Assembly (NCBI GenBank): GCA_029248265.1
Contig: JAQWJQ010000190.1
Span: forward strand, 1-40,659
Reading direction: 5' to 3'
From: Planctomycetota bacterium
GTDB taxonomy: Bacteria; Planctomycetota; UBA1135; GCA-002686595
Length of the DNA: 40,659 nucleotides
Shown here: in pieces, positions 1 to 40,659 of the stretch
How the letters are laid out: each line of letters starts with the position of its first letter
Numbering within the stretch: position 1 is the first letter of the stretch
Made by a program: the position numbers and the translations under genes
Notes under the pieces: generated by a model
Told to the model about the DNA's origin: nothing
Databases searched by the model: none
Seen by the model: only the letters and a program-made list of their open reading frames with translations

Positions 1-2025
1 ACGGCGGCCCTGATCACCCTCGGCGCGGGGCACCCGTGCCTCGCCGGCTCAGGTCCCTCCACCCAGGCCACCACGCCCGAACCGCTCGTCGCCCCCGAGG
101 ACCCCCGCCTCGAGCAGGCCATGAGCGCGCTTCGGCGAGGAGATATGGCCGCCGCCCGGGGCCTCGTGAACGCCCTCTTCGTGGACGAGCGCGAGGAGAC
201 GGCGCGCCGACTGCTCGCGGAAGGCAACGGGCTGGAGGCCCTCGGCGCCATCGACCAGGCCCTGGAGCTTGACCTCGTCAACAAGGAGCGCCGAGCGACC
301 ATGCTCATGCTGCGCGGACAAGCCGCCTTCGCCGCGGCGAGCGGCTCGACCCGCTACGCGCCGCTCTTCGAGGAGGCGCTTGAGACCTTCGAGCGCGCCG
401 CCCAGGAGGGCGCCGGAGTGAGCGCCGCCCTCCGCGCGAGCCGCGCCGCGAGGATGCTCGGTCTCTACCAACAGGCCCTCGAAGATGCCCGAGCCGCGGT
501 CCGCTGGATCGACGCCGTGCCTGGGCGCGCCCAGGGGCTCGACCTCGACCAACCCATCGCGCAGACGCTGGGCGAAGCGGCCTTCAGCAGGTACACCGAG
601 CACCGGCAAAACGCCGACGGCGCCCCGGGTTCCGCGCAGCTCCGCGCGAGCTTGTTCAAGGAGACTCGCCGCGCCCTCGAGCGCTCCATTGGCGACGCCC
701 CCACGTCCCCCTGGGGCTATGAGCAGCTCGCCAACCTCTTCCTGTGGGAGCAGCGCAACGCGGAGGCCCTCCAGACCCTTCGCACAGCGCTCGCCATCCT
801 CCCGGATCACGAGGGGATCCACACCGCCTTCGTCAGGCAGCTCGGAGACCTCTCGCAGGCCCAGGCCACGGCCGCCGGCGCGGACGCCGCAGCGGCTCTC
901 GAGGCCCGCTTCGACGCGATCCTGGGCGCCTACTCCACGTTCAGGGAGCGCCATCCAGAGAACGCGTTGGGCTTCTGGTACAGCGCGTTTGAGACCTTCT
1001 ATCTGGCGCTCAACCAGTTCGAGACCGCTGGGAGCGAGAGGGGCGCTGGTGACGCCACGTTCCAGGAGGCAGAGCGCCTGTTCGAGGCCTGTCGGGATCG
1101 CGAATCCGGCTTCACGGACGCCTGCATCGACTATGAGATCCTCTGCAGGACCGCGTCCGGCTGGTGCCACTACCAACTGGAGCAGGACGAGAAGGCCGAG
1201 GCCCTCTTCTTCTCCGCGGAGGATCTCCGTCCCCTGGGCTCCGAGGCCTCCCGCCTCGGGCGAGCAGCCGGTCTGGACCTGTTCCTCTCCGGCGCGGGTG
1301 GCTCCAAGCGCCTGCCCTCCGCGCTCGCGGGTCTCGACTTCCTCGTCCGGCGGGCGACCTCCGACCCGACCAGCCTCGAGGGGCTGGAGCGCGGGGCGCG
1401 CCTCGCCGACCGCATGTTCTCCGCCCGGCCCGAGAACCCCAACCTCGCCAACAACGCGGGCTTCGTGAACCGCGACGCCGCCGTGCTCCGCGAGATGGAC
1501 GCGACGGCGCGCTTCGCCCGCGCCAAGTCGGACGACGACCGCGCGGCTGCCGCGGCCAGCAGAGCCCGCGCACAGGAACTCATCGAGCGCAGCTGGGCCG
1601 CTTACTGCATTGCGGCTGCCATGACCCCCGACGACGTCCGTGTCGTGAATGACACTGGGCTCATCATGACGTACTACCTGCGGACCGACGCCGACGCCGC
1701 GGAGCGCTACCTCCTCGACGCGGTGGCCGACGGCGCCGTCCAGGTCCAGCACGACCTCGCGGAGATGGACGAGCGGGAGCGCTACGACCTCATGGAGGCC
1801 TGGGGCGACGCCCACCAGAACTTGGGCATCCTCGAGATGACCCTCCGGAGCAACCCCCGTCCTGCACGGGAGTGGTTCGTGAAGGCCCTGGAGATCGGCC
1901 CCCCCTCCAGGGGCTGGCTGCGGACCGAGGTCCTGCCCAAACTGGAGGAGTGGATCGAGACCGGCGTCCGTCCGGCCTCCCTCGACGAAATCGAGTCCAG
2001 AACCATCTGGGCCCACAGGCCCTGA
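1..2025 (+). CDS. secreted TPR-repeat protein, 5' end outside the window
   Basis: The frame is open from base 1, so the true start lies upstream of the window. 674 residues are visible. The first ~20 visible residues (ALITLGAGHPCLAG) look like the end of a signal peptide, followed by a Thr/Pro-rich linker, so the ATG at 121 is probably internal. The rest is alpha-helical with TPR-like units (for example around visible residues 240-270, WGYEQLANLFLWEQRNAEAL). No catalytic motif is visible. Two signature stretches, NNAGFVNRDAA (about 484-494) and NDTGLIMTYYL (about 550-560), recur in the next gene, so the two are tandem paralogues. The stop is TGA, followed by 89 bases before the next start. 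TPR proteins usually scaffold protein complexes; the partner is unknown. Confidence 0.85.
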   Translation, partial: TAALITLGAGHPCLAGSGPSTQATTPEPLVAPEDPRLEQAMSALRRGDMAAARGLVNALFVDEREETARRLLAEGNGLEALGAIDQALELDLVNKERRATMLMLRGQAAFAAASGSTRYAPLFEEALETFERAAQEGAGVSAALRASRAARMLGLYQQALEDARAAVRWIDAVPGRAQGLDLDQPIAQTLGEAAFSRYTEHRQNADGAPGSAQLRASLFKETRRALERSIGDAPTSPWGYEQLANLFLWEQRNAEALQTLRTALAILPDHEGIHTAFVRQLGDLSQAQATAAGADAAAALEARFDAILGAYSTFRERHPENALGFWYSAFETFYLALNQFETAGSERGAGDATFQEAERLFEACRDRESGFTDACIDYEILCRTASGWCHYQLEQDEKAEALFFSAEDLRPLGSEASRLGRAAGLDLFLSGAGGSKRLPSALAGLDFLVRRATSDPTSLEGLERGARLADRMFSARPENPNLANNAGFVNRDAAVLREMDATARFARAKSDDDRAAAAASRARAQELIERSWAAYCIAAAMTPDDVRVVNDTGLIMTYYLRTDADAAERYLLDAVADGAVQVQHDLAEMDERERYDLMEAWGDAHQNLGILEMTLRSNPRPAREWFVKALEIGPPSRGWLRTEVLPKLEEWIETGVRPASLDEIESRTIWAHRP

Positions 2026-2114
2026 GAGCATTCTTGGGCCGACTTGGCCATTATCCTGCGAAGCGGACCGCCCCGCGGCGCTCCCTACCCGACCACCTCC
2101 ACGCCTCCGGCGAC

Positions 2115-3812
2115 ATGCTGCTTCACCTCACCCTCCTGGCCACCTGCGCGCCGCTCGGCGCAGCGCCCCTGCTCTCCCCGCTCAGCACTCCTTCCGTCTC
2201 GGTCGACGACGTGGCTGACCTCCTCCGCCGGGGAAAGGCCGAGCTCGTCGCCGGCAAGATCGACCCGGCGCTGGCCACGTTTCAGGAAGCTCACCAGAAG
2301 AGCGGCGGCGACGTTGCCACCGAGGTGTGGGTCCTCCGCGCGCGCATGGGCAAGGGCGACCTTGCCGCGGCCTTCGAGCGCGTCATTGAGCTGGAGTCCG
2401 AAGGGCAAGGCGGCCTCGACGTTCAGTACTTGATCGGCGTCGCTCGTTACGAGTTCGGTCGGCAGTACGAACTCCAGAACAACCCCCAGGCCGGCGCGGC
2501 CTACCAGGAGGCCGCCGCCTACCTGAAGGACGTCATGGCCACCGCCGGGGAGCAGTATCCCGATGCGTGGCTCCGCCTGGCCGCATCCTCAAGGTGGATG
2601 GGAGACCTGGAGACCGCGTCGACCTCGATCGACCGCGCCCTCGAGGCGGCGCGTGACGGAGAGAGCCTCGCCCTGGCCTCCAAGATCCGAGTGGCTCGAG
2701 GCGTCGCGCTCATGGGCGACGAGAAGACACGCCCCGCCGGGGTCCGCGCCATCGAGCAAGGGATCCGCGACGCCAGGGAGGCCGCTGCGGCCTACGGTGA
2801 CGCCAAGACGTTGGCCAGCCAGCAGGCGGACGTTCACCTGCAGCTCGGCGTGGGGCTGCTCTACCTGCAGAAGAAGGATGAGGCCGCGGAGGCATACGCC
2901 ACCGCCATGGGGTGGAACCCCACCCAGGTGGACTACGGGCAGCTCCTCGGGAGCATGACGGATGAGGCGGGCACCGTGGCGCCGTTCGTGGAGACCCTGA
3001 CCGCTGGCGCCGCGGCGTTCGAGAAGCGCTGGGGCAAGGACATCAACTCTGACGCCGGTCTCCTCTGGTGGCTCGGCTACGGCCAGTACTCGCTGGGCCG
3101 CTATGAGCCCGCTATCTCCTCGTTCCAGGGCGCCGTCGCGAAGTTCCCTGCCTACGCCAACGCCTATTGGTACATCGGGCTCTCCCAGTACTTCCGCGGC
3201 AAGGAGCACGACGTGAAGGCCGGCGGCGCCTTCCGCCGTTACGCAGAAGCCGACCCCGCGAGCTTCGCCCAGATGGTGAACGCCAACCAGCAAAACAAGG
3301 CCTACCCCGGTCGCTTGCTCTTCCGCCTCTGGGACTCCAAGAAGTTCGAGGCCGCCGCGGACCTCGCCGAGGTCCGGCTCATCGCAGACCGCACGGACCC
3401 GCTGCTCTGGAACGACGTGGGGCTCATGAGCCGCGACGCCGGAGACTTTGTGCGCCGCGCGAAGATCGAGGACCCGAAGACTTCGCACACGGACTACTAC
3501 GAGCGAGCCCTCAAGGCCTACGAGACGGCCCTCGAGCTCGACCGGAAGCCGCAGTACCTGAACGACGGCGCCGTGATCCTCCACTACGGCCTCCAGCGCG
3601 ACTTGGACCGCGCGATCTCCATGTACGACGAGGCCGAGGCGCTTGCCTTGGAGATGCAAGCGAAGGGTGAATTCGCCGAAGGCGAAGAGGAGATCGTGAC
3701 GATCGCGCTCCGCGACGCCCGCAACAACCGCAAACTCCTCAAGCGCGCCATGGCGCGACAGAAGGAGAAGGGAGAGAAGCAAGGTGACGAGGACGGCGGC
3801 GGCCGCCCCTGA
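2115..3812 (+). CDS. secreted TPR-repeat protein, paralogue of the upstream gene
   Basis: 565 residues. I chose the ATG at 2115 because it opens directly into a signal peptide (MLLHLTLLATCAPLGAAP). The frame upstream of it overlaps the previous gene and has shadow-like composition. TPR helices run from about residue 30 (DVADLLRRGKAELVAGKIDPAL) to the C-terminus, with clear units near 320-350 and 480-510. The motifs NDVGLMSRDAG (433-443) and NDGAVILHYGL (483-493) match the NNAGFVNRDAA and NDTGLIMTYYL stretches of the preceding protein. The C-terminus is Lys/Glu-rich. Probably periplasmic or exported; no enzymatic motif is seen. It probably shares a transcript with the upstream paralogue and the gene 11 bases downstream. 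The start has no Shine-Dalgarno sequence. Confidence 0.85.
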   Translation: MLLHLTLLATCAPLGAAPLLSPLSTPSVSVDDVADLLRRGKAELVAGKIDPALATFQEAHQKSGGDVATEVWVLRARMGKGDLAAAFERVIELESEGQGGLDVQYLIGVARYEFGRQYELQNNPQAGAAYQEAAAYLKDVMATAGEQYPDAWLRLAASSRWMGDLETASTSIDRALEAARDGESLALASKIRVARGVALMGDEKTRPAGVRAIEQGIRDAREAAAAYGDAKTLASQQADVHLQLGVGLLYLQKKDEAAEAYATAMGWNPTQVDYGQLLGSMTDEAGTVAPFVETLTAGAAAFEKRWGKDINSDAGLLWWLGYGQYSLGRYEPAISSFQGAVAKFPAYANAYWYIGLSQYFRGKEHDVKAGGAFRRYAEADPASFAQMVNANQQNKAYPGRLLFRLWDSKKFEAAADLAEVRLIADRTDPLLWNDVGLMSRDAGDFVRRAKIEDPKTSHTDYYERALKAYETALELDRKPQYLNDGAVILHYGLQRDLDRAISMYDEAEALALEMQAKGEFAEGEEEIVTIALRDARNNRKLLKRAMARQKEKGEKQGDEDGGGRP

Positions 3813-3823
3813 GCGAGAAGTCG

Positions 3824-4873
3824 ATGCTCCCGATCCGCTACGTCGCCGGCCCCTCCACGGTCGGTGAGCGCCCCGTCGTGATGGTGGATGGCTCCTTCGG
3901 AGGCGCGCCCTCCGGCGGCCTCCACCTGGCCCACTGGCCAGGGAACCGCACGCCCCCTGAGCTCCGCCGCGACCTCTCCACCGAGATCGCCTTCGCGTTC
4001 CTCGACCTCGACGCGACGCGCCGTGAGGAACTCACCCGGGGCTGCGAGGCCCTGGTGCTGAACCACTACGACACGGACGGAGTGTGCGCGCTCCTGGTCC
4101 TCAGTCGCCCCGAGGTGGCCCGCCCCCACCGTTCGCTCCTCCACGAGATCGCCGCCTCGGGCGACTTCTTCGAAGTGCGGTCCGACCGCGCGTTCGCGGC
4201 GGACATGGCCCTGCAAGATCTCGGGCGACGGTGGAGCGGCGAGCGCGAGGGGCTGATCCTCGCGGCCCTCGACCTGCTCGCGGCCTTGCTCGTGGATGAC
4301 CGTGCCGCGCCCGAAGGCTGGTGTGCGGCCCTCGACCGCCTCCACCTTGACCGCGCGGCGCTCGCCGGCGCGGCCTTCGACGACCTGGTCTACATGGATC
4401 TCGGCGTCTGGAGCGCCACCCTCGCGGCCCCAGACGCGCCCCCCTTCGACCCGGGTCGCCACGCCTTCCTGGGCTCCGGCCGGCATGACCGCGCGCTGGT
4501 CATGGGGAGCGGTCCACGGGGGACCTCGGCCCGGTTCGTCGTCGGGACTCGCTCGTTTTTTGACCTCGTCTCACGCCCGGCTTCGGGGCGCCCGGACCTG
4601 GCTGCGCTGGCGGAGCTCTTGAACGGGCTGGAGGGTGACCACCCCGGCAGCCACTGCTGGCGGCACCAGCCGGAGAGCGGGGCCACCCCTGAGCTCTGGT
4701 TCGGGAGCGAGGACCTCCACCTCTACGCCGAGCACGCGGGCGACGCCCTGGGGTGGAGCCGCCTCGACCCCCTCGAGATCAAGCGGCACGTGCTCGACGC
4801 GGTGCGCAACGCATGGGTCCTCCCGGACGACGATGACGAGGCGGACGGCGACGAGGACATCTTCGACGTATGA
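3824..4873 (+). CDS. uncharacterised protein with a DHH-like HYDTDG motif
   Basis: 349 residues, cytoplasmic (no signal peptide or membrane segment). Residues 76-90 read EALVLNHYDTDGVCA, which resembles motif I of DHH/RecJ-type phosphoesterases (H-x-D-x-D-G), where the aspartates bind Mn. The second DHH signature and a DHHA1 domain are not evident, so the full fold cannot be claimed. The C-terminal tail is very acidic (DDDDEADGDEDIFDV). It starts 11 bases after the TPR gene and its stop overlaps the start of the MBL-fold gene as ATGA, implying translational coupling. I do not recognise the family with certainty. A metal-dependent hydrolase acting on the same small molecule as its MBL partner is an inference. 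Confidence 0.75.
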   Translation: MLPIRYVAGPSTVGERPVVMVDGSFGGAPSGGLHLAHWPGNRTPPELRRDLSTEIAFAFLDLDATRREELTRGCEALVLNHYDTDGVCALLVLSRPEVARPHRSLLHEIAASGDFFEVRSDRAFAADMALQDLGRRWSGEREGLILAALDLLAALLVDDRAAPEGWCAALDRLHLDRAALAGAAFDDLVYMDLGVWSATLAAPDAPPFDPGRHAFLGSGRHDRALVMGSGPRGTSARFVVGTRSFFDLVSRPASGRPDLAALAELLNGLEGDHPGSHCWRHQPESGATPELWFGSEDLHLYAEHAGDALGWSRLDPLEIKRHVLDAVRNAWVLPDDDDEADGDEDIFDV

Positions 4874-5742
4874 CGCTCCTGCTGGATACGGCGCCGGGGT
4901 CGGATGGCCTCGTGGTGCAACGCTGCGGTCTCTGGGGCTACAACTCCATTGGGGTCGTCTCGGGTAAGGAGGCCTGCGCGGTGGACCCGGGTATCACTCC
5001 AGAGGAGATCCGTTCCTTCCGCGAGGCGCTGGAGTCCGGAGGGCGCCGGGTGACCAAGGTGGTGCTCACCCACAGCCACCATGACCACATCCGCGGCTGG
5101 CAGGCCTTCCCCGACGCCGAGGTCATCGCGCCGCGCCCCGTCGCGGAGAAGGGGGCCGGTCCTCAGGCCCGCATCCTGGCCGGCAAGGCCAAGGTGGACC
5201 AGCGCCTCGGGGTCGAGGACCCCGCCTTCCGCTACCCCGCGGTCGACCGCTCCTTTGACGAGCGCCTGACCGTCCGCGTGGGCGCTCTCCACCTCGACCT
5301 CGAGTTCCTGCCCGGGCACTCCAACTGCACGAGCGTGGTCCATCTCCCTCAGCTCCAGGCGCTGCTGACCGCCGACTATCTGGTGTCGCCCGGCCTCCCC
5401 TACTGTCGCTGGGAAGCCGCCCCCTTCGAGGCCGCGAATCGACGCCTGCGGGCACTGGTCGAGTCCGAGGGGATCGAGCGCGTGGTCCCCGCGCACAATG
5501 ACCTGATCCACGGCCGCGAGGCCGCGCTGGTCGCCATCGACGAGGAGCTCCAGTACTTCGCCGCGCTGCGCGCAGACCTATCACGCCGCCTGGCCAGCGG
5601 AGACTCCCATGAGCGCGCCATGCGCGCCGCCGCGAGCTTCATGGGAGAGCGGCGCGGTGTCGACCTCGGACCGCGCGCCCGCCAGGACCGCGACAACGCC
5701 CGCCGCGTCCTCGCGGAGCTCGGCGACGATCAGTCGAAGTAG
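4870..5742 (+). CDS. metallo-beta-lactamase-fold hydrolase
   Basis: 290 residues. The MBL metal site is complete: H68-S-H70-H-D72-H73 (THSHHDH), H150 in LPGHSN, D169 in LLTADYL, and H209 in VPAHND. The C-terminal helical tail resembles glyoxalase II-like or RNase Z-like hydrolases, and the protein is likely a cytoplasmic dinuclear-zinc or iron enzyme. The substrate cannot be read from sequence. The start overlaps the stop of the DHH-motif gene (ATGA), so the two are coupled. The 3' end overlaps the convergent methyltransferase gene by 13 bases, leaving no room for a terminator. Confidence 0.9.
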   Translation: MTLLLDTAPGSDGLVVQRCGLWGYNSIGVVSGKEACAVDPGITPEEIRSFREALESGGRRVTKVVLTHSHHDHIRGWQAFPDAEVIAPRPVAEKGAGPQARILAGKAKVDQRLGVEDPAFRYPAVDRSFDERLTVRVGALHLDLEFLPGHSNCTSVVHLPQLQALLTADYLVSPGLPYCRWEAAPFEAANRRLRALVESEGIERVVPAHNDLIHGREAALVAIDEELQYFAALRADLSRRLASGDSHERAMRAAASFMGERRGVDLGPRARQDRDNARRVLAELGDDQSK

Positions 5743-6461
5743 CCGTCCATCGACTTCTTGATGCGCGGCGTGCGACTCTCGCTGGCAGGCCGCGTTGTCT
5801 CGAGCGGCGTGACCCCGGCCTCCGCCATCTTCACAAACGCCTCGCGCCTGACGTCGTTCTTGCCCGCGAGCCGCGCGAACCACTTCTGGCGGAGCTCGCT
5901 GCGCTCGTCCTCCCCCATGGCACCGACGAGCCCTGGCTCGGCGTCAAAGCAGCGCTGGATCACCAGCGCCGCGGCCACCGAGAGGTTGAAGGACTCCGTG
6001 AAGCCATGCATGGGCAAGTAGATCTGCCGGGCGGTCGCGGCCCGCAGCTCCTCGCTGATGCCGGCCATCTCCCGCCCCATGATCAGGCCGACGCGTTGGG
6101 GAAACGGACGCAACACCCCCGGCTCCGTCAGCTCGAGCGCCCCGTCATCCAGGTCGGTGGCCCAGAGTTCCAGCCCCTCCTCGCGGGCGGCCGCGACACA
6201 CTCGCTGATCTCGCCAAAGAAGCGGCGAGTGAGCCACTGGTGGCTCCCCTTGGTGACCTTGCGCTGCGCGCGGCCGCGCATGTGAGGGTGCTTGATCGTC
6301 CAGACGTGCTGGATCCCGAAGGACTCGGCGGTCCGCAGCACCGCCTGCACATTCTCGTCGTTCCACGGACGCTCGAGGATGAGCACGAGCCGGGACGTAC
6401 GGCGCTGGAGCACGGCCTCGGCGCGCTGGAGTCGGTGCGGGGTTTCGTCCGGGGGCTGCAT
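5730..6461 (-). CDS. trmH: TrmH/SpoU-family RNA 2'-O-methyltransferase
   Basis: 243 residues. All three SPOUT motifs are present. Motif 1 is NDENVQAVLRTAESFG, with the catalytic arginine at R43. Motif 2 is IMGREMAGIS (127-136). Motif 3 is LPMHGFTESFNLSVAAALVI (149-168), which forms the trefoil knot and the SAM site. The N-terminal RLQRAEAVLQRR stretch and the C-terminal extension resemble TrmH, which makes Gm18 in tRNA, but other SpoU members cannot be excluded. The ATG overlaps the TGA of the upstream MFS gene (TGATG), so it is probably translated by re-initiation from that gene. The C-terminus is basic. Confidence 0.88.
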   Translation of the reverse strand: MQPPDETPHRLQRAEAVLQRRTSRLVLILERPWNDENVQAVLRTAESFGIQHVWTIKHPHMRGRAQRKVTKGSHQWLTRRFFGEISECVAAAREEGLELWATDLDDGALELTEPGVLRPFPQRVGLIMGREMAGISEELRAATARQIYLPMHGFTESFNLSVAAALVIQRCFDAEPGLVGAMGEDERSELRQKWFARLAGKNDVRREAFVKMAEAGVTPLETTRPASESRTPRIKKSMDGYFD

Positions 6462-7780
6462 CAGTTGGCGTCCGGGGCGCGCCGCGCGAACCGGAACGTC
6501 CCCAGCGTAGCGATCAAGAGCAGCGCCGACATCACCATCACCCCCCTGGCCCCGAGGACCGGGTAGAGGGCCCCTCCGATCATGCCCCCGGTGGCCACCG
6601 CGAGGGTCCTCGCGGAGAAGACCACGCCGAAGGCGCCCCCCCGGCGCCCGACGCTGGCCTCACCTGCGGCCAACCCGAAGGCCAGCGGTCCGATCCCGGC
6701 CATGCCGATCCCCATCACGAAGCGGCCGACGAGCAGCAACGAGAAGACCGGCGCGGCGGCCTGGATGGAGATCGCGAGGACCGAGAGGATCGCGCAATGG
6801 ATCAGGGCGCGGCGGTGTCCGATCGAGTCTCCATACCGGCCCCACATGGTGAGGCTGAGCAGGTTGGCGACCGCCATCACCGCGAAGGAGACGCTGGTGG
6901 CGAGGGCAACGGCGCGGTCGTGGAGCCCGAGCCCCTCGGTCCCGGCCGCCGAGGTCAGCGCCTCCCAGTAGGTGCCCTCGAGGACGCGGCCGGCGAAGAG
7001 CTCCTCGACGTAGATCTCCAGGGTCGGGTTCACCGCGCCGAGGCCGAACTGGAGCGCGAACACCACGAGGACCGCCGAGCGCAGCGCCCGGATCCTGAGC
7101 ACGTCGCCGATGTCGCCCGCCGTCGAGCGCAGGACCCCGCGCGCGCCCTGCCGAGCGTCGCCGTCTTCGCCCCGTGACTGCCGCTTCGAGGTGTCCTCGA
7201 CGGCGCCCAGCCACACGATGACCGCGCCCGTGAAGGCCATGGAGCCAACAACGAAGAAGACGGACTGGTAGGAGCCGAGCAGGGCGACGAGGAACCCACC
7301 GAGGAGCGGGCCGAACAGTCCGCCCACCGCCAGCGCCGTGGAGAGGTTCCCCGCGACGCGCCCCTGCCGGTCCTCGGGCGCGACCACGCTCACCAGCGTG
7401 ATGCTCGGCGGAATGAACCCGGAGAACAGGCCCTGTCCGAAGCGCATGGCGAGCAGCTGCCCCGGGGTGTTGACGAAGCCCATGCCCCCCACGAAGACGG
7501 CAATCGCGAGCATCGCGCGGCACACCATGACCTTGCGCCCGAAGCGATCGCCGATGGCCCCCCAGAGGGGGGCCGAGACCGTGGCCGAGAGCGGCGCCGC
7601 CGCGAAGCAGAGGCCCGCCCAGCGGCTGATCGACGCCTCCCCCTCGACCCCCATCTCCTCGAGCAGGCTCGGGAAGAACGGCAGGAAGCTCATCATCCCG
7701 ATCGAGGTGATCAGGTTGGCGGTCCACACCACCCAGTACGTTCGCTTCCAGTGACTCTCCATGGGGCGCGGAGCCGGCAT
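6461..7780 (-). CDS. MFS transporter, MdtG-like drug efflux type
   Basis: 439 residues from the ATG at 7780; an ATG six codons later (7762, MESHWKRTYW) is equally plausible. About 12 hydrophobic segments are visible. The MFS motif GDRFGRK lies at 77-83 between TM2 and TM3, with a pseudo-repeat GDSIGHRR in the second half. A charged cytoplasmic loop (about residues 195-215) separates the halves. The WKRTYW opening resembles MdtG-type efflux proteins, but the substrate cannot be predicted. The stop overlaps the start of the RNA methyltransferase gene (TGATG). It is divergent from the gene at 7876, with a 95-base shared upstream region in which I could not pick a convincing promoter. Confidence 0.9.
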   Translation of the reverse strand: MPAPRPMESHWKRTYWVVWTANLITSIGMMSFLPFFPSLLEEMGVEGEASISRWAGLCFAAAPLSATVSAPLWGAIGDRFGRKVMVCRAMLAIAVFVGGMGFVNTPGQLLAMRFGQGLFSGFIPPSITLVSVVAPEDRQGRVAGNLSTALAVGGLFGPLLGGFLVALLGSYQSVFFVVGSMAFTGAVIVWLGAVEDTSKRQSRGEDGDARQGARGVLRSTAGDIGDVLRIRALRSAVLVVFALQFGLGAVNPTLEIYVEELFAGRVLEGTYWEALTSAAGTEGLGLHDRAVALATSVSFAVMAVANLLSLTMWGRYGDSIGHRRALIHCAILSVLAISIQAAAPVFSLLLVGRFVMGIGMAGIGPLAFGLAAGEASVGRRGGAFGVVFSARTLAVATGGMIGGALYPVLGARGVMVMSALLLIATLGTFRFARRAPDAN

Positions 7781-7875
7781 GGCGGTCCGCGGCGATGAGG
7801 GTGCCTGCGGAACCGACCAGAAGCCACGGACAGACCCGAAACACCGCCCCGTCACTCGGATAATCTCAGGCGATC

Positions 7876-9702
7876 ATGAGCCCACGCTGCACGCTGCCCA
7901 TCGCCGTCCCCGGGACGCGCCGCCTCCTCGATCGGGCCGCGGGCCAGGGTGCCCTCTCGCGGTCCCTGGCGGCCTGGACCCTGGGCACGCTCAGCGCGCT
8001 CCACGTGGTGGCCCCCCTCCGGGCGAATCAGACCGACGAAGCCCCGGCGCGCTCCACGGCCACGGCCGAGGTCGCCACGTCGTCCCCCGGCCTGCTCGTG
8101 GTCGACGCTGCAGGCGTCCCCGTACCCGGCGTCCAGCTCACCTTCATCGACCGGCTCCCCGGGACCTCGCTGTCCGCCAAGCTCCTGGGCGGCGAGCCCA
8201 GCGACGAGCGCGGCTGGATCCGCTGGGCCCCCGGGGCGACACCGGAGGCCCTCGACGTCCGGTCGGCCGACCCCCGTTGGGCGGTGGCCTACCTCCACGC
8301 GGAGCGGACGCTCGAGGCCGGCGAGGAGGACGTTCAGCGCCTCGCCACGATCGACTTCAACCAGCTTGCCGTGTGCGTTCTGGAGAGGACCGGCACCCTG
8401 GAGATCGAGGTGGTGGGCGCGCAGCCGGGCGATCGCTTCCACGCCACCTGGACCGACGCGCGCCCGGAGCACTCGAGCCACCGCAAGGCCCAGTCGTCAG
8501 CCAGCTTTACAGGACCCCGCGGTCGCCTCCGCGCGCGGGCCGGGCGCGGCGACCTCTACCTCACACGGGACGGGGCCTTGGGCGCGGCCGTGCTCCGCAA
8601 CGGCTCCCCCCTGCTCATCAGCGTGGTCCCGGGCGAGACCTCGCAGGTGCGAGTCCGCCTCGAGGAGGGGCCGAGCACGCTCTTCCTCGCTCCCTTCGAC
8701 ACGATTCAGTTCCAAAGACTGCAGGCCCTCGCCCCGGACGGAGAGCTGGTGGTGGCCGACCTCGATTTCGAGTCCTCCCCTCTCCGCGTCCCCTCCGTCC
8801 TCCCCGTCAGCGTGAGCCGCGACCAGGATGAGCGCCCCGGGGCGCGGCCGCGGCTGCCCAAGCACCTCATGCGTGCCGTTGACGCTCCGACCTCGCTGTC
8901 GTCCCTCGGCGGCAAGCCGACCCCACCGGGCGGGACCCGGCCCGGCGTCGAGCGCGCGCCGGTCCTCGTCGTGTTCCCGGTGGACCTCGGCGGCAAGCTC
9001 CGCTTCCCCGAGGTCGAGCAAGGCTGGATCCGCCTCGCCCAGCAGGGGAACCTCTTCCTCGTCTCCCAACCCTTCCACGTCCTTCCGGGCGCCGCGCCCC
9101 TCCGCAGCGCCCCCGGGAGCGCCAGGCTCGACCGCCTCAACGCCGGACGCGCGGAGTCGACCCGTCCGGCCGAGGCCACGCGCCGCCTCAGCGTCGTGAC
9201 ACCGGAGGGGAAGCCCGCGGGCCTTCGAGAGGTCCTCGTGGTGGACGCGCCCTGGCCGGCGTTCCGGGCCCTCACAGACCAGCAGGGACACCTCGAAGTG
9301 CATGGAGCGCTCGGGCCGGAGGTCGAGGTGATGGCCCTCGAGAACCTCGGTGACAGGATCACCCTCGGGACGCAGGCGAGCGGCGAAGACGATCCGGTAC
9401 TGGTCCTCAGCGGCGCCACGGGCACCGTCCGCGGTGACTGGAGCGGCCCAAGCGCCACGGGGCGGGTCCTCATGCTCATCCCCCAAGGCGAAGAGCTCGG
9501 CGCCCGTGTTGCCGCGGGGACCCGCGCCGTCCCGCTCTGCGTGGTCGATTCCCGCGGTCGATTCCACTTCGGTCCGGTGCCCGCCGGCGATTATCAGCTG
9601 CGGGTCGAGGGGGAGGACCTTGTGACGGTCCAGGTGCGGAGGGACGCGACCGAGGCCCTCAAGATGGAGGGCGCCCCCCCCGAGGTGAGGGTCTCCCGCT
9701 GA
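7876..9702 (+). CDS. secreted protein with carboxypeptidase-regulatory-like modules
   Basis: 608 residues. Residues 1-50 contain a long signal sequence with a weakly hydrophobic core (LAAWTLGTLSALHVV). At least three beta-sandwich modules of the carboxypeptidase-regulatory-like (transthyretin-related) type can be seen. One is at about 70-115 (VVDAAGVPVPGVQLTFIDR). One is at about 440-490 (VVTPEGKPAGLREVLVVD). The terminal one (about 510-590) ends with SRGRFHFGPVPAGDYQLRVE, the typical 'G-x-F-x-F-x-x-V-P-A-G-x-Y' signature. No catalytic motif is visible. It is probably an extracellular or envelope structural protein. It ends 9 bases from the convergent DUF2071 gene. Confidence 0.8.
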   Translation: MSPRCTLPIAVPGTRRLLDRAAGQGALSRSLAAWTLGTLSALHVVAPLRANQTDEAPARSTATAEVATSSPGLLVVDAAGVPVPGVQLTFIDRLPGTSLSAKLLGGEPSDERGWIRWAPGATPEALDVRSADPRWAVAYLHAERTLEAGEEDVQRLATIDFNQLAVCVLERTGTLEIEVVGAQPGDRFHATWTDARPEHSSHRKAQSSASFTGPRGRLRARAGRGDLYLTRDGALGAAVLRNGSPLLISVVPGETSQVRVRLEEGPSTLFLAPFDTIQFQRLQALAPDGELVVADLDFESSPLRVPSVLPVSVSRDQDERPGARPRLPKHLMRAVDAPTSLSSLGGKPTPPGGTRPGVERAPVLVVFPVDLGGKLRFPEVEQGWIRLAQQGNLFLVSQPFHVLPGAAPLRSAPGSARLDRLNAGRAESTRPAEATRRLSVVTPEGKPAGLREVLVVDAPWPAFRALTDQQGHLEVHGALGPEVEVMALENLGDRITLGTQASGEDDPVLVLSGATGTVRGDWSGPSATGRVLMLIPQGEELGARVAAGTRAVPLCVVDSRGRFHFGPVPAGDYQLRVEGEDLVTVQVRRDATEALKMEGAPPEVRVSR

Positions 9703-9711
9703 GCGATGGCG

Positions 9712-10461
9712 TCAGGGGCCGACCCGGCGAGGCGGGAAGGCCCGCACCTTGAGCTCCCTCGCGAAGTGAACCAGCGGGCGCTGCGCAGGGGCGTCGAGCC
9801 CGGCGACCCGGAACATGTCGAGCTCCTCCAGCTCGACCTCCGCTGGCTGCAGGGGCCAGGGATCGTGCTCGATGTCGCCCCGCACCAGTCCTCCGCGGAG
9901 GCTCCGGGGGACGCCAAAGCCTCGCCTCGCGAACAATGAGTAGCGCTCCGTCAGGAAGTGCTCGAGGGACCCCTCCTCACCGGGCGCCTCGGGGCCGCAC
10001 GGCCGGTACCTCCCTCGGAAGGCGCCGCGCGGGGCACCGAAGGAGCCCTTGCGCTGACTCGAGAAGTTGATCCACCCCGCGTCATCAGCACCCGCCCCCC
10101 GGTCGATCGACATGCGGGCGTCGAGGTAGGGCAGCGCGAAGGTCTGGCGTGCCACACGCACCGCGACCTGCGAGGAGGCGTCGAGGCTGAAGAACCAGAC
10201 ACCACGGCGGTCGCCGTGGCGTACGTAGGTGCGCAGGTTCAGCTCCGGGAAGTGACGGAGCCCGGGCACGGCTGGCAGCGGCCAGATCCGGGTGTCCCTC
10301 ATCTCGAAAGGCACCACCCCCAGCCAGGCCGTCCCCCCGAACTCCTCGATCTCCAGCGAGTCAGGGACCAGGTGCCTCAACGCGCCGCGCGGCACCGGCC
10401 AGTGCAGGAAGCACAGGTCGCGCCAGGTCATGTGGATCGAGGGGCGGAGGGAGGCGGCCAT
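9712..10461 (-). CDS. DUF2071 (YqjF-like) protein
   Basis: 249 residues, cytoplasmic. It fits DUF2071 along its whole length: WPVPRGALRHLVPDSLEIEEF near the start, then TAWLGVVPFEMRDTRIWPLP, a PELNLRTYVRHGDRRGVWFF strip, and FSLDASS. The family has an acetoacetate-decarboxylase-like beta-barrel fold, but the reaction of most members is unknown and I see no Schiff-base lysine that would assign one. The upstream stretch AAGGGTGAGCC directly before the ATG is Shine-Dalgarno-like. It diverges from the ABC-F gene across a 158-base gap. Confidence 0.88.
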   Translation of the reverse strand: MAASLRPSIHMTWRDLCFLHWPVPRGALRHLVPDSLEIEEFGGTAWLGVVPFEMRDTRIWPLPAVPGLRHFPELNLRTYVRHGDRRGVWFFSLDASSQVAVRVARQTFALPYLDARMSIDRGAGADDAGWINFSSQRKGSFGAPRGAFRGRYRPCGPEAPGEEGSLEHFLTERYSLFARRGFGVPRSLRGGLVRGDIEHDPWPLQPAEVELEELDMFRVAGLDAPAQRPLVHFARELKVRAFPPRRVGP

Positions 10462-10619
10462 GGCTCACCCTTGATATAGCCCTTCACGGTCAGGATGGGA
10501 GCGCCAAGCAGCGGCGCCCGGTGTCCCTCTCCTGGATCCACCCGCGGGGCGACGAGAACCTCGCCAGAGCCTCCCCTCTCGGCCTTGACCTGGGAGCGCG
10601 GAGCGAGGACCGTGCCCCC
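10462..10619. other. divergent intergenic region between DUF2071 and ABC-F genes
   Basis: 158 bases serving as the 5' flank of both genes. On the minus strand GGCTATATCAAGGGTGAGCC precedes the DUF2071 ATG. TATATC could be a -10 box giving a very short leader, but no good -35 lies 17 bases upstream. No hairpin or inverted repeat stands out. The in-frame GTG at 10521 could extend the ABC-F protein by 33 residues, but these look like read-through of non-coding sequence. Confidence 0.35.
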
Positions 10620-12557
10620 ATGACGCTCATCGCCCTCGAGAACGGGACCAAGGGGTTCAATGACCGGACCCTCTTCGAGGGCATCAGCTTCGAGCTGGAC
10701 GAGGGCGAGCGCGTGGGGCTTGTGGGGCGCAACGGGTCCGGCAAGTCCTCGCTCTTGCGGATCCTGGCGGGGGTCGACGCGCCCGATGAAGGCGTGGTGA
10801 CCCTTCGCTCCGGCCGCCGCGTCGGCTTCCTCGAGCAGGAGCCGGAGCTCGACGGGACGCTCTCAGCCCGTGAGGTCGTGCGACAGGGGCTCGCCGGGCG
10901 CGAGGAGATCCTGACCGAGCTCGCCGCGGTCCACGAGCAGCTCGGGAGCGCGGAAGGCGAAGCCATGGAGAAGCTGCTGACTCGCCTCGAGCGGCTGGAG
11001 CAGCGCCTCGAGGACACCGGCGGGCACGACGTGGAGCATCGCATCGAGGAGGCCTTGACCTCCCTCGACATCCCGGACCCCGACGCCAAGTGCGGCCCGT
11101 TCTCGGGCGGCGAGAAGCGCCGGGTGGCGCTCGCGCGCCTCCTGGTCTCGCGACCCGACGTGCTCCTCCTCGACGAGCCCACCAACCACCTCGACGCCTT
11201 CGTCACCGACTGGCTCGAGGACTGGTTCCTCGAGACCCGCATCCCGCTGGTGCTCGTCACCCACGACCGCTACCTGCTCGAGCGTGTCTGCGACCGGATC
11301 GTCGAGCTCGACGCGTCGAAGCTATGGTCCTACCAAGGCGGCTATAGCGACTACCTCGAGCAACGCGCCGCTCGCCTCATCGCCGAGCAGCGCGCCGAGG
11401 CGGGTCGACTCGCGGTGCTCCGCCGAGAGACCGCCTGGATCCGCCGGGGCCCCCCAGCTCGGACCACCAAATCCAAGGCGCGCATCCAGCGCTATGACGA
11501 CCTCGTGGACGCCGCCCCCGAGCTCCGCCCCGAGGACCTCGAGTTCAGCCTTCCGCCGGGGCCGCGCCTCGGCGCTCGGGTCGTCCACCTCGAGGGCGTC
11601 AGCAAGAGATATGGCGAGCGCACGATTCTCTCGCCCTTCGACCTCGAGCTTGGTCCGGGCATGCGCCTCGGGGTGATCGGGCCCAACGGAGCCGGTAAGT
11701 CCACCTTCCTGCGGCTGCTCCTCGGCCAGGAGGCCCCGGATCAAGGGCGCCGCGAGATCGGCGAGACGGTCTCCTTCATGGGCGTCGACCAGGAGCGCAC
11801 CGAGTTGGACCCCACGGCCTCCGTCGCCGAGAACGTCGCGGGCCGCCAGGGCGTGGTCGCCGTCGGCGACCGCACCGTGCGCGTCGAGAGCTTCCTGGAC
11901 AAGTTCGGCTTCGACGCCCGCCGCCGGGACTCGCTCGTGAAGACCCTCTCTGGCGGGGAGCGTGCCCGCGTCCTGCTGGCCAAGCTCCTCCTCCAGGGCG
12001 GCAACGTCCTGGTGCTCGATGAGCCCACGAACGACCTTGACCTCACGACTCTCCGCGCCCTGGAGGAGTCCCTCGCCCTCTTCCCCGGGGCGGCCGTGGT
12101 CGTGAGCCACGACCGCTGGTTCCTCGACCGGGTGGCGACGCACTTGCTCTACCTCGACGGCAAGGGCGGCGTCCGGCTCCACCACGGCGGCCTGGCAGAG
12201 CTCTTGCCCCAGATCACGGCGGAGCGTGAGGCGGACCGCCTCGCCGGACAGCGGGCCCGCAAGGAGGCGAGCCAGAAGCCCGCCCAGCAGCCCGCCGAGG
12301 CCTCGGTGTCGGACACACCGACCCGCAAGCGGCTCACCCCCTGGCAGGAGAAGGAGCTGGTGGAAGTCGAGGCTGAAGTGGGCCGGCTCGAGGCGCAGCT
12401 CGCCGAGCTGGACCGGTCCCTCGGGAGCCCCGACCTCTACGCCCCTGGCGCCGATCCGGGGCGGCCCAAGGCGCTCACGGCTGAGCGGGAGACCGCCCAG
12501 GAGCGGCTTGAGAAAGTCTTCGCCCGTTGGGAGGAACTGGAAGACCTGCGGGGCTAG
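10620..12557 (+). CDS. uup: ABC-F family ATPase, Uup-like
   Basis: 645 residues from the ATG at 10620, chosen because MTLIALENGTKGF begins the first ABC domain directly. There are two ABC cassettes and no membrane domain. Cassette 1 has Walker A GRNGSGKS (36-43), signature SGGEKRRV (162-169) and Walker B VLLLDEPTNHLD (181-192). Cassette 2 has Walker A GPNGAGKS (354-361), signature LSGGERARV and VLVLDEPTNDLD. The linker TAWIRRGPPARTTKSKARIQ (271-290) and the C-terminal coiled coil (about 560-645) are typical of Uup. ABC-F proteins act on ribosomes or, for Uup, on branched DNA structures; I infer Uup type from the linker and tail. A downstream lipoprotein gene follows after 76 bases. Confidence 0.92.
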   Translation: MTLIALENGTKGFNDRTLFEGISFELDEGERVGLVGRNGSGKSSLLRILAGVDAPDEGVVTLRSGRRVGFLEQEPELDGTLSAREVVRQGLAGREEILTELAAVHEQLGSAEGEAMEKLLTRLERLEQRLEDTGGHDVEHRIEEALTSLDIPDPDAKCGPFSGGEKRRVALARLLVSRPDVLLLDEPTNHLDAFVTDWLEDWFLETRIPLVLVTHDRYLLERVCDRIVELDASKLWSYQGGYSDYLEQRAARLIAEQRAEAGRLAVLRRETAWIRRGPPARTTKSKARIQRYDDLVDAAPELRPEDLEFSLPPGPRLGARVVHLEGVSKRYGERTILSPFDLELGPGMRLGVIGPNGAGKSTFLRLLLGQEAPDQGRREIGETVSFMGVDQERTELDPTASVAENVAGRQGVVAVGDRTVRVESFLDKFGFDARRRDSLVKTLSGGERARVLLAKLLLQGGNVLVLDEPTNDLDLTTLRALEESLALFPGAAVVVSHDRWFLDRVATHLLYLDGKGGVRLHHGGLAELLPQITAEREADRLAGQRARKEASQKPAQQPAEASVSDTPTRKRLTPWQEKELVEVEAEVGRLEAQLAELDRSLGSPDLYAPGADPGRPKALTAERETAQERLEKVFARWEELEDLRG

Positions 12558-12633
12558 TCCTCTTGTTGCACAATGCGTCGCAGAGCCCCGGCCCTGGCCG
12601 CCTCTGCTCCACTCGTCGACACACCGCCACCCC

Positions 12634-14601
12634 ATGAGCATCGTGAACCGCGCCCTTCCCACTCGCCTCTCGCCGGCCCGCTCCTCCCTCCTCGGCACCA
12701 CCCTCCTCTGCGCGCTCGCGGCCAGCTGCTCGAGTGAAGAGACCCCCCCCGAGTCGTTCATCGTCCGCAACACCGAGCACGCGGCCGCCAGCGCGACGGA
12801 GCCCCTGCGAGCCGACAAGGACTGGATGGCCTACCGCCTCTCAGAGGCGAGCCAGGGCGCGGCGCCCGGCACGGACTTCAACGGAGACGGCGACACCAAC
12901 GACTCCATCGCGGTGCGCGAGAACACGAGGACCAGGAGCACCGAGGTCCTCAACGTGGCCGCGCTTGAGCTCGCGTTCGTGGACGAGACGCTCTTCATCC
13001 TTGTGGATGAGACGCAGGACGGCACCGATTGGAACGGGGACACGGACCTGAACGACCGCGTCCTCCTGTTCCACGCCGTCGGCACCCCGGACCCCGTCTT
13101 CTACGACGAGGTCCCGTCGGGCCTCAGCGGTGGGCTCGTCAGCGCCGCGGGCCGCCTCCTGTACCCCTCCGCGACGGCCCCCACGGCCTCGATGGAGTCC
13201 AACCTCTACCTGGCGGCGGTGGCCGCGGCCGGGGCGGCCCCCGCGGCTCCCGCGATGGTCCTCACGGGCACCGACCTGAACAACGACGGGATCTCCTATT
13301 CGGTGCAGAGCGAGAAGGCTGGCTTCGTCTTCCTCTTGGCTGACGAGACCGTTGACGGTGAGCTGAACGGAGATGGGGACGCGGTCGACAACAACATCCT
13401 CGCCGTGGTGGACGCTGGCGCCCTGACGCCGCAGATCGTGAACGTGGAGCTCGCCCTCGACGCCGCCACAAGCCCTGACGCCGTCCCAGTGGCAGGGGGA
13501 GGCGAGTGGCTCGCCGCGTTCCTCGTGGACGAGGCCAGCCAGAACGAGAACCTCAACGACCCCTCAAGGTTCTCCTCCAACTGGCAGCCCGCCAACTGCG
13601 CCGCCGCCCCGGACACCGATGAGGCCGACGCGGTCCTCCACTGGTTCCAACTCGGTGACCTGATCACAGGCACGCCCGCTGTGAACACCGGACTCGTCGG
13701 AGCGGACCAGGCCTACGCGATGATCGATCAGTTCGTCGGCGTGGTCTCGCCGGAGAACGAGGAGGGCAGCGGCGGGGGCTGCGACCTCAACGGAGACACG
13801 GACACCAACGACCTGATCTTCCGGTGGGTCGCCGCCGCGGACCCGCTCGCCCCCGTCTTGCCCGTGACCAGCAGCGCGCGCCTGCACGCTGTGCGGGACA
13901 ACCTCCCTGGCGGGTCCGGCGGCGTCGTCGCTCTCGAGGACACCTGGGCCATCGTCGTCGACGAGGTCGCCGACGGCAGGAATCACGACGGCGAGCCCAG
14001 CCTCGACCAGGACCTCGTGGCCGCCCACGTGCCGTCCGTCAGCGGGCAGTCCTGGAACTTCAACCACGGCTCGACCTTCACGACGCCCGTGGGCGTGACG
14101 TGGATCCAGTCGGACACCGAGGACGCGAGCCGCTTCTTCGCCGCGATCACCGAGGAGAGCCTCGAGGCAGGGCTCGGCGCAGGCTACAACGGCAACGGCG
14201 ACGGAGACTTCGACGACTCGATCTCGACCATCCCGACCGTCTCCTCAGGCAACCGGCTCACCTTCCCGGGCGTCGCCTACGCAGTGGCCTCGAACCGGCC
14301 CGGGCTGCGCGTCAAGCAGAACGTGGGGGTGCACCGGATCTCCGAGGCCGCTCAGGGCGGCTTGGACATCAACGGAGACGGGGACGCCACGGACTTCGTC
14401 CTCCAGCGCTTCAGCATCACTGGCGCCTTCGCCAGCACGTACTTCGCTACGGCGGACGACGCGCCCACACCGGCCAGCTACTTCCAGGTTGGCGCGGCCG
14501 AGTTCGGCGGCTTCCTGACCGACGAGTTCATGGCCGGGGGCGACCTCAACGGCGACGGCGACCTCGACGACTTGGTGGTTCGCTACTACCGCCTCCCCTG
14601 A
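12634..14601 (+). CDS. lipoprotein with about nine Ca-binding D-x-N-G-D-G-D loops
   Basis: 655 residues. The ATG at 12634 opens a lipoprotein-type signal peptide (LLGTTLLCALAASCSSEE, lipobox cysteine near residue 33; the -3 residue is Ala, a weaker lipobox). The mature protein is built from repeats: a beta-strand ending in (D/S)E, an aspartate-rich loop, then a hydrophobic strand. Loops begin near residues 81, 132, 214, 243, 384, 450, 518, 578 and 637. The best are DFNGDGDTND, DWNGDTDLND, DINGDGDATD and DLNGDGDLDD; the one at 450 is degenerate. Such loops bind Ca2+ in dockerins, thrombospondin type 3 repeats and EF-hand-like proteins. The C-terminal spacing of 59-68 residues suggests propeller-like or solenoid packing, which is inference. 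Surface-exposed lipid anchor likely. Confidence 0.85.
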   Translation: MSIVNRALPTRLSPARSSLLGTTLLCALAASCSSEETPPESFIVRNTEHAAASATEPLRADKDWMAYRLSEASQGAAPGTDFNGDGDTNDSIAVRENTRTRSTEVLNVAALELAFVDETLFILVDETQDGTDWNGDTDLNDRVLLFHAVGTPDPVFYDEVPSGLSGGLVSAAGRLLYPSATAPTASMESNLYLAAVAAAGAAPAAPAMVLTGTDLNNDGISYSVQSEKAGFVFLLADETVDGELNGDGDAVDNNILAVVDAGALTPQIVNVELALDAATSPDAVPVAGGGEWLAAFLVDEASQNENLNDPSRFSSNWQPANCAAAPDTDEADAVLHWFQLGDLITGTPAVNTGLVGADQAYAMIDQFVGVVSPENEEGSGGGCDLNGDTDTNDLIFRWVAAADPLAPVLPVTSSARLHAVRDNLPGGSGGVVALEDTWAIVVDEVADGRNHDGEPSLDQDLVAAHVPSVSGQSWNFNHGSTFTTPVGVTWIQSDTEDASRFFAAITEESLEAGLGAGYNGNGDGDFDDSISTIPTVSSGNRLTFPGVAYAVASNRPGLRVKQNVGVHRISEAAQGGLDINGDGDATDFVLQRFSITGAFASTYFATADDAPTPASYFQVGAAEFGGFLTDEFMAGGDLNGDGDLDDLVVRYYRLP

Positions 14602-14662
14602 CGAGAGGCCCTTCGAGAAGCCCCTGTCAGGGTCCGCCGGCTGGGCTCCCCGGTCTTGAACA

Positions 14663-14707
14663 TCGCTCCCCGTGAGAGGCAGGTTGCCCGCCACTCACGG
14701 AGAGCGA
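14663..14707. terminator. hairpin between convergent genes, probable bidirectional terminator
   Basis: Left arm 14663-14676 and right arm 14694-14707 pair over 13 bp with one C/A mismatch (core CCGTGAG/CTCACGG, outer GCTC/GAGC). The 17-base loop contains a further GGCA/TGCC pairing. It lies 62 bases after the stop of the Ca-loop lipoprotein and 20 bases beyond the stop of the convergent peroxiredoxin-like gene. Neither strand shows a U-tract, so it is a structural prediction rather than a classical intrinsic terminator. Confidence 0.6.
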
Positions 14708-14726
14708 CGCTCGCAGTCGCGTCACC

Positions 14727-15263
14727 TCAGAGGTCCCGAGCTGCCCGGGCGAGGCGGCCAAGGTCCGGCGTCGAGGCGGACGTGGTCGCGAGGTCGGAGT
14801 CCAACACCTGCCCACCCTTCACGAGGAAGGAGCCCGCCAGGACCCGCGGGTCTCCCTTGGGGAGCCCGACGCCGTGGCGGCGAGCCCGGAAGCCTGCGGC
14901 CCACGTCCTCGGCCCCACCAGCTGGGCCAGCGACCCTCGCTCCAGCCCGAAGGCGTCAAAGAGGGCTTTCTCGGGGTCGGAGACGGCACGCGCCTCCGGC
15001 CAGCGCTTCTCGAAGAACGCTGCCCCCTCCGCGGGGGTGCCCATGTGCACGACGAGCGCCGGCGGGAAGGCCGGATCGTCCGCGCGGGCGCGCAGGTTCT
15101 CGATGTCACGCCGGCAGAACGTTCAGCCCAGGTGCCGGACAAAGACCACGACCGTGGGGCCGTCGTCGAGGGCCATACGCAGGGTCGGGGCATCAGAGAG
15201 GGCCTCAGACCCCGCGATTCGGCGGTCGAGGACGGCCTCGGGGATCGAGAAGGGAGTCATCAT
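14727..15263 (-). CDS. peroxiredoxin-like (AhpC/TSA-type) selenoprotein, U-x-x-C
   Basis: 178 residues if the in-frame UGA at 15123-15125 (codon 47) is read as Sec. The ATG at 15263 is followed by a second ATG at 15260; either can start. Upstream of the UGA: TVVVFVRHLG. Downstream: TFCRRDIENLRARAD, then WPEARAVSDPEKALFDAFGL, QLVGPRTWAAG and VLAGSFLVKGGQV. These are hallmarks of the thioredoxin-fold peroxiredoxin-like family whose active site reads R-H-x-G-C-x-x-C-R. The UGA sits exactly at the first, peroxidatic Cys (U-T-F-C). A SECIS-like stem-loop follows immediately. The homology continuing on both sides argues against a pseudogene. Likely reduces peroxides or disulfides in the cytoplasm. 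Without recoding only a 46-residue fragment would be made. Confidence 0.85.
15096..15120 (-). promoter_or_regulatory. candidate bacterial SECIS element 1
   Basis: Starting 3 bases after the UGA, GTTCT pairs with AGAAC (15116-15120 with 15096-15100). After a two-base bulge CGG pairs with UCG (15111-15113 with 15101-15103, one G-U pair). The apical loop is CGUGACA (15104-15110). A G within the first two loop bases and a short distance from the UGA are features of bacterial SECIS elements that bind SelB. The distance (loop begins 13 bases after the UGA) is at the short end of the known range. Confidence 0.65.
15123..15125 (-). other. in-frame UGA read as selenocysteine
   Basis: Codon 47 of the peroxiredoxin-like gene. 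Context on the minus strand is CAC CTG GGC TGA ACG TTC TGC, giving H-L-G-U-T-F-C. Cysteine is expected here in the family (G-C-x-x-C-R). Confidence 0.82.
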
Positions 15264-15411
15264 GGTTCGTGCCAGCGCGCTTGGGTGCATGGGCCCCGCG
15301 CGGTGTCGCGCAGCAACCCACGGGGAATCCGGAGCAAGACAACGGCTCCGCCGCTCGAGGTTCGCCCGCCGGAGGGTTCAGGAGGCGGCGAGGCCTCACC
15401 CCGACTTCGAA

Positions 15412-16959
15412 TCAACGGTCGCGGTCCCCTCCCTCGCCTTCCCCCTCTTCTTCTCCACCGTCCCCACCGCGATCCCTGCGTCTCTCTCCCCGGTCCTCAC
15501 CGCGGCGGCCGCCGCCACGACCGAAGAGACGCTCACGGGGGATCTCATCCGAACCGGCCTCCTCCAGGGCCGTGCGGAGCGCCTCATAGGGCTTGCCTGC
15601 GAGAACGCTGAGGGCGGCCTCAGCAGCCGCCTTCAGGCCCGGCTCCTCCGCCTCTGCCGCGACCAAGCCATCGAGGAGCGGCTTCCACTCGGGCTGCCTA
15701 GAGATGCCCATGGCCACCACGGCGCCAAGCCTCTCCTGAAGCGTCACATCCTCCGCGTCGACCTTGGCGAGGTCCCCATGGAGCGCGGGCAGCGCCGCCG
15801 CCTTGAGTCGATTGGCCACGTCTTCATCCGCATCGAGCCAGCCGAGGGCGACCAGCGCGTTGGCGCGAATGAGCGGCTGCTTCCGATCGATGGAGGCCTT
15901 CAGCAGCGCCGAGCGCGCCTTCCGGTCGTCACGGGCCGCCGAGCCGAGGGCGCGCAGCACGTTCTTATGGCGCTCTGGGTCCGATGCGCTGCGCCGGAGG
16001 GCCTTCATGAGCACAGATACCGACTCCTGAGCGCCGAGCTGCTCGAGGGCCACGACGGCCTCCTGCTTGACCTCTTCCGCGCCGCTGTCAGCGAACTCCA
16101 CGCAGACCTCCCAGTAGCTCGCGGGTGACTCCTCACCGATCCAGCGCAGCAGTTGACCGCGTTCCCGGTCCGAGTTTCCGCCGCGCCCGCCGCCGCCTCT
16201 CCCGCCGCGACCGCCGCCGCGACCACCGCCGCCGCCGCCTGCGCGCAGGACCGCGAGGATGTACTCCCGCGCTTCCGGCTCATCCGACGTCGCGAGCCGA
16301 CGGATCATCTCCCGCTGCTCGCCGCCGTTGCCGCCCTTCTTCAGGGTGACAATGAGCTCCAACGCCTCTTCTCGGGTGACCGGCCCAGAGCCACCGCCCA
16401 GCTGGGGGACATCCCCCACGATGAGCCGGCGCGGCCGGCGTCCGGGGTGCTTGCGAGCGGAGGGCTCCACCCCCGCCAGCATCGCCACGGCCTCGTGAAA
16501 GCACCACTCCAGCTCGGAGACCGAGACCTCATAGGGGACCGACAGGAGCACGCTCCCATCCGGCGCACAGAACACGTGCTGCGGCGCGATCACCGCACCG
16601 GTCGCCGATGGCTTCAGGATCTCCTCCCGCACGGAGATGTCCACGAAGCGGTGCTGCTCGCAGGACTCACACCCGAACCGGGGGCACTTGCCGCTCTTTC
16701 GGTGGCGGTCCGCGGACGCGATCAGGTTCACCGTCCCCTCCGCCAGGTCCTTGATCTTGCGGTCCTTGTAGACCTTCTTCGCCATCTGGTCGTTCGCCCG
16801 CTCGCCGTCCATGTTGACCGCGATGAAGATCACCTGCTCTTCGGCTGCTGCGGCCTCGAGGGCGGCATCAAGTGACGGCGACCATTGGATATCAACGGCG
16901 CTGCCAGGGAGGACTGATGCGGCCACCGAGACCGCGAGGAGGGAGAGTGATCGGAGCAT
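15412..16959 (-). CDS. secreted thioredoxin-like and HEAT-repeat protein
   Basis: 515 residues from the ATG at 16959, which opens a signal peptide (MLRSLSLLAVSVAASVLPGSA). Residues 25-160 look like a thioredoxin-fold domain of the DUF255/Thioredoxin_7 kind (LDAALEAAAAEEQVIFIAVN). It has no classical CxxC at the usual place but carries a cluster C92-x4-C97-x2-C100-x2-H103, which could bind a metal. A Gly/Arg-rich stretch follows (about 239-261). Alpha-helical HEAT-like repeats come next (about 265-480; EVKQEAVVALEQLGAQESVS, PLIRANALVALGWLDADEDV). The tail is rich in Arg, Gly and Glu. Likely a periplasmic binding or scaffold protein, partner unknown. It may share a transcript with the peroxiredoxin-like gene 148 bases downstream. 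Confidence 0.8.
   Translation of the reverse strand: MLRSLSLLAVSVAASVLPGSAVDIQWSPSLDAALEAAAAEEQVIFIAVNMDGERANDQMAKKVYKDRKIKDLAEGTVNLIASADRHRKSGKCPRFGCESCEQHRFVDISVREEILKPSATGAVIAPQHVFCAPDGSVLLSVPYEVSVSELEWCFHEAVAMLAGVEPSARKHPGRRPRRLIVGDVPQLGGGSGPVTREEALELIVTLKKGGNGGEQREMIRRLATSDEPEAREYILAVLRAGGGGGGRGGGRGGRGGGGRGGNSDRERGQLLRWIGEESPASYWEVCVEFADSGAEEVKQEAVVALEQLGAQESVSVLMKALRRSASDPERHKNVLRALGSAARDDRKARSALLKASIDRKQPLIRANALVALGWLDADEDVANRLKAAALPALHGDLAKVDAEDVTLQERLGAVVAMGISRQPEWKPLLDGLVAAEAEEPGLKAAAEAALSVLAGKPYEALRTALEEAGSDEIPRERLFGRGGGRRGEDRGERRRDRGGDGGEEEGEGEGGDRDR
16178..16242 (-). repeat. Gly/Arg-coding low-complexity tract
   Basis: Imperfect GGC/GGT/CGC triplet tract inside the thioredoxin/HEAT gene, encoding about 22 residues of G(n)RG-type sequence. 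It probably forms a disordered linker between the two domains. Confidence 0.6.
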
Positions 16960-17109
16960 GGTTCTGGTGGTCGAGGCTGCAGAGGGCCCGTGGACGGGTG
17001 GACGCCTCAATGTGGATCTGAACCGGTGGGGCGCAACCACGTCACGCGCGAGGCGAAAGATCCAGCCAACGGTGTTGTATCGGTTGCGAAAGGGCCGGTG
17101 CGTGCCCCA

Positions 17110-18018
17110 TCAGAAGAGCCCCAGCTGCGCCCCCGGCGACCGGAACCCGGATCGAGCACGCCAGGGGCCGAGCACCGGGTGGCCCGCCTCGGCGAGCCTG
17201 CGGTCGAGGTGATCGGCGAGGTCGAGGGTCTGGGCCTCATCCTGCTGATGGAAGAAGAAGTACGCCTGCTCGAGCCCCGCCGCGGCCCACCGAGAGAGAC
17301 GCTCGGCCCAGCGGTCCAGACGTTCGAAGTCGGAGCGGTGCAGCGCATTCCCCACGAAGCGCACGAGCGTCTTGGCCGAGGACAGGCGCATGTGTGCGCA
17401 GTCCCTGCGCCCCGCCGTATCGGTGATGACCGCCGTCACCCCGAGGGACTCAAACATCTCAAAGAGCGCCGCGCTCGCACCCTCATCCCGGAACCAGCTC
17501 CGGTCACGGACCTCGACGGCGAGCGGCAGCTGGTCAGCCCACTCCTCGAGGAAGGCCGCCAGTGATCCCATGCGGTCCGCGCCGAAGAAGGGCGGGAGGG
17601 CGAACCACGAGAGCCCACGCCGCTCTCCGAGGGCCTCGCTGGCTTGGACGAAGGCGGCCATCTCGTCCTCCACTCCCTCGAGCATCCCGTCATGGGAGAC
17701 CGAGCGCGGGAGCTTGCAGCAGAAGAGAAAGCCCTCCGGGACGGCGCCGGCCCACCGCGAGAGGCGCTCCTCGCTGTAGCCGTAGAAGGTCGAGTTGAGC
17801 TCGTGGGCGGGGAGCGCGGCGCTGTGGGCTCGCAGCACCCCCGTCGGGCTCTCCCCCCCGAGCCGGGCCACGAGCCCGGGGTCGGACCAGCTGGGCAGGC
17901 CGAGGCGCAGGTCGCAGGGGGCGCCGCCCGCCTTGCTCAACACGGCGGCGCTCCTCGGCGCTTCAGCGGGCAGCGAGAAGTCGACCGAGTCGATCTCGGG
18001 GAGGCGACCGAATTCCAT
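17110..18018 (-). CDS. DUF72 (YecE-like) protein
   Basis: 302 residues, cytoplasmic. Residues 36-300 fit DUF72, a TIM-barrel-like family: DLRLGLPSWSDPG, then ELNSTFYGYSEERLSRWAGA, FLFCCKLPRSVSHDG, LPLAVEVRDRSWF, and AHMRLSSAK near the C-terminal half. The biochemical role of DUF72 is not established. The first 35 residues are a poorly conserved extension; a later start is possible but no better internal start is evident. It is separated from the divergent methyltransferase gene by 57 bases. Confidence 0.88.
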   Translation of the reverse strand: MEFGRLPEIDSVDFSLPAEAPRSAAVLSKAGGAPCDLRLGLPSWSDPGLVARLGGESPTGVLRAHSAALPAHELNSTFYGYSEERLSRWAGAVPEGFLFCCKLPRSVSHDGMLEGVEDEMAAFVQASEALGERRGLSWFALPPFFGADRMGSLAAFLEEWADQLPLAVEVRDRSWFRDEGASAALFEMFESLGVTAVITDTAGRRDCAHMRLSSAKTLVRFVGNALHRSDFERLDRWAERLSRWAAAGLEQAYFFFHQQDEAQTLDLADHLDRRLAEAGHPVLGPWRARSGFRSPGAQLGLF

Positions 18019-18064
18019 ACCGGGGGATTCGAACAGGCGGGCCGGGCCGATTCAGCCGGGCCCT

Positions 18065-18068
18065 AGGA
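18065..18068 (+). promoter_or_regulatory. Shine-Dalgarno AGGA for the methyltransferase gene
   Basis: AGGA lies 7 bases before the ATG at 18076. This supports that ATG over the in-frame GTG at 18070. It is one of few recognisable ribosome binding sites in the window. Confidence 0.55.
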
Positions 18069-18075
18069 TGTGTCC

Positions 18076-18756
18076 ATGGACCCCGTGCGAGGAGACCTTG
18101 ACGTGAGCGACCGCTGGCGCCGGGACGGCGATGGCGCCCACTACGCAGGCCAGCGCTTCCGCTCCAGCCGCGCGCGGGAGCGAGATCCGCGCCTCGTGGA
18201 CCAGCTGCTGCAGCGCTTCGGGCCCTCCGGGCCGGCCCAGCGCACCGTCCTGGACGTCCCCTGCGGCGCCGGGCGCCTCAAGGATGGGCTGGAGCGCTCC
18301 CTCGGCGGGGCCCTACGCTGGACCGGCGCAGACGCCTCCGAGGAGATGCTGACGGCGGTCCCGAGGGCCGGACGGGCCGCGGCGGAGACGCTTCGCGCAG
18401 ACGCCGCGCGCCTCCCCTTCGCGGACGACACCTTCGACGTCGTCGTGTGCTGCCGCCTGCTCCACCACCTCCCCGAAGCAGACGCTCGGCAGGCGGTGCT
18501 GAACGAGCTCGTCCGTGTCTCGAAGGACCTCGTGATCGCGTCCTATTGGGACGCGAGCAGCTATCAGGCGTGGCGCCGCCGCACACGCGGACCGCTCCGG
18601 CGGCGCAGGGGCTCCGAGACGCGCGCCGCTCTCACTTGGGAGACCCTCTCTGCCGAGGTCGCCGCCGCCGGCGCGACCGCGCTCGGTCGACGCTTCTCCC
18701 TGCGCTACGTCTCGCAGCAGGCCTTCTTCGCGGCCCGCAAGCGCGTGATCACTTGA
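18076..18756 (+). CDS. class I SAM-dependent methyltransferase
   Basis: 226 residues from the ATG at 18076. Motif I is VLDVPCGAGRL (about 58-68), followed by TGADASEEML (motif II acidic residue), RADAARLPFADDTFDVVVC (motif III region) and CRLLHHLPEAD. This is the Methyltransf_11-type pattern seen in small-molecule methyltransferases. The substrate cannot be assigned. The basic loop RRRTRGPLRRRRG could contact a polyanion. The 3' end overlaps the convergent peptidase gene by 8 bases. Confidence 0.88.
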   Translation: MDPVRGDLDVSDRWRRDGDGAHYAGQRFRSSRARERDPRLVDQLLQRFGPSGPAQRTVLDVPCGAGRLKDGLERSLGGALRWTGADASEEMLTAVPRAGRAAAETLRADAARLPFADDTFDVVVCCRLLHHLPEADARQAVLNELVRVSKDLVIASYWDASSYQAWRRRTRGPLRRRRGSETRAALTWETLSAEVAAAGATALGRRFSLRYVSQQAFFAARKRVIT

Positions 18757-20305
18757 GGTACTTCTGGATGTAGAGGACCCAGTTGGCCTCGAACTCATCC
18801 AGGTCGACCTGCCCCCAAGACGCCTCCATCGCGGCGTCCCAGATCTTCTGCTTCTGGCGCGGGTCCAGGTCGAAGCGGTTGATCTTCAGGTCGCTAGGGT
18901 CCAACTCGAGGCCCTTCTTCTCGGCACGCTCGATCCGCTTGTCGCGGATCTCCTTGTACGCGTCCTGGAAGCCCTGGTTCAGCGTGGAGACATAGTTCGG
19001 AATGATGTCCGCGTACTCGTCCTCCCAGACCTTGCGGCTCACCTTACGTAGCGCCCCTTGGCGCAGCATGTAGATGACCGACCAAGACTGGGCGTAGCAG
19101 CTCACATTGGACGGTCCCTGCGACTGCCACTGCCTGTGGTTGAAGTAGAGGTGCTCTGAGAGCGGCTTGTAGGACTCCTCGCGGACCATGTCTCGGATGA
19201 CCGAGAGGCGATCGAGCCCAGAGGGCATCTTGGGCGTGATCTTCCCGCGGCTGCCCGCGATCTTCATCCCGCCGTAGTAGTCCCCGTGCCCCTCGTCGAA
19301 CCAACGGTGCGCCTCGGACTGGCCGAACAGGAAGTGGCAGTACTGGTGAAACGCCTCGTGGCTCACCACCGCGTAGGTGGAGTTCCGGTCCGTCTCCACG
19401 TTGTCGTAGAGCACCAACTCAACCGACATCGGGCTGAAGTATCCCGCCACGCCCCCGCCTGCACCGCTGAAGCGCTGGAACTCCTCGCGGTCCCGACAGA
19501 TCCGGATGACCGACACGGCGTTGAAGTCCGCGGGCGGAGGGAAGTCCTTCTCGTAGACATCCCGGGACACCTCGAGCCGCTTGAGGACCTCCTTGATGAA
19601 GGCCTTCTTGGTCGCGTTGGTCAGGACGACGAAGCGCTTGGAGGGAGTCCCGATCGCGCGCCAGCCCTCGACCTTGGCGGCCTCCGCCTCCGCCCAGGCC
19701 AGCTGGTCCTCGAAGCTCCGCGAGCTTGTATCGATCTCCTCCGCAGTCACCCGTTCGATCTGCTCGAAGGACTCAGCAGACTGGCCGAACGCCTTCGCCC
19801 ACTTCTTGTCCAGCTCTCCGGTCCCCTGGTAAACGAGATGGATGTCCGCGTGCTTGAGAGGGAAGGACCAGACGTCCAGCGAGCCCCACTCCAGGGTGAA
19901 GCGCAGGTGCTTCGCCGTCAATCCGTCGATCTCGACCTCCTCGTCAATCACGGGGTTCTTCCCGACCTTGTCGGTGAATCCCTGATACGAGCCCTTGAGG
20001 AACCCGAGGATGCTCTTCCGCTTCTTCTTGGCGACCGTGCGCCCCTCTTCCGCCTCCTCATCTCCCCGCTCATCCTCGAACGAGTAGGCCACAATAGTGC
20101 GCCTGTCTTTCGCGAACTTGAGGGCCTCAGAGCTCCCCTTGCCGCCGTCGATGGGGACCGCGCTGAACTTGTCCAGCGGCTTGAATTGAAAGCCCTGCTC
20201 CGGGCAGGCCACCGGCTTACGGGCCACCTTCTGAGCCAAGCCGACCGACGGCGTGGCGACCAGCAACAACAGGGCGACGAGGAAGAGTCGGAGGTGGGTT
20301 CGCAT
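18749..20305 (-). CDS. secreted zinc metallopeptidase-like protein (gluzincin type)
   Basis: 518 residues. Signal peptide MRTHLRLFLVALLLLVATPSVGLA. A long N-terminal domain (about 30-220) of unknown fold carries a KKKRK patch near 93-97. The peptidase-like domain spans about 220-400 and has the zinc motif H316-E-A-F-H320 with a second signature WFDEGHGDYYGG in which E338 would be the third ligand. This arrangement resembles DUF1570-type planctomycete peptidases, which is recognition by pattern only. The C-terminal region is helical and charged. It is likely active in the periplasm or outside the cell. A candidate promoter lies directly upstream, so it may be transcribed alone. Confidence 0.82.
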   Translation of the reverse strand: MRTHLRLFLVALLLLVATPSVGLAQKVARKPVACPEQGFQFKPLDKFSAVPIDGGKGSSEALKFAKDRRTIVAYSFEDERGDEEAEEGRTVAKKKRKSILGFLKGSYQGFTDKVGKNPVIDEEVEIDGLTAKHLRFTLEWGSLDVWSFPLKHADIHLVYQGTGELDKKWAKAFGQSAESFEQIERVTAEEIDTSSRSFEDQLAWAEAEAAKVEGWRAIGTPSKRFVVLTNATKKAFIKEVLKRLEVSRDVYEKDFPPPADFNAVSVIRICRDREEFQRFSGAGGGVAGYFSPMSVELVLYDNVETDRNSTYAVVSHEAFHQYCHFLFGQSEAHRWFDEGHGDYYGGMKIAGSRGKITPKMPSGLDRLSVIRDMVREESYKPLSEHLYFNHRQWQSQGPSNVSCYAQSWSVIYMLRQGALRKVSRKVWEDEYADIIPNYVSTLNQGFQDAYKEIRDKRIERAEKKGLELDPSDLKINRFDLDPRQKQKIWDAAMEASWGQVDLDEFEANWVLYIQKYLK

Positions 20306-20331
20306 GGGAAGGGATACGCCGTCGGGCGTAC

Positions 20332-20360
20332 TTTATTGCGCGGCACCGGAGTTTACGCAA
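20332..20360 (-). promoter_or_regulatory. candidate sigma70-type promoter of the peptidase gene
   Basis: On the minus strand TTGCGT (20355-20360) and AATAAA (20332-20337) are separated by exactly 17 bases, and the -10 box lies 26 bases upstream of the ATG. The stretch is locally AT-rich in a very GC-rich window. The match to consensus is partial (3/6 and 4/6). Confidence 0.45.
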
Positions 20361-20470
20361 CGTGGAGAGCCACCAGCACCGTTGTCGCTCCAGCGCGCTC
20401 AGGACTTACTCGAGGGCGGCTGCCAGCCAAGAGAAGGGCGCCTGGTCCTGCCTGGTATCCGTATGCAGCC

Positions 20471-21535
20471 TCAGCGCCCGGTGTCGGGTTCAGGGCCCGC
20501 TCGCAGCCAGTCGGAGGCCCCGACGCCCTCCAGCCGGAAGCCGCGCGAGCCGCGGGTCAGCTTTCCGGTCACCAGCAGGTAGTTCTGCCTGAATTCGTCC
20601 TTGGTCCCGGGCAGGTCGAGGGCCTCAAGGGCCGCGCGCCCCGACGCGGGGACACCGATCCGGACGGCTCGCTTGCGATCTCCCGAACGCAGCAAGATGG
20701 TCCAGGAGCCGTCCTCCTCGTCAAAGAACCGGTCGACCGAGGCCAGGAGCGTCACCTCTCCACCGCCGGCCTCGACCGCCGCCTCGAGCCGGTCCGGGTC
20801 GTCACAGGCCAGGAATCGCTTCGGGCTGGTCGCCGCGCGGGCCCGGAAGTCGTCGATGGCCGTGGCCCGCGCCGTCCACCAGGCCATCAGCCGGGGATAG
20901 TCACGGCGCTTCCCGCCCTCGTTCGTCTTCGAATCCCAGATCCCGAGCTTCTCCGCCATGGCCTTGCGCTGGGCCTCGAGAAAGCGCTCGTGGTCCAGGC
21001 GACTATTGCCGTACTTGTTGAAGTACGGGCTGTGCCCCATGCGGACGAGGAGCAGGTTGAAGTCGATCCCCTCCTTGGTCACCACGTGACACAGGAGTCG
21101 GCCGTAGATATCGCGCGCCTCCTCGCCGCCCGGAAACCTCAGGCCGACCTTCGCCGGGCCCTCGTCGGGGCTCCGGGGCAAGAAGAAACCTTTGGCCCAG
21201 CCGGTAGACTGCTCGGCGAAGCGGGTCGAGGGCTTGGAGGCAGAGATGTCCTTGCCCCCCATGTACTTCTCCTCCGTGTCGACGGAGAGCAGCCGGAGCT
21301 TCTCGCGCTCGCCGTTGCGCTGAATGTAGATCGTGTCACCGTCCACCACGCGCTCGACGGTGAAGAGCTTCTCGGGCTTCTCGACCTGGCAATCCCGGAG
21401 AGCGTCCGAGACGCTCGCCCGGGGCGGCGGCCAGCTCGATTTCTGCTGGGACGCGGGAGTGGCGGCCTGGAGCGGCGCGGCGAGGAGGAGCAGGGTGAGG
21501 GCGGTTCTCGTGAGCATGGATCTTGGGCGGGTCAT
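20471..21535 (-). CDS. secreted staphylococcal-nuclease-like (SNase) protein
   Basis: 354 residues; the ATG at 21517 (MLTRTALTLLLLAAPLQA) is an equally good start for the signal peptide. The SNase OB-fold covers about 57-201. Residues matching the nuclease active site are all present: D65 in VVDGDT, R81 in KLRLLSVD, D86 and E89 in SVDTEEK, and R146 in IYGRLL. An insertion (about 91-135) interrupts the barrel. The remaining 150 residues look like a second small beta domain (TSPKRFLACDDPDRLEAAVE, then LLVTGKLTRGSRGFRLEGVG). Likely an extracellular or periplasmic Ca-dependent nuclease. It follows the ThuA gene after 83 bases on the same strand. Confidence 0.87.
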   Translation of the reverse strand: MTRPRSMLTRTALTLLLLAAPLQAATPASQQKSSWPPPRASVSDALRDCQVEKPEKLFTVERVVDGDTIYIQRNGEREKLRLLSVDTEEKYMGGKDISASKPSTRFAEQSTGWAKGFFLPRSPDEGPAKVGLRFPGGEEARDIYGRLLCHVVTKEGIDFNLLLVRMGHSPYFNKYGNSRLDHERFLEAQRKAMAEKLGIWDSKTNEGGKRRDYPRLMAWWTARATAIDDFRARAATSPKRFLACDDPDRLEAAVEAGGGEVTLLASVDRFFDEEDGSWTILLRSGDRKRAVRIGVPASGRAALEALDLPGTKDEFRQNYLLVTGKLTRGSRGFRLEGVGASDWLRAGPEPDTGR

Positions 21536-21618
21536 CGGTACCCGCGCATTGTGGGCTCACCGACGCGCCTGGGGCCCGTGAGAACCCCTTTCCCTGGCGG
21601 CGCCGCCCGCCCGCGGGA

Positions 21619-22662
21619 TCAGCGACTCTCGAGCGCATGCGCCGCGGGCCGGAGGCCGCGGCGGAATTGACCGAAGCCAAACCTCAAGGGCTCGAAGGTC
21701 CCCACGAGCGCCACCTCGGCCCCGCCCTCGGGGACCTCACGTCCGACGAGGTGGAGCGCAGCGTTGACGATCATCCGCCTCGACCCAGGCGCGACGAGAT
21801 CCGTCGCAGCCCCAAGCGTGGTGGTGAAGGCCCGACCGGGCTTGCCGCCCGGGAGCTCGTAGGTCCGGAACCATGCGAGGGGCATCAGGGGGTCGTTTCG
21901 AGCCCCCTCTACCACCGAGTCGCCCGGGCGCATGCCCATGAGCGGGTCCCCGTCCTCGCCGGGGCCGGCGCGGTCGAGGCACTGGCCTAGCATCACCACC
22001 TCGGTCCCCTCGAGCATGGGCACCCGGACCCGGTACACATCGCTGGGGCCCCACACGTCGCCGTCCCCGAGGCCGCGCAGCGCAGGGTGCTTCGCCTGCC
22101 CGGGAGCGAGGATGCCGCGCGTGCTTTGGCTGCCGTGGGCACCGTGGTGCGCCACCCACTTCTCCCCGAGGACCAGCCGGCCGAAGCCGCCCTTCCACTC
22201 CTCTTTGGGACCGTTGTATCCGTTGGCATAATGGGCCCAGGGCCCATCGTTCGCGTTACGAAAACCGTGCGTGGCTGTCCGCATGCCGAGCACCGGCTTC
22301 CCCGCCTTGAGGTAGGCGTCGATGTGCTGCATCTGCTCGTCAGGCAGGTCTCGGAAGCGCGTGGCGATGACCATCAGGTCGGCCGTCTCGAGCGCCTCGA
22401 GCCCCGGGATATTGTCGAGGCAGGTGGGGACAATCTCGCCGCTCGCGGGGTCGACGGGGAACAGGACCGTGCAGCGGACCCCGTGGTGCACCGAGAGGAT
22501 CTTGCCGAGCTGCGGGAGGGCCTCCTCGCTGCGGTACTCCTCGTCGCCAGCGATGAGCACCACGTGGGGTGCGTCCTCCCCCCTGCCGGGGTAGCTGACC
22601 CAGAGGTCGGGGCCGGGGGCCGAGAGCCCCCCCATCACCATGAGCGTCACGAGTTCGATCAT
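21619..22662 (-). CDS. ThuA-like domain protein
   Basis: 347 residues from the ATG at 22662, which overlaps the TGA of the giant TPR gene (TGATG). The N-terminus (MIELVTLMVMGGLSAPGPDL) could be a weak signal peptide. The ThuA fold (class I glutamine-amidotransferase-like) is evident: HVVLIAGDEEYRSEEALPQL, ADLMVIATRFRDLPDEQMQH, YLKAGKPVLGMRTATHGFR, GEKWVAHHGAHG, and PLAWFRTYELPGGKPGRAFT near the end. The family was named for trehalose utilisation, but members are widespread as secreted putative sugar-metabolism enzymes in planctomycetes. The coupling to a TPR protein suggests a shared complex or expression level. Confidence 0.9.
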   Translation of the reverse strand: MIELVTLMVMGGLSAPGPDLWVSYPGRGEDAPHVVLIAGDEEYRSEEALPQLGKILSVHHGVRCTVLFPVDPASGEIVPTCLDNIPGLEALETADLMVIATRFRDLPDEQMQHIDAYLKAGKPVLGMRTATHGFRNANDGPWAHYANGYNGPKEEWKGGFGRLVLGEKWVAHHGAHGSQSTRGILAPGQAKHPALRGLGDGDVWGPSDVYRVRVPMLEGTEVVMLGQCLDRAGPGEDGDPLMGMRPGDSVVEGARNDPLMPLAWFRTYELPGGKPGRAFTTTLGAATDLVAPGSRRMIVNAALHLVGREVPEGGAEVALVGTFEPLRFGFGQFRRGLRPAAHALESR

Positions 22663-25600
22663 CACTTCCTCTTCGCGGCCTCGGCCTTCAGGGTCTTGAG
22701 CGTCTCGGCGGCGCGCGCCGCCTTCTCGGCAGCCTCCGTCCAACGGTCAACAGCGTCCTCGTCTCCGGCCAGGGTGGCGGCCCGGATCAGGACCTCGGTA
22801 AGCGCCTCCGGGCGTGAGAAGGCCGCCGTCGGCGCCGCGAGGACGAGGGCGGCCTCCGGCCCCTCTCGCTCCAGCACGCCCTCGACCACGCCCGCCACCC
22901 TCGCGGTCAGGAGCTCTCCATCCGTGAGCATCCGGACCTCGATGCGATCCGCAGCCTCCGCGCCGCCCAGCTCACGGAGAGCGTCCACCACCCAGAGCCG
23001 CGCACGGGCATGGATGTTCTCGAGGTCCGCGAGCCGGAGCGCGAGCGCCATGGCCTCGTCCCCCAGCCCCACCTCTCCCATGCGCACCGCGCACAAGGCG
23101 AGGGCCTCCACGGTGAAGGCGTCCTGCAGGCGCCCGGCCTCCAGCCAGGCCAGGTGGCTCTCCGCGAAGCGCCCGAACCACCGGCCAGGGTCCTCGAGCC
23201 CCTCACCGGCCTCAGGCAAGACCGCCTCCAGGACGTCCTGAGGGATCACGGCGGGCTCCCCAGGCTCGGCCCTCCAGAACATGTCCGGGTTGCCGACCTC
23301 GGCCGCACTGAAGCGGGCGGTCCCGACCTCCAGCGCCCGGAGCGCGCGGTCCTCGTCCCCGCAGGCGAGGAAGAGGGGCGCGAGCTCCACGGCCACCGCG
23401 CGCTGGAGGCCCTTGGAGAGGTCCAGCGCATCCACGGCGATCGGGCCCAGCCGCTGGAGCGCCTCGGCGGGTCCGACCAGCTCCTGCCAGGTCTTCACCG
23501 CCAGGGTCTGGGTGCGCTCCATCTCCCAGGGACGCTCCCCCGACACGCTCTGCAGGAGCGCGGCGATCGGGGCGACGCGCTCCTCGCCCACGAGGTTCTC
23601 CTTCACGTCCTCGATGAGCTCAGGCAACGGGACGCTCGAGATCACGTAGGCGCCATCGTCGTTGAAGGGGCTATCACTGGCGATCCCGATCAAGGCGCAC
23701 CACTCGTACATGCGCAGCGCCATCTCGCGGTCACCGCTGCGGAGCAGCGTCCGCGCGAGGCGCATGACCTGCGCCGCGTCCATGGGAGGCATGGTGCTCA
23801 CGAGCCCCACCAGCGCCGCCGACGCCTCGCTGGTGATCAGCTCCGGGTTGAGGTCCAGCAGCGTCAGGAGCTGGATCTGCGCGAGCCGTCCGCCGGAGCG
23901 GCTCACCTCGGCCAGGAGCCGCTCGAGCGTCGCCTCAGAGCCGGCCACGCGGACCTCCGCCTGCAGCATGCCCCGGGTGAGCTGCTGGATCCGGTCCAGC
24001 TCGGCGGGCTGAATCGATCGCAGGTAGCGCTGCTGCTCCGCCACGATCTTGGGATAGGCCGCGAGCTTCTCATAGGCATCGGGCGCCGGCGACCGCTCGG
24101 GGGCCTCGGGGGCCCGGAAGGCCACGAGGCCCCCACGACGACGGGCCTCGGCCCCGGGATCATCACCCTTTGGAGCGGACTCTCCCGGCCAGCGCAGGCT
24201 CCCGAGCGGGGACCGGCGATAGAAGAGGAAGGACGACCTGCTCGCGGCGGGCTGCCCCACGGGAAACTCGCGCCACAGCCGACGGAAGATGCGGGCCGCG
24301 TCCTCCGTCTCCCCCGCGCTCAGCGCCTCACGAACCTCGCGGAACGTCCTCGGGAGCCCCTCCTTCTTGGGCTTGTCGTCGGCGTTGAAGGTGACACCTC
24401 CGACGGTGAGGGACAGGGTGCCCGGGGGGAGAACGAAGCCAGCGGAGCCGGGCGCCGCCTCGTCGCCCAGGTCCTCGAGCATTCGCTGCGCCTCGAGGGC
24501 GATCTCGGGGGCCGCGAGCCGCTCCCAGGCACGCACCGCCCGCCTCAGCAGCCTCTTCTTCTCATCGTCGTCCTCCGCCACGGAGAGGCAGCGGACCAGC
24601 GTCTGCGCCGCGGCGAGCTCTCGACCGAGCTTCATTTGAGCGTCACGGATCAGGTCGAGCCGCTGCCCCTCCGTCTCCTCGTCCGCCTCGAGCCCTTCGA
24701 GCAGCGCCAGCGCCTCGGCCGGCCGCTCCCAGGTGAAGTAGAGCTGCGCACGGGCGAAGTCCAGCGGCGTCGCGGTTGGCGACGCCGGAGCCACCTCCGC
24801 GAGGGCGGCCATGAAGGCGTCCCTCGCCGGCCCATCAAAGGCCGCTGCGAGCTGCTCGCAGGCCTGGCGCCGCTGGTAGTCGTCCTCTGTGTCGGCGGAG
24901 AGCGCCACGAACGCCTCCGCGCCCTCATCCACCAGCGCCTCCGGCCCCTCCAGCGCGCACCGATGGATCACAATCGCGGCGTCGAGGACCTCCGCCCGAG
25001 CGCCCACGGACGACCGGATCTCACGGCAGACGTCGAGCACCAGCTGGTGGCTGTGGGGCACGTCGAGGAGCCGGGACACGTAGTACTCCAGGAGATCCGC
25101 GCCGTCCTCCAGCGCTCCCGGGAGGGAGTCCCTGACGAAGTCCGCCATCTCCTCAGGGAGGTCCTCAGGCGCCTCGGCGATCATCCCGAGCAGGAACCTC
25201 GCCCGCCCCTGAGCCTCAAGCTTCGACCAGATCGAGCGCAGGGAGGAGGAGCGGTCCTCCTCGGGCAGCAGGAGCAGGACCGGAACCAACCCGAAGGCGT
25301 AGGCCTCTCCGAAGCCGTCCACGAGCGTCTGCACCTGCTCGGCCGACACCGCGGCCTCGCCGAAGCGCTGCGCCAGCTTCGGCAGGACCCGGACCAAGCG
25401 AGAGTTCCTCTCGGGCTCTGCGACGATCAAACCGACCACGTAGCGCGCGAGGGCGAGCCCGGTCTCCTCGCCCAGACCGGGGACCAAGGCATCGATCAGC
25501 TCCTCGACCTCGTAGGGGTTCGGCGAGCTGGCGAGGGAGAGCCGCAGCCAATCGCGGGCGACGCGGAGCGCCAGCTCCTCATCATCGGCGCTCCTCGCCG

Positions 25601-28600
25601 CCGCGAAGAGCACCGCCATGCCCTGGAGCTCGTCGTCCGCGAGCCGGCCCACGTTGGCCCGCTGCACAATGGCGCGGACTCGCTCGTCGTCGCCGACCGC
25701 GAACGCGGGCAGCGCCGCAGCGACCGCCTCATCAAAGGAGATGGGCCCGGAGGCGCCATCCGCCTCCGACGCTCCGCCGCCGAGTCGCGCGCGCCATCGG
25801 CTCGCGCCGCTGTAGTCCTCTGGCAAGCTGGCCAGGAGCCCCGCGGCCTGGGGAATCAGGCCCCAACGGACGCGCGACACCATGGCGTCGTCCAGCAACC
25901 GATCGTCCCCGGGGAAGGCCGCGAGCAGCGCCCGGTCCAGAGCCTGCGCGGCCTCCACGCGGCCGGTCGCGAAGCTGACGCGCCGCACGATCTCAGCGCG
26001 GCTCCCGAGGCGCGGGTGCTGCGCGATGCGCCGATCACTCGCCTCGACCCCCTCGCCGCCGCGGTCTGCGTCGGCCGCCGCGAAGGCGCGCGGGAGCTCC
26101 CGCTCCACGGCCCCGCCCTGCTCGCCGAGGAAGCCACCCAGTTGAGCCTCGGTCATGGTCGCGAGCATGCCCTGCAGGACGCGCTCACCGAACTGGTCCA
26201 GCTCGTCCACGTTGCGCGGCATGAAGCGCTGGAGCTTGTCCTCCTCTTCCTCGCGCTTGTTCTCCAGCAGCAGGCGTCGCCCGAGCAGGATCTCATGGGC
26301 GCGGCGGTAGAGGTCGAGGGCGGCGGCGTCGTCTCCGAGCGCTTCTCGCAGTTCCCCCACCTTGGTCAATAGGGGGATGTCCGACGGGCTGGCCGCGAGC
26401 ACCGCCTGGTAGCGCTCCAGGGCGCGCTCGATGTAGCCCGCCTTCTCGAAGCGCTCCGCCGCGTTCTTCTGGTACATCTCCCCATCAGGGAACTCTCGGG
26501 TCAGGTCGAAGGTCCGCGCGGCGGATCGCTCGTCCCCCGCCTCGAGGAAGGCGTCGCCGAGGTCCAGGAAGACCTCCGGCGGGACCATCTCACCCAGCCC
26601 GACCAGGCGCCGACCGAAGGCCAGGAGCTGCCCCTCGTCCCCCTCGCGCCCCTTGACGTTGAAGCTTGCACGGGCAGGCTTCGAGAGCTCCATGAGCTCC
26701 CGCAGCACCGAGGCCCGGCGCGGTCCGGCGGAGGCGAGCAGGCTCTGGAGCGCCGTGACCTGGCCGGCGTCGTCGCCGGTCTCCTCGGCGAGGTCCGCGA
26801 GGAGCTGATAGAGGTACGCAGCGTCCTCACGGCCGGCGAGGCGCTCGAGGGTGATCCGGCGCGCCCACTGCACCATCTCCGGCCGGGGCGGCGCCTCCAC
26901 GAGCATGTTGAGCAGTCCGTCGATCGCGATGGTGAAGACGTCGTCCTTGGGCGCGGTTTCCGCCAGGAACTGGAACATCCCCACCGCGCGATCTGCCTGC
27001 TTGACCTGCTTCATCAGGCCCGCCATCAACAGGTACGAGTCGATGCGCTCGGGGTGCGCCACCAACCCGCGGCGGTACGCGTCGATGGCCTCTTCCCGCA
27101 TCCCGGAGAGGGAGAGCACCCCCGCCTCGAACTCCGCCGAGGTGTCGTCGCCACCGGGGAGCTCCTGCAGCCGCATGAGCGTCGTGCGGGCCTCGTCGGG
27201 CCGGCCACGCTCGAGCTGACTCATGGCGAGTTGACGGTAGTAGTCGGGCCGGCCATCCGGGTCGAGTTCGATCAGGCGGCCGACCGCCTCCTCGTAGTTG
27301 AAGAAGTCGTTGCAGGCGAGGTAGACCCGCGCCTTCTCCGACAGCGCCTCCAATTCGGATCCGCCCTTCAGCTTGAGGAACTCGTCGATGATCTCCGCCG
27401 CCGACACCGCGTCGCCCACCTTGGTGTAGAGGCGCACCAGGAGGCCGCTGTCTCGATCGGTGGCCTCACCGCGCACGAGCTTACGCTCGATGTCGATGGC
27501 GATGTCCGCGAGCACGCCGAGCCGGGCGGCCACGGTCATCATGCGGTCCTCCACGAAGCGGCGCCGCGAGAGGGACTTCACCCGCAGCCAAAGCTCGCGC
27601 CACAGCTCAAGCGCCTGCTCCTCCCGGCCGACCTCCGAGTACAGCCAGGCCAGCCGCATCTCCAGGTCCTCGCCAGCGCGGCCCTCCCCGCGCGCGGCCC
27701 GCACGCCCTCGAGGGTGCGGACTGCGCCCTCCAGTTCGCCGATGCGCTCGTAACCATCGGAGAGGGGCATACGCGCGGGTGAACCGGCGGGCGCCAGCTC
27801 ATCCAGACGATCCAGGCTCATCCGGGCGACGTCGATCCGCCCCCGCTCGAGGCTGAGTTCAAAGAGGAAGAGCACCGCAGTCTCGCGGAGCTCGGCCCCG
27901 TCGACGACCTGCTCCGCAGCGCGGATCGCGAGGTCGTCGAGCCCGAGGCTCCTGAGCATCTCGGCGGCCTCGAGGACCGCGGAGGCGTCGAGGGCACCAG
28001 CAGGGTTCTCGGAGAACCACGACTCCCAGACCTCGATGGCCGCCGCGCGGTCTCCGTTCTCGAGGTAATAACGGCAGAGGCCCTGCCGCCAGAGCAGCTC
28101 CCCGGGCTCGCTGGCGATCCACTCGCCATAGACGGCGAGCATGTCCTCGACGCGGTCCGCCTCGCGGTACATCTCGAGCAGCCGGACCCGGTCCGCGCGG
28201 CTGAAGCTCGCCGCCGAGTCCCCCTGGGTCATGGCGATGGCCGCGTCGGTCTCGCCGGTCTCCCGGAGCAGCTCGATCCACATGCGGCGCGCCTCGGGCG
28301 GGAGCCCGGCGCGCTCGGCGTCAAAGCGCTGGAGGAGCGCCGGCAAGGAGCCGTCGCCCCGGTGCGCCTCGGCGAGCAGTGTCAGCCCGTAGCGGCGCTC
28401 GCGCGCGACGGTGGACAGGTGCACACCGCGCCAGGCGGCGTCCTGGGCGCGGGCCCAGTCCTCGGCCCCGAGCGACCACTCGGCGACCCGTAGCTCTCCG
28501 TTCGCCGCCGCCTTGCGCGAACGCTTCACCACATCGGTCGGCGCGCCGTCGGGCGCCAGGGGCTGCACCTGATAGAGGGCGGCGGCCTCGCCGGGGCGCC

Positions 28601-29405
28601 CCAGGAGCGCGAGCACAATGGCGCACCGGTTCCGCAGCTCGGGCGTGACGTCGGGTTCGCTGGCGAAGCGGGCCAGGGCCTCCTTCTCGTCCTCGCCGCC
28701 GGTCTCCATGGACATCAACGCCATGCGCAGCCGCAGCCGCGTGCGCTGCTCGGCGTCGTCGAGGTCGGGCAGAAGGGCCGCGTACGCCTCGAGGGCGTCG
28801 GCCGCCTCCCCACGCGCATCGAGGAGCTGCGCGTACGCCAGCCGGCTGGCGAGGTCGCCGTCGTTCCTTGCCAGCCGCTTGAACTCCCGGGCCGCGTCCT
28901 TCAGGTCCCCGTGTCGCCAGGCGACCCAGCCCAGGATCCGACGCGTGGTCTCGGCGTCGCCCTTGCCCCGGGAGAGCTGACGCAGTTCGTCCTTGAGGAG
29001 GTCGACGCCGCCGGGGTGGGCCGCCGCGGCGCTGAAGAGCGCGCTGGCCTCGGACCGAGCGCCCGCCGCGTCGAGCCCCTGCGCTTCGAGGCCGGCGAGC
29101 CGCTCCAGGAGCTCAGGCGGGAGCTCCTGGATCACCGGCTCCACCGCGGGGGCCACCGCCCCCTCCTGGGCCGCTCCCTGGTTGATCACGATGACGCCCC
29201 CGCTCCTCGCCGCCGCTGTGGCGCGCTTGCGCACGCTGAACCCCTGGCCGGGCGACACCCGGATGATCTTTGTGGACTGGATCGACGGCGTGGACTGGAT
29301 CGACGGCGTGGACTGGACCGACGGGGCCGCCGACGACATGGAGCCGGTACAGACGAGGGCGAGCGCGAGGGTGAAGCCGTTCATGGCGCGGAGGGCGTCA
29401 GTCAT
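22662..29405 (-). CDS. giant secreted TPR-solenoid protein (2247 residues)
   Basis: The signal peptide is MTDALRAMNGFTLALALVCTGSMSSA; the ATG at 29384 (MNGF) is an alternative start, but ATGA overlap with the upstream gene favours 29405. A short PSxQST repeat (about 28-45) follows, then a Gln/Val-rich linker. From about residue 110 almost the whole chain is TPR-like helices, with A-rich units such as GWVAWRHGDLKDAAREFKRL and LAYAQLLDARGEAADALEAY. Around 1590-1700 the pattern breaks into a linker of probable disorder (LPPGTLSLTVGGVTFNADDK) before helices resume to the C-terminus. No catalytic motif was seen. It is the largest gene and probably the scaffold of the MoxR/VWA operon. It overlaps both neighbours by 1-4 bases. 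Confidence 0.88.
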   Translation of the reverse strand: MTDALRAMNGFTLALALVCTGSMSSAAPSVQSTPSIQSTPSIQSTKIIRVSPGQGFSVRKRATAAARSGGVIVINQGAAQEGAVAPAVEPVIQELPPELLERLAGLEAQGLDAAGARSEASALFSAAAAHPGGVDLLKDELRQLSRGKGDAETTRRILGWVAWRHGDLKDAAREFKRLARNDGDLASRLAYAQLLDARGEAADALEAYAALLPDLDDAEQRTRLRLRMALMSMETGGEDEKEALARFASEPDVTPELRNRCAIVLALLGRPGEAAALYQVQPLAPDGAPTDVVKRSRKAAANGELRVAEWSLGAEDWARAQDAAWRGVHLSTVARERRYGLTLLAEAHRGDGSLPALLQRFDAERAGLPPEARRMWIELLRETGETDAAIAMTQGDSAASFSRADRVRLLEMYREADRVEDMLAVYGEWIASEPGELLWRQGLCRYYLENGDRAAAIEVWESWFSENPAGALDASAVLEAAEMLRSLGLDDLAIRAAEQVVDGAELRETAVLFLFELSLERGRIDVARMSLDRLDELAPAGSPARMPLSDGYERIGELEGAVRTLEGVRAARGEGRAGEDLEMRLAWLYSEVGREEQALELWRELWLRVKSLSRRRFVEDRMMTVAARLGVLADIAIDIERKLVRGEATDRDSGLLVRLYTKVGDAVSAAEIIDEFLKLKGGSELEALSEKARVYLACNDFFNYEEAVGRLIELDPDGRPDYYRQLAMSQLERGRPDEARTTLMRLQELPGGDDTSAEFEAGVLSLSGMREEAIDAYRRGLVAHPERIDSYLLMAGLMKQVKQADRAVGMFQFLAETAPKDDVFTIAIDGLLNMLVEAPPRPEMVQWARRITLERLAGREDAAYLYQLLADLAEETGDDAGQVTALQSLLASAGPRRASVLRELMELSKPARASFNVKGREGDEGQLLAFGRRLVGLGEMVPPEVFLDLGDAFLEAGDERSAARTFDLTREFPDGEMYQKNAAERFEKAGYIERALERYQAVLAASPSDIPLLTKVGELREALGDDAAALDLYRRAHEILLGRRLLLENKREEEEDKLQRFMPRNVDELDQFGERVLQGMLATMTEAQLGGFLGEQGGAVERELPRAFAAADADRGGEGVEASDRRIAQHPRLGSRAEIVRRVSFATGRVEAAQALDRALLAAFPGDDRLLDDAMVSRVRWGLIPQAAGLLASLPEDYSGASRWRARLGGGASEADGASGPISFDEAVAAALPAFAVGDDERVRAIVQRANVGRLADDELQGMAVLFAAARSADDEELALRVARDWLRLSLASSPNPYEVEELIDALVPGLGEETGLALARYVVGLIVAEPERNSRLVRVLPKLAQRFGEAAVSAEQVQTLVDGFGEAYAFGLVPVLLLLPEEDRSSSLRSIWSKLEAQGRARFLLGMIAEAPEDLPEEMADFVRDSLPGALEDGADLLEYYVSRLLDVPHSHQLVLDVCREIRSSVGARAEVLDAAIVIHRCALEGPEALVDEGAEAFVALSADTEDDYQRRQACEQLAAAFDGPARDAFMAALAEVAPASPTATPLDFARAQLYFTWERPAEALALLEGLEADEETEGQRLDLIRDAQMKLGRELAAAQTLVRCLSVAEDDDEKKRLLRRAVRAWERLAAPEIALEAQRMLEDLGDEAAPGSAGFVLPPGTLSLTVGGVTFNADDKPKKEGLPRTFREVREALSAGETEDAARIFRRLWREFPVGQPAASRSSFLFYRRSPLGSLRWPGESAPKGDDPGAEARRRGGLVAFRAPEAPERSPAPDAYEKLAAYPKIVAEQQRYLRSIQPAELDRIQQLTRGMLQAEVRVAGSEATLERLLAEVSRSGGRLAQIQLLTLLDLNPELITSEASAALVGLVSTMPPMDAAQVMRLARTLLRSGDREMALRMYEWCALIGIASDSPFNDDGAYVISSVPLPELIEDVKENLVGEERVAPIAALLQSVSGERPWEMERTQTLAVKTWQELVGPAEALQRLGPIAVDALDLSKGLQRAVAVELAPLFLACGDEDRALRALEVGTARFSAAEVGNPDMFWRAEPGEPAVIPQDVLEAVLPEAGEGLEDPGRWFGRFAESHLAWLEAGRLQDAFTVEALALCAVRMGEVGLGDEAMALALRLADLENIHARARLWVVDALRELGGAEAADRIEVRMLTDGELLTARVAGVVEGVLEREGPEAALVLAAPTAAFSRPEALTEVLIRAATLAGDEDAVDRWTEAAEKAARAAETLKTLKAEAAKRK
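29272..29325 (-). repeat. three tandem 18-base repeats at the start of the giant TPR gene
   Basis: Unit GTGGACTGGATCGACGGC on the plus strand (29272-29289, 29290-29307, 29308-29325), the last copy with two changes. Each copy encodes six residues of the form P-S-(V/I)-Q-S-T just after the signal peptide. It is probably a slippage-generated linker. Confidence 0.85.
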
Positions 29406-31900
29406 GAGGAGCGTCGGGTCTCGCCCCGGGGCCAGCGTCGGTACGCGATGTCGAGGAGATAAACGAGGAGCGCGAGGAAGGCGAACCAGGGGGACAGCTC
29501 GCGCAGGGTGACCGCGCCGGCCGGCCGGTCCGCGGCGTCGGCCGCGGGCGGCACGGAGGCCAGCGCGGCGCGGAGCCGCGCGGCCGTTTCAGGGTCGACC
29601 TGCAATTCGCGGCCAGCGCCGCTGAGGGGGTCGAGGGCGAGGCGCTCGCGGGCCGGTCGGTCCGCGGCGCCGGCGCGGATCCGCAGCCCCTCTTGGTGGC
29701 GCACGGGCAGTCGCACCTCGAAGCGGTCCGGTGAGACCTGCTCGAAGGCCAGGGGAGACGGCGGGGCCGCGCCCGCAACGACTTGCTCGGCCGCGGGGCG
29801 CGCCCCGGCTGTCGCCGCGCGGCGCTCCGCGATGAGGACCGCGCCCTCGGGGTCCCGCTCCAGGCGGAACGCGAAGGGCGAAGCCGTGTCCGACGCGGTC
29901 CGCGCCAGGGCGCGGGCCATGAGCTCGCCGTAGCCTTCCCAGCCCTGCCAGGGCTCGGTTCCCGGCCCCGTGGGCTCTGTGGTCATGGCGCTCACCCGGC
30001 CGAGGCCGTAGCGCCAGGAGGCGAGGACAGGGTGCCCCTCGTCGGCCGTCTCCAGGACACGCTCGGCGCCCGGACGCACCCGCGTCTCCACATAGCCCCC
30101 GAGCGGCGGCGTCGACTCGGGGTCCACGTCTCCCCACCAAGCGGCGCCGCCACGGGCGCGCACCTGGACGATGCCAGGGCGGTAAGCAGGGAGCTTCGCG
30201 CTCGCCGGCTGCTTGAGGAGGATCTCGGGGAGGTTGAACCGGTTGGGCACCGAGTAGAAGCGCCCCTGCCCCCAGTTCGCGAGCCCCACGAGGAACTCGG
30301 AGTGGGCGTCCGATCCGATCAGCACCGTGGAGACGTTCATGCCCTCCTGGGCCATGCGGCGCAGGAGCGGCTCGAAGGCGCCGGTCTCCACGCCGCCGTC
30401 GGTGAGGATCATCACGTGCTTGAAGCGCGTGCGCACGTTCTTGAGGCCGTAGTAGGCCTCCTCGATGGCGGGCAGGATCACCGTGCCGCCGCCCGCGTCG
30501 AGGCGGTTCAGGGCGCGCTCGATCTCGATGGAGTTCGACGCGGGCTGGATCGGGACCGCCCAGCGCTTGGCGCCGTAGAACTCCACCAGGCCCACCTTGT
30601 CGTGGGGCAGAAGGCGCCGGATGGAGAGCCGCGCCACCTCCTTGGCGAGCTGGACGCGATTGCCGCCCATGGAGCCAGAGGTGTCGATGATCACCACGAG
30701 CGTCGTGCTCGGGTCGCGCTTCTCCTCCTTCTGAACGAACTCCACCGGGAGGATCTCCTCCAGGGGCTGGTCGTGGAAGCCGCCGGGTCCGAAGGCCGCG
30801 TCGCCGCCCGCGGCGAGCAGGCCGATACCGCCCGAGGAGACCCGCCGCACGAGCTCCTCCTGCCACGCCTCGGGTACCGCGGTCGCGGGGCGGTCGTCCA
30901 GGACCACCAGCTCGGCGCGGTCCAGTGCCTCGGAGGTGGGCATGGCGTCCGCCACCTCCACCTCGAAGCCGCCACCCACGAGGTCCGCCAGCGCCGCGCC
31001 GCCGCCGGCCACGCGGTCGCCTAGATACAGGACCTGGGTGGGGTCCTGGACGCAGAGGGTCCGCTCGATCCGCAGGTCCCCGCCCACGGGATCGGCCCCG
31101 TCCGTGACCTCGACCTCGACGGCCAGGTCGATGAATCCGGCGGCGTCCGGCTCGAACCCCAGGCGCAGCCGCGTTCTCCCATTCACCGCGATACCCTCCG
31201 CTCGGTCGAGCTCGCCCTCCGGCCCGATCAAGGCGCAGCTCACCACCTGCCCGCCGCCGACGAGGGTCACGTCGAGATTCACCTGCTGGCCAACCCGGCC
31301 CGTGACGCCGACGACGTCCAGGCCCACAGGCCTCAGGTCACCCACCGCGCCGTCGAGGGCGGTCCACTCCAAGCGGACGCCGCGAGACGTCGCGTCCGCG
31401 GTCGCCGCGACCCATTGGGCGCCGCCGGGGTCGTCGGTGGCGAGGCCGTCCGAGAGCACGGTCACGGAGGCGTCTCGCGCCCCTTCAGGGATCGCTCGCA
31501 GGGCCGCCTCGAGGGCGCGCCCGAGGGGTGACCCGGCGACGTCCATCACCGTCCGCTGCTCGACGTCCTCGAACGGCTCGAGGGCCGGTCGGCCGACGCC
31601 GCCGAGCTCCACCACGGTGAAGGTCTCGCCGGGGCGCCGGTCAGCGATGGCCGCGGCGAGGAGCCCGCGCGCCGTCCCGTCGGCTTCATCGGTGACGCTC
31701 TCCGTGCGATCGATGACCACCACACGGTGAGCGCCGCCATCGACCGCCCGCGAGACCGGGCGGGCCGCGGCGAAGACGATCAGCAGGAGCGCGAGGGACC
31801 GAAGCAGCGCGTGGGTCCGATCACGGGTACGCAGCGGCCCCACCCAGGGGAGGAGCGCCACGACGCAGAGGACGAGCAGTGCGGGCTGGAGGAACTGCAT
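29402..31900 (-). CDS. membrane protein with two VWA-like sites and a GATase-like middle domain
   Basis: 832 residues from the ATG at 31900 (MQFLQPALLVLCVVALLPWVG), 5 bases after the upstream stop. Two N-terminal transmembrane segments are followed by a first VWA-like domain with D64-R-T-E-S (MIDAS-like) and TVLSDGLATDD. A middle region (about 300-390; VLYLGDRVAGGGAALADLVG, AELVVLDDRP, GIGLLAAGGDAAFGPGG) resembles the class I glutamine-amidotransferase-like domain found between such repeats. A second VWA domain has a canonical MIDAS D406-T-S-G-S-M and MILTDGGVETG. A C-terminal membrane helix (FAFLALLVYLLDIAYRRW) ends the protein. VWA domains bind partner proteins through a metal and are typical clients of MoxR ATPases. 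Confidence 0.9.
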   Translation of the reverse strand: MQFLQPALLVLCVVALLPWVGPLRTRDRTHALLRSLALLLIVFAAARPVSRAVDGGAHRVVVIDRTESVTDEADGTARGLLAAAIADRRPGETFTVVELGGVGRPALEPFEDVEQRTVMDVAGSPLGRALEAALRAIPEGARDASVTVLSDGLATDDPGGAQWVAATADATSRGVRLEWTALDGAVGDLRPVGLDVVGVTGRVGQQVNLDVTLVGGGQVVSCALIGPEGELDRAEGIAVNGRTRLRLGFEPDAAGFIDLAVEVEVTDGADPVGGDLRIERTLCVQDPTQVLYLGDRVAGGGAALADLVGGGFEVEVADAMPTSEALDRAELVVLDDRPATAVPEAWQEELVRRVSSGGIGLLAAGGDAAFGPGGFHDQPLEEILPVEFVQKEEKRDPSTTLVVIIDTSGSMGGNRVQLAKEVARLSIRRLLPHDKVGLVEFYGAKRWAVPIQPASNSIEIERALNRLDAGGGTVILPAIEEAYYGLKNVRTRFKHVMILTDGGVETGAFEPLLRRMAQEGMNVSTVLIGSDAHSEFLVGLANWGQGRFYSVPNRFNLPEILLKQPASAKLPAYRPGIVQVRARGGAAWWGDVDPESTPPLGGYVETRVRPGAERVLETADEGHPVLASWRYGLGRVSAMTTEPTGPGTEPWQGWEGYGELMARALARTASDTASPFAFRLERDPEGAVLIAERRAATAGARPAAEQVVAGAAPPSPLAFEQVSPDRFEVRLPVRHQEGLRIRAGAADRPARERLALDPLSGAGRELQVDPETAARLRAALASVPPAADAADRPAGAVTLRELSPWFAFLALLVYLLDIAYRRWPRGETRRSS

Positions 31901-31905
31901 GACGG

Positions 31906-33588
31906 TCAGGGCATGCGTCCGCGCTGGAAGAAGGCCCACTCCGCCGAGAGGGCGGCGAGGGCGAGGAGGAGGACCCAGGTGTACAGGCGCCACGGGCCCG
32001 CGCCCTCCGGGCTGGGCTCGGCGAGGGGAACGCCCGCCGTCACTGGCGCGGTCGTCGCCGGATCCAGGAGCGACGCCGCGTCGAGGTCCGCGGTCACCAT
32101 CGCCGCGAGCGACGGTGGCGCCCCGTCGAGGGCGGTCGGTTCGAGTCGGCCGATGGCGCGGTAGGGCGTCAGGTCAGGGACCTGTGCGAGCCACCGGATG
32201 GACCGGCCCACCAGCACGGGGAACGCACGGCTCTCGAGGAAGCTCGTGCGGTTCGGGTCCATGAGGTCGGACCAGATGGCCACGCTCCGGACGTCAGAGG
32301 GGAGCGCGCCGACGGCGAGGGGCCGGCCGAGGGACTCCGCGAGGGCGGAGGCGTCCACGCGGTCCAGGCCAAGCTCCCCCACCGCGCTCGCGAGCGCCGA
32401 GGTGGAGTCCTCCTCGCGGTCGTGCCCGATGAGGATCGCTTCCTCCTGGTCGGTAGAGGAGGGAAAGCGCAGGGATGGCCGGCCCGCTGAGACACCGCCG
32501 ACGATCACGTCGGCCTCACCCGCTCCCTCCACCAGCGACACGGCGGTGTCCGCCGCAAGGACGGCGCGGACCGCAGCTCCGAACGCCGGGGCCAGACCGT
32601 CCACGGCCACTCGGATCGGCGGGCGACTCGGGAGCCGGATCGACGCCACGTCGTCGGCCACAAGGTCACCGTCTGCGGCCTCTCCATCGGTGTCGAGGCG
32701 CGCAACGAGCAGCGCCCCTGCGGCGGGAACATCGGAGATCAGGAAGCCGCGACGATCCCTGTCCGTGCCGATCACAACGCCACGCTCGAAGCGCTCGCCG
32801 TCAAGGGTCAGGGTGAGGTCGAAGAGGCTGGTCGAGCTGCCTCGGGTCTGGATGAAGAGATCCACCATGCCCCAGCGGCCCGAGGCCGGCTCCGAGACCC
32901 CCATGGACGTGATGCCTGTGCCGCCGTCGATGACGGGTGCGAGGACCGCTCGCTCCACTCGCTCTTCCGCGCCGAGCGCGGCCAAGGTGGAGGGCGCCAC
33001 GGGCGCGTCGCCGAAGAGGACAAAGCGGCGACCGCCCCCCTCTCCGTCCGCCATGCGGGCCCTCGAGCGGAGCGCGCGGTCGAGGGTCCCCGGCGCGAGG
33101 TCGGGCGTGCGTCCGGCGAGCCGCGGCCCCAGCAAGGCGCGGTCCTCGCCGGGCGCGAGGAGCGTCCGCACGTGCTCGCCGCACCACAGCACCTCCGTGC
33201 GGTCGCGGGGGCTCTCCGCCAGCTCCGCGGCGAGCGCCGCCTGCGCCTGCGCGAAGCGAGTGGTCTCCCCCACGGTGCGGGCCATGCCAGCGGATGCGTC
33301 CAGGAGGAGGACGTGGCGCAGGCCCTCATCGCGGTCCGCGTCGAGGCGCCCGGCGCCGAGGAGCATCAGCCCCGCGCACAGGAGCGCCATGGCGTACGCC
33401 AGCGGGTGCCGGAAGCGCTCGAAGAGCGAGCGGGCGCGGGTCTCCTCGGTGGCCTCGCGCCAGAAGAGCGAGGTCACCACCGTGCGCGACTCGTGCCGTA
33501 CGCGCAGGCGCTGCAGCGCGTAGAGCACGGCGGCCGTGGCGACGAGCCCGCCGAGGAGTGCGGAGCCGGAGAGCGCGGTGAAGCTCAA
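31906..33588 (-). CDS. BatA-like membrane protein with degenerate VWA domain
   Basis: 560 residues. The N-terminus (LSGSALLGGLVATAAVLYAL, then LRVRHESRTVVTSLFW and the helix around residue 70) fits the aerotolerance-regulator/BatA N-terminal domain with two membrane helices. The VWA-like domain starts HVLLLDASAGMA. D97 and S99 are kept, but the canonical second serine of D-x-S-x-S is glycine, so the metal site is probably weak. A long beta-rich ectodomain follows, and a C-terminal helix (YTWVLLLALAALSAEWAFF). It starts in an ATGA overlap with the DUF58 stop and precedes the dual-VWA gene by 5 bases. Probably periplasm-facing and part of one complex with DUF58 and MoxR. Confidence 0.87.
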   Translation of the reverse strand: MSFTALSGSALLGGLVATAAVLYALQRLRVRHESRTVVTSLFWREATEETRARSLFERFRHPLAYAMALLCAGLMLLGAGRLDADRDEGLRHVLLLDASAGMARTVGETTRFAQAQAALAAELAESPRDRTEVLWCGEHVRTLLAPGEDRALLGPRLAGRTPDLAPGTLDRALRSRARMADGEGGGRRFVLFGDAPVAPSTLAALGAEERVERAVLAPVIDGGTGITSMGVSEPASGRWGMVDLFIQTRGSSTSLFDLTLTLDGERFERGVVIGTDRDRRGFLISDVPAAGALLVARLDTDGEAADGDLVADDVASIRLPSRPPIRVAVDGLAPAFGAAVRAVLAADTAVSLVEGAGEADVIVGGVSAGRPSLRFPSSTDQEEAILIGHDREEDSTSALASAVGELGLDRVDASALAESLGRPLAVGALPSDVRSVAIWSDLMDPNRTSFLESRAFPVLVGRSIRWLAQVPDLTPYRAIGRLEPTALDGAPPSLAAMVTADLDAASLLDPATTAPVTAGVPLAEPSPEGAGPWRLYTWVLLLALAALSAEWAFFQRGRMP

Positions 33589-34498
33589 ACCTCTCGCCTC
33601 CCGTTCTCGAAGAGGTCCGCCACCTGGGGGATCACCTCGGACTCCACGTCGAGGGCGAGCAGCCCCGCGCCGCGGCGGCGCGCGAGGTCCGCGAGCCCCT
33701 CGGCGAAGCGGTCATAGGCCGCGCGGTAGCGGTCGAGCACCTGCGGCGTGACCGACACGTCCTGGGCATCCCCGCTCTCGCAGTCCACGAGCCGCAGGTC
33801 CCCGCGCGCCCATGAGGGGTCGCGGTCGGAGCGGCGCACGAGTTGGACCAGGAGGAGCCGGTGCCGCAGCCCCGAGAGGGCCTCGGTCACCGCCTCGATC
33901 CCACCGGGGTCGAAGAAGTCCGAGACGATCACCACCAGGCCCTCCCGCAGGCCGAGGCCCCGGAAGCGGCGCAGCGCCGTGCCGAGGTCGGTCTCGCCGC
34001 CCGGCGTGACGCTCTCCAGCCGATGCGCCAGCTCCATCACCCGGTTCTTGCCGGAGGTGGGGCGCTGGAGGACGGTGAGGTCGTCCGCGAACGGGAACAC
34101 GCCCACGCTGTCGTGCTGGCCCAGGGCCACCGCCGCGAGGGCGAGGCACGCCTGGAGGCCGGGCACGGCGCGCGGCTCGCTCTCCACCCAGGCGCTCCGC
34201 GAGACGTCCGGCAGGAGATAGAGCGGCAGGTCCTCGTGCTCCTCGAACAGGCGCAGGAAGACGCGACCGAGGCGGCGGTACACGGTCCAGTCGATGGCCC
34301 TCAGGTCATCACCCGCCACGTAGGGGCGGTAGTCCTGGAACTCGAGGCCCGCCCCGCGGTCCTTGGAGCGTTGGTCCGCGAAGCGCCCACGGGGTGCCAC
34401 GCGGCGGGCGACGAGACGGAGCCGCTGCGCCGCTGCGAGGAACGCGGCGTCGAACAGCTGGCCCGACTCGAGGCCGGCGGGGTCGCGGCCCTCCTCGA

Positions 34499-34502
<4 letters not shown>
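33585..34502 (-). CDS. DUF58 protein of a MoxR operon
   Basis: 305 residues, no signal peptide. The DUF58 core reads GLEFQDYRPYVAGDDLRAID (52-71) followed by WTVYRRLGRVFLRLF. It continues with a VWA-related fold in which LYLLPDVSRSAWVES replaces the usual MIDAS (D-V-S-R-S keeps the D-x-S-x-S pattern), and LVVIVSDFFDPGG supplies a further acidic position. DUF58 proteins are the constant neighbours of MoxR ATPases. The start overlaps the moxR-like stop (ATGA) and the stop overlaps the BatA-like start (ATGA), so all three are translationally coupled. Confidence 0.92.
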
Positions 34503-35515
<1,013 letters not shown>

Positions 35516-35558
35516 GGGAAGGGGGGCTGGCCGTGGCTCGGTGGAGACGGTGAAGGGG

Positions 35559-37073
35559 CTATTGCGGCTTGGAGGCCGGGGGCGCCGCGGCGCGGCGCGC
35601 GAGGAAGTAGGCGCGCACCAGCTCGCGGAGCTGGGGGCCGAGTTCGACGCTGGAGAGGGCGGGGACGGGGCGTGAGCGCGCGGCCCGGGCGGAGGCGACG
35701 ATGGCGCCAGCCTCCTCGGCCTGGGGCTCGATGCGCTCCTGGGTGATCTTGGTGGGGCCAGGGCCGGGGCGACCCTTGACCCGGTCGGGCACGGGGACGC
35801 CGAGGACGAGGGACGCGACGCCCCGTGACTTCTTCTGCTCGGAGGGGCCGCCCCGCCCGTTAGCGTCGGGGTTGGCGCGATTGCCGAAGCCGATCTGGAG
35901 GTCGCGGCTCACCGGCGGACGGCGGTCCCGGAGGCTCGGCTGCACGCCGCCGCGGTTCTCCTGCTCCTCCTCGTCCTCGTCGGTGTCCTCGTCGTCCTCG
36001 ACCTCCTGGTCGTCGACCTCGGTCACCTGGTCCTTGCTCTGCCACTCCGACGCGGTCGGGTTGCGGTTCGAGCCCTTGGAGGAGCCCTTCCCCGCCGTCG
36101 CTCCGGACTGCTCGTCCTCGGGGCGACGCTCAGGAGTCGGCTGCTCGCCGGTCTTGCGCTCCTTCTTCTTCTTCTTCGACTCGCGCTTCTTCTTGTCGCG
36201 CTCGGCGGGCTTCGAGGACTGCCCCTGGGTCGAGGGTGCGCTGCGCGACTCGCTGGCCGCGGAGGAGGAGAGCGCGCCAGAGGAGCGGCCTGCGCCGGTG
36301 CGGCCCGAGGACTCCTTCACGGAGTCGTCCACGTCCTCGCCGCTCTCCGACCGCTTGGCCTCGGCGGGGTCCTGGGAGCGGCGCTCCGTGGGCACGGCCT
36401 CGGGCGGCGCGGGAGCCGCCCGCTCCTCGGCCGTCACCCCCTCGTCCGCGGGCTCCTCATCGAGCGGTTCGCCCGCCTCGGCGGCCACCGTCTCGGTCCC
36501 GGAACCGCCGCCCATGGGCCGCGGCTCGAGGGTGCTGACCCACGCGGAGAGTGCCAGCAGGAGGAGCGAGAGCGCGCCCCACACCGGGAGGCGGCGAGAC
36601 CCTGAGATGGCCGCCTCGGGCGCCTCGAGGGCGGCGCTCGCCGCCGCCTCGCTGCGCAGCGAGGCGTCCTCGACCGCGGCCTGCTGGAAGCCGGTCCGGG
36701 CGCCGCTGCGCATGAATTCATCCGCCGTCACGAGCCGGTCCGAGAGGCCCAGCTGCCGGTCGGCCTCCGCGAGGGCGCGGGACCGCGAGATTCGGCTGGC
36801 TCGAGAGGCGGCCGCAGCTCTCGCCGCGGGGATCCCCGGTGCGAGGAGGCTGAGGAGCACGACGAAGGGCAACGGGAGGAGAGCGGGCTCCCCGCCCCCG
36901 GCCCACCGCATGAGCTGAACGAGCACGAAGACCGCCGGCACGGCCGCCAGCAGCGGCAGGGCGCGGAAGCCCGCCGCCATGAACGCTGCCCGGGACTCGA
37001 CGCCCTGCAGCATCGTTCCGGCGCGCCCCTCGATCCGGTCGAGGTCGCGGCTGAGGTGCTGGTCAGCGCTCAC
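35559..37073 (-). CDS. membrane protein with long charged disordered region
   Basis: 504 residues. The start is GTG at 37073, overlapping the upstream TGA as GTGA. Hydrophobic segments lie near 36-58, 63-86 and 160-182. From about 190 to 400 the chain is low-complexity and polyampholytic: a Lys-rich patch (KKKRESKKKKKERK), then an acidic patch (EVEDDEDTDEDEEEQE), with Ser/Gly between. The last 80 residues look ordered again (VPALSSVELGPQLRELVRAY). No enzymatic motif. Such proteins commonly accompany MoxR operons in planctomycetes, and membrane topology suggests a tether or partner for the VWA proteins; this is inference. Confidence 0.8.
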   Translation of the reverse strand: MSADQHLSRDLDRIEGRAGTMLQGVESRAAFMAAGFRALPLLAAVPAVFVLVQLMRWAGGGEPALLPLPFVVLLSLLAPGIPAARAAAASRASRISRSRALAEADRQLGLSDRLVTADEFMRSGARTGFQQAAVEDASLRSEAAASAALEAPEAAISGSRRLPVWGALSLLLLALSAWVSTLEPRPMGGGSGTETVAAEAGEPLDEEPADEGVTAEERAAPAPPEAVPTERRSQDPAEAKRSESGEDVDDSVKESSGRTGAGRSSGALSSSAASESRSAPSTQGQSSKPAERDKKKRESKKKKKERKTGEQPTPERRPEDEQSGATAGKGSSKGSNRNPTASEWQSKDQVTEVDDQEVEDDEDTDEDEEEQENRGGVQPSLRDRRPPVSRDLQIGFGNRANPDANGRGGPSEQKKSRGVASLVLGVPVPDRVKGRPGPGPTKITQERIEPQAEEAGAIVASARAARSRPVPALSSVELGPQLRELVRAYFLARRAAAPPASKPQ

Positions 37074-39529
37074 CGCCCACCGCCCCCGTCGCCGTCGCCG
37101 CCGGTTCCCTGCGGAGCCTCCTCTTCGGTCTCACCCGCGCTCGGCACCGCTGCGTCAGAGGCGTCGGCGGCCACCGTCGGCTGGGCCGAGTAGGCGGCGA
37201 GCACCTCGCCGCTGCTCCCGTCATAGAGGAACGCGACGACCCGCGCCTCCGCGGGGTCCACCCGGGTGGAGATCAACGGCGCGGTCCCGAGGCCCTCGGC
37301 CTCGAGTTCCCCGAGGAACTCGATCTGCTCGGACTCGATCTCCGTGAGGCTTCGATCGAAGGTGAACTCCTGCTCGAAGTCCTCCGGCTCGAACCAGGCC
37401 CCCATGTCGTCGCCCAGGAGCGACGCGCGGGCCACGTGACGGTGCACCACCACGCCGCTGGATCCGGGGTACAGGACCGCGGCCTCGGCGAGAAGCACCT
37501 GTACGCGCAGGCCCGCCTCCTCGGCGCCGGTGACGACAGCCGACCCCACGATCCGGTCTCCCTCCATCCGCGCGGAGATGTCCACGTCGTAGTCGGTGAG
37601 CTTGCCCATGCGCTTCACGGCGATCTTGCGGGCGCGGTCGTAGATCTCCTCGGCCTGGCGCCAGCGTCCCGCCCCCGGCGAGCCCGTCTTCCCGTCGAGC
37701 ACCATCACCGTCGGGTCACCCACCCCAAGGACCGAGGCCCGGGTGCGCGCCACGCTGGTGCAGAGCGCGTCCGGCTGGGGCGCGGGGAGGTGGTACTGCA
37801 GGAGCACCACATGCTCGGGGTCGAAGCGGCCCCCCAGGCCCTCGAAGGCAAGGGCCCCGCCGATGGCGCCGCCGCGCTCCTCGGAGCCCAGGTGCCCGTT
37901 GGTGAAGAACTCGCACAGCACCGTGCGCAGCGCGGGGTTCTCGTCGTCGGGAACGAAGCGGCTGGACGCGCCGAAGTTGCGCACCTTGCCTGCGATCATC
38001 CGCTCGATGGTCCGCACCGAGAACGGCTCCGCGGCGCCCTCATCGTCCTTCAACAGCGCCTGCACCCGCTGCAGGCCCTCCAGCCCACCCGCGCCGGACT
38101 CGGGGCGGATGACGGCCTGGACGTAGCGGGAGAAGGCCCGGCGGTAGCGCCCCTGCTGCTCGTAGAAGCGCCCGAGGTCGAGGTTGACGCCGCCGTCCTC
38201 TGGCAACCCGAAGGCCGCCGAGAGCAGGTGCCGCCACGCCTCGTCCCCCTCGCCCTCGTCCAGGAGGGTCCGCCCCAGGAGCCCATGCACCTCGTGCACG
38301 GCGTTGGGGTAACGGTCGCCGCGCCCGGCGTCCACGCCCAGCCGCCCGGCGGCGACCACGACGCCGACCTCGCCAGCGTCGCTCATCTCCTTCATCAGGT
38401 CGAGCATGCGCGTGGTGCGCAGGTCGCCCACCTCAGTCTCGAAGACCCAGGCGACCGCGGCGTCGATCTCATCCGAAGGCGCGGCGTCCTCGATGCGGTA
38501 GTCCAGGAGGAGCCGCGCGGCCTCGCCGGCGAGGCGCTCCTCCGGGTGCTCCTCCAGGAACCCGAGCACGGCCTCGGGGTCCTCGTCCGCGCGGGCCTGA
38601 AAGAACTGAAGGTCGGCGTCGGGGAACTGGGCCTCGCAGACCGGCCGGACCCGCAGCTCGTTCTTGCTCCGGTCCAGGGATACCTCGAGGCAGCGCAGGA
38701 GGTTGATCCCGGTGACGCCGACGACGCTGTCGGGGTGCACTTGCACCACAGGCTCGGGCCGGAAGGCCACATAGCTGTGGAGATCAATCTCGGCCAGCTT
38801 GATCGGCCCGACGTCCCCGGCGGGGCGCCCGCGGCGGGCGGCGGCGCGGGCGTCGACGCGCGTGTCGTACACGGCCGTGCCCAGCATCAGCCCTCCGGCC
38901 GCGCCGTCACTCCAGCGCACGGGGATCCACGCCATGTCGTCGATGAGCGTCAGGGGCGCGACCACCGTGCCGTCGTCGAGGATGTCGAGCGCCATCGGCG
39001 GCGGCGGGGCATCCGGTCGGAGCGGGCTGAGGTCGATCCGCCCATCTCTCACGCGGAGCGTGAGGTCCCAGTCGCGGAGCACCTCGACGCCGATGGAACC
39101 CACCAGCGCGTTCTCCCCCATCTCGGCGGAGTGATACTTGGTGAAGGCGGCGAAGAGGTCTTCGTCGCCAAGCTCACGAGCCGGCACCACGACCTCGAAG
39201 TCACCGAAGTGCATGGTGATCGGCCGCGGCTTTCCATCGCCCGTCTCCGCCTTCAGGCCGGCCGCGGCCTTGTTGGCGAGCTGCAGGCCGTGCCGCCCCT
39301 CCAGCTCCACGAAGAGGTTGACGGGGATCCGGTTCGCCGCCGTGGAGAGATCACAGGAGACGATCAGCCGCTGCCCGACCACATAGACGGTCATGGACCC
39401 GCCGCCGGCCTGGGCCCCCGCAGGGCTGCCCGCTCGCCCGGCCGTCATCTCGCCCGGGTGGGCGTGGACGGCCGCGGGGGCACAGAGGAGCAGGGAGACG
39501 CCGAGGAGCGAGTGAGCAGCGGTGAGCAC
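37070..39529 (-). CDS. secreted protein with degenerate retropepsin-like and thioredoxin-like domains
   Basis: 819 residues from the GTG at 39529, which opens a signal peptide (LTAAHSLLGVSLLLCAPAAVHA). An upstream in-frame GTG (39652) would place a 12-bp hairpin inside the gene, so I reject it. Residues 68-300 look like a retropepsin-type aspartic protease. The order is IPVRWSDGAAGGLMLGTAV, a zone ending AEIDL, then VVGVTGINLLRCLEVSLDRS. The catalytic D-T-G is replaced by G217-T-A, and an earlier half-copy (LQLANKAA) also lacks it. A helical TPR-like middle follows. Residues about 535-620 (EFFTNG, EHVVLLQYHLPAP, TVMVLDG) resemble a thioredoxin-like domain without CxxC. First gene of the MoxR run, overlapping the next as GTGA. 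Function unknown. Confidence 0.78.
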   Translation of the reverse strand: MLTAAHSLLGVSLLLCAPAAVHAHPGEMTAGRAGSPAGAQAGGGSMTVYVVGQRLIVSCDLSTAANRIPVNLFVELEGRHGLQLANKAAAGLKAETGDGKPRPITMHFGDFEVVVPARELGDEDLFAAFTKYHSAEMGENALVGSIGVEVLRDWDLTLRVRDGRIDLSPLRPDAPPPPMALDILDDGTVVAPLTLIDDMAWIPVRWSDGAAGGLMLGTAVYDTRVDARAAARRGRPAGDVGPIKLAEIDLHSYVAFRPEPVVQVHPDSVVGVTGINLLRCLEVSLDRSKNELRVRPVCEAQFPDADLQFFQARADEDPEAVLGFLEEHPEERLAGEAARLLLDYRIEDAAPSDEIDAAVAWVFETEVGDLRTTRMLDLMKEMSDAGEVGVVVAAGRLGVDAGRGDRYPNAVHEVHGLLGRTLLDEGEGDEAWRHLLSAAFGLPEDGGVNLDLGRFYEQQGRYRRAFSRYVQAVIRPESGAGGLEGLQRVQALLKDDEGAAEPFSVRTIERMIAGKVRNFGASSRFVPDDENPALRTVLCEFFTNGHLGSEERGGAIGGALAFEGLGGRFDPEHVVLLQYHLPAPQPDALCTSVARTRASVLGVGDPTVMVLDGKTGSPGAGRWRQAEEIYDRARKIAVKRMGKLTDYDVDISARMEGDRIVGSAVVTGAEEAGLRVQVLLAEAAVLYPGSSGVVVHRHVARASLLGDDMGAWFEPEDFEQEFTFDRSLTEIESEQIEFLGELEAEGLGTAPLISTRVDPAEARVVAFLYDGSSGEVLAAYSAQPTVAADASDAAVPSAGETEEEAPQGTGGDGDGGGGR

Positions 39530-39547
39530 AGGAGTGGAGGGAGTGTT

Positions 39548-39575
39548 TTCGGCGGGCCCCGTAGGGCCCGCCGAA
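39548..39575 (-). terminator. strong 12-bp hairpin upstream of the MoxR operon
   Basis: Left arm 39548-39559 (TTCGGCGGGCCC) and right arm 39564-39575 pair perfectly around a 4-base loop (39560-39563). It lies 92 bases beyond the stop of the selenoprotein gene and 18 bases before the start of the next gene. No U-tract follows on the minus strand (AAAAC instead), so factor-dependent termination, RNA stability or attenuation of the operon are alternatives. Confidence 0.6.
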
Positions 39576-39667
39576 GGTGGTGTCGGGACCGTCAGCGCGA
39601 ACCCGTAGCGGGGCGCGCGACGGGGCGCCCGGTGCTCCCACCGGGCCGCCACTTGAGGTTCAGCGGA

Positions 39668-40659
39668 TCAACGGCTCGCCAGCGGAGCCCCCTTGACCTC
39701 GCCAAAGGCCCAGGTCTGGGCGATCATGTCGACGGTGATATCCTTGGAGGCCGGCACACTCACGGTGGCCGGAACGAAGCCCTTGCCTCAGCAAGAGCCC
39801 GGGAAGATGACGTCCACGAGAACGTCCCCCGTGTCCTTCTCCTTGACCTGGAACTTGGGGCTCTTGCCGATCGGGTTCCACCCGATCCAGCGCTCACCGC
39901 CGGCGCCGACGTAGCTCACGCGACGCGGGTCGAACTTCAGTTCGCCGCCGTCACGCTCGTAGTCGAAGGTCGCGCGGATCGGTGCGCCCCACCCCAGCTT
40001 GCCGGTCGCGTCGCCAGAGACCTGGACGGCCTTCATGCGCGCCGGGTCCACCTCGACCCTCGCGTCGCCCAGGCCGAGCGCTGCGGTGACGAGGCGGTAG
40101 CTTCCGGCAGGGACCGTGATCTTGCCGTCGTGAGCGCCCAGCTCGAAGCTCTGGCGACCGTCCACGGACTGCACGACTGCCGCGAGCATGACGCCCTTGC
40201 CCCCGAAGCCGGAGGCGATGTCCAGGGTGCCTGTGGCGCCGTCGAAGGGCTGGACGGCAAGGCCGCGGTCGCCGTCCTCGACGGTCACACGCAGGAGCTC
40301 GTCCCCCACGGCGATGGTCTCGCCCAGGAACTGTGCGACGCCCGTACCGCCGACGACGACCGCGTCCCGGCCCACGTCGTGGAACGACCCGTTGCCGTCG
40401 AGATCGATGATCTGCAGCCCAACGCCGCCGACCTGGCCGACGAGCGCGCCGCCCGCAGCCCAGACCCAGCCCGATCCCTCGTCCTTGAACCGGACGGGGT
40501 AGCGGAGGTCCCCGCCGTCGGTCGCCTGGCCCGTCAGCACCACGCGTGCGTGGCGCACCTGGGTGTCGGGATCCTTCCGCCCGTTGAGCTCGCGATCCAC
40601 CTCGCCGTCACCGTCGGTGTCGATCGCGAAGCCCTGGCCGCGGGGCTCCACGAGGAAGC
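39668..40659 (-). CDS. candidate selenoprotein with Ser-Cys-Sec-Gly-Lys motif, 5' end outside the window
   Basis: 329 residues are visible, and the gene runs off the right edge. The visible part starts FLVEPRGQGFAIDTDGDGEV, with a Ca-loop-like D-T-D-G-D-G-E. It continues as a beta-rich protein with recurring D-x-D-G-N-G and D-G-x-x-G elements (IIDLDGNGSFHDVG). Near the end, VIFPGSC is followed by an in-frame UGA (39788-39790), and the frame stays open for 39 more codons (GKGFVPATVSVPASKDITVD, MIAQTWAFGEVKG) before a TGA at 39668. The tail continues the same beta-strand style, and a SECIS-like stem-loop follows the UGA, so I read S-C-U-G-K with Sec. A vicinal Cys-Sec pair suggests redox chemistry. 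If UGA were a stop, the protein would end ...PGSC. Probably exported, but the N-terminus is not visible. Confidence 0.72.
39751..39772 (-). promoter_or_regulatory. candidate bacterial SECIS element 2
   Basis: CCGGC (39768-39772) pairs with GCCGG (39751-39755), and CAC (39765-39767) pairs with GUG (39757-39759) with one bulged U (39756). The apical loop is CGUGA (39760-39764). The loop starts 24 bases after the UGA, well inside the bacterial SECIS range, and its second base is G. The loop sequence matches the start of the loop in element 1 (CGUGACA). Confidence 0.68.
39788..39790 (-). other. second in-frame UGA, candidate selenocysteine
   Basis: Minus-strand context GGC TCT TGC TGA GGC AAG GGC, giving G-S-C-U-G-K-G. 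The cysteine directly before it would form a vicinal Cys-Sec pair, as in the Gly-Cys-Sec-Gly of animal thioredoxin reductase (analogy only). Confidence 0.7.

Follow-up and report, generated by a model that had tools for sequence, protein, structure and literature searches.

The window analysed here is a stretch of 40,659 nucleotides from a Planctomycetota bacterium. On its minus strand, positions 14727..15263 hold a gene that very probably encodes a selenoprotein, a SelL-related redox protein of the AhpC-TSA_2 (PRXL2-like) type with 178 amino acids and selenocysteine (Sec) as residue 47; the assignment draws on the frame, the homologues and the codon constraint. The frame claimed by an initial annotation was recovered in full: it runs from the ATG at 15263 to the terminal TGA at 14729-14727, and its sole internal stop is the TGA of codon 47 (15125-15123). 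Translation with this UGA read through gives V-V-F-V-R-H-L-G-U-T-F-C-R-R, and the UGA does occupy, as had been stated, the first position of U-T-F-C (G-U-T-F-C). We read the in-frame UGA (15123..15125, minus strand) as Sec on account of its column, which is TGA or Cys in homologues. The TGC codon of Cys50 (15114..15116, minus strand) presumably supplies the resolving Cys of U-x-x-C, the residue at +3 being mostly Cys in the family. A further in-frame ATG is present upstream, at 15290; the alignment of close homologues begins at the second Met of the frame starting at ATG 15263. The window is GC-rich and its ORF list contains 128 ORFs of 100 aa or more, so that an open frame alone is weak evidence; the evidence for the gene is its conservation, not the openness of its frame. 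Gene callers that treat UGA as a stop would truncate this gene or skip it.

Upstream of the gene lies a HEAT-repeat protein identified by Pfam (15412..17040, minus strand), and downstream a convergent gene that matches nothing in Pfam (12226..14601, plus strand). Both neighbours also adjoin the gene in five other genomes (G002, G003, G004, G007 and G008), and neither has a redox-family Pfam match. Elsewhere in the window, the minus strand codes for a DUF72 protein (17110-18018) and a staphylococcal-nuclease homologue (20471-21535), as well as for a run of large overlapping frames (22662-29405, 29402-31993 and 31906-33588) that includes a 2247-aa protein with a TPR match, one protein that matches von Willebrand A domains and another whose VWA_2 match falls narrowly below the cut-off.

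The part of the gene that follows the UGA is under coding constraint. For the four nearest relatives, the dN/dS ratios 3' of the UGA are 0.12, 0.17, 0.23 and 0.21, and for four further ones 0.25, 0.53, 0.34 and 0.43; 5' of the UGA the ratios range from 0.33 to 0.45 (computable for seven of the eight relatives). Differences from the copy in genome G008 fall at the three codon positions in the proportion 8/9/45 over 129 codons. Inspection for disabling changes after the UGA, which the initial annotation had named as a possible refutation, revealed none: there is no frameshift and dN/dS against relatives is low. Synonymous sites of five close genomes are invariant just after the UGA (at +1..+13 none of 12 informative codons varies, compared with 57 of 108 in the remainder, p 2.5e-4; across the six stretch lengths tested, p ranged from 2.5e-4 to 7.3e-3). 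The longest invariant synonymous run, 17 informative columns ending at codon +49, is located elsewhere, and the synonymous conservation is consequently not specific to a SECIS element.

Family searches place the protein close to, but formally outside, two curated models. Against NF040769 (SelL-related redox protein) it scores 102.1 bits (E 2.5e-29, residues 28-167), below the curated cut-off of 120, and against PF13911 (AhpC-TSA_2) 26.6 bits, 0.4 under the gathering cut-off of 27. By these scores it appears to be a relative of NF040769 outside the formal boundary of that model. All 45 aligned homologues match both NF040769 and PF13911 at E <= 0.001; PF00578 is also matched by 20 of the 45 and PF08534 by nine, and the PF00578 score of the window protein (18.5 bits) is under the cut-off of 26. 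As the two best curated models just miss the read-through protein, Sec proteins of this kind are probably under-counted.

The earlier description of the protein as "peroxiredoxin-like" holds for its AhpC-TSA_2/PRXL2-like kinship and fails for the active site. The accessible text of PMC13188914 gives the peroxiredoxin active site as PxxxTxxC/U and lists U-x-x-T for GPx-like proteins. The PxxxTxxC/U motif was not found in the window protein (F-V-R-H-L-G-U-T-F-C), where the residue three before U47 is His and that three before C50 is U47 itself; the Sec opens a thioredoxin-type CxxC instead. A profile built from the 45 homologues finds prostamide/prostaglandin F synthase at E 3.4e-12 (PDB 9us9, residues 14-170 of 198), with the Sec column lying opposite the first Cys of FGCVVC, a CxxC motif. 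A PDB search with the window protein alone reached only E 0.3 and gave no match to this synthase. At +3 after the motif column, Cys is found in 60 of 71 Sec rows and in 46 of 48 Cys rows. The other 11 Sec rows have Thr (six, U-x-x-T) or Ala, Phe or Ser (five, one of them UxxS), which indicates that some members can do without the second Cys. The six U-x-x-T members are L040, L043, L045, L048, L053 and L059, and their motif resembles that of glutathione peroxidase. An AlphaFold model built from three sequences is poor (mean pLDDT 54.8); in this low-confidence model U47 would follow a strand (37-42) and precede a helix (48-60), which is the order of the thioredoxin fold. Foldseek with the same model returned three matches at E <= 0.001, with TM of about 0.5, and the best 50 of 884 matches are mostly peroxiredoxins or thiol peroxidases. 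Because the model is poor, these predicted resemblances deserve little weight.

Homologues were collected from an order set of 101 genomes, this genome included, and a phylum set of 392 genomes. Within the order set, 44 genomes, this one among them, contain the 18-nt target of the planctomycete probe PLA46, in keeping with a probable place in the Planctomycetota; the relatives of families f2-f4 and f6-f8 have no exact copy of the target, and in one relative (G019, L157) it was seen to fall within a 16S gene. The order set yielded 46 matches in 42 genomes, with TGA at the codon in 39 matches (38 genomes), Cys in six, and one short match (L068) that lacks the motif. Each of the 39 TGA codons directly follows R-H-x-G. 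Each of the eight same-genus genomes searched has a copy with UGA at this codon (44-80% identity), and G004 possesses the UGA form together with a Cys paralogue. The alignment of homologues suggested by the initial annotation thus showed this column to be Cys or UGA wherever an examined match retains the motif.

In the phylum set, at least 131 of the 392 genomes have a match at E <= 0.001. Down to about E 3e-14, codons were read in 88 matches, which belong to 79 genomes; weaker matches, many of which span only about profile positions 10-105, are outside the codon counts, and the G070 match above the E limit had already been counted as L067. The 88 codons comprise 43 TGA, 43 Cys and two others (Lys and Thr, both in matches without the motif). 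They divide according to the presence of selA: 41 TGA, 12 Cys and the two others are in selA-positive genomes, two TGA and 28 Cys in genomes where selA was not found, and three Cys in genomes with ambiguous selA. The status of selA was assigned by hand, "not found" denoting no match among those listed or one far under the cut-off (20 of the 116 genomes without a selA match being shown). The association of TGA with selA gives a Fisher p of 2.4e-10 per match and 1.9e-11 per genome (38/8 vs 2/28) with kinship ignored, and as the genomes are related these values overstate independence. The two TGA genomes without a selA match, G302 (67% complete) and G347 (91% complete), may owe this to gaps in their assemblies.

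A tree of 119 rows (71 Sec and 48 Cys) contains at least nine changes of state between Sec and Cys; it was computed by a quick method, with 48 of 116 inner branches open, and omits 14 of the 88 phylum matches (10 from genomes in the order set, two short and two without the motif). Such close alternation of UGA and Cys offers natural pairs in which the benefit of selenium to a PRXL2-type redox enzyme could be tested. Some arrangements seen in individual genomes may be recorded here. In G098 a Cys-form member (L051; C19:50473-52271) is convergent to selA, with 11 bp between the ends of the two matches; contig C269 of G268 carries both the UGA form and selA, about 5.6 kb from each other; and on G116:C87 two Cys-form paralogues (L081 and L099) are adjacent in a selA-positive genome.

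The genome itself carries the full set of genes for Sec insertion that the initial annotation had proposed to look for: selA, selB, selC (tRNA-Sec) and selD were all found. The selA, selB and selD matches score 455.5, 327.3 and 326.6 bits, respectively, all above cut-off; selA and selD share one contig, and no stop interrupts the frames of selA and selB. The tRNA-Sec match (70.5 bits) is the sole one above cut-off in this genome, the other 11 of 12 falling below, and ARAGORN reports it as tRNA-SeC with anticodon tca. Among 14 control genomes, the cut-off was passed by the tRNA-Sec model in five, by selA in one, and by selB and selD in two each; the tRNA-Sec model, passing in 5/14 controls vs 1/14 for selA, is therefore the less specific. 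The selD gene of this genome is also a UGA gene (L018, G000:C60; UGA at locus positions 1531-1533, residue 44 of the translated stretch). Its UGA is followed by a clear bSECIS-like hairpin of 7-9 bp with a GUG loop 33 nt on, which is a positive control from within the genome.

The 54 nt after the UGA of the window gene (15069..15122, minus strand) are the presumed SECIS region, a designation based on enrichment at the family level. A bacterial SECIS (bSECIS) has its loop 16-37 nt after the UGA, with a loop length of 3-14 nt, a G in the first two bases of the loop and a stem of at least 4 bp. This rule was applied to the minimum free energy (MFE) fold of the 54 nt 3' of the codon. Among Sec rows, which are related to one another, 50 of 71 have a bSECIS-like hairpin vs 30.3 (sd 3.9) expected from synonymous shuffles; among Cys rows the count is 13 of 48, against 12.8 (sd 2.7) expected. 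This supports a selected hairpin in the Sec members as a group. In the window gene, the hairpin predicted after the Sec codon pairs GGCGUG-A-CA with UGCGCGCC and has a dominant loop UCGAGAACC located 19 nt after the UGA. That loop has no G in its first two bases and so misses the bSECIS loop rule; when 2000 structures of the 54 nt were sampled, 9% had a qualifying hairpin. The SECIS search advocated in the initial annotation found an enrichment in the Sec members as a group and, in the window gene itself, a candidate hairpin whose loop departs from the rule. The stem-loop with a CGUGACA loop noted there is weak and not the likely SECIS: the 25 nt that form it do have it as their MFE structure, yet its energy is just -2.3 kcal/mol, and 12 nt separate the UGA from the loop. 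The CGUGACA loop is also outside the eight commonest apical loops in the 2000 structures of the 54 nt.

Other approaches to the SECIS gave the following results. Rfam on 14700-15300, with E up to 10, produced three matches and no SECIS, and RNAalifold on the 39 UGA regions found no consensus pairs. Over 48 nt, the mean z of folding energy relative to synonymous shuffles is -0.50 for the 39 TGA sequences and 0.15 for the six Cys sequences; the window gene has -2.0 (8/300), and its four nearest relatives -0.43, 0.02, 0.64 and 0.93. Over 54 nt, the means are -0.45 (71 Sec rows) and -0.21 (48 Cys rows), with -1.26 for the window gene. Folding energy alone thus provides no firm SECIS signal for the window gene. 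A subgroup formed by L065, L066 and L067, with the motif F-H-R-H-L-G-U-L-P-C, has a strong hairpin with an AGUU loop 25 nt after the UGA, which is among the best single SECIS candidates seen (structures were sampled for L066 only).

From the gene, the codon, the Cys/Sec exchange, the machinery and the coding constraint, all computed directly, we infer that the UGA is recoded, and we conclude with high confidence that the locus is a genuine selenoprotein gene for a thioredoxin-fold AhpC-TSA_2/SelL-related protein with the active site U47-T-F-C50. The recoding proposed in the initial annotation is in this way supported by the presence of the sel genes, by the Cys/UGA column and by the lack of any disabling change after the UGA. 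It is very improbable that we are dealing with a pseudogene or an assembly error, that is, with a Cys gene that a TGC-to-TGA change or a miscall has interrupted and that is not translated beyond codon 47. The weak SECIS candidate of the window gene would fit such an origin, but TGA is present at the same codon in 38 further order-set matches from 37 other genomes and in many more across the phylum, the sequence downstream of the UGA is under purifying selection and the frame has no other stop. Still less probable is the insertion of another amino acid, through a lineage-wide change of code or near-cognate readthrough. Readthrough of UGA is known in general; against it, TGA terminates all nine window frames checked (the selenoprotein frame included) as well as selA and selB, the selD terminator being TAG, so that a general reassignment of UGA is very unlikely in a genome where TGA is the usual stop. 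Moreover, Cys is the only alternative at the column where the motif is kept, and the TGA copies track selA. Least probable of all, to the point of being negligible, is that the true gene is one of the overlapping plus-strand frames (14656-16128, 14672-15589 or 14874-15611) and the selenoprotein frame its shadow. These frames are open for 245-490 aa, yet substitutions relative to G008 are most frequent at the third codon positions of the minus-strand frame, along this stretch frame 14656-16128 shows lower conservation (73% vs 80% in the G008 copy), and it is the minus-strand frame, the one with which the family libraries were searched, that matches known families.

A different question is the chemistry of a real selenoprotein at this locus. 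The protein could be a peroxidase of the GPx/Prx type rather than a disulfide reductase, with Cys50 playing a modulatory part only. The Sec rows with Thr (6/71) or with Ala, Phe or Ser (five more) at +3 speak for this, as do the peroxiredoxins and thiol peroxidases that predominate among the best 50 of 884 fold matches of the low-confidence model; the retention of U-x-x-C in 60 of 71 Sec rows and the lack of PxxxTxxC speak against it. We regard such a peroxidase as a serious but distinctly less than evenly probable alternative. The selenoprotein would most likely function as a thiol-dependent disulfide or peroxide reductase. SelB and Sec-tRNA would decode the UGA of codon 47 as Sec, giving the 178-residue protein; the selenolate of Sec47 would attack an oxidized substrate, possibly a disulfide or a peroxide/endoperoxide; Cys50 would resolve this intermediate, a selenenyl-sulfide being formed; and thioredoxin or another thiol system of the cell might then re-reduce the enzyme.

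Several known systems can be compared with this protein, which belongs, with its UxxC motif, to a Sec/Cys family of an already known type. It resembles the NF040769 SelL-related redox proteins, a model matched by 45 of 45 members, and differs in that its own score is under the cut-off of 120. Prostamide/prostaglandin F synthase is a Cys enzyme acting on prostaglandin endoperoxides, and we take its entries PDB 9us9 and 9usa to be PRXL2B. Homology to 9us9 extends over most of the length and the CxxC motifs are aligned, with Cys in the synthase and Sec here. SelL proper has the motif UxxU with two Sec, whereas the window protein has U-T-F-C with one. Both are Prx-like selenoproteins, and SelL is described, in the part of PMC2398784 consulted, as occurring in prokaryotes and eukaryotes. 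Prx-like UxxC selenoproteins in general appear in the accessible parts of PMC2398784, PMC1088965 and PMC1794560, and those of PMC4807772 report selenoprotein genes in two planctomycetes. No literature was found under the name "SelL-related redox protein". In searches for selenoproteins with AhpC-TSA_2, PF13911 or PRXL2, the Pfam name was found, in the text accessible, only in PMC9312934; NF040769 and PF13911 are absent from the main text of PMC13188914, as far as it was available.

With slightly less than even confidence, and within the accessible parts of the sources, we suggest that a large Sec-using AhpC-TSA_2/PRXL2-like subfamily (UxxC, with UxxT, UxxS, UxxA and UxxF branches) extends through the phylum with repeated Cys swaps, has no row of its own in a 119-family compilation of 2026 and includes a window member just missed by curated cut-offs; its members lacking the second Cys may act in a glutathione peroxidase-like manner on a PRXL2 scaffold. 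UxxC members of this family may already be in print, perhaps under broader Prx-like rows, since the portion of PMC13188914 seen lists a Prx-like thiol:disulfide oxidoreductase (PF00578, UxxC/UxxU) and a Redoxin family protein (PF08534, UxxC). By description these are likewise Prx-like UxxC selenoproteins; in contrast to them, PF13911 is matched by all 45 members here, and the window protein does not reach the PF00578 cut-off. From the excerpts available, the eukaryotic (algal) AhpC_b of Thalassiosira oceanica (PMC7539508), likened by description, shares the AhpC/TSA domain and UxxC with the bacterial protein, and its prokaryotic homologues are given in Cys form. A published counterpart with the same Pfam domain is the AhpC/TSA family selenoprotein of pfam13911 (AhpC-TSA_2) in the available text of PMC9312934, which we take to be the protein behind the cd02970 AhpC/TSA row with UxxS in PMC13188914. 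There too Sec is first in the motif; as far as these texts go, both literature rows give UxxS alone, whereas the window protein and 60 of 71 Sec rows are UxxC.
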